Below are positions 1-64,000 of a stretch of DNA of 64,000 bases, piece by piece. Below the pieces are notes generated by a model that was not told the origin of the DNA, ran no database searches, and saw only the letters and a list, made by a program, of their open reading frames with translations. The DNA comes from Lojkania enalia (lineage: Eukaryota > Ascomycota > Dothideomycetes > Pleosporales), in assembly GCA_010094045.1 (NCBI GenBank), contig ML986612.1:266440-330439 (forward strand), written 5' to 3'. The position numbers were made by a program, and so were the translations under genes. Position 1 is the first letter of the stretch, and each line of letters opens with the position of its first letter.

Positions 1-20
1 CCTGTACAAGGCTCGAGTAC

Positions 21-761
21 TCAAGGGCGATATGGAGGCGGTGGATCATCTCCTTCTTCCCGCTCTCCACGTTGCGACGAACCCGGTAGTTCGAAATGAT
101 CATTGGGCGAGGATGGCCCATATGCCTCCCAGCGATCGTCTGTCATATAAACCCCTTCGCGCAGATGAGTCTCTTCAATTGGCGAGTCGGAGATAGGCTC
201 AAAGCCAGGATCTGATACACTAAAGCCCGTGTTGTAGTAGGGGTAGTTTACTGGCGCATACTGTTGCATAGGTGACAAGCTAGAGGGTTCCGGTCGTGGA
301 GGGAGCGGAGGAAGGACGTCCTGCGGCTGTGAACCGTTTGCAACGGGTATGCTTGAGAGACTTGAGAAGGATTGCTGACGTCTTAGCGGATGGGTCTGGG
401 GTTCAAAGTAGGGTTGCGACTGAGTCTGCTGGAGGCACGGCTGTGTCTGAGGCACATGCTGAATATTGTGTGGACGAGATTGGCATTGAAATTGAGGCTG
501 GGGCGGCAACGCGTAATAGGCATGCTTCTGATGAGGTATTTGCCCTTGCTGTTGAGGATACGGCAGTGAAGTTGCACTAGGAAATGTGCTGGATCGAAAT
601 TGGAGAGCCTCCTCTTGTAGTCTTCTCTTCTCGTTCTTGTTTTTGTAGTGTCTGTGTACAAGATAGCCGCCCACGACGATTTCCAGTCCACCCAGTAGCA
701 CCATGACGTCGGAGCGTGGGTATCGAATATGTCGCAGTCGTGATTTACCAAGGGACGTCAA
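21..761 (-). CDS. Hypothetical single-pass membrane protein, Pro/Gln-rich
   Basis: Uninterrupted 246-residue frame read leftwards from ATG at 761 to a stop at 21. After a short basic N-terminus there is one hydrophobic segment at about residues 19-36 (VMVLLGGLEIVVGGYLVH), followed at once by a strongly basic stretch (HRHYKNKNEKRR), which suggests a signal-anchor with the rest of the chain in the cytosol. The remainder is low-complexity, rich in Gln, Pro, Ser and Tyr, with LPPLPPRPEP and a C-terminal PPPPY. PPxY motifs are ligands of WW domains such as those of Rsp5/NEDD4 ubiquitin ligases, so an adaptor role at a membrane is possible, but that is inference. No enzymatic domain is recognised. 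An overlapping minus-strand frame (383-751) looks like a shadow. The composition bias and membrane anchor support a real gene; function unknown. Confidence 0.6.
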   Translation of the reverse strand: MTSLGKSRLRHIRYPRSDVMVLLGGLEIVVGGYLVHRHYKNKNEKRRLQEEALQFRSSTFPSATSLPYPQQQGQIPHQKHAYYALPPQPQFQCQSRPHNIQHVPQTQPCLQQTQSQPYFEPQTHPLRRQQSFSSLSSIPVANGSQPQDVLPPLPPRPEPSSLSPMQQYAPVNYPYYNTGFSVSDPGFEPISDSPIEETHLREGVYMTDDRWEAYGPSSPNDHFELPGSSQRGEREEGDDPPPPYRP

Positions 762-2956
762 GTTGATGCCTTGTATTCGGGCAGGGGAGTTTATGGGTGC
801 GAGAGTAAAGAGAGTAGAGGAGAGCGAGATGCTAGGAAAAATGGTTGCTTCATGGTGGCTGAGCCATTGGCCTTGCAGCTGAACAAGAGCAATTGGTGCT
901 GCCGGGCTGTCCGAAGGGTGGCGGAGTCAAGAAATGGTGAGCGCGTCTACCAATCATTTGTCAAGAGGAGCTGCGGCTTGATGAGCCAATCACAGCTCGT
1001 GCGGAGCGAGATGGCTTGGGGCAGAAAACTCGGCAAGAATTTCCGCACACGTCTTGGGCAGAGTGGCTTTGCAACTAACGTCAAGTTTGTGAATGTCCTT
1101 TGTGCAAGTGCTTATGGTGGGGTCTGAATATTCACGTCAAACTGAGTCCCCTAGGTAGCTACAAGTCGCGGCCAAGTTGCATCTCAAAATATCTTAGATA
1201 CGTTATGAGCTCTGCCACCTACTGTCCTTGTTTCTTTTTTTTTTTTTTTTTTTCATGTCAAGTATAGAATCTCAATGGCTCATCCGAGGCTGAAATGGTG
1301 GGCTGTTTTACGTTGGCTATATCTCGTAGGTCTCGAGGGTGGCATTTTTCCTGGTCGAGTGTGTTAGCATAACCTACGAATCGATTAGGATAGAGAAAGA
1401 CAACGATAATATACTAATGCAATCCGGCTATGTAATTCATGTTATAGCTTTGTACCAAATCTCATTAACACCTCTATTGGGTTATGCTTTCTTGATCTTC
1501 TCTTTTTTTTTAGTTGCCAGTGTTTGTGACAGTGAGGATAACGAAGGCCCACAAGTGTAAAAGCTAATGGAATTGCAGGGTATGTCGATTAGACTGAGGC
1601 TCCTTGAAAAGAGAATTCAACCCTTTGAATTAGCAACGTTGTCTCGTGATTTATCGTCGACAGTTCTTTTCACTTCCAGAGCGTACCCTCAACCTAGTGA
1701 CGCTCTTAAGTTTTGCCTTCGTCCTCACTCGAAGGAGCTTCTCTATTCCCTGCTCTACTTGGGGCCATTGCAGGCAATACTAGAGTCAAGGCCTTTTAGC
1801 TGATTCTTGTTGACTTAATTGTTGCTATAAGCCCTGCGTGGATGTTGGTTCCAAAGGTATCCTGACGAGATGAGCGAAGAACAAAGGAGGAGCGAGGGTA
1901 GTTTGATCCTTTCGGGTTAGTCAGTTATTCTATCACATGAGCCTTTATGATGATTACTGTCAAGTTGAAATACTAGTGGCTCTGCGCTGATCAATGCGTA
2001 GAATACTTGACAAAAGCACAGGCACGTTCTATACCCATCACTGTATGGAGCCATTGATCGCATTCTCGCTAAGCAACCTCCCCCATTGAATCCGTCTTGA
2101 TTATAAGTGAACGGGTATATTATTTTATTACTCCACCATCTATGAATTGTTGCTCGAGCATTTACACCTTTGCAAATAACCAATCGCATTAGCTAATATC
2201 AAGAATTCCTGAATATGATAGTTCGTAGGGATTATCGTAGCGAGGCGGTATCTTTCGTCTAAGTAGGAAACTTTGGTAGAAACAGAGCTTCTTATGGATG
2301 TTTGATCGAACGTTTTCTCCTCAATGTCTCGTCGTGAAGTGGTGAAGCGACTTGTTCTTGAGCCCGCCTACTAAAGTAGATGTACTCTTCTAACCTAAGA
2401 AGGAAGGTACTAGACGCCTGTCAGCGATCGGATTGCGATGACTCAGACTTCACTCCACTCCACCCCAAGTTGACAAGCTTTATCAGTAGTCTGTTAATGC
2501 TCCAATTATAACTCCAATAAACAAACCTGGGTAATTGACACCTTCCACCTTTCTAATCCGGTCATTGACCGAATGACTCCTCTAGTGACTCACTGCTGAT
2601 ATTGTGGAACCTTTAATCTCATGACAATTGTTCAATCAACTGGATTTGTCGTCCAACGGATATAGTTTGTTTTCTTTTCTTTTCTTTTTTTCAAGCCTGC
2701 AAATTGTCAATCACTGGCGTGTTTACCACAGTAACCGTTTTGCAGTCAACTAGCGCGATAGGCGACCTGGCATTTCGTTTATTTATAATAGTGCATATAC
2801 GGCCTTTTCAGAAGCTGTGAATACGTAAGGGGCAACTATTAATCTTGCTCTCACGAAACCGTTCCTCGTACAAATTTATTCCTCCAATATATCTGTGCAT
2901 GAATTCCTGAGACCATTGCCCATCACGAAGTCATTTTATACATCCGAATTACTGCA
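762..2956. other. Intergenic region, no gene seen
   Basis: Short ORFs only (for example 771-1127 and 1567-1803), without family resemblance or splice structure. A T-rich homopolymer lies near 1234-1252. The last 300 bp are AT-rich and pyrimidine-rich and probably hold the promoter of the peptidase gene at 2957. Confidence 0.6.
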
Positions 2957-4189
2957 ATGGCTACTTCTTCCAAAATCTCCACTACCTCGGTGCCTCGCCA
3001 GCGAGTCAGAGAGCTTTTGCCAGCCATATACCTTGGACGCTACAATACGGGAGCCAAGAATAGCTTGACAGACGTTCCGGGCGTATTAGTTTCTACGCAG
3101 TCGATTCACGACTCAGCAAACTATCCAAACGCTCCACTAAATTCTATTCATACTGGGCTTACTACCATTCTGCCGCGCAAAGACTGGTTTAACAAGGCTT
3201 GCTTTGCAGGCATCTTCCGCTTCAATGGGTCCGGAGAGATGACGGGAAGTCATTGGATTGAAGAGACGGGGCTTTTGCATTCCCCCATCGTCATTACGGG
3301 TAGCTTTGGCGTTGGTTCAGCCTATAATGGTATATACGAGTATGGCATTCGCGAATATGCGGATGAGAAGGGCAATGTTGATTGGTTTTTATTGCCTGTT
3401 GTAGCTGAGACTTTCGATGGGTTTTTGCACGATGTCACGAAGTTTGTCGTCACCCCTCAGCATGTAATAAGAAGCATCGACGAGGCCAGCAGCGAGCCCG
3501 TGAAAGAAGGCAACACGGGTGGCGGTACCGGTATGGTTGCCCATTGGTTCAAAGGAGGTACTGGATCCAGTAGCCGTGTCGTTCCTGCGGAGAACGGCCA
3601 GACGTACGTTGTCGGTGCTCTAGTGCAGGCAAACTACGGAGCTATGAGGGATTTCAAGGTTGCAGGAGCGCCAATAGGCCGTCTGATATTCGAAGAACAG
3701 GAGCGAAAGGCAGCGGAGAATCCGAATGACCCGGAGCTAATGGCACAATCTCACATACTCTTCAAGATTGCGCAAGCGAAGGAAAAGAAGGATGGTAGCA
3801 TCATTATCATCATTGGCACTAATGCGCCCCTTCATCCCACTCAGCTTCAACGACTCGCGAAACGGGCAACTGTTGGTCTGTCTAGGGTCGGCGGCTGGGG
3901 CTCAAATCCTTCCGGAGACATTTTCCTCGCATTCTCAACTGCGAATGAGTTAGACGTGCAGACTGTGACTGCAGCGAACAAAAAGGTGGATCCTTGGATG
4001 CCTCAAGAGGTAGGAGTGCAAATGATTGATGATCAGACTATCAACGCTCTATTTGAAGCTGGCGCGGATGCGGTTGAAGAGTCGATATTGAATGCGCTCT
4101 TCAAGGCTGAAACGATGGTTGGGCACATGGCCACAGTCGAGGCTTTGAACTTGGACAAGGTGAAGGAGCTGATGGTGAAGTATCTTTAG
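2957..4189 (+). CDS. P1-family (S58) aminopeptidase, DmpA/BapA-like
   Basis: Intronless 410-residue protein. It matches the DmpA/BapA L-aminopeptidase/D-esterase and beta-aminopeptidase family (MEROPS S58, Ntn-type fold): N-terminal [22 protein letters not shown], the glycine-rich NTGGGTGMV about residues 187-195, and the C-terminal block [15 protein letters not shown]. In bacterial relatives the precursor cleaves itself just before a serine in this last block, and that serine becomes the N-terminal nucleophile; here the equivalent is Ser319 (codon 3911-3913). Length (about 370-410 residues) is normal, and no signal peptide is seen, so a cytosolic enzyme is likely. Such enzymes release N-terminal or beta-amino acids from small peptides and amides; the real substrate is unknown. 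It lies 976 bp upstream of a co-oriented drug exporter and could be part of the same detoxification neighbourhood, which is inference. Confidence 0.9.
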
Positions 4190-5165
4190 GCATTCACATT
4201 CATGTATTGCGTGTATTCACGATTGGGGATTACATGCGCTTTTCGGGGGAGCCTCTAGCAATACATGAAATACAGTAGGAAAAGATTGTTATAGCGGCTC
4301 TGTGAATCACCTAGTCTGTAGAGGCGTGACTCGCATGGATGGATGTTGTGCACACGAATGAGGAGTGAACGTCACATAAATCGGTTCTGACGAAGATTAT
4401 GGTGCAGAATACTCAAATTGTTAAGCTCTTACAACATCTTAATGTAAAGTCATGGTACATGCCGACGCTTTGACAGGGTTTGGTGTTCTGCTCGCACCAT
4501 ATTGCCCCTTCCAACCTCCCGAGGCACCTAGGCAGGCAGCTAAGTTGGTTAGTTAGCTCACGTGCTCACGGGATGAATCGGTGCCGTGGGCCCGACTGTC
4601 CGAAAAAGGGCGGATCTCTGCCCTTGTGCGAGCAACAAGCGAAAGCGTTTTATTGGCCCAGACGGGTGTCTCGCTTTCGCATCCGTCGTATCATGACATT
4701 CTCCTTCATCGGGTCCTTCGTTCCTCCGTCCTCTCGGACTTTGCCCACCGCCCTTCAGACCAGGTTAATAGGCAGGCAAACGCAATCCGTTTGCCCCCAC
4801 AATATCTTAATGACTGCTTCCCGTCCCTATTCTTCGCTCGCTAAATCGTAATGTTCGGTGGTTGCGCCCTCCGGTGATTCTGTCGCCCTTCGACTGCCTG
4901 CCCTCCGCGTCTTCTGTAAACATCATCTAAGGCTTCTTAGAAGCTTGTCCGAGCAACGTGTACGTCCTCCTCTTAGCCTCCCTACTGCGAACTACGCCAC
5001 CTGAGGCCCAACATCAAGCAATAAAGTGGTCCTAAATTAAGCTTTGGCTGAGCTCGGCGCGCTCATTCTTGACCTCACATCTTGAACCCACATCTTGACC
5101 CCTACGTTAATGCCGTTGCCCTTCTTGTCTCTGAGTACTTTATGACTCTATTTTAGCGTCCCAAC
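4190..5165. promoter_or_regulatory. Intergenic region upstream of the ABC transporter
   Basis: Holds the 3' flank of the peptidase and the promoter/5' UTR of the transporter. Short ORFs 4480-4851 look non-coding. A CCCCCAC motif occurs at about 4794-4800, similar to GC-box motifs in the metabolic block downstream. No other structure was recognised. Confidence 0.4.
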
Positions 5166-8100
5166 ATGGCTTCGAGGATTCCGTCGTCGGTAGCGCATGA
5201 CGATAGACATGCGTCGGACGAAGAGAAGACGGCTGGACCATCAGCTTCCTTGAGCGAGGAAGAGCAAAGTATCATTGACAAACAGGTCAATGTACCAACT
5301 CTTCAGGTCGGATACTTCAGCCTGTTTCGATATGCAAGTCGAAAAGATGCGGTTATAATGTTTATTTCTAGCATTGCGTCAGTTGCGGCTGGTGCTGTGT
5401 TTCCTCTGATGATCGTAAGTTTCTTTCTATTGCTTCGGTATCGGGCGTCGCTACCCGAGTCTACGTGGTCATGTTCTCTTTGTCTCTAAATGGCGAAGCA
5501 TTATAATCTCTTGAACATGAGTCGACGACAGGTGCTTTGCGGTGGTTAGCTTCGAATGCAGATTTTCGAAACAGCATATTAACAGTTCCCACAGCTTGTA
5601 TACGGTAACTTTGCGGGAAGCTTCACAAGTTTCTCGGTGGACTCCGTATCAGAGGCACACTTTAAGCATCAGATTAACACGTTCACTCTTTATTTCGTAT
5701 ATCTCGGTATGTAGTCACGGCCGCCAAACGACTTGTTGAGTATGTTCCTCTGACATCTTAATCCTTCGCAGGTGTTGCATCTTTGATTACGGTGTATATC
5801 AGTATACTTGGGTTTTCTTATACGGGAGAACAAATTACACGACAGATTAGAGAATTATATCTGAGGGCAATCTTTAGACAAAACATTGCTTTCTTTGACT
5901 TTCTGGGTTCCGGGGAGATTACAACACGCATTAGCTCCGGTATGTTTCAATTTCCTACCCTTGCTGTGATGAAGAGCTAAAATGCACTAGATATGAACCT
6001 AGTCCAAGACGGCATTGGACAGAAGATTGGTCTCTTCATGACCGGTACCTCGATGTTTGTGTCTGCCATCATTGTTGGGTTTGTCCGATCCTGGAAGCTC
6101 ACCTTAATTATGCTATCCGCCACAGTTGCGCTCATTCTCATGATGGGTATCAACGGAAAGTTCATGAAAGACAACCAGACCAAGTCTGTCGATGAATACG
6201 CTACTGCTGGAACATTGGCAGAGGAAGTACTCTCCTCGGCACGAAACGTCACAGCGTATGGAACGCAGAAACGATTGGAGAATAAATACAGCGCCTTTAT
6301 GAAGAAGGCAGCCGTATTTGATTTTAGAGGAAAACTTTGGCTGGGTTCAATGATCGCTGGGATGATGGGTGTTCTCAACTTGCAGTACGCCTTGGCATTC
6401 TGGCAAGGCAATCGGTTTCTTCGCAGTGGTGAGCTTGGGGTTGCACAGATTCTCACTGTTGTTATGGCCACAATGATCGCTGGTATTTCCATTGGCCAAA
6501 ATCTACCACATCTTGGTGCCTTCGGTCAAGCTGTTGCGGCTGCTACGAAGGTGTTCAACACAATTGAACGCCAGTCTCCGATCGACCCAGAGACCGACAA
6601 GGGTGAAAAGCCCGATGAGCTGATTGGAAACATCGAGTTTAGGGACATTAAGCTCATTTACCCCTCGCGCTCTGATACTACGATTTTGGAAGGCTTCAAC
6701 CTCAAGATTCCAGCGGGCAAGGTGGTGGCACTAGTTGGTGCATCGGGATCAGGAAAATCGACCATATTCGGACTCCTTGAGCGGTTCTATCTACCACTGG
6801 CTGGTCAAGTGCTCTTAGACGGCAATGATATCAGTAACCTGAATTTGAAGTGGTTGAGGAGGCACGTTGCTATTGTTAGCCAGGAGCCTGTTCTTTTCAG
6901 CACTACTATCTACGAAAGCATTGCACATGGTTTAGTGGGTACAGAGTATGAAAACGTGTGTTTATCATTTTTTTTATTCGTCATCCGGCTACTGACAGCT
7001 TCCCAGGCCAAGGAGGAGGAAAAGGTGGAGCTTATTGAGAGTGCAGCTAAGATTGCTAATGCTTACGATTTCATCAATGATCTGCCAAACAAATTTCAAA
7101 CCAGAGTCGGCGAGAGAGGCAATCTCCTGTCAGGGGGCCAAAAACAACGGATCGCTATCGCACGGGCCGTCGTATCTGATCCGAAGATTCTCCTGCTTGA
7201 TGAAGCCACAGCAAGCTTGGATACCAAATCCGAAACTGCCGTTCAAGATGCGCTCGATCGTGCATCCAAAGGCCGAACCACTGTAGTCATCGCTCACAGG
7301 CTTTCGACAATCAAGAATGCAGACAATATTATTGTCATGGCAAAGGGCAAGATCGTTGAACAAGGAACACATGACGAACTCTTAAACCTTCGATCAGTAT
7401 ATCATAGCCTCGTACAAGCACAAGAGCTCAGTTCCAAGATAATGCCTGGTAGCCAATTTGCCATTGAGAAAGATGGGGAAATTGTAATGGAAGGAGAAAA
7501 GCTAGAGCTCATGCGAACAACTACCACTAAGCCGGCCTCTATAAAACCGCCTACTAGAGCAGCCGGCAAAATAGGCACCTGGGGAGCGATAAAATTTACT
7601 TGGCGGATGAATGAAGAGGAGCACGTGCTCATGATACTTGGCTTTATTCTTTGTATCTTCGCTGGCGCAACGCCTGGCGTCCAAGCTATTTTCCTCGGCA
7701 ACTCCATCAATTCTTTCCTATCGCCTGAGACGTCCGATGGGGGCCATGGTATCAGCTTCTGGTGCTGGATGTTCTTAATGCTGGGAATAACCACATGGGC
7801 CTTTTACTTCGGCCAGGGTTTTGCTTTGGCGAAGGCGTCCGCACAACTCATTGCACGTAGTCGGGAACGAGCTTTTGAGGCTACCCTTCGCCAGGACATT
7901 GAGTTTTTTGATGGAGACACCGTCACGTCCGGCTCTCTTGCGGCCTTCCTATCCACCGAAGCCAACCGTCTCGCCGGCATAAGCGGATCGACGCTTGGCG
8001 CTATTATAACTTCCGTTGCTACTGTCATCGTTGCAATCATAATAGGGTTATCGTATGGATGGAAGCTTGCGCTTGTTTGTACAGCGACCATCCCCATTAT

Positions 8101-9497
8101 GCTTGCTTGCGGATATTTTAGGTTCTACGTAAGTCTTCGCCCGTAATGCTTAATCCAATGTTTTTTAACTTAAATCACCGGTAGGCCCTTATCCGCATGG
8201 AAAAGCGCACCAAAACCAGCACGGACGCGGCTGCATTTGCCTGCGAGGCCGCATCTTCGATCCGTACCGTCGCCTCTCTCTCCCTTGAGCAACACCTCCT
8301 CTCCCAATACCATTGCAAGTTATCTGATCAAGCAATGGGGAATCTACGCTTCACAAATATCTCTGCTATTCTTTACGCTTTGTCTCAAGCGCTAGCCATG
8401 TTCATCTTCGCCCTTGTATTCTGGTATGGTAGTAAACTCCTGCTAAACATGGAATACACAGTCGTACAATTCTTCGTTGTGTACTCCGCCATCATCAACG
8501 GTGCGCAGAGTGCGGGCGCTATTTTCTCATTTGCGCCAGATATGGGGGAAGCCAGATCCGCCGCCAAGCTGCTAAAATCTTTCATCGACCGTATTCCTAA
8601 AATTGATTGGTGGTCGACCGGTGGCCAGCGAATTGAGAGTCTTAAAGGTCATGTTGAGCTTCAAAGTGTCCGTTTCACATACCCCGGCCGGCCTGATCAC
8701 CGGGTCTTGAAAGGTGCCGACCTTACTGCCGAACCCGGTCAATTTGTTGCTCTGGTTGGTGCCAGTGGCAGCGGTAAGTCCACCGTCATGGCGTTGCTGG
8801 AGCGATTCTATGACCCAACTACCGGCGCTGTGCTAGTAGATGGTATGGACCTGAAGGAGTACAACCTGCAAGACTACCGCGCACAACTAGCCATTGTCAG
8901 CCAAGAAACTACACTCTACACGGGCACCATTCGAGAGAATATCTTAGCAGATAGAGACGACGTCGCCGACGAAGCCGTCGAGCAAGCCTGTAAAGACGCC
9001 AACATCTACGAGTTTATTGTAAGTGCCCGCGTACGAATTCTCGGCTTCGCAGCTTATGATTGTAGATGTCGCTACCGGACGGGTTCAACACGCTCGTCGG
9101 CGCGAAGGGGGCGCTTTTGTCTGGTGGTCAGCGTCAACGCATAGCTATCGCTCGAGCCCTCCTCCGCGACCCTAAGATCCTGTATGTTCACTTCGACCTC
9201 TTCCCCTTATTAGCCTCTAGGCTACTAACGCTATTATGTCCCAGACTCCTTGATGAGGCAACATCCTCTCTCGACAGCACATCCGAGCGCACCGTCCAAG
9301 CAGCCCTCGACTCCGCCTCCAAAGGCCGCACTACAATCGCCATCGCCCACCGCCTCAGCACCATCCAGCATGCCGACGTCATCTACGTCTTCGACCAGGG
9401 CAAAATTGTGGAGAAGGGCCGGCACGAGGAATTAATGGGGAGGCGCAGCGTGTATTGGGAGTTGGCCAGGCTGCAGGATATGGGTGCGCCGCAGTAA
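5166..9497 (+). CDS. ABCB-type full-length multidrug ABC transporter
   Basis: Eight exons fit the family and sum to 3819 nt (1272 residues): 5166-5414, 5595-5706, 5772-5939, 5991-6955, 7007-8128, 8185-9018, 9066-9181, 9245-9497. The order is TMD-NBD-TMD-NBD, as in P-glycoprotein-like (MDR/ABCB) pumps of ascomycetes. NBD1 has Walker [10 protein letters not shown] (about residue 425), signature LSGGQKQR and Walker [16 protein letters not shown]2 has GASGSGKST (about residue 1064), LSGGQRQR and [14 protein letters not shown]1 shows [18 protein letters not shown] and [15 protein letters not shown], typical of fungal ABCB proteins. Both sites have intact Walker and signature residues, so an active ATP-driven exporter of hydrophobic compounds at the plasma membrane is expected. 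It sits next to a catabolic-type gene block and may protect against its substrate or intermediates (inference). Confidence 0.95.
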
Positions 9498-10306
9498 AGG
9501 TCGTGGAAGGTAAGATGAGGGGGGTTCTTCGTGTATATTTTATTTTGAGGGTAGAGGGTAGAAGTAGTTAGGGATGTATATAGGGTTTAGAGAGTACGAG
9601 GTACAGGGATAGGTGGGTATTCTCCTTCTTTGGCGTATGCATAGCTGTATTTAATCATCGTCACGACTCTCATCTTAGGTGGCAATGCGTATAGTAGTAA
9701 GTATCAATCGGCTAAAGATATCGACGCACGTCTGCTCGTATGGTAGTATATTCTACGTGTTCCGTTACATATTTGCTCGCATCTCCTTCGATACCCTTGA
9801 AAGTGGGATTTCGAAAGTGCGCTGCTTTAGAGTCCTACTTAAACTGAAGTCTCCATTCCATATACAATAGCGAGCGTCGGACATCTTGACCTCATATATT
9901 GAGCTAGGCGGATTAGGTTCTAGAACGACATCCGCGATGTTCCCAAGTAGAGTTACGTTTCCTGCGCTTGTACAGGGTATTGAAAGCCGACCTAGTTGCG
10001 TTAATTCGGACCATGTTCAGCAATCTGCAACTCTCTACCAACACCCACTCCGGCTATAACAAATTAGGATAGGGATGTGAGCAACACCCCCTCGCTACCA
10101 AAGAGGGCAGAATATGAACCGGAATAATTATATATATACCTTATTTATCATCAGGCATTTTCCCTCCAAAATACAATCTGTACCACCCTAGACCGCAGTA
10201 CGCCTTGATATCGCTACAGGAAAAGGCGACAGAACTGGTATTACATACACACAGAGAGTGTGTTATGGAAAGATTTGGTGATATTTAACATTATTGTCTG
10301 GGCCGA
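9498..10306. other. Intergenic region between convergent genes
   Basis: 3' flanks of the ABC transporter and of the leftward aldehyde dehydrogenase. AT-rich UTR-like sequence; the ORF at 9679-9870 has no support. The ORFs at 10263-10679 lie in the last intron and terminal exon of the dehydrogenase. Confidence 0.5.
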
Positions 10307-12296
10307 TCAAAGCTTGGCTCGGCGCTGGAGGTATAGGCGGATGCCGATGGCGACTGCGATTCGTTAGTAATTTGTGCGTTGAATAAAAGTGAGTTATGTA
10401 GCATGAGGATAAATGGAATGCAATGCACGAATAAAGAAACAGTACAACAGAATGACGCGGGTAATTGGGCGGGAAGTAGGAGGGACCGAGACTTGATAGC
10501 GATTTGAAAAGCGACCGGGTAACGAAAATGGCAGGAAACTGAACCAACACTAATGTGCGGAGTAAATAGGCCTGCGAGCAAAAACTGCAATTTGCATAAT
10601 AAGGGTGAATGGATAGCAAGAACTCATTCAACATGACATGCACAAGCATGCTATGACTTACCAACAACGGCCACCACACTCTTCAGCCCAATTAATCCTT
10701 GCATCCACGTCCACCACCCCAGCGTTCGACCCTCTCGATCAAAATTCGGCTTCAGTGCACTCATACCAACGAACTTCTTCTGCTTCTTCGCCGTGTACGG
10801 CGGATACCTAACATCTAGCATGCCCTCAATCCAAGCCGGTGTCGTAGTAACAGAGCGACAGTGTGTAAAGACGTCGAAGGAAGCCTTGCCGCGATATGCA
10901 CCTTGGCCAGAGGATCCAACACCGCCGAACGCCAAGGTCGGGATACTGGCGTGGAAAAAGCCGTCGTTCAGGGAGGCGCCACCGGAGCGCGTCTGTGAGA
11001 GCACTTTCTCCATCTCTTGTTTGTTACCGAAGGAGTAGACGCCAAGGGGTGTATCGTGAACTTCGTTAGCGATCTTGATGGCTTCGTCTAGGTCTGTGAC
11101 GGGAAGGATGGGTAGGAGGGGGCCGAAGCTTTCCTCCTTGATAAGGCTATCATCCATATTTTCTACTTGGATGACAGTAGGTTCAATGAAGAGGTCCCTT
11201 TCGTCCATGCTCCCGCCAAGCACGATCTTGCCATTTGATTCGTCTACCATCTTTTTCAGCCTCTGGAATTGTCTCAGATTCACGATCCTCCCGTAATCGG
11301 GAGATTTTTTGGGACCCTGGGGATAGAATTCCTCTAGCGCATTTTTCATCTCTTTCAAAAATGATGGTACAATCTCCCTATCGATGAGTGTAAAGTTCTG
11401 CGATACGCACACCTGTCCAGCATTCAGCGTCTTCGCCCAAAGTAGCCTCCTAGCGGCAAGTTTCGGGTCTGCATGTTTTGTGATGATCGCGGGGTTCTTG
11501 CCACCGAGCTCTAGAGTGACTGGTGTCAAAGTCTCTGCCGCCTTCTTTGCAATTATAGTGCCAACATTGACAGACCCGGTATAAAATATCTTATCCCACT
11601 TTTGATCCAAGAGAGCCGTTGTCTCGGGGATTGCGCCCTGAATGATAGCGTAGCAGGAGGGGTCGAGAGACTCTGCGACGACCTTCTGGAGTACGGCAGA
11701 AGCATTGGGCGCGTTTTCGGACGGCTTCAAGACTGCGGTACATCCTGCTGCAATTGCGCCGATCATGGGACCAAGCGATAGCTGGATAGGGAAGTTATAT
11801 GCTCTGGATACCCCATAATGTCAGTATTGAAATGGAAGTAACGACTAAGCGATCAAGGAGCATACCCGATAATCAGAACCGTACCATAAGGGTCCTTCCT
11901 AATCCTAGGTCCAAAGAACTTGTTTGTGAAGGCAATGTCAGGAGCCGGCTCATCCTTTGCAAATCGCGCGAGGTTCTTGGTCATGAAAACGATGTCATTC
12001 ATGCACCAGCTAGTCTCAGTGAGGTATGTCTCGAACTGAGACTTTCCGAGATCTTTCTTGCATGCTTCGACGATGAGGTCTTGGTTGTCATTGAGCCTGA
12101 TGGCCTCGAGTGAGCTATGCGGCACGGATCAGTAGAAGCAAAAGCTTCAGACCTACCCCCAATATAGTTTCCGCAGCTGGGTGATGCGGAACTCGAGTGG
12201 TCTAGTCTTGTGCGAGAGGAAGCTGGCGCGAATTTGGTTGACGGTAGGGAGGATGCCGTCGATGGGCGTATGCTCAAATGGGGGTAGGGCGGACAT
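10307..12296 (-). CDS. Membrane-anchored aldehyde dehydrogenase (YLO-1/fatty-aldehyde type)
   Basis: Four exons read leftwards: 12296-12157, 12114-11866, 11803-10662, 10353-10307; total 1578 nt, 525 residues. NAD(P)-dependent ALDH superfamily: KPSENAP (Lys about 156), FYTGSVNVG, LELGGKNP (general base Glu about 228) and NAGQVCVSQ (nucleophile Cys about 262). It is closest in pattern to fungal beta-apo-4'-carotenal oxygenase/fatty aldehyde dehydrogenases, which oxidise long-chain or apocarotenoid aldehydes. The last exon is only 47 nt, after a 308 bp intron. It completes a hydrophobic tail of about 15 residues starting at GLKSVVAVV and ending in a basic cap (LQRRAKL), a C-terminal membrane anchor known in this subgroup. 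Without this exon the frame would stop two codons past the donor site. The donor ACTTAC (reverse strand) at 10656-10661 is consensus. Confidence 0.9.
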
Positions 12297-12913
12297 GGTG
12301 GCTAGCTGCGAAGCTGGGAATTAGTAAATGGAGAGACCTCCAAGGAATGCAGCGAGGCTATGTCGTTCTGGAAGAACACAGCAAAATGGAGGTGCGTCTG
12401 AGGATAGATATGTGTAAATACACATGAGTACCAAGTGGGGTTTGACGGCTCCAGAGCTCTACGAGGGCTGCAACCGCCTGACTCCTCACGGGCACGCCTC
12501 TGCCTCGGTCCCTGCCGGCCCAACTCCGGCCCCGCACAGGTACCCCCGAAGAGGGAAAGCGCCAACGGCTGAATGCTTCCTCAACTCCGTTCATGGCTCG
12601 TGATAATTTGACCGATTCTAACATCATCGTATTCACACGTAAGACTTGTTCCGGCTATGTCGCTGGTTCTTGGTCGCGCTTAGTTTGAACATCTTTACCC
12701 TTTTGAGCTGAAGCGCCAAACTCCCTGGCATTGTTATGTTTCCTTTTCGGGTTAAACAGGCAAACATGAATTGCGTTTCATCTGGGCTTGCATTCTACAT
12801 CTCCTTGGCATGCCATCTAATCAGTCTCTCTGCTCTGCCCTGGTTCCCTATTTCCTTCCTGTCTGCTTAACTAAACCATAGCATGTCCCGCCGAAAGCTA
12901 TACTGGCCTAGCA
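12297..12913. promoter_or_regulatory. Upstream region of ALDH and 3' flank of the MFS gene
   Basis: Both neighbours are read leftwards, so this stretch is the ALDH promoter plus the MFS 3' UTR. A GTGGGGTTT motif lies at about 12435, roughly 140 bp upstream of the ALDH start; it resembles G-rich motifs in other promoters of this block. Minus-strand ORFs at 12302-12636 have no family match. Confidence 0.4.
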
Positions 12914-13854
12914 TTAAATCACATACCTGAAGTCTGGCTCCCGATCCGTATACATTGTTGCTTGGTCCCTCACGTACCCTTCAGCAAGCTTCCTATCCTT
13001 ACCAGCCTCCCTCTTCTTGTAGATCGACCGCACAATCCACCATCCACACCAAGCAAACACAAGACATCCCAAACTCCACCCGTGGCCAAGGTAGAAGTGC
13101 GGCGCAGTCTTACTCTGATAAATCTGCCCACTAACTACGCCACCAATGTTGGTAAGGGTGAGGAGTATACCGAGCGACGCTGCTCTTTTGCCGTCTGGCG
13201 CACAGTTCCCGGATAGCCACGTGATATTTCCGCCCGTGCAAAGGAAGCAAGCGGTTGAGATTAGGTATGTGGCGAAGTACCTGACACCGACTGGCACCGG
13301 CGAGATCACGATTGCGTAGCCGACCGCGCCAATAGGCGCCATCATGACGAGTGGCCAGAATCGAGTTCGGTAGCGGTCGGACAGGTAGGCGCCTACGGCG
13401 TAGACAATAGCGCCCCAGATGTTGACGGGGATCACGAGATATTGCGCCTATACGTCTTAGTCTCAATATAATCTTTGGCAAGGACTTATTTCAACCAACG
13501 GAGACATCAATGAACTCACCTGGACAGTCGAATACTGGAACCCGTCTTTGATAATGATCGGTAGGAACGTTCCAAAGCCATATAAGATGGTAACAACAGC
13601 GATCTGAATTAAGCCATGCGCCCAACTCTTTACATCTCTAGCGGCTTCCTTGATATCAGCCATTCCGTAGTGACCCTGACCTCCTGAGTACGCCTCCGTA
13701 CGTTCTGCGCGCTGCCGCATAATTGCTTTTTCTTCCGCGTTTAGAAAATAGGCGGTTTCATAGTTCTTTGGAACAAGGTAGATGCAGCATGCCGCCCAGA
13801 CAACGGTTATGCAGCCTTCAATAATATACAGCCTGCACTCAACGTCAGTTTTCG

Positions 13855-13885
<31 letters not shown>

Positions 13886-14636
13886 TCAAAATAACAAGGA
13901 CAGGAAGAAACGCAATCAGAAGAAAATTGAGAGAGAAATTGTCCACTTACCACCGCCACCCCGCCCATCCAGCAGCACCATCCATGTACAAAATTGCCCA
14001 TGCAATCAGGCCCCCAAAGGCTCCCGACAAAGCACTCGCAATAAACAGATACGCTACTCTTACACCTAACTCTTCTCTCGTGTACCAATTGCACAAGAAT
14101 AGCGTCATGGATGGGAACAGGCATCCTTCAAAGAACCCGAGGAAGATACGCGTTGTCACGAGACCTGCAAAGTTCTGCACAAAGCCAGTGCACAGGCAGA
14201 CGATTCCCCAGCAGAAAGTTATGGTAGGGATGACGCGGTTAAATTGCAGGCGTTTTACCAGCAGGGACGTTGGGAACTAATTATCGTTAACATGCAGAAC
14301 TTGATACTGATAGGACAAATACCATACCTCAGCAAGGATATAAAAGATATAAAACACAGACACCGAGGTGTTAAGCTGTGATCCCTCGAGATTAATATCA
14401 TCCGTCATCCCCTGTGTAGCCGCAAACCCGATATTCCCACGATCAAGGTAGGATATCAACATCAGCATCATCATGACGGGAGCAACGAAGCAATCCAATT
14501 TCCTAACGAGCTTCGCTTCTTTAGTCCTAGCTTCGATGACCGATGGCGATTCATCTTGTTCAAAGTACTCGCGCTGGACCTGACTCTGTTTTTCGTCGGC
14601 CAGGGAAGGCATTTCGTTATTATGGACGTATGCCAT
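12914..14636 (-). CDS. MFS transporter, DAL5/allantoate-permease (anion:cation symporter) family
   Basis: Four exons read leftwards: 14636-14328, 14276-13951, 13832-13520, 13447-12914; 1482 nt, 493 residues. Hallmarks of the fungal ACS family (Dal5, nicotinate/vitamin and organic-anion permeases) are present: cytosolic N-terminus, TM1 with ISYLDRGNIGFA, RIFLGFFEGCLFPS after TM4, WYTREELGVR, and the C-terminal FRYVI ending. About 12 membrane segments are visible and length is normal for the family. Such carriers import carboxylates, ureides or vitamins by proton symport at the plasma membrane; the substrate cannot be named. The intron between exons 2 and 3 carries a 27-A homopolymer. It is divergent from the dehydrogenase gene at 15370, sharing a 733 bp intergenic region, which fits co-regulation with a catabolic block. 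Confidence 0.92.
13855..13881. repeat. Poly(A) homopolymer in an MFS intron
   Basis: Run of about 27 A on the plus strand (poly-T in the transcript) inside the MFS intron 13833-13950, between the donor side and the acceptor TGCAG. On the transcript it would form a long polypyrimidine stretch near the 3' splice site. Confidence 0.9.
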
Positions 14637-15369
14637 AACGAGGTAACGAATCGATGGAATGGACGCGATGAGGAAGGTAGGGATTTGAATGGAAAGATGT
14701 ATTTAGAGCTCTCCAAGTCTCATTTTTCTATCCATGCCTATCTGATATGTAGCCCCCGGCGAGATAGCCAACTAACTAGCTTTTGCTCCAAGAGCGGGGA
14801 TTAGCGCGTTGGAAAACCTGGGGTTAGCACCACGGGAACAAGAATAAGTATCAGGAGATCTAAATAGGATCAGCAGAGTTATTTCCGGTTTTTCGCTAAT
14901 GTATGAGCGCCGAACGGTTTTGAGGCGATTAGCAGCGGTTCGGAGATGGTGGATTATTGGGCAGTGGCGGCCAAGACAACGTCACAATAGCGAGGCGGGC
15001 TAGAGGTTAGCGCCCTCCAACCACAAGATTTGGAGATTGCGGAGAAATGCGCTAGATTAGGTTGGAGTTGAGGGTACTCCAAATGCGGGGCCTCGGTATG
15101 GGAAATGAGGGGTCGGTTGTCGGAAACCACAAAAGGTTCGGTCGAGATATTGCCTCTAAGTTGACACATTCGGTAAGAGCTCGCCGTGACGTAAAAGAGG
15201 CGAGTATTGAGTTAGGGTATTGCCTTAAGTTTTTGTCAGGGATCGTATGATGGACGTATGCTGTCCGAAGTTGTGAGAAACTGAGGTTTGTCTATCCATC
15301 TTCGAGTTTGCGCGCGAGCCGACAGTGGACAAATTGAGCAATTTCCGTTACCTTTAACGAGACGAAACT
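14637..15369. promoter_or_regulatory. Divergent promoter region, MFS transporter / HIBADH-like gene
   Basis: 733 bp between two divergent genes. GCGGGG motifs occur at 14794-14799 (GCGGGGATTAG) and 15085-15090 (GCGGGGCCTCGG), and an AGGGG at about 15108. Similar cores recur in promoters across the block. No convincing ORF; 15062-15250 is short and featureless. Confidence 0.5.
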
Positions 15370-16455
15370 ATGGCTTCACCAGATAAGATGGTGGCCTTTA
15401 TTGGTATGTTAGTTTTGCAATCACCAAAGTCTGGACTAACAATTTACCATAGGCTTGGGAGTGATGGGCTACCCGATGGCCCTCAACCTCCGAAAAGGCC
15501 TCGATGTCTCGCATACACTCCTGGTATGCGACGTTGTGCCCGACGCAATATCGCGGTTTCAGCAAGACAGCAAAGGAAAAGGACCAGTAGAAGTCATTAA
15601 AAGCGGATATGAAGCGGTCCAGAAAGCTGTACGACTTTAGTCACTCACTAATATGCTTAAATTCTAGTTAACTCAGGTGTATAGAACATAGTAATCACTA
15701 TGCTTCCCGACTCCAACGCCGTCAGAAAAGTCTACCTCGACCCGTCTAACGGCATCCTTGCCGGCGCTGAAGCTGCTATTAGAGCCTCACCGCAAAACAA
15801 AATCATCATGGAATGCGGAACAATCGAGACAGCTACAATCCTCGACGTCGCGAAAACAACGAGTGAATGCAGTGTCGCTTCGTTGCTCACATTTGTTGAT
15901 GCGCCAGTATCAGGCGGTCCGATGGGCGCACAGGACGGAACGCTGACGTTCATGGTCGGTACTAATAATAAAGATGTGTTTCCCACTGTCAAGAGCATAC
16001 TAGGGCACATGGGTAAGGAAGACAGTGTGTTCCTCTGCGGCGATGTGGGTGCCGGAACAGCCTTCAAGGTTATTAACAACTATCTTTCTGCCATTACATC
16101 ACTAGCCGCATCCGAAGCACTCAACATTGGCACGAAGATGGGACTTGATGTTAAACTGCTTACAGACGTGATCAATGTTAGCGGTGGTCAGTGCTGGGTT
16201 ACAAGTAAAAGCAATCCGGTGCCCGGCGTGCAGCCAAATGTACCGAGCTCAAGGGGTTATGAAGGAGGTTTCAGGATTGAGCTTTGTGAAAAGGTGTTGA
16301 AGATGGGTAGTGACCTTGCCGAGATGGTTGGCGCGAGGACAATTCTTGATAAGCCGACGCTGGAAGCTTTTGCTGAGGCGAAGAATGATCCTAGGTATAA
16401 GGGGAAGGATGCGAGAGTTGTATATAAGTGGTTGAATGAAAGTGAGAGGAAGTAG
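15370..16455 (+). CDS. 3-hydroxyisobutyrate dehydrogenase-like (beta-hydroxyacid dehydrogenase), copy 1
   Basis: Three exons: 15370-15403, 15453-15628, 15685-16455; 981 nt, 326 residues. NAD(P)-dependent beta-hydroxyacid dehydrogenase family (6-phosphogluconate dehydrogenase-like). The Rossmann motif FIGLGVMG is split by the first intron; DAPVSGGPMGAQDGTL (about 143-158) is the substrate-binding block; GTAFKVINNYLS holds the catalytic Lys at about residue 198. Length is that of mitochondrial HIBADH without an obvious targeting peptide, so it is probably cytosolic. Family members oxidise 3-hydroxyisobutyrate, tartronate semialdehyde or related 3-hydroxy acids; substrate here unknown. The second donor is a weaker GTACGA, but it alone preserves the frame into NIVITMLP. 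Divergent from the MFS permease; a diverged relative lies at 19508. Confidence 0.9.
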
Positions 16456-16704
16456 GGGCATAGATAACTGAATTGAAACAGTTGTATCTCATGAGCATGG
16501 AACCTAGTCTGAATGCGCTATACAACATATTATTTGGGATCTGTAGCATATACTATGTGCTTATCAAGATATTTCCGTGAAACGGGCCATCATCTTTATC
16601 AGGTTTCAAATCAGTATAATTGTTTACATATATGACATACCATAGCAAGAAATTCAAAATAATACTACATTAATTCTTTGAGACAGCTAGAGGGCTTATT
16701 TCAA

Positions 16705-17601
16705 TTATGCTTGTCCGGAATTCGTCAACTCCTGCTCTAGAATCGGCAGTCCTACATCCATGGTACTAATCGACAATAATGTCGCCAACTCTAGCACTTC
16801 CATGATCTCCTCCGGCGTTCCTCCATAGCCGAGCACATTCTTCATATGTAACTTCAATCCCGGTTGGTAAAGGTGTGTTGCTGCAGCGTCAAAAGCGCAA
16901 TAAATTAGTTCCTTAACCTATTGATTCGTTAGCACATTCATCCCACACTAGCCACGGGAGAATGGAGGCTATACTTTTGGCTCCAACACCCCTCTCCCCC
17001 CTTCATTCGTCCAAGGCACCGAACTAAATTCCACATACGCCCCAAAAAACTCTGGACTCAGCCTCAAAAAATCCTCCCAAAAGGCATGCCAATAGCCTCT
17101 CTTCTTCTCAAAATCTTCTTTCAGCTTCCACTGCTGCTCACTCATGCCTTCCATCCCCTTCGGCAGCTCCCTGCCTTCTTCTCTTAGGACCTCGAAGAGG
17201 ATGGGGACGCCAATGTTGCACGCGTGGATCCCCAGCGTACTCGTCAAGCACAAAACTTCTACTATTTCTGCCTTGCTCGCGCCATTTGCTAGTGCCTGCC
17301 GCGTGTAGCGGTGGATATTAGGTATGTGAAGATGCGTCGATGCGGCGGATACGGCCAGCGACACCAAACTCTGTATCTTAGGCGACAAACGCCCCTTCTT
17401 CTTTGGGACATTCATCATCCGTAGACTTGCTGCAAACATCTCTGGAGAATGTTTTAGGAGCCTTGACCATAATTCGTCGAAGGCGTTGGCGCCGAGTTCG
17501 GCGTCGAATCGCTCTTTTAGTTGTTGTTGTTCGTCTGTGAGGGACATTTCTGTAGGGGTGGAAAGAATCGTGTATGCTGGGGGGCGGGAGGCCATTCTCA
17601 T
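16705..17601 (-). CDS. Carboxymuconolactone decarboxylase-family protein, two AhpD-like repeats
   Basis: Two exons read leftwards: 17601-16975 and 16917-16705; 840 nt, 279 residues. The intron (CTATAC on the plus strand marks the donor) removes an in-frame stop after LEPK and joins to KELIYCAFDAAATHLY. Each half carries a CMD/AhpD-like helical unit: half 1 has SLVSLAVSAASTHLHIPNIHRYTRQALANGASKAEIVEVL (shown here only as landmarks: SLVSLAVSAASTH and SKAEIVEVL); half 2 has LIYCAFDAAATHL and TPEEIMEVLELATLL. The N-terminal part of each half repeats a short motif (HSPEMFAAS / LSPEFFGAYVEF), showing internal duplication. The AhpD CxxC pair is absent, so it is not a classic alkylhydroperoxidase. 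Function within the block is unknown; decarboxylase or hydratase-like activity on a ring-fission acid is a guess. A second upstream ATG lies nearby, so the exact start is uncertain. Confidence 0.82.
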
Positions 17602-17999
17602 AGTACGGATGTATAGTAATGGGGGTACGGGCCGGCTCGATTGGGAATAGTGGCTTGGTAGTCAATGTGGTGCTGTATTTCGTAAAGCTTGAGGATCCAG
17701 CGTGGTTGCGCTCTGTTGCGAATCACGATGTTGGAGATGGGCAGTACGGATTGATTGGTGGAAAGATGCCCCACATTCCCCAAGTGGGCCGGGAGAAGAC
17801 GCGGGGTTAAATAACGAGAGGCACACGAGTATATTTGCCAATACTAGTATAAGATCGAGAACATAAGGGCTCGAGGATTTTGCAGTATGTAGTCATATTT
17901 AAGGCATTGTTAAGCGCGTGAAGAAAAGTAAATCAAAGGCCGTTACGCTGAACGCCGTGAGCCAAATACATGAGAAGAAGTCGACCGAGACTGAGTCGC
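17602..17999. promoter_or_regulatory. Upstream region of the two-repeat CMD gene
   Basis: About 400 bp between two leftward genes. CCCCAC at 17769-17774 and GCGGGGTTAA at 17801-17810 lie 170-200 bp upstream of the CMD start. Short ORFs here are not supported. Confidence 0.45.
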
Positions 18000-19071
18000 T
18001 TATAAACTACATCCTTTTGACTGTTCTGCACCGAAAAATCGACCCTTGTTCGCAGGCATACTCTCCCATTCCACATCGTGCGCGAATATAATTTCAACTC
18101 CTCCCCTCTCTAGCTCGCGAATTCGAGCAATAGTTTCCTCGGCGCCTTTCTTATCTGCATGTATGCAGCAAGTATGCCCCTCAGCATCATGCCATTCGCC
18201 TATTTCCTTCTCGCCGGTCAATAACCGCCTATCATGGCAGGCATCGCCGGCCATATAGACTTGATTACTGTCGGAAACTCTCGCTAGTATGTTGATATGA
18301 CCTGGCAAGTGGCCTGGCGCATCGACGATGAGAAGAGAGCCATCATTGAATAGATCCAGTGTGTGAGGTAGATGCCTATATGGCCGCCATGATTGCTTAA
18401 AATTGATGATACCCCACTGTTGGTTCATGACTGAAGAAGCATGCGCTTGTGATCCAGATGTTGGATCTGATAATTCCAAAGTGCGACCATTAGGGAGAAG
18501 ATCGCACTCGAAAAACGAGTGCCCTCCCCGAAGGGATGAAGATGTACCGTCAAGCAGCGCTAGTGTTCCATGACCGACAACGAAGGTGGAGTTTGGAAAA
18601 TCCCGGGGTTCTCCTATATGATCCCAATGCACCTATGATCCATCATACTTAGTTTCTCCGTGAATATTTCGGAGGGAGCAGGATATTTGAACATACATGA
18701 GAGTAGATGACATAGTCAATATTGTCCGGAGTCAATCCGCCCTTTGCCAGACTCTTGACTACGTCAGGATCTGTTGTCATAGGCTGCCGGGTGGTAACAT
18801 GCTTCTGTATTGGCTCTGAATATCTCTTAATGTTCCTTCTTACTCCTAAATCGAACACTATTCTTGTTATTTGGCCATTATCGATATTTCGATGTTCGAT
18901 GAGGAATCCAAGTGAGGGTACAGACTTCCGCGCCTCTTGAGAGATTGGGTGGACAAATTGATATTCAGGAAGTGTGAAATGGCCACAGGAGAGCGCATGC
19001 ACCGATACAGTTGCATGTTCCAAGGGTGGAGAGGGGGGTCCACTTTGTCTAACGAAAACCGATGAAGACAT
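18000..19071 (-). CDS. Metallo-beta-lactamase-fold hydrolase (lactonase-like), copy 1
   Basis: Two exons read leftwards: 19071-18697 and 18632-18000; 1008 nt, 335 residues. The intron sits inside the zinc-binding motif and joins ...YSH to VHWDH, giving HVHWDH at about residues 125-130. Further zinc ligands follow in DAPGHLPGHIN (His) and MAGDACHD (Asp), then FAHDVEW near the end. This is the pattern of N-acyl-homoserine-lactonase-like MBL proteins, which hydrolyse lactone rings or esters with two metal ions. The start MSSSVFVR was preferred because its position matches the paralogue at 25938; an upstream in-frame Met would add 36 residues without family support. The paralogue shows the same landmarks (HLTLPE/HFTLPE, RQP, GGL). 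No signal peptide. Substrate unknown. Confidence 0.9.
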
Positions 19072-19507
19072 AACAGGCTCACTGAGAGTTTTCGTAAGAA
19101 AGCAATGGAAAGTATAGAACACTAAGGAAGGCAGGTGGAAGCAAACATCATCAAGGTTGCAATCTGAGGCTGGAGACAATCAACCCGGGACTCTTGGCAT
19201 GGGGAAACATAATAACAGGGACGTACGCTTCGGTGTTTAAACCCACCTTTTTGGGGTAAGCCAGGGTGGTGTCGGGGCGTGCGATGGCGAATTTGTCTTA
19301 TACCCCACCCCAGCCAAGCGTGGAAACTAGTGTGGGGTGGAATTGGAGTTCGCTCCGACGGCCTGGATCGGTCTGCGATTGCCGACCAAGTTAATCGGAA
19401 AGGTAAATGTTTCGCTGCTTCCTGCCCGACTCTAGGAACTCTCGTATCTGCATCTTCTCTACGAGCAAGCTGTTGCAAATCGGCTTCGAAACACGATAAG
19501 GCGCACA
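19072..19507. promoter_or_regulatory. Divergent promoter region with clustered G/C-box motifs
   Basis: 436 bp between the leftward MBL hydrolase and the rightward HIBADH-like gene. Several four-G/C cores lie within about 90 bp: GGGGTAA at 19253-19259, TCGGGGCG at about 19272, TACCCCACCCCAG at 19301-19313 and GTGGGGTGG at 19332-19340. This is the densest such group seen in the window and is a candidate operator for a C2H2 regulator. Confidence 0.55.
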
Positions 19508-20531
19508 ATGAGCGAGGCTTTTGATTTTAAGACGGTTGGCTTTATCGGCCTTGGGGCAATGGGTAAGCCTATGCTGGTTCATCTGGCGAATAAGCTCCCA
19601 TCGGAATCGCAACTATACGTCTTCGATGTAGTCGAGCAGGTAGTGGACGAGCTCCGTACGAAATTTCCAAATAGGGTATTGAAAGCAAGCAGCGCGCGAG
19701 ACGTAGCCCAACAGACGGTGGGTAGTTTATATACTTAATCATGGTAGAAGAACGCTGAAGAACGAACAGGAAACGATAATAACAATGGTTCCGGAAGGCT
19801 CACATGTGCGATCAGTCTACCTTGACCCGCAAAAAGGCGTCTGTAGTACCGATATCTCGAACAAGCTCCTCATCGATTGTTCGACGATAGATACCGCAAC
19901 TAGTCTTGCCGTAAAGGATTACATTGCTGAAAATTTCCCATCTGCGTCTTTTTATGACTCGCCTGTCAGCGGAGGGGTAGTTGGAGCGGTTAAAGGCACA
20001 ATTGCGTTCTTTCTTGGATGCGCAGAGTGGGACCCAAATGTGAAGCGGCTAACACATTTGATGAGCCTGATGGGAAAACAAATCATCCCATGTGGAGGTC
20101 CGTCGCTTGGCCTTGCCGCGAAGCTTTCGAATAATTATCTTTCGGGAGTCATCGCAATTGCTTGTTCGGAAGCCATGGACATGGGCATGCGGTCTGGACT
20201 AGACCCACGCACTCTTGCAAAGGTCTATGCAGCTGGGACTGCGCAGAATACAATCTGCGACAGGTTCAATCCTGTACCGCACGTCTATCCTGAAGCACCG
20301 TCTTCGAAGGGTTACAAAGAGGGGTTCAAGGTTCAGCTCATGCGGAAGGACTTTGCTCTAGCCGTAGACATGGCGAAGAGAGTCGGTTCGAAGAATGTAT
20401 TAGGAGGAGTCGGCTTGGAGACATATGATGGTGCAAGCAAAGACCCTCGGTGTCGAGATCTAGATTCTCGTGTAGTTTACCGTTATCTCGGCGGCCAGGA
20501 GGATTGGCAGTCCCATGTGAATGGTTCATAG
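19508..20531 (+). CDS. 3-hydroxyisobutyrate dehydrogenase-like, copy 2
   Basis: Two exons: 19508-19717 and 19770-20531; 972 nt, 323 residues. Same family as the gene at 15370: GFIGLGAMGKPM Rossmann motif, DSPVSGGVVGAVKGTI substrate-binding block, AAKLSNNYLSG with the catalytic Lys at about residue 188. The intron before ETIITMVPEG lies at the same place (after codon 70) as intron 2 of copy 1, before NIVITMLPD, so both descend from one gene. Similarity by eye is moderate, so duplication is old and substrates may differ. NAD(P)-dependent oxidation of a 3-hydroxy acid or reduction of the semialdehyde is expected. No targeting peptide seen. Confidence 0.9.
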
Positions 20532-20849
20532 ACGTATTCTAAACCCATATTTGCATGAACACTGGAAAAAGCTTCAACCCGATATCCAGGAATATGTGAT
20601 TCTTTGCTCAAGTGCAAAGTAGCGTTGGGGAAGTTTGGGGAAAGAGGGGTATCCCCAACACCGACGTCGGCGACCCACATGGAGGGGCAGAGAAAGTTCA
20701 ACGCATCTGAGCTCGTACCGGATCCCAATCATTAAGACTTCGTCGAACACTCTTCTTCTTGCCTGAATTCAATTCAAGCGGTTACCTCCCTACTCCAGGC
20801 GCATCCACTGACCCGAGACACGATTTTCCACCAATCAGCGACGCCTGCC
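20532..20849. promoter_or_regulatory. Promoter region of the PcaC-like gene
   Basis: 318 bp between co-oriented genes. GGGGTATCCCC (20646-20656) forms facing GGGG/CCCC half-sites, about 195-205 bp upstream of the PcaC-like start; another TTGGGGA lies at about 20633. Confidence 0.5.
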
Positions 20850-21302
20850 ATGTCTTCCGACCCCAAATACGATGACCTCCACAAGCAGCTCTTCGAAGAG
20901 GGCCTGAAGGTGCGACGCAGCGTGGTGGGCAACGAATATGTCGACCGCGCACTGGCCAACGGTTCCACAGAGTTCTCTCGGGCAGGCCAGGAGATAGTCA
21001 CAGAGTGGTGCTGGGGCTATGCGTGGACGCGGCCAGGACTGTCCAAGCAGCAACGCAGTCTCCTTAATATCGGCATGCTCATGGCACTCAATCGCGCTCC
21101 CGAGCTTGCTGTACACATCCGAGGGGCAAGAAACAATGGTCTGTCGGAGCTCGAGATCCGTGAAGCTATCATCCACGCGACTACATACTGCGGGGTCCCG
21201 GCGGGCGTGGACGCAATGAAAACGGCAGAGAAGGTGCTCAATGACATGGCCGAGAAGGGAGAAATGCCACGGGAGCTCGGAAACAAGAGCGACAAGGCAT
21301 AG
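20850..21302 (+). CDS. 4-carboxymuconolactone decarboxylase (PcaC-like)
   Basis: Intronless, 150 residues. It has the full landmark set of bacterial-type gamma-carboxymuconolactone decarboxylase (EC 4.1.1.44, PcaC): [64 protein letters not shown] and [14 protein letters not shown]. Length equals a stand-alone PcaC. In bacteria PcaC converts 4-carboxymuconolactone to 3-oxoadipate enol-lactone in protocatechuate breakdown. Ascomycete fungi normally use the 3-carboxymuconate branch, which does not need this enzyme, so a related lactone or another ring-fission acid is more likely as substrate. Neighbours (MBL hydrolases that could act on an enol-lactone) fit a lactone-handling route. The reaction itself is inferred from family. 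Confidence 0.88.
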
Positions 21303-21795
21303 GCGTTCAGCGTGAGGTTCAAGGGAAGAGGACGGTCAGGTGGTTATACGACCGCGTCGCGTCGCGAGATGCACGAATCAGGATGCAGCAGCCTACAACT
21401 ACCAAGGAAGAAATGCCCCACAAATACATATTCAGCACTCAACACCGTCAATATATCTCGCCAAAACATTGCAATAGACCTCAATTTCTCGCAGATGTGT
21501 TCAATTGAATTGTTTCCATGACGCATGCCACTGATCTGCACCAGCTGCCAAGCCACGCCGTCGGTTGGTGGCGTCCCCGGAAGGCGTCCCCACATGTGAC
21601 ACCGTCTCATCTCCGCAGTTTTCAACCGTCTCTCCGCACTCTTCCCATACATCATCTCCAAATTTGCAGTTCCTTTCTCAGCTAACCGTTACTCCAAAAC
21701 TCGTACGATCTACTCACGCTGTTCCAACCTCCTGGGCCCTAGTCTAACCAATGACGGTCTGAGACCTAACCAGTGCTAAGCCCAACCAGCTCCTT
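21303..21795. promoter_or_regulatory. Upstream region of the C2H2 regulator
   Basis: 493 bp between co-oriented genes. ORFs on both strands (21344-21661 minus, 21565-21747 plus) look non-coding. No distinct G-box cluster was seen here. Confidence 0.4.
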
Positions 21796-24463
21796 ATGGA
21801 GTCGAGCGTGAGCAGCACTGAGCAAGCAGCTCCCCCAAAGAAGGAGAAAAGGTTTCAATGTCAGCACTGTCAACGCCTATTTGCGCGCCTTGAACATCTT
21901 CAACGCCACGAGCGTATCCGTAAGCCCTCTGCTACATGTCTATGAGTGACGCCTAATATGGCAGTAGATAGCGGCATCAAGCCATTTAGCTGTTCCGAAT
22001 GCAATTATTCGTTCACTCGAAGGTATGAAGGCAGCTGCATAGGCACAAGGCAGCGCTAAGACTGGCAGTGATCTTCTTGTTCGACACGAACGTCTTACCC
22101 ACCACAAGGAGAACGGCCAGAGGAACCATCAAAGTCCTCCTGCTAACTATGTGCCTGCAGAATCTAGGCCGACGAAGCGCATGCGTTCTAGCTTCGATGG
22201 CGGAAAGCCTGTGCCGGAAATTCCCAGTATGATGTCGACTTCTGCTCCCTCAGTCAATGTAGAGATGGCGAACCCTACCTTACACCAGACCCCAACGCCG
22301 GCCGGTCCTCTTTCTACGCCTCAAAACGATGAGTTTTCACTTGCTGCACTCTCCATGGCAGCTGAATATCAGGCTCTACAAGGAACAATGAGTAACGGCG
22401 TCACTTCCCATCATGACCATCAGAACTCGATCCCTATCCAGGATCAGAGCATCACAAGAACCATTGAGCAGCCGTCCATGGTCCCTGCACCACCTACTCA
22501 GCTACATGGACCAAGTTTAGGGGAGTCATTGGATAGCCTTGCTGCTTTTCTCGACAATGAGCCTCTTTCTTCCTACCACTTCGCGTCTTTGCTCAACACG
22601 GAACAGCCAATGCCATTTTTCTCTCCTGAGTCCTTTAGTTATGGGCATGATATGAATCCATCGTCAGATAATCATACAAATGAGAGCCATAACCACGGAC
22701 AACAACCCGTTGAAGAGCCTGGCTCAATATCTCGCTTTGGCTCGCGCCTTCCATCTCTGCAGCCAGAGGACCTGACACAACACAAAGTACAAGGCCACCG
22801 GTACCTAGCAGAGATATCTATTGACGACCGGCAAAGGATTATGGACAAGCTAGGTGAATTTCTGACTGTAGTGTCGTCGGATTTCCGACTTCCAACGCGG
22901 TTGGCCTTATGCCGATATATCACCGCATACATCAATGGCTTCCATGAGCATATGCCATTCCTACATATTCCAACAATGTCAGTCGACAGCTGCTCTATTG
23001 AACTTCTTTTAGCGATTGCTGCTGTTGGCGCACAATATACTTTTGAGGGAGAGAAAGGTGTGGAGCTGTTCAATGCAAGTCGTGCAATCGCTACATATCG
23101 AATTCGGCGAAGAGACGCTCGTCTCGTAGAGTCACATCATCGCGAAGAGTCTGAACGCTCTTCTTCTCGCGATAACGATAACGTATCATTTACACGAAGT
23201 CCGCGGGCTAGCTCAATTGTTGGACCACTTGGACTTCCTCCAGAATCTGAAACATCGCCAATTGGAGAGGATCTCATGCAGACTGCACAGGCTTTACTTC
23301 TGCTCATGGCTCTATGCACATGGGCTAAACATAAGGAGATCCTCCGTGAAGCGCTTGCTATCCAGAGCATTCTTGCTACATTAATTCGGGATGATGGGCT
23401 GCATAGCGAACCTTTGCACGATGACTTGTCATGGTATAATTGGATCCGGCGTGAGACCACGAAGAGAACAAAATTCATTGTTTATGGATTCTCTAACCTG
23501 CACTGCATAGTCTACAACATTCCGCCTTTTCTGCTTACCAGCGAGGTCAAATTAACATTACCGTGCAGTGCTGCGCAATTCAAGGCCCCAACGGAAGCAG
23601 CTTGGAAGGAAGCGAAAAAGAAGAGTCCCCCCGAAATCCAATTTCAGGATGCTATTCAAAGGCTATTTTCAAAGAATGGTCGCGATATTACAGAATGGAA
23701 CTCGAGTGCAGGGAATTATGCCCTGATCCACGCACTGATTCAGCATATATTTTTCCTACGCCAAGTCACGAGATGTCGCTTTGATGGGCCAGGGGAGCTC
23801 AGTTCTGAGGACGTGGCATCACTAGAAAATGCCCTGAGGAACTGGCAAATTGGGTGGAAACACAACCCAGAATCCTCCCTCGATCCAATGAGTCCAAACG
23901 GACCAGTAGCCTTCAACTCTACGGCTCTCCTACGTTTAGCCTATATAAGACTTTACGTAGATACCGCCGGTCGAGCTTTGGATACCCGTGATCCTGCTCT
24001 GATTGCAAATGCTTTTCGGGATGGTCCAGCAATCAAGCGATCCTCCAAAATCACAAGGGCTGTACTTCACTCGGCCCATGCACTCAGTATCCCTGTCAAG
24101 ATTGGTTATCGGCTTGTTGCAAAAACGCAGTCGTTCATCTGGTCTATCCAACATTCGCTTTGCACCTTGGAATGTGCGTATCTCATGAGCAAGTGGCTTG
24201 AAGCGTTATCTGTTCCGAATCCAGAACCTCCTGTTACCGAAGACGAACGGCGAATAACATCCATTGTTAAGAGCATGCTGGATGAGACTGAGTTTGCCGT
24301 TCCTGCTGGTATTCCTGCGGAATCCCCCGCATATACCAAATATTTAAGCGCAGGCGTGCTGAGAGTTTGGGCTACAATTTTCAAAGGCGCACAAACATGG
24401 GCTATTGTAGATGTCATAGGTAGCGCACTGAACCTTTACGCCGACATGGTGGAAGCAGGATGA
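21796..24463 (+). CDS. C2H2 zinc-finger transcription factor with fungal_trans domain
   Basis: Three exons: 21796-21919, 21968-22022, 22069-24463; 2574 nt, 857 residues. Two C2H2 fingers sit at the N-terminus: CQHCQRLFARLEHLQRHERIH and CSECNYSFTRSDLLVRHERLTHH (both spaced C-x2-C-x12-H-x3/4-H), separated by the classic H-S-G-I-K-P-F linker. The linker is rebuilt exactly by the first splice. A basic patch (RPTKRMR) follows and may be a nuclear signal. From about residue 250 the protein matches the fungal-specific transcription factor domain (PF04082): RYITAYINGFHEHMPFLHIPT, then WNWIRRE-type WYNWIRRETTKRTKFIVYGF. Finger-plus-fungal_trans factors often control the gene block they lie in. Its stop is only 45 bp from the stop of the convergent ADH gene. 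Confidence 0.92.
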
Positions 24464-24508
24464 ACACATGTTGGGAACGGAATGAAATTGAAGGAGCTTT
24501 TTGCTAGC

Positions 24509-25648
24509 TCAAGCTTCTTGGGACATGTCTATGACCAACTTTCCGCCTCCACCCTTGTGGTACTCCTCCACAAGTACATTCAGTTTCGAGAGTGGAAACG
24601 ATCTCGTGATAGCGCGGATATTATGCTCGGCCGAGAAATTTAGCATCTCCCGCAATATCCTATTGCTTCCGACAAGACTCCCTATAATAGAAATGTCGCG
24701 AAACACCACATCCCGAGCTGAAATGTGAAAACCCTTCTCTGGAAACGAGACTACGACGCACTTTCCGTGGTTCTTAAGGAGCTGCATACCGTAGTCGAAC
24801 GCCTGCTGGCTCTCTGGTAGAATGATAACAGCGTCGAGGCCCATTTCAAGAACATCGCTTTTGCCGTCTTCAGCCCCAAGCTGTTGAACGATGTCAGCAG
24901 CCTTCTCCGCCCTTGCGTCCACAATCCGTGCACCAGTTTTCAAATCGTTTGCAAGTTTCAACGGCCCTTCAGCTGCATCTACCCCCAGAACTTTGTAACC
25001 CATCTTGACAGCATACTGCAACCCCAGATGTCCCAAGCCGCCTCCACAACCCATTATACCCACTCTATCACTAGGTTCCAATTCACATCTCTTGAGAGCA
25101 GCATATATCGTTATACCAGCGCACATGAGCGGCGCCGTTTCGACAGCACTCAATGAAGCTGGCATTGGGGCGAGCTGCCTTGCGTCTACAACCGCATACT
25201 CAGCGAATCCTCCGTCTCTGCTTATGCCGTTGTTTTCAGCGTATGAACAATATGCTGAATATCCTTTTTCGTCTCGACTCACAGGGTCTTTCGAGCCTTG
25301 GCATTCGAAGCACGTCTCGCAAGGGTGAAAAGCACGGCCCGGTACTCCAACTTTTTCCCCAGGTCTGAATGCGCTTGCTTGTGAACTGGGTGATTCAGAA
25401 TGCGATACTATGGTGCCCGCAAATTCATGAGATCCGGCATGTGGAAATGACTTAGGAAAGCCGGGCATTTGTCCCTGAGCAAGCACAAAGTCCGTATGGC
25501 AGTAAGAAGCAGCATCAACCTTGATAAGGATATCATTGGGAGCGGCCGGCCTTGGTAGAGGTACTGTGAGGAGATTGTACGGCTTTTTGTAGGCCTGGAG
25601 GAACTGACCTCGCATTGTCTTAGGAAGGTTCGAAGCCATAATAGACAA
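24509..25648 (-). CDS. Zinc-dependent alcohol dehydrogenase (MDR family)
   Basis: Intronless, 379 residues if started at 25648; a second Met four codons in (MASNLPKTMRG) may be the true start. Medium-chain zinc ADH: SYCHTDF with Cys50, GSHEFAG with His74/Glu75 and MCAG with Cys176 around the catalytic zinc; HPCETCFEC and a later YCSY (Cys110, 113, 116, 134) for the structural zinc; NAD-binding GCGGGLGHLG about 200-209. The spacing to the fourth structural Cys is longer than usual. It resembles fungal ADH1-like enzymes and probably oxidises a primary alcohol to the aldehyde, which the ALDH of the block could finish. Divergent from the MBL gene at 25938 over 289 bp; convergent with the regulator, 45 bp apart. 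Confidence 0.92.
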   Translation of the reverse strand: MSIMASNLPKTMRGQFLQAYKKPYNLLTVPLPRPAAPNDILIKVDAASYCHTDFVLAQGQMPGFPKSFPHAGSHEFAGTIVSHSESPSSQASAFRPGEKVGVPGRAFHPCETCFECQGSKDPVSRDEKGYSAYCSYAENNGISRDGGFAEYAVVDARQLAPMPASLSAVETAPLMCAGITIYAALKRCELEPSDRVGIMGCGGGLGHLGLQYAVKMGYKVLGVDAAEGPLKLANDLKTGARIVDARAEKAADIVQQLGAEDGKSDVLEMGLDAVIILPESQQAFDYGMQLLKNHGKCVVVSFPEKGFHISARDVVFRDISIIGSLVGSNRILREMLNFSAEHNIRAITRSFPLSKLNVLVEEYHKGGGGKLVIDMSQEA

Positions 25649-25937
25649 ATGCAGGAGGTATCGAGCGAGCTAGAAGGTAACAGTAACGCTGGTGCGCCCT
25701 TGCATTAGAAAATGTGAAGCAGAGACTCTTGAAACTGGGATGCCGATCCAGAAAGACCCCGCCGCGGGGTAATCCAGCGGAAGTCTGAGTGAAGTGGGGC
25801 TATCCTTTTCCTCAGACCTGAGGCTTCTCCAACTGGTTCTCCAATATACCAGCGCTAACTTTCACCTCGTCGAATGCTTCGAGCATGTAGAATCGTTACT
25901 CTCACCAAAAGGGAATTTACACTCTACTCATTAGCAA
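25649..25937. promoter_or_regulatory. Divergent promoter region, ADH / MBL hydrolase
   Basis: 289 bp shared by two divergent block genes. It contains an inverted repeat of a G-box core (separate entry) and GTGGGGCTA at about 25794. Such a short divergent spacer suggests joint control. Confidence 0.6.
25757..25769. promoter_or_regulatory. Perfect inverted repeat CCCCGC-C-GCGGGG
   Basis: Two 6-bp arms with a 1-bp spacer, followed by TAAT; lies in the ADH/MBL divergent spacer. The half-site GCGGGGTAA resembles GCGGGGTTAA (17801) and TTGGGGTAAG (19251). Candidate binding site for the block's C2H2 regulator; not proven. Confidence 0.5.
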
Positions 25938-26927
25938 TTGTCAAATATGTCATCTCAAGAAGCAGACACGCTTATTCTTCCCGCCCCAGCCTCAAACCAG
26001 ATATATGTAATGATATCCGCTCTTGAAGCCGGGCATCTCACGCTTCCCGAGTGTCTCTTCATAACGGATGCTGACCCTTTAAAACGCACGACAGTCCCAA
26101 CCCTCTCCTTTCTGATCCAACACCCATCATTTCCCAAACCAACAAACCTTATCTTCGATCTCGGCTTGAAACGCGATTTTTCCGGTTACCGCGATGCCCA
26201 ACAGCACCACATTTCCCAGCGCCAACCCACCATTGTCTCCCCAGACGTTTCCAAAAGTCTCCAAAACGGCGGTCTATCGCCCGAAGAAATCGACACCGTG
26301 ATCTTGAGCCACGTGCACTGGGACCATGTCGGAACACCCTCCGATTTCCGCAACGCAGAATTCGTAGTTGGGAGTGGGACCGTGCATCTCCTCGCCCACG
26401 GCAGCGGCCCATTGTACCCTGCCGAGATCTTCAATCCCGACGAATTGCCCAAGGATCGCACGAAAGAGCTCCCGCCCGTCAGGCAAGAAGACGAGGCGAA
26501 AGCTTATCCCCAGCAAACGAGTCACGAATGGAAACCGTTAGCCGCGTTCCCTGCTGTCGTCGATTACTTCGGCGACGGAAGTTTGTATGTTGTTGATGCG
26601 CCAGGGCATCTGTTCGGGCATGTTAATCTGCTCGCGAGAGTCGCGCCACGAAAATGGGTCTATTTGGGTGGAGATTGCTGCCATGATCCGCGGATTTTGA
26701 AGGGGGAGAAGGGAATTGCTATGTACGATGATGGAAGGGGCGGATTGAGGAGCGTACATGTGGATACGGATGAGGCCGCTGGGACGATTAAGAGGATAGG
26801 GAAGCTCTTGAATCAGGGGAAGGTTCGGGAGGAGGGTGGGGAGTCGGTCGAAGTTGAGGTCGTGGTTGCACATGATAAGGCTTGGAGAGAGGCGAATGCT
26901 AGTCGATTTTGGCCAGGCAGGCTATGA
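25938..26927 (+). CDS. Metallo-beta-lactamase-fold hydrolase (lactonase-like), copy 2
   Basis: Intronless, 329 residues, paralogue of the gene at 18000-19071. Zinc motif HVHWDH at residues 125-130; further ligands in DAPGHLFGHVN and LGGDCCHD; VVAHDKAW near the end. The N-terminus (HLTLPECLF, IFDLGLKRDFSGY) and the middle (RQPTIVSPDVSKSLQNGGLS) follow the paralogue closely, but this copy lacks the intron that splits the zinc motif there. Like AHL-lactonase-type MBL proteins it should hydrolyse a lactone or ester. A second Met at codon 4 is an alternative start. No signal peptide. It closes the metabolic block on the right side. Confidence 0.92.
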   Translation: MSNMSSQEADTLILPAPASNQIYVMISALEAGHLTLPECLFITDADPLKRTTVPTLSFLIQHPSFPKPTNLIFDLGLKRDFSGYRDAQQHHISQRQPTIVSPDVSKSLQNGGLSPEEIDTVILSHVHWDHVGTPSDFRNAEFVVGSGTVHLLAHGSGPLYPAEIFNPDELPKDRTKELPPVRQEDEAKAYPQQTSHEWKPLAAFPAVVDYFGDGSLYVVDAPGHLFGHVNLLARVAPRKWVYLGGDCCHDPRILKGEKGIAMYDDGRGGLRSVHVDTDEAAGTIKRIGKLLNQGKVREEGGESVEVEVVVAHDKAWREANASRFWPGRL

Positions 26928-28480
26928 TTGGGATATTGTGTAGAATCATTGAAGTAATAAGTAATAAAAATTGAATAAGAATAGAATTTCATTGTAAGTG
27001 GGAAAAACTCTATGAACGTGAGTAAAACAAATTTGCACCTTTAGAGAGAACCTAGGGTTTGGGGTTCGGGAGAAGGAGCCGTGATTTTAGCATCGGCGTA
27101 CTCGAAATAAGTTCTTATCTACATTAGAAATCATGAAATTAAATATCCTATAGTTCGGGAATATATTCTAAAGTCAGCCAAAGTCAAAATAATGCAAGTA
27201 TTCTAGACGGGCATTCGAGTACCGCCTGACTCGACATATATTGGTTTAAGAGCCCTACTATGAAAGAATAAAGAAGGTATTTAGACGATTAAAAATTATT
27301 GAAGAAGGTAATACCATACGAATACGGGGCGCACTTTAGACATGTAAGTAGTTATAAGACTCTGAAGTTATCGGAATATGTGACGGGTATATTGCAAGAA
27401 GCTCGAGCCGTGAGGCGGCGCGAAGACCGCCTCGTTTTACCAAAGGACAGTCTACGTGTCGAAAATAAAGGCTAAGGTTTGCTAATGCCCTCGGTGTTCC
27501 AATATGCTATTTCGGATTACTTTCCTCCGATTGTGAGTTAGTGGCCTTAGATTCGGTTGGGGCTAAGATGTGGACCTAGGACTGTTCTAAATCGGAAGGT
27601 AGAAGAAAAGGGCATTTAAAGGCTTACACAGAGGTTCAATACTTTTACAAGGTATGATGTAATAGTGAAAACGTATTTCTTTCTAGGAGTCACCTCTAAG
27701 CCGCTATATAATGCGTGGCTGCCTGAACATACGTGTATGATCGAGCTCGCGCGCCTCACTTTTTGGGCTCCATTGTAGCGGCAGTATCTCTCGTTTGGCG
27801 AATTCCGTAAAATGTTCCACTTGTGGGATTTAGTTGTATTCGAGAGTTGGTCGCGGGTTTATGCATAGGACGGACTGACATGCTGATCGTTACTCTATCA
27901 GGTAAAACTTGCCGCGAAGTTTTGTTGCGCCCCAGTAATGACGGAAGGCGCAAGCATCTGGGAGAAGAATTTTAGTACAAGGGAAACAAACAGAGTCGCT
28001 CATCTAGACATGCGATCCAAAGTAAGAAAGGCGCTGAGCCGTGATGCCCTAGACCGTGAAACCCAACTTTACAATAAAGGATCGAAATAGCAGGGAAAGA
28101 AAACTATACCATGAGGATTTAGTAGAGCGGCACTGAAGGAGAACTGCTAGATCAGTTGAAGAGCCTCAGATTCCTTGTGTGTATGCTCGCATGCGCTGGC
28201 AGGATCGGGGTGACAACGATGCGGAGCTGACGTTGGGCATGAGCGCCGCCTCACTTTTTTTCCCTTAACTCTTGAGGGGATTGCAACGCCGGTGAATGTC
28301 TAATGGACATCTGAAAGTGCAAACAGATGATGCAATAGAAGTACAGAATCCAGAGAATGGGAGAAATGTGCAAGGGGTTCTATGCATTTGAGTGGTCGGT
28401 GCGGAAAAGCTACCCGGTCGATTCGGCTACATTTCAACATTTCAGAGGGAAATGTTACGAGACGTTAGACCAAGTTGACC
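26928..28480. other. Gene-poor tract after the metabolic block
   Basis: No ORF with family resemblance. The short frame 27756-27953 (minus) is unsupported. GC-rich words such as GTGAGGCGGCGC (27410) and its reverse complement (28243-28254) occur, but the match is short enough to be chance. Confidence 0.5.
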
Positions 28481-28481
28481 G

Positions 28482-30103
28482 TTAGATCAGAGCCAACGAG
28501 GATAAGATATTTTTGGGATCACTTTTGGATCGAGTGGCCGTGAACAGCTGACGGCGCTCGGACTTGCGACCTAGGCGGTTCAGCGTTAATAAAATGTTTC
28601 TACGTTGCATTAGATTAATGATACGGAGTTCAGATAGGTAAGCTGCAGTGAGGAAACTGAAATGAAGTTGACTCCTTAAGACAGGAGGCTCACCGGTTTC
28701 CGCAGACAAATATCGCCCTTTCCTGTTTCTTGTTGGCGCGAACCATTCCGGCGTTGGATCATCATTGCCCAACCAAACCCCTCGCCTCATGGTCAATCTC
28801 ATCCACCATATGCGCCATTAGAATTCCACCCGTCCCAGAATATTCAACTGCCAGCCACGGGTATGAAAGCGATACGTGGCACCTATAGCCATAATGCCGA
28901 GAGGACCGGTGAATGATAAATACTTGCGGTTCGCCCTGTTTAGATTCACCGTCGTTCGTTCACCATAATTATCAACTAAAAACCGCGGATAATCGGTGTG
29001 TAGCCTCACAAGCTCAACTATTGTCGTTCCACGGAAAAGACGAGGGCCCACACGTCAGCCATATCCAATGCAGCTCCTAAATATTTTGTGAATATCGACA
29101 CCTAACTGGAGACCCTGAAGAGCAATATCCATTTAGGGTTCTATACGCATCACATCCCATCGACGAGGGCGCGTTGCCCTCCTTTTGAAGCATGGAGTAA
29201 GAATCCACCAATGTTCCTTTTGGCTAGGGGTGTGCTTTCCCAACAAGAAAAACCAATAGTAGAATCGAAAGAGCTTGAACGAATGGTAACCACGGATTCT
29301 CGAGGTGATACGATGATAGGCGGGCAAATGCGAGCTTCTTGGATGAGGAAATTCTACAGCGTTCAATGCGAATAAGAGCTCAAGCACCAATGAGATAGCA
29401 ACTATGGCATGGTGCCATGCGCCTGCTCGGATTTTCCTGAGGTTCACTCCCAAACTCAAAGGAATGATGGGTATCCCTTCTCACTATCTCGCGGAATCGG
29501 AGACCGCTTAACCTTACATAAGGCGTACTAAGCATTCCAATTGGAGACGAAACATACTCGCTTCCGATTTTTATAATGGGCAAACTATAGTCCGACCAAG
29601 TCACCAAATGTACCATAGAGCATGATGGCCGAACTTGTCATCTGGAAAGCCAGGAAAGGATTCGATTGAAAACGAAACAATCGTACGGTCGATCAATTAG
29701 CAACGAACAATACATCCATATACAGCTGCGTAGAATACTGGGAGCGCCTCTCCAACAAACCGAGAGTAACGTATTCGTTGCGAACCAAGAAGACGGAAGA
29801 CGTATAATGGGCCCGCCCCTTGAATCGCGCTGAGAACTCCGACTCCAAAGCCAGAAGACATGCATGGTGACCCAACACCAGCCGAAACGTATATAAAGAG
29901 TAGGAAAACAAGAAGAAGGCCAATTTCCAAATAACGTATTGTCTTCTGGGTAATTTGGTAATCCGAATAGGCTCAACCACTTCTTCGAATCCTTTGCGTC
30001 ACAGCAATCGGTTGATTTACGAAGACGTCCGCTTCATCGGCTCTTCGCGATTGTTTTTCCTCGTATTCACGGGATGATTCCTTGAGATCATCGATCTGAG
30101 CCT
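28482..30103 (-). pseudogene. Probable decayed multi-pass membrane protein gene
   Basis: Read leftwards, coding-like stretches follow one another in changing frames and with in-frame stops. First comes a charged segment (AQIDDLKESSREYEEKQSRR and ADEADVFVNQPIAVTQR) that runs into a stop, then in the same frame a hydrophobic part with LEIGLLLVFLLFIYVSAGV. Next is SLGVNLRKIRAGAWHHAIVA with LELLFALNAVEF (29133-29459), then LVRLHTDYPRFLV (28818-29051), and finally RRGVWLGNDDPTPEWFAPTR (28482-28802). These look like protein, not random sequence. No intron set removes the stops. The family was not recognised; several predicted membrane segments are the only clue. A real gene with unusual introns is the alternative. 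Confidence 0.4.
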
Positions 30104-33100
30104 ACGAAAAATTAGGCATGTTTTGGCTAGTACGTCCCAGCGCTCTTCCTTACCTTTGTTAATGGTGGCCCAGACGTCGTTACTAAAAATCCATCTCTCC
30201 CCTGAGAATCGAGTCAGCCTTGTTCAAAGTTTCCAATTTTTCAGGAAAATCACTCATCGTACCTGGTGAGTGTATGGTCGAACAATTGCGTCCGGTCCAC
30301 AATGATATCGAATCTCGTTTTGAATTACCGCTCTCGAGATGCCGAATCCAGGAACGAAGTAAGAGTTGACAGCCATTTTAAAGAGAATAGTTTAAATCAC
30401 GAACGTATGGTTAAGTTTTTCAAGGCATCTATTTTCTTCATCAACCTCTGATAGACCTGAGAATCAAAACCCATCTTAAGAAACGGCATTTGCTAACTTT
30501 ATGAAGTTGACCGCTAAAAGTCTAGACTAGTCTGGGCATGTCGCGCCTATGGTGGTGCCCAACCGAGCTCGACCCACTTCGTGGCTCGCCTCATTTAACG
30601 CCCTAACATTACACCTGGACCCCGATGCACTGAGGCCTAATGATGACGGGCTGTTGCGCCCTGTACGATGTGCTGGCCTAGTTATTTTTGCCTCACATGC
30701 ATTGACTATCCCGAACCCTCTGCGTATCTACACCGGATGTGCGCACCGCAGTTGGGCTCCAAGGCAGGAAACGCAGCAAATATCGCAGAAAAAGTTACGA
30801 TTTGAATGGCATTTAAGGACGTAGATACCACCGGCGAAGGAAAGAATCTCTTGTCTCCCAACTGCAATTATTTGCCACATCGACCTATATCGTGGAATGG
30901 ATGACCCTGTGAAATGCCCCCTACATCGCATTCATGGATGGATTCGTGTAGCAAGGCTCATGTGGTGATGATCACGCCCCAACATGAACACCTATGTCGG
31001 TAATAGCTCCGCTATCCTTATCCAGAATGGCTCTTACACAAGTGCCAAACCGTTGGGCGCTGTATTCTCTTTTGATTCTCGCTTTGAACCGGCGCGATTC
31101 ATAGCGCAGGGTTGATCCTTTCCGCAATCCTTCTCAGAAATCTCGTGCCATGGGCATAATTGCATATCGAAAGAAATCCAAAAATTTGGGACGGAGAACA
31201 TATCACACCATGTCGCCAACTTGGCTAAAGAGTTGTTGCGTTGCTGTCCATGATCTTCTAGATTATGCGGTTGCTGCAGTTGCTTCCCATGTTCAAGTGT
31301 CGTGCTGTCCCTCTACTATGGTAGCCTGCGGAATCTTGACGCTAAGTTTGTAGGGGCACGTGCGACAAACCTGATATGTACTTCTGCTCAACAAAAATAT
31401 CTGTCATTCATAGGAAGAGAAATATCAGTTGGAGCGAACTGTTTTTGTCCAATTCTAGGTGTAAGTTGCTTCAACATCAATGCTAACGGCTAACGGAGAC
31501 AGACGGCTGGAATTGGCGAACCTCCACACTATTCATGACTTGCATCGTGGCCTACCTGTCGTAAAAAGGCGGTCGACCTCATTCTCAATCAGGATTTCTC
31601 TTGCTACTGGAGGCGTCTGCTGCCAAGTTACCAATAGCCAGTACTACTAGCAAGAAGATGAAATCCTACCCCATTTCCGGAGACGGGTTTTCCTTGATTG
31701 AAAGTAAGGGCTTCTGTGGCAGCCGGAACTCTTCCAACAACGTGCCCTGATGACGTCGACCTACCTCACACTGATATGATACTTCATAGCTGCCCTAAGC
31801 TGGCCCTGCCGACTAGCTAGAGACCCAACGTACCGTTTCCGCACAGTACATTATCTAGGAGCCCCTTACCAACGCAGGCGCTTGACGCTACTATCCATGT
31901 CGCCGCAACCCCGCACCTGAGGGCGTTCGGCTCGGGATGCTTTGCTGCTGCAATCTTACCGCATACAGTAACCTCACACCGGATGCTCTAGTAGGAGGCA
32001 TGCTGCGCGGCGGACTGAACCTGGTTCTGAGAAATGGTTAAACAGTGGACTGGCGATAGAGACTCATGAGTTGACCTGTAGAGGCTAAGCCCGAAACATG
32101 TCTACGTTTAGGCGTGTTGCACCATATTAGGAGACCGGCGAAGGCTTCTTGTGACCAGATCATTTACTGAAGCACACCATAGCCCAAACCATTTCATCAA
32201 GAGTGCTATCCAAGAGATGCATCTGCATTACGGTGTCCTGTCTCCTTTTTCTCAACTGCACTGCAGCAAGTATCCAGTAACCCGTGTCGATCCTATCCGA
32301 TGGGTAAAAATGTTTCACCGCCAGATATCTGAGTTCTAGTGGGGTTTTCCCGAGTTGGCATAGTTTTATTGGTTTGCTGCAATCCACGACCAATGAACAC
32401 TTCGAAAAGCAGGCTTTATCGTCTTCTGCCTCAAGACCATCTCACCGGACATTCTCGTAGCTGGAAGACTTTATTTTATATCACAATCCGAATAAAGCAA
32501 ATTTCGCAAACTTTGTCCGCTTTGTCTGTTGAGGCAGCGACATGACCACGTTACCGTGTTGCTCGAAGGCTCATATACAATTTTTACAAATATAGTGGCC
32601 GGTGTCCGAAAGAAAGGTACTCACGAAATAGTCGCCGTTGGGCAAAGGTTAAGCTTCAAAGTACTAGACCTTTTCGGTATCGGCAAGAAAAAAAGCCCAT
32701 CACTGAGTAGCCAGGAATCGTTTTTCTTGAAGCGTCTCTCTACAACGGTCTTAATTCCTCGAAAGACACCGCTAGACTTGTTCTTTTCAACATTCAGTTC
32801 TATTTGCTCATATCTACGCGAGCACTACGGGATCAACTAGAGTGGAAGTTTTTCAACACAAACGATACTCGAGACGCGGTATTGCTCCAAGACCCGAAAG
32901 ATTTTCTCCCATGAACCTGTCTAACGAAATTCCTCTATATAATATAGTGCAACTAAGTAATACCGAACCTTGAAATTCGAGACGGGTGAGCATCACCCTT
33001 CGGTGAGTCCGACTGTCTAAAAAAATTGGCTTCGGCTGACGCTCGTCTATTGAGATAGGTAATTTCAGCAGGATCCACCAGGCTGCCTCGCCCCTCTCCG

Positions 33101-36100
33101 TCTCGTTCCACAATTTACGCCCCGATGGACATTTGGGTCGACACCAGCCAATGCCTCATTTGACGTTATTGATCTTAAGGATCTCATACACGCCACGGCA
33201 CAAGATGATACCGAACTGGCAAAGAAGTGGTTGCGCAAATGTCGCAAAAGATGGGAGCGGCCACTCAAAGGTCTCTCAAAGTGAGGCTGCAGGCACACTT
33301 TAGATGGTAACCACAAGAAAAGATTCGATTCTATCGACATGCGAGTGATTCTTGGGACGCAATTCCCTCTCTCTCCTCTCAGTCGCACTAAAATCCATGA
33401 CATTTGATCCGAAGATAGGGCAAAGTTATCGCTAAAGTCTACTAGGGAAAATGGATGCCATTCAAGATCGACGGTTCTATTGGCTGGGATTGTCCGCGGT
33501 CCTCTAATCGTGTCCAAGCTGTGTCCTGCCAGATAGCTCGAGCTTATAAGGCAAAACTTAACATACACAAAACGAAGCTCAACGTGGATGTCCTCGAACT
33601 TAAGTTATCTCCTGAACCGGAAGATTCATCCAGCCCGTGCTGCTGGCCAAGATCTGAGGGAAGCAAACCTGAACTATTCAGAGCCTACACTAACTTCCAA
33701 TCCGAAACAGGCTTTCTGAGCTACAATTTTCGGCATGGAATGATAAATTGTCAATCTCTAATGATCTGTTGATGAGTAGTTGCAATACAAATAGGTCGAT
33801 GACACACTTCACCCGAGGAGGTGTTCCATATACGGTCCAGCTAACGAAGCTCGGTGATAGACAGCAATAACTTACCGACATAAAAGAGAAGGTGTTTGTT
33901 CCCTCCGCCATATTAGCTTCCTGTGATGCAAAGGCATATACACTGTACCGAATCACCAATTCTGTACCAAGCCGGTTCTACTAACTTTCTTTTCTTTCTG
34001 GTTGAACTTAGTTTTTCTGGAAAGTGTCGCGTACTCTACATTGAAGCGAAGCTAATTCACGACAACTTCAGGCATCCGCTTTCATTACGACAAAGCAAGT
34101 ACCATCTACTACGCAGATTGATGGAAGGTGTAGACATTGGAACGCTGGAGGTTGCCATGTTCTTCTAGCCTCTACCGAACGACCAACTACATCAACCCTT
34201 GTAGTCTTGAACCAGAAAAATGTGATTCTCACTCAGACTAGAAAGCCTTGATCTCTTTTGTAGCCTCACTTTACTATCTTCCAGTCAGTAGGTAGACGTT
34301 TCTCACCCTCCAAGACTGGCTGCGCCGCACAGGGCAGCCACTAACTTAGCTCCCAGGTAGTACGACGCGCTGATTTACCCCAGAGCATTGAACGCCCTGT
34401 GTTTTGGTTGGGAATATAATTAAAAGTGAAATCGGGGAGCCGTTTTGGCCGTCTTGGCGAGCATATGGTGTAGTGGTGGCGTGTCAGGAGATATCTCACC
34501 CAATGAAACAATTCCTCGGGATTGTTTAGTCTGCTCTCTCGGTAAGCAACAAGCAGAAACATCGTACATCAGCTTCACTTAAGTCCAATGTATTGTGGGA
34601 AGTCGTATTATAGAAATTTGAGGCAGCCAATGACAGCCTTGTCTGCTGCTTAGCTTCGGGTCTAGAATGACAATCTTTGCTAATCCCGGTCAGATCGTCG
34701 TACTCTCCGAAAACACAAGAATGTACGAGGCCTAGTAAGGGGATTGCGCAAGCAGCGAAAGTTTCGTGAATCAAGTGACCTTGCATTTCTAATACTCCTC
34801 AGGTTCCTTAGGAAGAACCGCGTTCCGTCTGGGAGAGAGATACTCGCAACTCTCCGAATTTTTCCCACCGGATGCACCGCTCCTTCTTTCCAAATCAAAC
34901 TGGAACCTCAAAACCTCTTCAGATTGCTTACAGATCTTGCGCAAACGAAATTTTTCTATTGACTTTCTCTACTCTATCATGGCACCCAGTGATTTTGGTC
35001 GACTTTAGGGGCTTTGATGTGGTACCTACCGAAGCGCCGAGACAATTAAGCAACATCACAGAAACTCGACTTGAAAGGCTTATCACAAGTAATAGGAGAT
35101 GGAAAATCTGCTTCTATTAATTGCGCCATCGTCAAACGTTAAATGTACGCTTACTTCAAGTCCTAGATCGTAGACACTTTCCTCAACCAGTGATTCCTCT
35201 CCTTATCCTCCTGCTAGTCATTGCTCTACAACGCAATCACTTCTACTTTCGCCTACCTTACTTAATTCCTCGGTTGCGGCAACGAGCTATCCTAAACCTC
35301 AATAAGTCATGTTACTTCAACCAATGTAGCATCCCGGATAATAATAGTAGTAAAGTCGCTTGATGCGCCAGATAGGGAATTGTATTCTCGCTCTTGACCA
35401 TGATGGATGCCCTTTGTTCTGCTCTGAAGGGTCCGAAAGTTCCCTGTTCGAATCGACTTTCCCGAAATATTCTCCCCTGAGGCTTGTCATGCTTTTCAGG
35501 GAAATGGACGGGATTGCGTTGTTGCATGGCCAAAAACACAGCGTGGATGACCTTCGCCTATTGGGATTGATGATGACGATGCTTTCTGACAAGATGCAGT
35601 CAAAATCGAATCCAGGACTAGCTGTGCTTGATACCCTGTTACCGGCTTGTGCCCCGCACCTAACCCTTCTTAGTCTTAAGCGTCTGGCTTAATAACTTGT
35701 ACGACCGGAAGTTGGTTGGCTTTATACGGATTCTGGGCGGTAGATACATAACAGTGTATGTCCCCTTGGCTGGCTACATCTATGGGAACTATGGAAGCTT
35801 GGACAACATATTCCAGTACTGAAGATTGAGAGTTGGATGACGCGCCTAATTCTGAGGCCCAAGTAGCTTCCTCCTCTTTCCCTTCTACCTACGTGAACTA
35901 GATAACCTGAACAGGTGTTTAATTTGTGAAAAGAGCTCTACTTGTGACGTGTCCCAGCCGAATTTGGCAAGCCCTGCGGCTTTCCTTGATATTCATCTGC
36001 GTTGTTTATCTAGCAATTTGGAATAGAGACCACTTCGAGTGTGGAGGGAATAAATTTGAGCTCTTTGCTCCTTGAGCGTGCCAGTTTGTGGCGGTAGGCA

Positions 36101-36840
36101 AGCCAAGAGGGAAGTTGGCCATCTAGTTTCTTGGTCACGTCTCGGGATAGCTCCATCATAAAAATAGGATAGGCGATAGACGTACCATAGATTTTGCTAT
36201 ATAGAGAGCCTCATCAATTGAATCTACTCTTTTTTACTAGTTTTCGACCTTGTACTTAATCAGCGCATTGGATAGTATGCTTACTCTGATGCGGGGCGGT
36301 GAAAGAGGTAGATTTCGGCCCTGTAAAGTTAATTCCCTAAATTCTTGTGATCGCCAAAAAAAACTTGTAACGAGGCACATCAATCCCTGTGAGAATGTAT
36401 ATCTTTTGCCGGGGTATACTGCTCGTAACAGATATTGATTCATCAAACGTTAGTAGTCGAATGTATGATTCCTTTCCAATCCTCCAAAGGATTGTGGCGT
36501 GAGAAAGCTCGGGATATCTTCCAACAGCAGAACAAAAACAAGCAAGACTAAGAACACATCGTATTTGGTTGCCCGTTTTGGGATATATCAGTGATCTGCC
36601 GAAATCAAAAACGCCATCCCCGCAACATAGAATTATTTTTTGAGAGCTGATCGTCTCTCAAACAAAGATAGTCATTAAGACCCCAACATGAAATGGATGT
36701 GCTTTCGCTGCTCCAGGCCTCAACACGCGCTCGTTCTTGCAACAGCATAGGCATTTGCCCCGTCAATTTTGCAAGTCCCTTTGCGCAACTCTCTTCAATA
36801 ACAATTAAGCTCCTATCCTTGACTTCGGCGGGAAGCTGCT
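30104..36840. other. 6.7 kb gene-poor tract with coding-like fragments
   Basis: No intact gene was found. Fragments read like protein for 30-60 residues and then break: 30549-30824 plus (DPDALRPNDDGLLRPVRCAG), about 31000-31120 plus (GNSSAILIQNGSYTSAKPLG), about 33118-33283 plus (DVIDLKDLIHATAQDDTELA ending KGLSK before a stop), and 35360-35692 plus (CAPHLTLLSLKRLA, leucine-rich). The last is reminiscent of leucine-rich F-box proteins, as in the relic at 57593, but an F-box was not found. Likely decayed genes or old insertions. Confidence 0.4.
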
Positions 36841-37284
36841 ATGGCGCCTGCTACAGATCGCACAACTTTTACTACGTCCAATCTCCGCGCAGTCACCCTC
36901 CAAAACAAAATTCACACCTCGAACTGTGCCATTTGCCAGGAGAATTATAATAAGAACCATACTCCAGTCCGTATCGTCGACATTGCCGAATGCTCCCACG
37001 TCTTTGGGAGCGATTGCATCAATAGCTACATCCACGCTCTGCATGCCAACTCCAATAAATGTCCATTGTGCCGAGCAGTCTGGTATAATGTAACACGACA
37101 ACAAGCGCTCTCTCAAAGTACAGCTTCGCGAAGGCCCACAAGAGAAGATAGAGCACAAGAATGGAGTGCAAGGGGAGCAGAGGAGCGGGAACATCGATTG
37201 CAAGTAAGGGAGCTGGAGTTAGCTCTTATGGAGAGTCATCTGGAGTATGGTGATGCATGGGAGGATTTCGGGGACGACTACTAA
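36841..37284 (+). CDS. Small RING-type zinc-finger protein, copy 1
   Basis: Intronless, 147 residues. RING-like finger: Cys29, Cys32 (CAIC), Cys51 and His53 (AECSH), Cys59, Cys74 and Cys77 (CPLC), followed by RAVW. The fifth zinc ligand expected three residues after the His is replaced by Gly (HVFGSDC), a variant also present in the neighbour at 37721. The C-terminal third is charged and probably helical (REHRLQVRELELAL), ending in acidic residues. RING proteins usually serve as E3 ubiquitin ligases, but the missing ligand makes activity uncertain. Tandem with the next gene, with shared HTPVRI after the first Cys pair, so they are paralogues by duplication. No membrane segment. Confidence 0.72.
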   Translation: MAPATDRTTFTTSNLRAVTLQNKIHTSNCAICQENYNKNHTPVRIVDIAECSHVFGSDCINSYIHALHANSNKCPLCRAVWYNVTRQQALSQSTASRRPTREDRAQEWSARGAEEREHRLQVRELELALMESHLEYGDAWEDFGDDY

Positions 37285-37720
37285 AGCTATATTAAGGGAG
37301 GATTATAATACTGGATCAAGAAGTCTGTGGGATGAGAGTGCTAGGAGAGGATTATTTTAGGCCCTGAATTTACTTGTGGCTCTTTCATTCTATAAAATAA
37401 TTCTTTTTATCAATCAGAGTACGCTAGGTTTAGCTTCCTTTACTAAAGTGGATTGACCGTTGGATCCGAAGGTGAAGACGGAAAATGTGTATAAATGAGT
37501 TGCGTGAACTCTTAGTAATGCACCATTTCCTACTCCCCTATTTTAATCACATGTCGGCCCAACAAGCCACAAAAGACACATGTTGACGCGAAACTATATC
37601 TACTACAATATCCCACATGGACAGAACACCACCACAGCCTCCCACAGAAAATCTCCCTGGCCCGCCATGCAGCTCATCGAAACACCTCCTTTCCGGACTG
37701 AGTTAGCAGTGATAGCTACA

Positions 37721-38536
37721 ATGTCAATAGGATCCTTCTTCCGAAACCACACAGAAACCGTGTCGAGGGAGGTCGCTGCGAAGGAAGACCCCTGCCCCAT
37801 CTGCCTTGAATCTTACACTACCCATACCCCTGTGCGCATCAAGAAAATCGAGGGCTGCAAACATTTCATTGGTAGGAGGTGCTTGAAGACTCTGCTCAGT
37901 AAGGACGAGCCATGGGAGAAGCGTTGCCCGTACTGCCGAGCATTGTGGGTGGGAGTCGAGGAGCAAGAGATTTGGCAAACTCCAAGGGCTGCAAGACGAG
38001 CCACAAGGCGAGAATTTGAAAGGAATGCGATAGGTAGAGAACAAGAGGCCGACGACTCGTTCTCAGACTTTTCTGGGACCGTCGGGAATGTTGGCGGGCG
38101 GGCCGGCACGCAGATATCCGTCGAAGTTGGCAGTAGGCCTAACTCGGGGCAAGCGGGGCTATCATCAAATCTAGGGCGACTGTTCTCGAGTGCTTCAATG
38201 GCGAGGCAACAGAATCAGGGTCCCACGGTACGGCAGCCCGGATGGTTCTCTGGTCTTCGGGTCCCCCGCGTTGGGTCTTTCGCCAGATTACGGGAAGAGG
38301 GAACACCGGATGACGATCGATTGAATATTCCGCCGAAGCCAGAAAGTTCTTTATCTAGAAGTGAGAGGGGAGCAAATAACGTCGAACGACAATTGGAGAT
38401 GGGATGCGCTGTGAACGAAAGGGATGTAAAAGCCCAATTAAGGCTACAAGAGTTTAAGCAGATGCTGAACAGGCATGCAATGGAACAGGAGCAGCTTCAA
38501 GCCCGGCAGCGGGATGAAAGAAATCAGTTTGTATGA
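37721..38536 (+). CDS. RING-type zinc-finger protein, copy 2
   Basis: Intronless, 271 residues from Met at 37721. This start places the first Cys pair (CPIC) at residue 25, matching copy 1 at residue 29; an open frame reaches 37580 and would add 47 unconserved residues. Finger: CPIC, EGCKHFIGRRC, RCPYCRALW; again Gly takes the place of the fifth zinc ligand (C-x-H-x2-G-x2-C). After it come a long Ser/Gly/Arg-rich, probably disordered middle and a C-terminal coiled-coil-like stretch (LRLQEFKQMLNRHAMEQEQL). Paralogue of the gene 437 bp upstream but much longer. Possible E3 ligase or scaffold; substrate unknown. Confidence 0.72.
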   Translation: MSIGSFFRNHTETVSREVAAKEDPCPICLESYTTHTPVRIKKIEGCKHFIGRRCLKTLLSKDEPWEKRCPYCRALWVGVEEQEIWQTPRAARRATRREFERNAIGREQEADDSFSDFSGTVGNVGGRAGTQISVEVGSRPNSGQAGLSSNLGRLFSSASMARQQNQGPTVRQPGWFSGLRVPRVGSFARLREEGTPDDDRLNIPPKPESSLSRSERGANNVERQLEMGCAVNERDVKAQLRLQEFKQMLNRHAMEQEQLQARQRDERNQFV

Positions 38537-40823
38537 GTTAGAGCCCTAATTAATTGATATGATTAAAATGATAGGTTCTGATACTGTACAGTTTGAACGA
38601 CGACGATGAGAGAAGTTGTTCGACGAAGCCGATGTACATTTGCTTGCGCAGAACAACAGTCCATCGATTCATTCAATATCCGGAAGAAGTGGAAGTATCT
38701 CGAGTGTTGGGCGGCTCTCCTACGCGAAATGGTTGAGAGGCATGGAAAGACGAGGCCCATGAGCGAGGCATGGCGCAAGTTATTTGTCTCGCAATTAGCA
38801 TATCCTCGAATAGAAAATTCTCGTTTCATCACTGGCTGAATGCTTTGAAACGCCACCAGCTGTTGAAAAGTTTTCCGTCCTTTTTTGATAAGCCACTTAA
38901 TCGCTTACCGTCCAACCAATGGTCCGACGTGCTCCGGCTCGTCAAATCTCAGCTGCACCATTGCAGCTGATGCAGGTCCCGAATTGGGACTTCGCTCCGT
39001 CCTACCTTCCGCTTATAGATGACAAGTTCTCGATGTGTTGAGAAGACAAGTGAACTCACCGAAACTAGAATGCATCGACATCTCTGAAGCCCACGTCCAC
39101 GGTCATGGACATGGCAATTGATCATGCATACAGCTGCAAGATATGCTAGCAACCTTGTATCTGAGTCAATCAAAGGGAAAAAATACAGACATCCATTCCC
39201 ATTGGTACTTAGATACCGCTCCAGTTAGCCAACGACACATTCCTACGCTCGATACTTCTCCACCTCCCCGTGGATTATCCTCCATCACAACTCCCCACAC
39301 CGATTATCGGACGGCACCCGCACCTCATGCCACGCAATTAAACCCACCAAACGCCCGTTCTCACAGCCCAACACAGCACTCACCTACCAATCCCACATAA
39401 TCCACCCCTCCTAGGGTGTTCGACCTGTGGCTACGCGTGCTGACGGCCTGAAGCTAATCGGGATCTCCGGATCTGCGCTATTCCTCTTTGGGAGAAGTGG
39501 GACTGGGGTACCACGTGGGCGCAGCGGATAAGCGAGTGAAGGACGACTTTCGGCGTCGCCATGCGCGAATGCAAGCGAGGAGACTCCGACCATGCAGGTT
39601 ACCTCAAAATATCTGGTCGTCGTAACGAGGGCTCAACACTGCCTGTGCTGCGGATACAAAGGCAAATGTGGAGGTAGTGCTTTGGAGTTCTAAATCTCAC
39701 ACCATGCTCACAAACTGGGTTGTTGGGACGGCGGAAGTGGAGCTGGCTTGCGAGTCGCGACAGTGCTGAAGGCTCGTCACTCCCTTGCGTATAGTGCCGA
39801 ACTCTTCAGCCTTTCAGCCCAGATTATCGCGGGAAAAGAAACAAACAATTGGAGGCAAAAAGCTTATTCTGGCCTCCGCAACCATTTGCCTGTGAGGCCT
39901 CTTCGCCACGTGTGAAATGGCCTTTGCGGGTAACGTTGTGCGCACATTTTCATCTGTGCCATACCATCGGCTGCGCTCCGCGGGAAGGGTGAGCCGAGCT
40001 TATGCAAGCCGAACGGGCCATGATAGTCAAAATCTAATCTTGCAGTGGCGCAGAGCGGTTTGGAGGTGTGACACCTAGCAAGTCAGTGTTCTAGACATAG
40101 GCATTGTTGCCCTATAACGCGAACGCGATACATGCTAAGTCATTTCCGCTTTTTCAATGCTGCGTTTGGTAGATGTTGATACCGGTGCCCTACGAGTGTA
40201 ATTAGGCATGCCAGGAAATAGAAGCAACCTGCTTTCTGATATTAGATGACAACAAAGATGAATTATATCCTATATACAACGAAAGGATTTCGCACCGGTC
40301 GAAAGGAAAATAGAACAGCCTAGAAGCGAAAGAATGCAAGGGAAACCGGAAAGACAAAAAGAAAGATGCCAGGCGAGCTTTTACCACCCTTGCCCATTGG
40401 GGAAAACGAGCCATCGCTAAATCCTATACTAACTCGGCTAAGGAGAATAGCCAAGTCAATCGTCCAATGCCTCTAACGCCAACGCCAACGCTAATATACT
40501 GACCATCGAAAACCAAAAATTGTCTGAGTATGCTTTTGGAAAGAAGGGTCGCTGGCCTGCAGAGGGAAGAGAAGACCCGGGGATTCGCAACGTGCTAAAA
40601 CAAACGTATCGGAATGGGGTATGTGGAGCATCAAAGCTGTCGAAGAAAGTGCGAAAGGGATTATAGCCGTTGGAGGTCTGTATGCCGCGGAATGAAGATT
40701 GAAGTGACTTAGGCATGCCGTTGACGATAACGCTTGCGCATAAGGTCTTGTTCCAGAACGCCTAGTGACAATGGGATAGTGGTAGCGATGTAAAGCGATG
40801 GAGAACACTGGAGAACATGTGCT
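38537..40823. other. Intergenic region, no gene seen
   Basis: Only short, unrelated ORFs on both strands (for example 38606-38839 plus, 40202-40414 minus, 40491-40808 minus), without motifs or a splice pattern. It separates the decayed/RING region from the housekeeping genes to the right. Confidence 0.5.
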
Positions 40824-41714
40824 CTAACGGCTCATCAAAATTTGTTGGATCTGAGCTAGTGAAGGGTCCTCTGCGAGCCACTTCCCCTGTGAGGCGTCTG
40901 CGGATCGAAGTGTATTCTCGACGTGGGCGTCAGTGATGGCAAGGAGTTCCTGTGCGCGATATCAATCAGTAACGGTCCGCATGTGAGGCCATCATCAAGC
41001 TTTTCTATATCAAAGATGATTCGAGATGGAAGCGAGAAAGTCCGACGCACCATCCTTAATGTACTGTCAGCCGCCTGCAGGGCATTCATATGACTCGCAT
41101 TCGGCTGCTGTCCATGCAGTATCGAGTTCCTGGTGTTCATCCATCGAAGACCGGCATGGGCCCTAAGGTAGGCCCTTTGGCACTGGAACCGCCGCACCGC
41201 AGCATCCACAATGATACTGTGTTGTGACGTCAGCCTTGCTCTCACGTTCTGCATAGCTGCACAGAATATCCTTATCGTCGGAGTATTGCTGGGTAAATTG
41301 CCTACTCGAGTGAATGTTGTGGGGAGGATGAGGTTGGCTTACGCTTTGAGTTGCACCCTTTCACGCTCTGCATCCCCGCCGGGTGACGTGGTCGCCGAGG
41401 AGAAGGGGGCGTCGAGAATAGCCTGCGCTTCTGCCGTGCACTGTCGAAGAAGAGAGTAGCCCTCGAGATAGTACTCCTCCGCCGTAGGACTAGTGCGGAG
41501 TTGGCTGAGGTAGTACTGGAGATTGCGGAAGTCGTTCATGATCTCCGCAACGCGGACGGCGCGAGCATCGTTGACTGCGAGTAGAAGCAATTTAGCAAAC
41601 GTACATCTTCGGCATCAGTCCAGTGATGATTCGAGCGTCGATACTTGGAAGTATGAAGAAACGGGAGAGCATGGGCAGTGTGGGAGTGGGGGTAGCCTTA
41701 CGACCGTCGGACAT
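40824..41714 (-). CDS. Hypothetical small alpha-helical protein
   Basis: Four exons read leftwards fit: 41714-41702 (13 nt), 41574-41343, 41216-41051, 40949-40824; 537 nt, 178 residues. All junctions use GT/AG and phases agree (GTAAGG, GTAAGC, GTGCGT donors). The product is mostly amphipathic helix: VRVAEIMNDFRNLQYYLSQL, LEGYSLLRQCTAEAQAIL, FQCQRAYLRAHAGLRWMN, HVENTLRS and a C-terminal LAQIQQILMSR. No catalytic motif, signal peptide or membrane segment. It looks like a small subunit of a complex, but the family was not recognised. An alternative acceptor at 41257 breaks the frame and was rejected. Next gene to the right is proteasome alpha-1. Confidence 0.6.
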
Positions 41715-42755
41715 GTTGGCAACGAGTGAATGGAAAGATGCAGGGAAACTTGGTATTGGGCAAATTGTTCAGTGGCTAGAAAGTGGATTGCAGTGAGGCT
41801 TGTCTGGCGGTGCTGATGGGGGTGGTGTTGATGGCGGCTGTGGCGACCGTTATATAGGATATGTTCAACGGGTGTTCTCTGGAGAAGATGGGAACATCGT
41901 GATGGATAGACAGGGCTACTGGTAGCGCGAGGGCTCCTCCCGCAAGCCATGCCTTGCCGAGTGGGCCTGAGCAGCGATTGTCCCAGCTGGCATCGCCTGC
42001 CGCTGCACCATTCAGCATCGCAAGGAGTAGAGGGAACCGCAACAAGGTGTGAGAGTGGTAGTGGAAACATAGACGAAGTGCGCAAATACACCGATGGGAA
42101 AACGTAAAAGCAAGCAGCTATTTTCTTCGTCAGTACCATCACAGCTGACTTGGCTGTGTGCTGGAGGATATTCAGCCAACTGGAGGGACGCCACAGGCCG
42201 GAAGGGGAATAGCGAGATGACTACATCGGGCAAGACGGGTGCCAGGGCCATCGCTCTCAGCCGCATCCACAGGTTCGATTGGCTAGGATTATAATTAGCG
42301 ATGCGGGTTCCGCGTGCGTCCTCAGAGTGAGCGTCCAAGTGCTCGCCTGGTAGGGCGAACCTGAGCCATCTCCACGACGCCCCAAGAAGTGCAGCCACAG
42401 TCCGGCTGTGCTGGGCCTATCTGCCAATTAGATACGGGCCAGCCACGGTTTGCGTGAATGCTAGAAAACATGGCAGCTGGCGACGGAGCGAACGACTGTT
42501 ATTGGAGTTAGGAGGCTAGTGATACATACAAACCATGCGGCTGAAGCCCTAGAACCTCCCTCACACGATACTAGATGAGCCAGATCACATTGCGCTTATG
42601 CAGGAGTTGCAAATCCCAACCTTGATACACTGTCCTGGCCGATATGGTTCTGACGTATGAGAAATCCGTTCCGGCGAGTCGAGATTCATGGCGTCCACTC
42701 CGCTCCTGTCTCAGTAATGGGCTGCATTTCCGGTCGCCTCGTGGCGTGCGCCTCC
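41715..42755. other. Intergenic region, no gene seen
   Basis: About 1 kb between two leftward genes: promoter of the helical protein and 3' flank of the proteasome gene. Overlapping ORFs at 41615-42142 and 42012-42398 (minus) have biased, frame-shadow-like composition and no motif. Confidence 0.45.
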
Positions 42756-43893
42756 TCAGTCCTTGTCTGCAATCGCTTGCAGTCGTTCGTCGATTTCGTC
42801 CTCCGTGAGCGCCCTGAACTCAGGGTCCGTGCCTTCTTGACCATCGGTCCTGGGTCCTCCCACAATGCCAACCTCCAATTCGCCCTTCTTGAAGTCGACT
42901 GATAGAACCGTGCTCAACGTCGTGATACCTAGCTCCACCACATCCTCCCAGCTGCCCTCTGCACAATCCTTGTTCTTCAGCTTCTTCTCAAGGAAGTTCA
43001 GGGCCTCCTGAGTCTTGGGGCCCGATGCAGTTGCTTTGTAGCCCACATAATATCCGGCAGGATCACACTTGTACAATTGAGGACCGAATTCTGAGTCGAC
43101 CGAAATGAGCGTGGTTGCAACGCCAAGCGGACGCATATAAGCCTGACCTCGCAATTAGTGGGGTCTGGAGCTTCAGCTGATGACGGCATTGCTTACCCGC
43201 TGTGTGTAGACCTGGCTGATATTTGCTATTCGCTTGGCCAGGACGTCGCAGGGCATTTCGTATCCATACTTGTAGCGGAACTCAGCAGCTTCACTGCGAG
43301 CGCGGTTGACGGATGCGCGGGCATCGGCAATAGACCCTGTCATCACACAGCCAACAGATGGTGAGAGCTTGAAGATGTAGGAGACGGAGGAGGGCTCGAT
43401 GAGCTTGTCCTAGACATGGTGGCTGATTAGAAGCTGAACGCAATCGGGGGGAAGGAGGATGGGAGGAAGGAAGGAGTAACGGTTACAGATTGAAAAACAT
43501 ACGGGGACCTTCTTCTGGGAGATGACCACGGCGCAATTCTTGCCGCGCACGCCTACTGAAGTGATGTTCGCAGCCGTGATTGCCTTGAATGCATATTCTG
43601 TAGAGGCAGACACGTCAGTCGAGGGTCGTGCCTTTGTTAGGAGCTGTTTGGGGCAGGCCGGTACGTATTTTATCGCAGGGCGCCGCAGCGTCACTGCGCG
43701 GACGGGGATGGAGAGTGCAGCTGGGGAAGAAGCAAAGGGACAGGGAGCCATACCGACTTGATATAACCGGCCTTGGTCGGAGAAAATGGTGATGTGTCGG
43801 TCGTAGCCTGCGCTTCCTGCACCATGGCGGTAGCCGTTAGCATCGTATATGTCCAACAGGAGCTCTCAGGGGTTCTTTGTACCCACCAGACAT
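42756..43893 (-). CDS. SCL1: 20S proteasome subunit alpha type-1
   Basis: Five exons read leftwards: 43893-43887 (7 nt), 43816-43754, 43597-43503, 43409-43197, 43142-42756; 765 nt, 254 residues. It matches yeast Scl1/human PSMA6: N-terminal alpha-subunit signature [98 protein letters not shown]. Length equals the family norm. It forms one of the seven outer-ring alpha subunits of the 20S core; it is not catalytic. The first exon codes only Met-Ser and one base of the third codon; the splice restores SAGYDRH. Divergent from the WKF-domain gene at 44248. Conserved housekeeping gene that marks the ordinary part of the window. Confidence 0.96.
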
Positions 43894-44247
43894 GACGGCA
43901 GCGGGAGTATATGTGTATACGCAGTGCTCAGCTTCGTTGGCAGCAGCTCCGGGAGGTTAGTCGTAAGCTAGAAGGGTGTTGTTTGTTGATGGCGGGCCTT
44001 GGTCGTTGCTGGTCGTTACCGTACGCGTTTCTTCTGGAGCCTGGAGCTGTCTCTCGGACGTAGCCGTGTAAGATCGCTGGCGCGCACGGGCCTAATGCAT
44101 CAGCCACAGCTCCCAAAATTTCTTCCCTGCTTCCTCCCATTCGACCTTTCGATACTGACAAACGGCGTTCGAACAGCTGATTCGGGCATGAGCGACGGAA
44201 AGCAAGCCGATGCATAATGTACAAGAGCAACCATTGCCCTCTTCGAT
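43894..44247. promoter_or_regulatory. Divergent promoter, proteasome alpha-1 / WKF-domain protein
   Basis: 354 bp between two divergent housekeeping genes. Short ORFs on both strands here are shadows. No PACE-like proteasome element was recognised with certainty. Confidence 0.5.
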
Positions 44248-46161
44248 ATGGATCTAGCCGGTAGCAGACTCCCCGCCTGGCGGAGACTGGGTCTGACGCT
44301 CAAGAGCGTCGACCAATCCGGAGACATCGTTTCTGACTCCACAGGCCCCGAGAGCCTTGAGCAGCCTTACGAGGCTGTTCTCAGCGGCGAAGAGAGAAAA
44401 GACATTCATAGGACTGTTGAGCCTACCCCAAACGGAAAACCGTCAAGCCTTGGCAAGCGAAAACCCAACGATAATCCAGCTGAGGGGCATTTTCACGCCT
44501 TTAAGAAGAACAAGAGGAGTGAAGGACATGAACAGGCCAACGGGAATGCCGCAGCTATTGTTTTGAACCCCTCTAAAGAAGAGAACGGAGTTGTCGACTC
44601 CCGCATGGAATCTGCCTTGACGGCAGATATACTGCACCCAAAGGGTGACCCTAATTACAGGAAGAAGAAAGGGCGACAAATCAATTCCCTTGCATTCGGG
44701 CCTACGGTTCCGAAACGACATCAAGATGACGCCCAGAGAGGGCCTATGCACTCTGCTGAACCCTTACCCCATAAGGAATGCCATAAGCATGCCACAGCAC
44801 GGTCACCTTCACCTGGCACCTTTGTAGTGTCAACTGAGACCGATTTGCCTAATTCACCAGTAAATGCTGCCCCTCGAAAAGCTACGCGGCCAGCCCGCTC
44901 CACCACGGAGAGTTCTAAACCAAGTGCTCTAGCACCCTCTCCGCCTCGCACGGATCGAAGAAAGTCAGTGACATTTACGCCGGATACGAAAACTAACGAC
45001 GGGAATAGTGCTTCGGTACTCTTCAAGGAGTGGGTGGCAGAGCAGAAGGGTGCCAGCGACGACACAGAGTTTACTCCAGCTGAGGTGGCACAGTTTGCTG
45101 CACCTCCTAAGGTTCATCCTGCCAATCAGATTCCCGTCCCGGAAATTTCAAGCGGCAAGGAAGAGAAGGAGGTGGAACAGTCGAATAAGAAGCGTAAAAA
45201 GAAGCATATGGACAGCAACTCCCCCGGATTCAAAAAAACAGATCTAACACCACAAGCTGAAGAAGCTCAAGTTGCAGCGCCAGCAAGTACTCCGGGTACT
45301 GCCAAGATAAGCAAGTCTGCAACCAAATCAGCTCAGCAGGAACCGAAAAGCTTCGCTCCAAGGAATACTGGAAAGAAGAAAGACCCGTCAATATATCTCT
45401 CATATCTGTCGCAATATCATAGTGATCGGGATAATTGGAAGTTCAATAAGGCGAAGCAAAACGACGTCCTTGAAAACACCTTGAACGTCTTCCGAATTCC
45501 TGAGGAATACTCAGATGCATTAACCGAGTATATCAAAGGCCTCAAGGGCGCTGGAGTAATCACCAGACTAATTGAAAAGTGTAACGACGCTCTAAACGAA
45601 CTTGATAAAGAGGAAGGAAAAGCAATGAGTACAATGGATGACCCCGAGATCCGGAAAGCCGCCGAAGAGGTGGCGTTCAAAGAACACCTTGCAAAACAGA
45701 AAAAACGAAGGCGTACAGATGCTGATGTCGAAGCTTTGGCCAATCATCCGTATCCGGAGGGTTTCCTTCGAAGGCTTAAACGCCACCGTGCAGTGGCAGT
45801 ACTCTCAGCCCTCCGCCTTGCTACCCCTGCGCCGGTAGCCAGTAAAGTGACTCAACCGAGTGTCACTGTTACTCGAAATAGTCGCAAACGGAAATCAAGG
45901 ACAAATGTATCGAGCGACGAAAGCTCAAGCGAGAGCAGCAGCAGCGACGAAAGTTCAAGCTCCGCTGATTCAGACTCAAAGGAAAGTGACGGTATAGTCT
46001 CGGTTTCAAACGATAGCGATTCAGACAAAGCATCCTCAGGCTCAAGCGATGAAGACGATAGTTCCGAACCAAGCTCCGAATCTGCTAGTGAAAGCAGTGG
46101 AAGCGATGAGGACTTAGAAAGCAGCAGTGCCAGTGACAGTGGCTTGAGGTCAAGCTCGTGA
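44248..46161 (+). CDS. WKF-domain nucleolar protein (Rbp95/C7orf50-like)
   Basis: Intronless, 637 residues. The recognisable part is the WKF domain (Pfam PF10180) at about residues 380-437: YLSQYHSDRDNWKFNKAKQN, VLENTLNVFRIPEEY and YIKGLKGAG. Yeast Rbp95 (Ycr016w) and human C7orf50 share this domain; Rbp95 takes part in early 60S ribosomal subunit assembly in the nucleolus. Flanks are disordered and basic, with many Lys/Arg patches that suit nuclear import (KKNKRSE, KKRKKKHMD, KQKKRRRTD). The last 85 residues form an acidic Ser/Asp/Glu-rich tail (from about 555), as in nucleolar chaperone-like proteins. The N-terminus MDLAGSRLPAWRRLGLTLK is also family-like. Function is inferred from homologues. 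Confidence 0.85.
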   Translation: MDLAGSRLPAWRRLGLTLKSVDQSGDIVSDSTGPESLEQPYEAVLSGEERKDIHRTVEPTPNGKPSSLGKRKPNDNPAEGHFHAFKKNKRSEGHEQANGNAAAIVLNPSKEENGVVDSRMESALTADILHPKGDPNYRKKKGRQINSLAFGPTVPKRHQDDAQRGPMHSAEPLPHKECHKHATARSPSPGTFVVSTETDLPNSPVNAAPRKATRPARSTTESSKPSALAPSPPRTDRRKSVTFTPDTKTNDGNSASVLFKEWVAEQKGASDDTEFTPAEVAQFAAPPKVHPANQIPVPEISSGKEEKEVEQSNKKRKKKHMDSNSPGFKKTDLTPQAEEAQVAAPASTPGTAKISKSATKSAQQEPKSFAPRNTGKKKDPSIYLSYLSQYHSDRDNWKFNKAKQNDVLENTLNVFRIPEEYSDALTEYIKGLKGAGVITRLIEKCNDALNELDKEEGKAMSTMDDPEIRKAAEEVAFKEHLAKQKKRRRTDADVEALANHPYPEGFLRRLKRHRAVAVLSALRLATPAPVASKVTQPSVTVTRNSRKRKSRTNVSSDESSSESSSSDESSSSADSDSKESDGIVSVSNDSDSDKASSGSSDEDDSSEPSSESASESSGSDEDLESSSASDSGLRSSS

Positions 46162-46389
46162 CTGTTGGTTAATTTCTAACATTCATCAATGGATACTCTA
46201 TATAGGGCATGGTTCTTGCGGGTCATTCCGACTCGACAAAGCGTATTACGTGTATAGCTTAAGATGTACTAAATATATATATTGGTCTAGCTAGCAAAAT
46301 ACCACAAAGCCATCGCAACACCTATCTAGTCGCATCCCTGTTTGGCTTAGCAATAGCCAGAGATGATATGTCACATTGAGCCCAAGACC

Positions 46390-46950
46390 AACGTATTGTA
46401 CAAGTGAGCTGCGTATACAAGCGAGCTACGCACTTTTGCGAAGAGAACACGACCATCTATCTATCAGCGGGACGCAACAACCACCTCATCCTAAATCAAT
46501 CTATAGAGAAGGTTGAATATCGCTTTCCCCATCAATTATCAATAAGAGCCAAATTCAGAGCGTACGAGCTGCAGCAAGGCCAATAACGTTCCCGAATCAA
46601 CACTCAGAATACGACGCGCTAGCACCTCTTCTCGACGCGACTGTGAGGCCCAAATCAAAGAAGCTCACGAAGCTAGAAGAATCAACTATGTTTTCAGCGT
46701 ATAATAGATCTATTTTCTCGCGGGTATCCTCCTTATATCGATAGTGTGCGAGATGTGGCTAATCATCTGCTCAGAGCTCGTTCTACCGATAGATGGCTAT
46801 TCAACTTCGTCAGGCGTACAAAGGAGCTCAAACCACACATCTGTCGAAAGTACGACTATCAGCGAGCTCTCTGTGAGGGCCATAAGGTTATCAGCCACTA
46901 GTTCAGCCTAGAATGCAATACTAAAGCAAAGTATAGTATTACGATAGTAA
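46390..46950 (+). mobile_element. Relic of a Fot1/pogo-family DNA transposon (5' part of transposase)
   Basis: Broken coding sequence in several frames matches the N-terminal DNA-binding half of Fot1/Tigger-like transposases. In order: QSIEKVEYR (about 46499), then CSKANNVPESTLRIRR (helix-turn-helix, about 46570-46620), KKLTKLEES (about 46657), IDSVRDVANHLLRARS and LFNFVRRTKELKPHICRKYD (CENPB-type domain, about 46736-46858), QRALCEGHKVIS, a stop, and NTKAKYSI (about 46919). At least three frame changes and one stop show it is dead. Upstream, at 46399-46440, TACAAGTGAGCTGCG and TACAAGCGAGCTACGCACTT resemble the terminal repeat seen at the second relic (57090). The catalytic DDE half was not found downstream. 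Confidence 0.85.
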
Positions 46951-48309
46951 CTCTATGTCCGGGGACTTCTGACTCCCTTTTCGGAAGTTTTTAGCCGCCG
47001 CTTTTGGAGTCACTTGCACCGAAAGTGCCCAGTCCAACCCCTGCAACTCCATCAGCTCTTATTGCCTAGTTCCCGCACCGCCATATGCTTTCATACTTCC
47101 TAGATTCTAAAATTCATAATAACTAAAGGAGCCCAAAAATGGACCTACATCCATCCTATCAATATATTGTCGACGCTTCTCCCGCCATGCTCTCCTAGTG
47201 GGAATGTCGCATTGTCTACACTTGGAGTAGCCTGACGCGTGCGTTCGCTTGCCCTCCATTAACCCGCTGTCCTTGCTCGCATCCCATCATACTATATAGC
47301 TCCCCCTTTCTGCTTTTATTTAATGCGGGCTCCTATTACATTTAGCAGCATGTTCTGCGTGGTCTGCTGTCAGTCTGTCCTGCTGATTTATCATCGATGT
47401 CGCTCTGATAGCTATCGAGCGCCTTCTCGCCTTCCTCCTGGACCGCCGGTATACGCATAACCACCCGCAATCGAGGAAGCATACGGATGCATACGCACTA
47501 CAACCCAAACCCATATCTTCAGCTAAGTATTATCAAAAACTCCGCGAAGATCTTAGAGCGATAGGGAGGGTAAAGAGCAACCATTCCCTATCAACATGTG
47601 ATGATGGGCTCCAATGGCCTGCCAGCAGCTAGGCTAGGCAGGTTCAGGTTCCATTTCAGCTATACAGAAGCAGCGACCCGAAAGGCATATAGGAGCTTCG
47701 CTCCTATATACTCGACTCGCTACCAACGCGCTATCTGTCCCGTGTGGATTAATCCGGCTAGCCCAGGATTAAGCGAAGAAGCATCAAGGCCTGCACATCC
47801 GCTCAAGGGGTCGAGTCAGGTGACCCGGTCATGTGATTATAGGACGGGTCGACGATTAATGTAAATGAGGTCTTAGAGAGATAAATAAGGCAAAGAATTT
47901 TATACTTGAGATTATAGTTTATAAAGCCAGCTCCAGATACTACTTATCACGGAGGCAGGTGTAGAATCGAATATAGAACGGAGTAAATATTGAGATAGCC
48001 ACGAGATGCACGTAATCCATGTTGAGGAATTCAATTACAAGGACGTTGCGTACCGAGCAACGTAACAGAAGGACATGAATAAATACAAGAAAGCTCAGGC
48101 CCTAGCCCGAGCTCCAATTAGGTCCCTCATGCCGGAGCAACAATCTTCCACTATCAAACCGGGTTTCCAAATATATTCCTGGGTTAGTTTTGGCTAGGCT
48201 TAGATCGGGCCGTGTAGGGAGCGCCGTTCAATCAGCCAGCTCTAGGGATAGCTCAGCCTCGGCTGGCTCATGCTTGCCGGCTAGGTTCTGTATCCGAGCG
48301 GAACCTCAG
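46951..48309. other. Intergenic region, possibly further transposon debris
   Basis: Short coding-like stretches without family match, such as ALIAIERLLAFLLDRRYTHN and AKYYQKLREDLRAIGRVKS around 47403-47580 (plus). May be further mobile-element remains. The ORF at 47598-47864 is unsupported. Confidence 0.35.
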
Positions 48310-48647
48310 TGTCACGGGCAGTCCCGTGACATAGGAGTGGTATAGTTCCTATATAAGAGCCTAGGCTATATATATAGTATAGGCTTCCTCACATTTCAAT
48401 TGAACGGTGCACTGACTTCTATTATGGCTTGAGCGGTTCATTAATTTGTAGAGCAAGCAGCTCTACTCAGAGAGTAATCGGATCCATTTGTAGAGCTAGA
48501 TCTAAGCTCCGATGGTAGCGCACTTAGCTAGGAAACCCATGATGTTGCATTGATCAACCACTAGATCGCGCAGTTCGTCCTTTGGGTAAGACTTCTGGCA
48601 ATAATTCCTCATTCGGAATAGCTAACACTCGTGGCCTAGGTGTCACA
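48310..48647. repeat. Possible solo or truncated LTR
   Basis: Starts with a perfect inverted repeat, TGTCACGGG-CAGT-CCCGTGACA (48310-48331), contains a TATATAAGAG promoter-like box (about 48351-48360) and ends with TGTCACA (48641-48647). TGTCAC-type starts and CA ends are common in fungal Ty3/gypsy LTRs. No target-site duplication was seen and no gag/pol follows, so this is tentative. Confidence 0.3.
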
Positions 48648-49880
48648 GATCCTGGCCCCTATAGAAATTGTCTTTGCTGTCTTTGGAACATCCAAAGATG
48701 TTTTTCATTTTGAGAGAAATCTGAGGTCCTTTCTCATTGGTGTTATTATTGTGGCTATGATTTAAAGTTCTGTTTTAATTATTGTATTTTTTTTTTTTTT
48801 TCAAATCGACCTGAGACCTTGCGCGATGTCTTTAGGTGATTGAAGTTGGATTGAATGATACGACGGAAAGATCGAACGACCTCTCTACTAGATGGCTGCA
48901 TTTCCTATGATCCTCGAGGATTGCTATAAGTCTAGATGTCATGTGGCAGTTTTAGTAGCAAGGTGAATAAGTTGGTTTGGTCATGATGGTACTGCTTCTA
49001 CTGATATTCAATTTTACTAGTACGTCACGGGCATTCCTTGAGCACTATGCAAAAAGCAAACACATTTATCTATATAAGTAGCTACCCAACCGGTTGCTAG
49101 AAATCAGTGAAAATTGAACCTGCTGAGATCTGCCAACCTCCCATATGCCAAGTTGTCGATATATCTCTGCTAGTATGTCGGGATGCCTCCAAAAGCGGAA
49201 GAAAATGGATCGCCCGGTGTACCTTCATGATAGACTCTCTTCTAAATCAAAGTCGAACCCCATCGAAATGTTTTATTTTCCACGCAGAAAAGTTAAATTA
49301 CTAATCCTAAATTAATTCATTGGGTACGACCGCCCGTTCAACCTCCTGGTCCTCCTGTTCCGCCAGCGATGCAAACTAGGCGAAAGCGGTTCTATGGATA
49401 CGCTTGAGATACAGCACTAAACATTAAAGTAATTTGTCATCATCACATTTATTTGTTTACTCGATGTTTTCTTCTTTCAAAACAAATCACTACTCTAAAC
49501 AAGACTATCAGTCGCCGTGCAAGCCATGTCGGTTGTATCAATCCCTACGAAACCAACCACCCAATGCACTCTATCTGCATCGTCCCTCCACAAATCCATA
49601 TCGCATTCTATTGCTCACCCCAATCCAGGGAAGCATGAACATCAATTCTAGAACCTCACATCTCCATGTCTACCCACAGTCTTCCACTCTCCATGATATA
49701 CACCCTACTTTACAGCTGGCCTCGAAGCCATAATGGCTGAGGGTTAAACCGTTGCGTATATTTGATAAGGTGGACAGCTTGCTTACGAAGTTGTCGTGAT
49801 ATCGACATCATTAAGACAGAATTTATTTTCTACATTATTCCTAATGGCGAGTGAAAAAGTAGAATATTAGAATAGCGGCC
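48648..49880. other. Intergenic region, no gene seen
   Basis: AT-rich, with a poly-T run near 48787-48800. ORFs at 49107-49304 and 49434-49733 lack motifs; the latter is simple Ser/Pro/His/Tyr-rich. Includes the 3' flank of the gene ending at 49881. Confidence 0.45.
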
Positions 49881-51002
49881 CTACCGAATAGAGCGCCAGG
49901 GAATAATAACATCAGCTGAAGCGGTTGAACTTTCAGAATTGCAAGTACTGACGACAGGAGAAGAAACACCTAGCTGCGTAGACGCTGCCTGTGGAGGGCC
50001 GTTCGAAGCGCTGGGCGCCTGGCTTGGTGCAACAGTTGACTCCACAGGCGGTAGGATAGCCGAATTCTTCTGGCCCTCTTCGTCGTTGAAGAGCTTGCCC
50101 CAGGCATCTTGGATTTTAGAAAAGGTTGGTCCTCTCTTCAGTTTCCTCACTGCCTCGGCTGGGTCCTTGGAGGGACTCCTGCGCTTCTCACCAGCGGGCT
50201 GCGGCGGAAGCGGTTGTAGGTCGGCCCGGGCAAGTGGTCCCGAGTATTGCCCGATAGAGAGGCCAGTTGGCGGGACGGGTGGAGCGGAGGCGAAGGCCTC
50301 CGAATACGTCGTTGAAATTCCTCGCGGTTGGGCAGGTGGGGCTGCAGCGGACCAAGGGTCTTCTGAGGGCCTTGCGCTCGCCAACACAACTCTCCTCTCG
50401 CTGCCCATCGGCATATATGCCCCAGCGCTGGTGTCATTCGGAGGGACGGGGTGAGCGATTGATAGTGGCGCACGCTGCGTCTCGCCCGAGTAGCTAGCTA
50501 CGCTTGCCTGGTTCGGCGGCCTTGGTGGCGCGCTGCCGTGAGACTCCGTAGAAGTCGCCTCGCGAATGTTTGTAGATGATTTGAATTCCTTCTGTTCAGG
50601 AGCAGTTCGGGGAGAAGGAGGGCCATGAATGGCGGCTATTCTCTCGTGGGTCTTCCCTTGGGGTTGATTCCAAGGAAGTGCTGGGTGGAGCGGTCGTAGC
50701 GTGAGGTTGACGGCGGAGTTTAAGCCGCCGAAGGCATTTTCGCGCTTGAGACTCGGAGCCTGGACAATAGTTGAGGGTTGGAGGGGTATTGACCAATCTT
50801 TGGGGAAGATCTGGTTATATTTGCGTCCTGGTTGCGGCTGTTGCGACGCTGGTCGTGGTGGACATTTTATCTTAGTGCTGGAGGCAACCGCAGGTGGGGG
50901 CATCCCAAATGGACTCCCGTTCGCCGCCTGGGGGCCGCCAACGCTCCATTTCGCTGGGAACGATTTCGAATAGCTCCTCTGGCTTGCTGCAATTTGCGAC
51001 AT
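49881..51002 (-). CDS. Hypothetical disordered Pro/Ser/Ala-rich protein
   Basis: Intronless, 373 residues. Almost wholly low-complexity: Pro, Ala, Ser and Gln rich, with no membrane segment or signal peptide. Loose repeats combine a PPxPP run with a following YSG or AYMP motif (PPRPPNQASVASYSG, HPVPPNDTSAGAYMP, PPVPPTGLSIGQYSG). One better-conserved-looking patch near residue 290 is basic and helical: AVRKLKRGPTFSKIQDAWGKLF. PPxPP runs suggest SH3/EVH1-type ligands; an adaptor is possible but unproven. An antisense ORF of 171 codons (49939-50454) mirrors the composition and is taken as a shadow. Divergent from the CorA-like gene at 51313. Confidence 0.6.
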   Translation of the reverse strand: MSQIAASQRSYSKSFPAKWSVGGPQAANGSPFGMPPPAVASSTKIKCPPRPASQQPQPGRKYNQIFPKDWSIPLQPSTIVQAPSLKRENAFGGLNSAVNLTLRPLHPALPWNQPQGKTHERIAAIHGPPSPRTAPEQKEFKSSTNIREATSTESHGSAPPRPPNQASVASYSGETQRAPLSIAHPVPPNDTSAGAYMPMGSERRVVLASARPSEDPWSAAAPPAQPRGISTTYSEAFASAPPVPPTGLSIGQYSGPLARADLQPLPPQPAGEKRRSPSKDPAEAVRKLKRGPTFSKIQDAWGKLFNDEEGQKNSAILPPVESTVAPSQAPSASNGPPQAASTQLGVSSPVVSTCNSESSTASADVIIPWRSIR

Positions 51003-51312
51003 TCTTATTTCTGGCGTCGGGATTAGAACGGAAACAGGATGCGGGGGCTCTTTTGGATAGAGAGAAACGGCTGAACAACGAAGAAAGTAAAGGGACCAGC
51101 GCGCAACAGTGGCGTATATCTTCCTGCTCAGCCTCTTTAGTTCCGTGACGTCTGCATGCGGCTTGCATAAGCTGCTAGGCTAGGAGGGGCTATGCACGCC
51201 AGCCTTGCAGACCAGCTCCTCAGCACTCCAGAGTTCAGCCTGGCGATTCAGGTCCGAACTTTCAATGCAACGCCGCCTTGCTCCCCATTTTCTCAAACTT
51301 GCGGATTGAATT
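51003..51312. promoter_or_regulatory. Divergent promoter region
   Basis: 310 bp between the disordered-protein gene and the CorA-like gene. Short overlapping ORFs only; no recognised site. Confidence 0.4.
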
Positions 51313-53529
51313 ATGGAGACCGCCTCATCACCATCTATGCCACAAAATTCACCTTTCCCACAGCCATCCCCTCAGAGCAGCGGGCTACTTCATCCCAACT
51401 ACGTCCCAGGGCCTGCCACATTCAGCCTTCCGGGCTACGAGCCAGAGCTGTACGCTATTGGGAAAACTTGAAACCCTCTACTGTGTAATCCTACTAATTA
51501 GAATATAGTGATTATGCTAAGGACGTTAGTCGTGCCTGGAAGGAATTCGAGAAAAACGAGCTGTACAAGGAGACAGACATTTACACCTTACGTTGTAGTA
51601 GGAAGTGGTCTGGTTCGTCTACCAATTTGCATGATGCCATTTGAATGTCCCTTAGCTAATCCTAACCAGACAGCCAGGACACGCGTCTCAACGACAAGTT
51701 ATTGAACTACATCATTAAGGTGAACTGCTACTACTAATTTCGATTCCACAAGTATGCTAAAAGCTATAGAAAAATGAAAAACTTGCTTTCGAGTTATTGT
51801 AGGGCTTTCCGCCATATTCCTTACAACTAATTCGCTCACGATGGAATGTAGTTCTATCTCTCGGTATCTTGTCAAGAACCAAGAACCCCTTCCGCCAGAA
51901 CCGAAGAAACTTCGGATTACCTCTAAAGGTCTCCGTTCACTTTTAAGCAAATACGATATTCCCTCCGCTTTCACTTCGGCGGTATGTCGCCATTACCAAA
52001 CCTGCGGGACAGGGCTGAGAGAGCGAATCGACATCAAATCCTCTGGGTCAGTCTGGGAGTATTGGTGTCTAATCCCTGTTCGAGTGCAGGTTCGGTGCAA
52101 AGATGATGCCCATGTCCATGCAAAGAGTACAGCTGGGAGCAATCAGATGGACCCATTCCATTACATCCATCTCCCCGATTCTCATGTCGATGTTCGAGGT
52201 TCCCGTATCGCCCTTTTTACGAGACACGACTGCGGCACCGGTTCAACCTTTGTGCTAGTAATCAACTTCTCGGATGGCCGATGGTTTGACATCATAGAGG
52301 AACCACTGAAAAGAATCGAAGACACGATCAATTCTCGTGGATCTGGGATTGCCCATGCTGAGCCTGCATTTGTCCACCTTATATTCTTATCCGGCGTCAT
52401 CCGCTGGTGGAACAATGTTCTACTGAGCTTCAACCAGCAACTAATCGAATGCGTAAGAAAAACCATCCCTTCTTTCAGCGAGAAAAAAAAAAAGCGCAAG
52501 AAGCAACAAGCTAAATACCAAATAGGAGAAGAAGCTCCAGGAAGTCATGGACATGTCAGACGATAACTCTACCAATATCTATGCAGAGCTAAATAAGAGC
52601 CTCCATGTTATGGCTGCTCATCTACACCGTTACAGCTCTGAACTTGGTCAACTAGAAGGTATATTGCTAGAGCTTCAAGAACAGCACAAAAAGTCTAGGC
52701 CGGCCGTAAACGATAAAGATGTTCCTGGGGATAACACTGCAAATGGTATTGATTTGTTAGACGATATGGATAAGCGAAGCACCATTGACGAAAGAAAAAG
52801 TGGCTGTGAGTCCATAGAGGAATGGCGCCGGGCCAGGAATGGGTTCGCGCAGTTGCTCTCTCAACTTCGTGCCGTCAGTATAAGTGGGAGGGAGCTGGAG
52901 AGCAAGATTCAAAACATCGTTGCTCTGGTGTGTATTAAAACTTCATGCTTGCTCTTTATATCATATCCTGTACTAATGTCTTCTAACAGCTTTTCAACAA
53001 TTCTACACATCAAGAGGCGAAGATCTCTCGAACCGTCGCAATGCAATCCTACGAACTAACCCAGAAAATGGGCGAAGATAGCATCGCAATGAAAACAGTA
53101 CGGTCCTTGCACAATTTTCTCGTAGAAAAAAAAAAAAAAAAAAAATAACACTAGCCTGCAGATTGCTATATTGACTATGTTCTTCCTCCCCGGCACCTCT
53201 TATGCGGTAGGATAGTGATCCACCAATCCTTGCCAAAGACGTCATCCCTGACCCTTTCATGCTAGGCTATCCTCTCCATGCCATTTTTCTCAACAAATAA
53301 ATACCTAACAGATGCCGCGCGGTTTTGGATTTGGGCATTGTTGACTGTACCTTCGATGGCGGTGGCATTCTTTATTTTCTGGCGCGTCACGAAGAGGCAG
53401 AAGCGAAACGCCTCTCCTCCAGCCGGGGTTGCGATAACCCCCAGCAACGGCGCCAGCAACTGCACCAGCCACAATGCCAGTTCTAGTCGCGATATCGAGA
53501 TGTTGGATTTACCGAACGGGAGCGCTTAA
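51313..53529 (+). pseudogene. CorA-like membrane protein gene with a single frameshift
   Basis: Eight exons fit: 51313-51449, 51509-51594, 51670-51719, 51803-52452, 52541-52927, 52990-53097, 53162-53206, 53266-53529 (about 575 codons). All phases agree except inside exon 4, which is 650 nt. Its first part reads GFPPYSLQLIRSRWNVV, and from about 51850 the frame must move to CSSISRYLVKNQEPLPPEPK, so one base appears lost. The C-terminal part is typical of fungal CorA-like proteins: coiled helices (HLHRYSSELGQLEGILLELQ), EAKISRTVAMQSYEL, then IAILTMFFLPGTSYA and FWIWALLTVPSMAVAFFIFW as the membrane pair. The GMN motif of true CorA Mg2+ channels is absent, as usual in this fungal group. A sequencing error or an alternative N-terminus starting at Met 51841 could rescue it. 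Confidence 0.75.
53126..53145. repeat. Poly(A) tract in an intron of the CorA-like gene
   Basis: About 20 A in the 64-bp intron 53098-53161, between donor GTACGG and acceptor CTGCAG. Confidence 0.85.
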
Positions 53530-53970
53530 CCAACGTAAGAGATGTTTATGTATTCTGTAAGCAAGGGTGGGGAGTTGATAGTATTGATAAGAGTGTCTCC
53601 ACGCATGTGTGTGAGATGTGTATGAGTACATGAGATCTGAAGCTCTTATATAGGCGGATAGCCGTGTCATCACTTATGTGATAGCCATCCTCGGCTTACA
53701 TATTTATTTAGTGTTTAATAGTGTTTACCATACTGCCCGTTTTTGTCATCGATATAGAAGAAACCACCACGAGCAAAGGCCAACCTTCTGCCCGCCTGAA
53801 ATGCTGCCTTATACATAATCGTGGAAGAAACCTATTCCCTTAAATAAAGTAGGAGCTCCCAAAAAGAAATCATCCCAGTTATTTTTTTTTTTTTTTTTAT
53901 TTATTTATTTATTTTATTTGGGAGGTCAAATGTAGCTAATAGAAACATAAAATCCGAAACCCTTTCAACG
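53530..53970. other. Intergenic region between convergent genes
   Basis: 3' flanks of the CorA-like and vWA genes. Contains a poly-T run and a TTTA-type microsatellite at about 53882-53918. Confidence 0.6.
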
Positions 53971-56514
53971 TCAAGTATAAATCTGTTGAATTGCAGCCTC
54001 CGCTGAATCAAGAGTGACCTGCTCCATCTTTGACTTGAATGGCGCCATCAGCGGCAGGCTAGTAGTGCGATCAAGCAGATCCATAGCATCCACCAATTGG
54101 CACATACTTTGCACAGCGATCATGGCATGCAAAAATAACCCCAGGGAAGGGGCCACCCACTCGGGAGCCTCATCCACAAATATTCGGAACTCGGGAATCT
54201 TACCGAAGGTAGAATACGCTTCTTCGGGTAGCAAGGGCGTTTCTCGAAGCTGCGCAATCGACACCGAAATTAATGGCTCTGGCTGATTGTCCTGCTGCAT
54301 CTGATCTTGTTGCAGGATTACAGTGGCGTCCTTGCTCATCGCTGGGCTGGCGATCCATAGAGCTCTAGTGACGGCGTTCTCAATTGTTTGCGGGCGTCTG
54401 TCCATAAATACGATGCGCTCGTCTTGGGGTAAAGAAAGGTAGGTCTCTGTCAAGTGGAGCAACAATCGACGGAAGACAGCGCGGGCGCGGAGTGAGTGGT
54501 GGATCTCATTGATTTGAGCGACACGTAGGAGGACAATGAAGCCTTCGAGCGGATAGAGCATGAGGGAGGACTTGGGGCTGTCCAAGTTGACGAAAGATTC
54601 GTAGATGGCAGAGCCCAGAGGGGTTTGGCTATTGTCGAAAGCATTCTGAGTAAATGTTTGGGAGAGCTCGGGGAGTGTTCGTGAATAGCGCAGGATGTTT
54701 TTGCATGTCCACTCTAAAGCAGATCGGAATAGCTGGAGCGAGCTAGGGGTTGAGCAAAACCCGACCTCTGGGGTGGAAATCAGAATAGAGAGAAGAACTT
54801 GAGGTAATGCATCCTGAGCGAAGCGGTTTCCGAGCACCTTGGTTAGGACAGAGAGGTATGCCTTTTCGTTTCCAGGGTAGCAGACCATAGGGAGTGCTCC
54901 AGTCACACGCTCATCGTTTGGAGAGAGGCCAAGTTTAGTGGCAAAATAGGAACAAGGATCGCAGCAAATGGTGGTAGATAGGATGTCAGTTTCAGCGAAG
55001 TTACCCATTGCTAGTGGGAAGGCTAGGGGCGTGGCGCTATTGGGCTCAGGGATTCCAATGGTTGCGATTTGTGGGCTCGCATGGAAAACCCAGGCAAGAA
55101 TGGTATTGTCGGCCCCACAGAGGGAACAGGTACCCGTGAAAGAATCTTCCAAGTTTCGGAAGCCCGGGGTGTGCATTACGCTTCTGAGTTTTGGATCGGT
55201 TATTTGATGAGATCTAGGGTGGTTGCTTCTGAAACTACCGTTACTAATTTTGCTCCAGAGGAAGGAGTCGCGCCCGGGCAGCGTAGGTGTCTGTGACTGA
55301 TACGGGTTGAGAGCCGGGTGGTCGAGTTCGGAGGGAGGGGTAAAGACAGTGTCGTCAGTATCGCTGTCCTGATAACTCATAGTAGAGCTCATCGAATCAG
55401 CTGTGTCGATACAAGACGAGACGGATCTCTCGGAAGAACGTTGGACTTGAAGGTTACGGAACTTTGCGGTCTTCTGTGATCTGATCCTTGCCTGAATGAA
55501 TGCCTTCAAATTGAAGCTAAAAGCACCTCTTAGGCTCTCTTGTATCTTAGCGTCGATGGAGCCTGCGGTTCTGGCCTGGCGAATGGCGTCCTTGAAGGCG
55601 GCGGCAGCCCTGCCGTTTAGATCGTCGTGGGCCATCCAGACGGGGTCTTCAGTCTTAACTTCTTGTTTCTGAACCCATGACTGGAACTGATACTGATTGC
55701 TCCTAGACTGGGCAGTCATCATGACGGAATTGAGGTTGTCATTGCGGGAAAAAATCCTCGCCACCTTTTCTTCTCCGAGTTCGTTGGCCCAGAGATCGTC
55801 CATGTTGACGACGAGGCCGTCTTGCAGAGCGATTTCGTTTTCAGCCAGTTTTGTTGGGGCTGGGATAGTGATGTCTGAAAACAAAGAGGGTGAAAAACGG
55901 GGAAGAGAAGCCCAAGAGGTGGTGTGGTCGATGACTGTAATAGATTCAATGCCGACGGAATCCTTGAAAAATCCCTTGCTCTGCAGCACGTATATCTCGT
56001 CCGTTTCGACATCGTAAAAGAGGAAGAGGCAGTTTGGAACAATGGCAAAGACGGAGACCCCGACGGATATGTTGGCAGAGGCGACAGAGCGATTTGTCCG
56101 GCCAAAGATTATGGTGACGCAGGTTGTGCCGTGCATGCCCGCTTTGGGGATAAGGTTGGCGAAGTCGATCCTATTCGACTCTGGGATGATTCCGTCGGTA
56201 ATCAGAAACCAAATGGATGAGCCGCGAAGCGCATCTCTGCATCTGGCTTTTCTAAGCAGCACGTCTGGAGAGGTCATGCCTGAAGAGGTGAGAGAGGGCA
56301 ACTGGGCCAGGGACCGCACGCCCTGTGCCTCATGATTCCATGGCAAGATTGTAGTCGAATCTTTGGCAGCCTCTGAGAGATGTTGGGAGATGTCGCCAAC
56401 GAATTTCTTCTCGGCTTCTAATGTCTTGCCGCTGGTGCTACCCGAAACATCGACTGCAAATGAGATGGTGCATTCGGCGAATGGCCAGGCTGAGCTCTGT
56501 GTCTCGGCAGCCAT
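53971..56514 (-). CDS. von Willebrand factor A-domain protein
   Basis: Intronless, 847 residues. The N-terminal 200 residues are a vWA domain: beta-strand ISFAVDVSGSTSG carries the metal-ion-dependent adhesion site D22-x-S24-x-S26, and SIWFLITDGII holds the later MIDAS aspartate. The middle is disordered (TPPSELDHPALNPYQ). A putative zinc knuckle follows: CSLCGADNT and, further on, CCDPCSYFATKLG, a C-x2-C plus C-x2-C pair. The C-terminal 300 residues are helical and unrecognised. Intracellular vWA proteins usually take part in multiprotein complexes (ubiquitin, transcription, chelatase). No signal peptide or membrane segment. The combination of vWA with a C-terminal C4 finger looks fungus-specific; precise role unknown. 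A large conserved-looking frame, so a real gene. Confidence 0.85.
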   Translation of the reverse strand: MAAETQSSAWPFAECTISFAVDVSGSTSGKTLEAEKKFVGDISQHLSEAAKDSTTILPWNHEAQGVRSLAQLPSLTSSGMTSPDVLLRKARCRDALRGSSIWFLITDGIIPESNRIDFANLIPKAGMHGTTCVTIIFGRTNRSVASANISVGVSVFAIVPNCLFLFYDVETDEIYVLQSKGFFKDSVGIESITVIDHTTSWASLPRFSPSLFSDITIPAPTKLAENEIALQDGLVVNMDDLWANELGEEKVARIFSRNDNLNSVMMTAQSRSNQYQFQSWVQKQEVKTEDPVWMAHDDLNGRAAAAFKDAIRQARTAGSIDAKIQESLRGAFSFNLKAFIQARIRSQKTAKFRNLQVQRSSERSVSSCIDTADSMSSTMSYQDSDTDDTVFTPPSELDHPALNPYQSQTPTLPGRDSFLWSKISNGSFRSNHPRSHQITDPKLRSVMHTPGFRNLEDSFTGTCSLCGADNTILAWVFHASPQIATIGIPEPNSATPLAFPLAMGNFAETDILSTTICCDPCSYFATKLGLSPNDERVTGALPMVCYPGNEKAYLSVLTKVLGNRFAQDALPQVLLSILISTPEVGFCSTPSSLQLFRSALEWTCKNILRYSRTLPELSQTFTQNAFDNSQTPLGSAIYESFVNLDSPKSSLMLYPLEGFIVLLRVAQINEIHHSLRARAVFRRLLLHLTETYLSLPQDERIVFMDRRPQTIENAVTRALWIASPAMSKDATVILQQDQMQQDNQPEPLISVSIAQLRETPLLPEEAYSTFGKIPEFRIFVDEAPEWVAPSLGLFLHAMIAVQSMCQLVDAMDLLDRTTSLPLMAPFKSKMEQVTLDSAEAAIQQIYT

Positions 56515-57087
56515 GACAGGTAATTACGGATAAGGCAAAATAAAGCCAAGAAATTATACAATGAGGAAGACAAAGGTTGTAATTTTCTCGATTGGGATGC
56601 AAATGATTGGGAAGAAGGTTGCGACTATTTTATGGGAACTGCTGCCTGCTGCATCTTGGCCGTCCGATGGTGTGCCTGCTGCGGCCACGAACAAGATGTC
56701 CTCAGCCTCCCACCGGTTTTCCTCAAGGTTGAGAGGAAAGCTATCGGGTTGCCGGTAAGCAAGAGCGGCTAGCCCTCAGCTCCGCCGTCTTCATTACTAG
56801 GGCGGCATCTAGCCAGCAGGTGCACGCTTCTACAAGCCACACATAACCAAGCCTCTCCCCGCGACTGGGCCTATAGCGTTTCAAAAAATAAACAAATGAA
56901 TAAATAAATAAGTAAAAAAGAAGCATAGAATAAATATGTTAGATGTCACTCCTGCTATTTCCCGGAATTTTGGCGAGGCGAACCAATTTCCCTCGGGTGC
57001 TATGGATGAGACGACGTTTTGTTGCGAAGTAGACGCGCAGCCCGGCTCACCCGCGGCGGCTGATTGATGAAAAACAAGCGAGATGGT
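56515..57087. other. Intergenic region upstream of the vWA gene
   Basis: Promoter side of the vWA gene, then AT-rich sequence with an AAATAAATAAGTAAA-type stretch around 56884-56920. No gene seen. Confidence 0.5.
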
Positions 57088-57500
57088 AGTACAAGCGAGC
57101 TGGCACTCTCCCTACCTTTCGCGCTTTTGCAGCTACATAGATCAACAACGCATTAGAATACTATTAGCATAGTAGCTGTTCTAATTCAAGCCGTATCTAT
57201 AGCATCGTTTTTGCGCGTACGTGCGTTGTGCCTCGGCTCTCTGCAGCGCCTGCAGCGCGCTAGAACCTGCCGGCTCATATTTAATTGCGCCTTGCCTTGA
57301 CGCGTTTCGCTCTCCAGCTGGTGTTCAATCTTCTTTCGAGCGATAGTATCCTCTCTCTCTATCTCTGTTAACGTGTTTTTGTTTTTGGGTTCGCTTCTTT
57401 TTGCGCTGTTTGTGCTTTGTGGCAGCCTCGTTTGCCTTCTCAACGGCAGAGATTCCTCTTGGCAATCTGTGTTCATAACAATGCGGCTTAGCATTGATTT
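57088..57500 (-). mobile_element. 3' end fragment of a second Fot1/pogo-like transposon
   Basis: Terminal-repeat-like AGTACAAGCGAGCTGGCACT at 57089-57108 and GCGCTTTTGCAGCTACATAG at 57121 resemble 46399-46440 of the first relic. Read leftwards, 57494-57186 encodes a basic tail (SAKRSEPKNKNTLTEIERED, KKIEHQLESETRQGKAQLNM, RCRRCREPRHNARTRKNDA) like the charged C-termini of Fot1/Tan/Pot transposases. The rest of the element, including the DDE domain and other end, is missing; the F-box relic begins less than 100 bp further on. Confidence 0.6.
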
Positions 57501-57592
57501 TCGGCTAGCGCGAGCACTAAGCGGCGGTTTACCTTGCCTGCCATCAATCCTGCACCAACAGCTGTGCGCTCTTCCACGGTGGTCACTCGGTC

Positions 57593-58848
57593 ATGACGCT
57601 CAAAACTCTCTCCGGAGAGTTGATCGGGGCTATCATGATTCATCTCGATCCCGGAGACTTTTAAGCGCTCCGCCTCTGCTCAAGATCCCCAAGCGAACGG
57701 CCCCTACACAACTCCAGGGAGCGGTTTTTCCAGAAGTTGACTCGCACGTTAGCCCCCGAAAGTTTTCGCAAGATTCTAGATATCGTCTATCATCCATATT
57801 TGGGGGCAAGCCTCGAACATTCAGTGATTGATGCCACTCCGAGGTATGCTATTCGAATCTGGGAGCTAGAAGTTTCCCTCTTAAACAGTCAATACGACAG
57901 CAAAGGGGGGGGGGGGGGGTTGTCAGGCTATCGAACACAACAAGCTGGAACGAAAGGCGCAAGATTCATCAAAACTCTGGACTCATACCTGCTACGACCA
58001 AAAATCGCCTATCGCTCTGTTCGAGAAACTCGGGACCTTACAATGCATTACTTTTGCGTACGACGGTATGGGCCGTTCGTACGGCCTATTCGCCTGCAAG
58101 TATTGCGAGGATAGTCAGAATGAAATGAGCTGGCCTTTTGTAACAACCATGGATGCCATTGCTACTTCAGGCATCACTGTCCGTGAAATCACAATGGATG
58201 ACACGCGGCGATATGGTGTAGTTAGTATCGGTCGGCTCGAGTCTTTGGCCGGTAGCTTATCAGGATTTGATGCCTTTGGTTATCTTCAAGTTCTAAAGCT
58301 AAACCTCCGCGATTGAAGACAGCAGGAACCCGGATTTGAAGCCCTAGCCGAAAGGCTCCCGTTCGTAGTTCGTTTCCTTTTAAAATGCAAAGAATCTTCG
58401 TTCTTTACATATCTCATACCATACTAGCCTCGAACCTGACATATTTGAATAATTGGCCAGAAACTGTCGTTTTTCCCAAATAGAAAGCTGCAACCTCGAG
58501 CTTTTCGAACTCGCCCCTTCTGATTTGCTGATATTTTTGGCCCCCGCAAAGAATTCTCTACGAATTCTTACGCTCAGTCATATCCTCCTTTCGAGACCAG
58601 GTCATCGGATGGGCGAATGTCATGAATTATATTGCGAACGACTTAGACTTGACAAAGATTGAGCTCAAGAACCTCTTCGACAGGAGGGGCTCGAGAGTGG
58701 GTATCGGCGAAAGGCCCAGGACGGCCATTACGCTGGAGGGACCGCAGCTCGGAGAAACTATGAGATTTCATGCCCAGGATCTGGTAGATGGCGGTTGGGG
58801 CCCAGAATTGCAACAGGCGTTCGTATCGTATCCATTCATTGGACAATG
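57593..58848 (+). pseudogene. F-box protein pseudogene
   Basis: From ATG 57593 the frame reads an F-box (TLSGELIGAIMIHLDPGDF), then a TAA stop at 57662-57664, and goes on in the same frame with ALRLCSRSPSERPL, FFQKLTRTLAPESFRKILDI and HSVIDATPRYAIRIWE. This is the usual order in ascomycete F-box/leucine-rich proteins, where Lys or Asn often stands at the stop position. The frame then breaks around a 15-G homopolymer (57905-57919). Later pieces continue in other frames: 58068-58316 (LAGSLSGFDAFGYLQVLKLN), about 58500-58600 (FLAPAKNSLRILTLSHILL) and 58622-58849 (NYIANDLDLTKIELKNLFDR). F-box proteins are SCF ubiquitin-ligase adaptors; this copy is dead. Confidence 0.75.
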
Positions 58849-59731
58849 ACCGCGAGACTAATCGGAGGCACCTAACAATCAAGCAGCTCAATCCATACAA
58901 CAAGTGAGATTGGTTTTGGACGGGTAATATTGATTTGCTTTTTCAATTTAGTCCCCGAGGGATTCGCGGTTATAGGTAGGTCCGAGTCATCTCGGCCGAT
59001 AGACGTGAGTACGCACGCATCGCAATCCTCCTAGACCTAGCTTCATATTTTAGGTAGCCGGCAGGGGGCGATTTCCGGGGAAATGGGCATGTAATGCTTC
59101 AGCCTTGCATCGCCTCGCGCAGCCTTGCCACAATGTTTAATACCTAGTGTACACAAAACAATGAGCCCCGGGGTTGCGTCGCTTCTCACCGTGACTCCGC
59201 CCCCGGTCTTGCGAATCAGGTGTTCATTCGCTTCGGGCCGCTGACTGCATTAAACCCTAAATTTGCTACGCCGCATGCATCCTTACTGCGAAGGATTGAA
59301 CCCACGCTACACCAATTTTGCACCATTCATTTTCATTGGTTGCCCGAGCAAGCGTGGCCCAATTTCTGCGGACTCCGGCCATCTCTTGCGTGTCTGTCAC
59401 CATGTTCTCGCCCTTTTCAGTGGGCTTCGCATCTCGATGGCCTACCCCAGATATTTAGACCCGTAACAAAGTTTCGGTTATATTTCCTTTATGGTATTCC
59501 CGGGATAATGCATGGAAACAATGGGCTGAAAACTTGATGTCCGTTTGTGATGGTAGCGAGGCTGTGGGAATCCTTCACCGGCCTCCACGTCGTGCATGCA
59601 AGTGTTAGCACCAGTGGAAATAACGCACTCGCCGCAGCTTTAGTTCTGTTTTTCATTGCGGATGTCGGCTCCCCACTTTCTCCATCACCTTCAGAAGCAT
59701 GTACTCTAATAGAGTGCCTTTCTCGACGACC
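58849..59731. other. Intergenic region, no gene seen
   Basis: ORFs 59220-59537 and 59547-59735 lack motifs. Contains the upstream region of the rhodopsin-fold gene. Confidence 0.45.
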
Positions 59732-61191
59732 ATGACTACTCTTAATCTCAGTGGACCGGTTGCTCCTGCTCCACCAGGCGTATCCCCTAGTTTTTCGGAT
59801 CCTCCCAATGAAGCAGTTTTAGCCTATTCAACATCAACTCTGTCGTTGATATGTGTGACGTTTTTCACGTGGTTTCGGTTCTTTGTCAAGATGCATATTG
59901 TTGGAACCTTACACGTGGAGGATTGTAGGTTGAATGTGTAATCCTTTCCACTAAGAAATCGAATTGATAAAAGTAGATATCATTCCATTCGCCTGGGTAG
60001 GCTAAAAACAGTGGGCACCTTACATACCGGTTCGACGAAGCTGACGAAAGCCAGCTTGCCGCTATTGGCCAGATTGTCCCGGGCTATATGATTTATGAGT
60101 TCGCCCCGATTATCCACGACTGGGACTTGCCGTTATACAAATTTTCAAAGTATCTTCTTGTACGAAGCTCGTTCACCATTTGTTATCTTACCATTTGACT
60201 GACGCCCAAATACAGTACTTCCGCCTCGGTGCCATCTTCTACAATATCTCGATCTTGCTTATTAAGATTGCTATGCTCATCCAGGTCTTGAGGGTCTTCG
60301 TGCCGCGTGGTTCGCAGTCGAAAACTTACTACATCGTTCATTTCTTGATTTGGTCGACTTCACTTTACTACGTCATCAACTTCTTTGCTATGGTGTTCAC
60401 GTGCAATCCAATCCACAAAGCGTGGGAGCCGTGGGTGGAGGGCAAATGCCTGAATATGAGCGCCATTGCTATTACAACGGGTGTGATTAATCTGTTGGGT
60501 GACGTGACCATTTTAGCGGTGTGTCAGAGGGTGATTTGGAAGGTTGTCAAGATCGACAGGAAACAGAGAGTTCAATTAAGCGCCGTGTTTTTGGCTGGCA
60601 TTGCGTAAGTCTTCATTCAACCTCTCATCACATATTTATCCTCGTGATTTTGTTTCAAGCTCATTAGATCTTTACCGTGTATTGCAATTGGGGTAACGAT
60701 ATTCTAGTCCATGCGTCTTCAGCGTTTTTTGCCTCTATTACAATACCCTTCAGGTGGTCGACTCGCATGATTTTCTGCACAACTCGGCCCTTATGTCTCT
60801 TGCTTGCTATGGTGAAATCGCATCAGGCATGTTTGTGCTCTTTCTACCCGTCCTTCCTCGCTTTTTCTCCTGGTTCAAAACTCGACCCGCTTGGACACGC
60901 CTTACTCACTCTTCTACCGCCCTTGAATCCGGAAATGTCGGCGTTACAGAGGAAAAGAAAGATAGGAAGGTTAGGAGTCTTTGGCATATCAGCTACACCA
61001 TTAGAGAGAATGTGACGAGGTGCTGGGGCACGCATCCAGCAAAAGGGGATCAAGCACCGAGGATCGAACAAGCAGGGAAAGTTAAAGGAAAATCTGGAGA
61101 AGATTTTGGCAGTATGGGTAGTATGGAGAGCACCGTGGGTTCAGAGTGCTTCTTTAGCGAAGAGATTATAAGGACGAGGGGAACCACGTAA
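59732..61191 (+). pseudogene. Fungal rhodopsin-fold integral membrane protein, N-terminal half damaged
   Basis: Exon 1 (59732-59924) carries TM1 and ends HVED; the splice to 59977 gives YIIPFAWVG and then a stop at 60003-60005. Further on, in another frame, ...HDWDLPLYKFSK fits the family's first loop, but it joins the next exon out of phase. From 60216 the gene is intact: 60216-60604 (YFRLGAIFYNISILLIKIAM, LRVFVPRGS, CNPIHKAWEPW, LNMSAIAITTGVINL) and 60708-61191 (CVFSVFCLYYNTLQVV, LACYGEIASGMFVLF). These are marks of the fungal seven-helix 'rhodopsin domain' family (PF20684), of unknown role and often in membrane-sensing or secondary-metabolism contexts. TM2 seems missing. A further 3' exon after GTAAGT at 61188 is possible. 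Unusual introns are an alternative to decay. Confidence 0.6.
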
Positions 61192-63129
61192 GTTTCTCGA
61201 ACAGTCATTTTTTGTGGGCAGCTTATTATCTATGAGGCTTTTCGTGGATATGGTGTTCCCACCGTGCTATTTTTAATCGTGCGAGTTATCAATATTCTGT
61301 GTCCTCCTAAGAATTATTACAATATGTTTAACATCATCAACATAATATAACCTAACTCCCTTATATAATAAGCTCTAAAGAAGCCTTGGAGAAAATGTAT
61401 GCTTCTAAACACAATTTCCGAGAGTGATAGTCAATAGAGCGTGTGAGACACGAGAGACCTTGGGAATACGGGAGAAAAGCAAGGAAGGCTAGCGAGTAGA
61501 GACAAGTCTATACTACTCCTCTCATATGTCGACTTGTTCGCATAATTGGTCACATCTTTATCTCACATGAATCTTGCACTAGCTTGAAAATCCTCTTTCT
61601 GATCTCGAAGTGACTTTTGTCTAGATGAATGTATATCAGACCAGACTTCCGACCAATACGAAATAATCTCCACAACCTCCAAATCTATCCATCGATATTC
61701 CTCGTCTAGCATACATCCAGACTACAAATGGAATGCCACCGGACATGTAGTAAGCATGTAAGCAAACTGGCTGCGGCGTGCTTACTACTAGCCGTCCTGC
61801 GGCTACACTTAGCCGACTGTGCCACCGGACTCTAGAGGGCAGAAAGCTGGAAAGTGGCTTCGGGTTGATCTATTATTACGTGGGGAAGCCATATGGTGAA
61901 CAGTTCTTATCGGAAAAGATCGGTAAAGTCGGAGAACAGATGTCGCTCCGGAGATGAAGGCCGGAATTCAGGCTGTCTTTGGCTGAGGAATGGCAGAATG
62001 AGGGTATCCATAGCTATATGATATAATAGTCCCAAGTAGTTAACTATGGATACAATGCTGTCAAGTTAAGCAGCGATACAAAATCGTACGCCCCTCTAGC
62101 TCGTAGTTATATCCGTTTTCGTAGGGAGTAAACGCCTTGTAGCAATATGGCGAAGGCCTCAACAATTTAAACTTAATAATATATATTTACTGAGAGATTG
62201 GCAAAGCTATGATAGTTCTGAATTCCCTTAGTATACGCACTCAATATGTTTCACAATGGGGTTAAGAAAAGCATGATTTAAGAAAGGGCAAGATCAAGTA
62301 TAAAGGGGCTTAAACATCTTGCAAGCTAAGGGTACTATTACTATATTAATATAAGTGTACTAATTTGAATCTGAATTATATCATTAAGCTTTCGAGTGTG
62401 TCCGACTAAAATGAGTAGAATTGTCTAATTAGTCTGCTATTGGCGGAGGACAAAGGAAATAGAACTTCAACTAAGGAATTGTAATAATAGTATAACTAAT
62501 ATGTCTATGGATTATATACAGACTTCCTGTCGTTTAGCTTCACGTATTAATGGCTTAGACACGCTAGGCCGCTTTTAGAAGCTTGAACCCGTGAATTGAA
62601 CGAGCTTTCGGCCATTCCTAATAAAAGTGAACTAATATCTCTATTTAAATATTAAAACACAACAAATTTATTATTTTAGAGAGCGATAAGGTCTCTCCTA
62701 GCATTTCAAAGGCAGGTTTAATAATAGAATGCGACGGATTATGTTTTCTAGGGCGTAGTACAGTAAGCTTTACACAAAAGCGTAATATAGAACAAATTAA
62801 AGTAGATATCTATTATAGAAGAAAGGAATGCTCTTAATGAGCATATTCATAATAATTAAGATCGTAAAATTGAGGTAATACACAAATCTTCTATTGCTTA
62901 ATGCTACTGCGTCGTTTTGCACTCCACTTCTAACCCGTCTTCTCCTGTGAACATGCTGAAAGGTAGTTATTCTATTGTCGATTCTGGGACATTCTTTAAG
63001 AATCCCTTCGTCTTGATGAACTAGGGACATACTCTATTCTCTATAGGGATAATGAACTGGGCGTACGAACCTAAACACAGCATTTGAGATCTAAACCATG
63101 CCTGTCTACTTTTCAAATTAGTTTCAATG

Positions 63130-63162
<33 letters not shown>

Positions 63163-64000
63163 AAAATCGGAACCTCCAGTCATAGAGATGGATATGGAAG
63201 TAATGAGATAACATTTCAATCTTCGAATGCAATAGTGGTGTTTGGACCAGATCTCACTGATCGCCCGCCCAGATGAAACGCAATGCTAGCGTAGGAGCTT
63301 TCTACATTATTCACGATACTACGAGTAAGGAACTCACTCACCACAGTGAGGTCTTCAGATGTTGAGTGTATCTAAAACTATTAATTTCTCGAAATTTGGT
63401 TTTTGATGTTAACCGGGGAAGCGGAGTGAACGCAAATGTTCAGCTTAGTCCTACTGTGGTGACAAGCCTCTAGAAGGCAATCGTGAGCCAAAGAGAATTG
63501 CGGCCCAAGGAAAGCTGTGAATGGCTAGAAAATAGCGTGACTTCACTAATGCCTGTTGCCGTTGGCCAAACACGCCACGGGAAGTGAGCCGAAATGAAGG
63601 TCGCGGTCTCCTTACTGTCTCGACTCGTACTCTTGTCTAGTAGAGGTTATTTCGACAGCGGATGTAGTGAGACTCAAAACTGGTCTTAGACGTATGCGAT
63701 TAATCTAGCATTCAAAGCAAGACCTGTACAGAATCGTAGGTGGGCACAACCCTTCTTGGCCATACAGTTGGCGAGGGATACGGGCAGGGGTGTAGGGGTC
63801 CGATCACGCACTAAAGGCGCCGGCGACTACCCTATTCGCGACGCCGCCGTTTCTCCCCACCAATTCCATGAACTTCCACCGCGAAACGCTCTTTATCTAC
63901 CATAACCCCTTTAAGCTTCATAGCCTACAACCTCACTACAGCCGATTCAATTTCAATTTGCCAGCCTTAGCTTGGTGGCATCTCATCACGATATTCGCTG
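61192..64000. other. AT-rich terminal region, no gene seen
   Basis: About 2.8 kb with many TATA/TAAT words and only short ORFs (for example 62797-63030 minus). A 10-bp inverted repeat GTAGTAAGCA/TGCTTACTAC lies at 61747-61756 and 61779-61788. The composition from 61.3 to 63.1 kb would suit old RIP-affected sequence. The last 600 bp are more balanced and may be the promoter side of a gene beyond the window. Confidence 0.5.
63132..63160. repeat. Poly(T) homopolymer
   Basis: About 29 T in a row, the longest homopolymer in the window; in the gene-free AT-rich end. Confidence 0.9.

Follow-up and report, generated by a model that had tools for sequence, protein, structure and literature searches.

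The window, a stretch of 64,000 nucleotides from the genome of Lojkania enalia (Pleosporales), contains ten adjacent genes, all of which could be modelled (10/10) and were assigned by Pfam to the families listed in Table 1, as a sequence-only reading of the same DNA had named them. The cluster starts at 10651 rather than at 10307, as that reading had it, because the frame of the aldehyde dehydrogenase (ALDH) stops there. Two of the divergent spacers were recovered at the lengths already given (733 bp for MFS/HIB1 and 436 bp for MBL1/HIB2), whereas the ADH/MBL2 spacer is 307 bp with ATG starts, the former figure of 289 bp being the result of TTG-start ORFs. The statement that PKS, NRPS, P450, and ring dioxygenase domains are missing holds for the ten genes and for 32 frames outside the cluster (stop-to-stop frames of the window of at least 130 aa); a whole-genome search placed one P450 on this contig, 57 kb past the window (92 of 220 candidates scored). 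Searches for tRNAs and Rfam families found nothing in the window, and the 1.2 kb probed in the 3' flank is single copy with no RIP signs. The genes lie side by side, appear to belong to one pathway, and include a transporter and a regulator, as is characteristic of fungal catabolic clusters; a genuine catabolic-type cluster with its own regulator and with linkage in several genera is supported.

Table 1. Genes and promoter spacers of the cluster, in positions of the window.
Feature	Position	Strand	Domains and remarks
Class-3-type aldehyde dehydrogenase (ALDH)	10651..12296	-	Aldedh (PF00171); class 3 ALDH structures, 3sza 368.6 bits
MFS organic-anion transporter	12914..14636	-	MFS_1 (PF07690); TIGR00893 184.2 bits, cut-off 395 not reached
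Divergent promoter MFS/HIB1	14637..15369		six TTGGRG, including CTCCAA-N9-TTGGAG at 15015 and TTGGAG-N9-CTCCAA at 15062
HIB1, 3-hydroxyisobutyrate-dehydrogenase-like beta-hydroxyacid dehydrogenase	15370..16455	+	NAD_binding_2 + NAD_binding_11 (PF03446 + PF14833)
CMD1, two-domain carboxymuconolactone-decarboxylase-like enzyme	16705..17601	-	CMD (PF02627), two stretches
CMD1 upstream spacer	17602..17999		two TTGGRG: 17731, 17778
MBL1, lactonase-like metallo-hydrolase	18000..19071	-	Lactamase_B (PF00753); AttM lactonase model 63.7 bits, cut-off 390
Divergent promoter MBL1/HIB2	19072..19507		two TTGGRG: 19251, 19343
HIB2, second HIBADH-like dehydrogenase	19508..20531	+	NAD_binding_2 + NAD_binding_11 (PF03446 + PF14833); TIGR01692 220.8 bits
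CMD2 promoter	20532..20849		three TTGGRG, including TTGGGG-N12-CCCCAA at 20635
CMD2, PcaC-like single-domain CMD enzyme, intronless	20850..21302	+	CMD (PF02627)
Regulator promoter	21303..21795		two TTGGRG: 21656, 21692
C2H2 zinc-finger / Fungal_trans regulator	21796..24463	+	zf-C2H2 + Fungal_trans (PF00096, PF04082); two fingers match Adr1
Zinc-dependent alcohol dehydrogenase (ADH), intronless	24509..25639	-	ADH_N + ADH_zinc_N (PF08240 + PF00107)
Divergent promoter ADH/MBL2	25640..25946		two TTGGRG: 25827, 25839
MBL2, lactonase-like metallo-hydrolase, intronless	25947..26927	+	Lactamase_B (PF00753)

The MFS gene has introns at 13448-13519, 13833-13950, and 14277-14327; its label as DAL5-like comes from the sequence-only reading. 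HIB1, with introns at 15404-15452 and 15629-15684, shares 39% identity with HIB2 and scores 233.6 bits against TIGR01692 (cut-off 291.6). ADH reaches 149.9 bits with NF006940 AdhP (cut-off 344) and at most 170.1 bits with ADH structures. CMD1 matches PDB 2q0t with 243 bits and a Foldseek TM of 0.85, while CMD2 scores 132.6 bits against the PcaC model TIGR02425, whose cut-off of 155.7 it does not reach. The CMD fold is also found in AhpD peroxidases. Among the gene models, MBL2 is identical to the database protein, the database CMD1 of L. enalia starts 18 residues later than the model here, and the ALDH model of 513 aa has 99% identity with the database entry of 507 aa.

MBL1 and MBL2 are 46% identical and retain the HxHxDH motif; they are the only two members of their subfamily in the genome. 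The AlphaFold model of MBL2 (pLDDT 89.1) has AHL lactonases and 4-pyridoxolactonase as its nearest structures, with a TM of about 0.6, and its HxHxDH motif and later His/Asp positions are invariant across 37 homologues. The lactonase reading is strengthened by this predicted structure.

Promoter motif and cluster boundary

The Adr1 consensus site is given as TTGGRG in the portions available of two papers (PMC3897899, PMC2536678). The regulator of the cluster matches the ADR1 structure 2adr with 59.6 bits, alongside many other C2H2 proteins. TTGGRG was tested because the fingers appeared Adr1-like and CTCCAA had already been noticed by eye, and it was one of several patterns tried. In six cluster promoter spacers, the Adr1 core site TTGGAG is rank 1 of 1,454 hexamers. 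Over seven promoter-bearing spacers (3,302 bp), TTGGRG occurs 18 times against a shuffle mean of 4.23, a count that was reached in 0 of 500 shuffles. All nine genes from MFS to MBL2 have at least two sites within 400 bp upstream, compared with none or one for 28 control promoters; in seven other promoters of the window (500 bp each), the motif is absent from six and occurs four times in that of an S58 peptidase. The features of Adr1-type regulation are present, namely, Adr1-like fingers and predicted TTGGRG sites in the cluster promoters. The motif offers a direct handle that makes the regulator, the predicted sites, and the nine-gene boundary testable.

ALDH, which the sequence-only reading had included as a dedicated member, lies on a contig other than that of MBL2 in 6 of the 26 species that allowed comparison (tallied by hand from both match tables) and has one TTGGRG in its 400 bp upstream, within the range of the control promoters. 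Its relatives are named as fungal hexadecenal/fatty aldehyde dehydrogenases (Hfd1), and the family is widespread in fungi. Since the family is widespread, its linkage is sometimes lost, and its promoter is ordinary, the functional unit probably consists of the nine genes from MFS to MBL2 (12914-26927), and ALDH is probably a conserved neighbour rather than a core member.

Linkage in fungi and a bacterial counterpart

Fungal synteny, on which the sequence-only reading had staked the cluster, was found for MBL2 and CMD1, which lie on one contig in eight of the ten species present in both match lists, the other two being represented by differing strains, and are together on seven further contigs. 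Contigs were paired by script on equal size, each protein cluster being represented by its longest contig. With 120 matches listed for each protein, 16 contigs, the window's own among them, are common to both lists, and none of the 16 is shorter than 20 kb; below that size, the 48 and 52 entries yielded no contig in common. The shared contigs span 22-92 kb. Linkage was observed for MBL2, CMD1, and partly ALDH, and the genes in between were deduced from the spacing of locus tags, which are 5, 6, and 6 apart in N0V90_004150/004155 (Kalmusia), SLS60_001779/001785, and EG329_010659/010653, respectively, the two genes being six genes apart in the window. The gene set appears patchy in fungi because several near relatives bearing MBL2 (such as Lindgomyces, Zopfia, Lophiotrema, and Clohesyomyces) have no CMD1 among the best 120 of 2,923 matches.

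The same enzyme families also occur together in a bacterial operon, a point absent from the sequence-only reading. It is exemplified by loci L010, L034, L065, and L072 and carries the CMD1 family of Bxe_B0980 (PDB 2q0t); the protein of that structure comes from Paraburkholderia xenovorans LB400. In 80 bacterial loci with a CMD1 orthologue (46-54% identity with the fungal protein), an MBL hydrolase was found near it in 78, a HIBADH in 73, a cupin in 70, and CMD2 in 59, with CMD2, HIBADH, and MBL all present in 58; none of 20 control regions had any of the four. The CMD2 count was obtained by tblastn, and ORF-based counts (66 for GntR and 62 for clustered CMD2) were discarded owing to out-of-frame ORFs. 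Two HIBADHs per locus were found in 60 of 80 when any two separate matches were accepted and in 28 of 80 with matches of at least 220 aa; one type has the divergent motif DAGISGG. An MFS importer and ALDH occur in some loci. The bacterial operon differs from the fungal cluster in its cupin and SDR, both missing from the latter, and in HIBADHs of other subfamilies and an MBL apparently of another one; a GntR-type regulator is seen by eye in some loci, whereas Zn-ADH and a C2H2 regulator are not regular members.

Fungal CMD1 and CMD2 group with the bacterial CMD pair, although for CMD2 the alignment is short and the branches are long, and fungal CMD1 forms a single group separate from the bacterial sequences. 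HIB1 and HIB2 group with ordinary HIBADHs, apart from those of the bacterial operon (branch with 100% SH-aLRT). No close relative of the fungal lactonases turned up in 197 actinomycete genomes, all from one bacterial class (best match 36.6 bits), and tblastn against the 80 loci gave weak matches of 43-61 bits in some. A recent acquisition of the complete operon from bacteria was rejected on the grouping of the HIBs elsewhere, the lack of a close MBL relative in these 197 genomes, and the separate position of fungal CMD1. Because the HIBADHs are of the ordinary type, the lactonases lack a close relative among the actinomycetes searched, and the CMD pairs group together, the fungal cluster looks as though the same set of activities had been put together separately around an old CMD pair common to fungi and bacteria.

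Proposed function and alternatives

The nine genes (MFS, HIB1, CMD1, MBL1, HIB2, CMD2, regulator, ADH, and MBL2) are best read as a catabolic regulon under its own Adr1-type C2H2 regulator, to which we assign a probability of roughly 0.6. The regulator would turn on the nine genes through the predicted TTGGRG sites, and MFS would import an organic acid occurring as a lactone, whose ring may be opened by MBL1 and MBL2. HIB1, HIB2, and ADH would use NAD(P) to oxidize hydroxymethyl or secondary hydroxyl groups. The oxo acid thus formed would be decarboxylated or isomerized by CMD2, aided by CMD1, in the way that PcaC acts on carboxymuconolactone, and removal of the aldehyde would fall to an aldehyde dehydrogenase of general function, perhaps the adjacent ALDH. 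The scheme of uptake, lactone hydrolysis, oxidation, and decarboxylation had been put forward in the sequence-only reading; it fits the families, and its lactonase part gains from the structural evidence. ALDH as a dedicated member is not supported.

The alternative that survives best, although still unlikely, is a cluster for detoxification of xenobiotics or phytochemicals, comparable to FDB1 and FDB2 in Fusarium. The lactonases would then degrade a toxic lactone or lactam of plant or bacterial origin, and its products would be removed by the dehydrogenases and CMDs. The two MBL hydrolases, of which MBL2 has a predicted lactonase fold, and the patchy fungal distribution are consistent with this reading. 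In the part of the source available, the benzoxazolinone clusters FDB1/FDB2 are described as likewise combining an MBL hydrolase gene, MFS transporters, and a regulator in one co-induced fungal cluster (PMC4726666). The same part gives FDB1 two amidases, a dienelactone hydrolase, a salicylate hydroxylase, and a Zn2Cys6 regulator; CMD, HIBADH, and ADH are missing from its gene table, and neither 'carboxymuconolactone' nor 'dehydrogenase' occurs in the main text (PMC4726666). Amidase, dienelactone hydrolase, and hydroxylase domains were not found in the scanned frames of the window, and a benzoxazolinone cluster was rejected on the first two. The bacterial counterpart, moreover, resembles an operon for nutrient uptake and oxidation, with dehydrogenases and, at many of the loci, an importer of the MFS or ABC type.

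A variant branch of the beta-ketoadipate pathway, with CMD2 decarboxylating a carboxymuconolactone-like compound and an MBL replacing PcaD as enol-lactone hydrolase, is improbable. A CMD followed by lactone hydrolysis echoes the PcaC-PcaD step, CMD2 scores 132.6 bits with the PcaC model, and one CMD2 of the bacterial operon (genome of L015) exceeds the cut-off with 157.1 bits. The fungal CMD2, however, stays below it and lies on the operon side of the tree, with eight PcaC-type genes on the other (branch with 97% SH-aLRT, based on few columns and with long branches). A whole-genome search found no intradiol dioxygenase on the contig of the cluster, the matches being confined to contigs C74, C45, C41, and C6, and the one on C41 adjoins another CMD match; the branch was rejected on these two counts. 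The cluster also has extra dehydrogenases, and HIBADHs are not known to have a role in the beta-ketoadipate pathway.

Tailoring of a secondary metabolite, with the MBLs as thioesterases, is very improbable: MBL and CMD proteins occur in some fungal polyketide clusters, but the whole-genome search gave no ketoacyl synthase on this contig (71/71 candidates scored), the scanned frames hold no biosynthetic core domain, and the structural neighbours of MBL2 are lactonases. A chance neighbourhood of unrelated metabolic genes has an equally slim prospect; Pleosporales genes may co-reside on large contigs without functional ties, as ALDH may exemplify, but the shared contigs, the common promoter motif, and the bacterial operon speak against it.

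Two further systems were considered. The AttKLM/BlcABC operon for gamma-butyrolactone consists of an MBL lactonase with alcohol and aldehyde dehydrogenases, which the cluster shares, but was rejected: MBL1 is far below the AttM cut-off, the class-3-type ALDH scores 158.5 bits with the SSADH model against a cut-off of 646, and the CMDs and HIBADHs are extra in the fungal cluster. For tropic-acid catabolism, considered for its combination of HIBADH and decarboxylase, no matching cluster was found in the literature searched. The sequence-only reading knew of no described cluster with this gene set, and none was encountered in the titles and abstract openings of the literature searched.

Beyond the nine-gene regulon, the chances are about even that one pathway for a lactone-forming hydroxy acid, new to the literature, operates in soil bacteria and filamentous fungi. 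The two CMDs would be its ancient shared core, the lactonase and dehydrogenase steps would have been filled independently in fungi, and the cluster would have been assembled convergently under an Adr1-type local regulator. If so, the fungal set, separately assembled around the shared CMD pair, would be a test case for the formation of eukaryotic metabolic clusters. The CMD1 family sits in the same enzymatic company in bacteria and fungi, and identifying the substrate in a single culturable member of either group would probably reveal the function in both; the solved structure of this two-domain family, 2q0t, is still titled 'putative'.

Gene content and extent of the cluster

Lojkania enalia is a pleosporalean ascomycete, and its database entries are 100% (CMD1) and 99% (ALDH) identical to the window's proteins; the assembly comprises 58.1 Mb. 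The sequence-only reading had described ten adjacent genes as a catabolic cluster, and gene models together with Pfam bore out the family of each: an aldehyde dehydrogenase (ALDH), an MFS transporter, two HIBADH-like dehydrogenases (HIB1 and HIB2), two carboxymuconolactone-decarboxylase-like enzymes (CMD1 and CMD2), two lactonase-like metallo-hydrolases (MBL1 and MBL2), an alcohol dehydrogenase, and a regulator. Two of its divergent spacers (733 and 436 bp) were exact, while the third is 307 bp counted from ATG starts and not 289 bp. Judged from sequence, the cluster is a real, conserved catabolic one that looks co-regulated from its promoter sites, and is best drawn as nine genes, from MFS to MBL2. 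Catabolic gene clusters are already known as a kind; no published pathway or cluster of the same composition was found in the literature searched.

In MBL2, the HxHxDH motif and the His and Asp positions that follow it do not vary across 37 homologues, and MBL1 retains them as well. A search of the whole genome with MBL1 found no third member of this subfamily (self, 492.6 bits in one exon; MBL2, 239.9; next best, 47.5). Four CMD-family matches were detected genome-wide, two of them in the cluster. HIB1 and HIB2 both retain the D(A/S)PVSGG and KxxNN stretches, which we take to be catalytic elements of the HIBADH family. The best HIBADH match of the genome sits on another contig (C183, 251.1 bits), which makes it unlikely that HIB1 or HIB2 serves as the main enzyme of the valine pathway.

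The tenth gene, ALDH, probably lies outside the cluster proper. Its relatives among the matches listed come from Dothideomycetes, some Leotiomycetes, and lichen fungi, some being annotated as hexadecenal or fatty aldehyde dehydrogenase. In a hand count of the matches listed, excluding the window and two species with several strains (Parastagonospora nodorum and Alternaria alternata), MBL2 and ALDH sit on a common contig in 20 of the 26 named species that can be compared, which proves no adjacency because many of these contigs are megabase-sized; in Plenodomus lindquistii, one of the 20, the two tags are 214 apart. The genes occupy separate contigs in the other six (Massarina, Byssothecium, Decorospora, Bimuria, Plenodomus tracheiphilus, and Paraphaeosphaeria minitans), and Decorospora keeps MBL2 and CMD1 together with ALDH elsewhere. 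The ALDH promoter also resembles control promoters, with one TTGGRG in 400 bp.

Promoter sites and the regulator

In the regulator, Pfam recognises a Fungal_trans domain and two C2H2 fingers; the Adr1 structure 2adr is one of many C2H2 proteins that it matches. The Adr1 consensus is given as TTGGRG in passages of two papers (PMC3897899; PMC2536678). In the 3,302 bp of the seven spacers that bear promoters, 18 such sites occur against a dinucleotide-shuffle mean of 4.23, with at least 18 in none of 500 shuffles, the motif having been spotted by eye as CTCCAA ahead of the test and other patterns having also been tried. Each of the nine genes has 2 to 4 sites per 400-bp promoter, neighbours across a divergent spacer being counted with common sites, whereas 28 control promoters of the same genome have 0 or 1. 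When the hexamers in six spacers were compared without selection against 200 kb of the genome, TTGGAG came out on top of 1,454 (Poisson p 4e-7); an earlier hexamer scan of 400-bp upstream regions placed CTCCAA sixth, and GTGGGG also showed weak enrichment. The MFS/HIB1 promoter contains two inverted pairs with 9-bp gaps.

Six of seven other window promoters (500 bp) have no TTGGRG. The seventh, of a peptidase family S58 gene, has four, one of them in the nearest 400 bp, and because of these four the gene might be part of the same regulon. The promoter of the ABC transporter gene has none.

Fungal linkage and a bacterial counterpart

Linkage in other fungi was inferred from contigs matched by size and locus tags among the best 120 of 681 matches (MBL2) and the best 120 of 2,923 (CMD1). 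These lists have 16 contig sizes in common, including the window's own, all of at least 20 kb, and none among shorter contigs (48 and 52 entries). Ten species besides the window's are named in both, and eight carry the two genes on one contig: Kalmusia, Aaosphaeria, Decorospora, Alternaria panax, Paraconiothyrium, a Mollisiaceae species, Delitschia, and Acephala. For Parastagonospora nodorum and Exserohilum turcica/turcicum, the matches come from different strains or assemblies and are hence not comparable for linkage. Seven further common contigs lie beyond the named species (six of 22-92 kb), and locus tags are 5, 6, and 6 apart in three species, as against 6 genes in the window. CMD1 may have been lost in several near relatives, including Lindgomyces, Zopfia, Lophiotrema, and Clohesyomyces, since their MBL2 match is strong and CMD1 is absent among its best 120 of 2,923. 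Two crossed database names could reflect fused models of adjacent genes: 3-hydroxyisobutyrate dehydrogenase for an MBL2 relative of Alternaria panax (P0088), and beta-lactamase-like for a CMD1 relative of Neofusicoccum parvum (P0227).

A bacterial counterpart exists that the first reading missed. CMD1 matches PDB 2q0t of Burkholderia xenovorans (243 bits), and its predicted model superposes on it with a TM of 0.85 and 45% identity. Bacterial genomes yielded 140 stretches encoding a CMD1 relative, the best 80 of which were studied together with flanks of up to 10 kb. They encode an MBL hydrolase in 78 (77 with HxHxDH), HIBADH in 73, a cupin in 70, and CMD2 in 59; MBL, HIBADH, and CMD2 are all present in 58, and the order HIB-CMD2-HIB-CMD1 occurs in 37. 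ORF clustering added SDR (62; 59 with the motif), an MFS transporter (29), and ALDH (22), the last making a supporting role for the fungal ALDH conceivable. Eight of the host genomes supplied 20 control regions of 20 kb, none of which gave a match to HIBADH, CMD1, CMD2, MBL, or cupin, and ten host genomes have 5-16 HIBADH-family matches each. Two loci (L034 and L072) nearly match the fungal set, with MBL, two HIBADHs, ALDH, CMD2, MFS, cupin, and CMD1 in one run, named mostly by eye with domains checked on samples.

Trees were built by a quick method with SH-aLRT support only and a root placed for drawing. The fungal CMD1 sequences group together, separate from the bacterial ones (99%; 38 fungal rows, and 49 bacterial rows taken from every second locus). 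Fungal CMD2 falls on the operon-CMD2 side, with eight PcaC-type genes apart (97%, on few columns and long branches); L109, among these eight, scores under the PcaC cut-off, and one operon CMD2, in the L015 genome, scores over it. HIB1 and HIB2 group with ordinary HIBADHs, apart from all 51 sampled operon HIBADHs (100%). A search of 197 genomes, all from the class to which one actinobacterial host belongs, turned up no strong relative of MBL1 or MBL2 (36.6 bits at best). These sequence comparisons argue that the CMD pair is common to cluster and operon, whereas the dehydrogenases, and probably the lactonases, are of different lineages that perform the same kind of task.

Putative route and neighbouring loci

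The structures nearest to the predicted one of MBL2 (pLDDT 89) are those of 4-pyridoxolactonase and N-acyl-homoserine lactonases, at a TM of about 0.6 and 14-20% identity; phosphotriesterase-like members rank lower. The fold supports lactone hydrolysis, short of proof. HIBADH-family enzymes oxidise beta-hydroxy acids, and CMD2 adjoins the decarboxylase PcaC in family relationships. CMD1 has a fold common to AhpD-type peroxidases, a role that appears less likely because the CxxC pair is missing from all 14 aligned CMD1 proteins. The putative route would begin with substrate import, followed by ring opening of a lactone, oxidation, decarboxylation, and aldehyde clearance, in that tentative order.

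Features of the window and related loci (G000, L. enalia genome; C, its contigs; L, bacterial loci)
Feature	Location	Strand	Remark
Window	G000:C35:266440-330439
Peptidase family S58 gene	window 2957-4189	+
ABC transporter gene	window 5993-9497	+	between S58 gene and ALDH; membrane and ATPase domains in consecutive frames
ALDH	window 10651-12296	-	left neighbour
Nine-gene unit	window 12914-26927		MFS to MBL2
Run of 27 A	window 13855-13881		27 T on coding strand; within second MFS intron
Gene-poor stretch	window about 27000-36800		right of cluster
Ordinary fungal genes	window 36823-60605		include two RING-finger frames and a WKF-domain gene
Proteasome alpha-subunit-like gene	window 42759-43865	-
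Fungal rhodopsin-domain frame	window 60099-60605	+
MBL1-related locus	G000:C2:578141-591243
Intradiol-dioxygenase matches	G000:C41:12003-13404
Alicyclobacillus suci locus	L014:3476-13510
DUF6282 gene	L017:6101-7063		example

In Alicyclobacillus suci, the genes immediately ahead of CMD2-CMD1-HIBADH-ALDH include members of the MmgE/PrpD and PEP-mutase/isocitrate-lyase families (Pfam) as well as, recognised by eye, a CoA-transferase gene and one resembling HMG-CoA lyase; this may hint at downstream chemistry. Of the 80 bacterial loci, 17 also have, alongside the operon, a gene whose single tested member is DUF6282, a domain of unknown function.

The gene-poor stretch marks the cluster's edge with no obvious transposon; the 1.2 kb sampled from it occurs once in the genome and bears no RIP signature. 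On contig C2, about 12 kb separate a weak relative of MBL1 (39.7 bits) from a HIBADH-like gene placed with HIB2 in the tree (83% SH-aLRT); the region may be a diverged second locus of this kind. On C41, the intradiol-dioxygenase matches have a further CMD-family match some 0.6 kb away and probably mark a separate aromatic-degradation locus of L. enalia.
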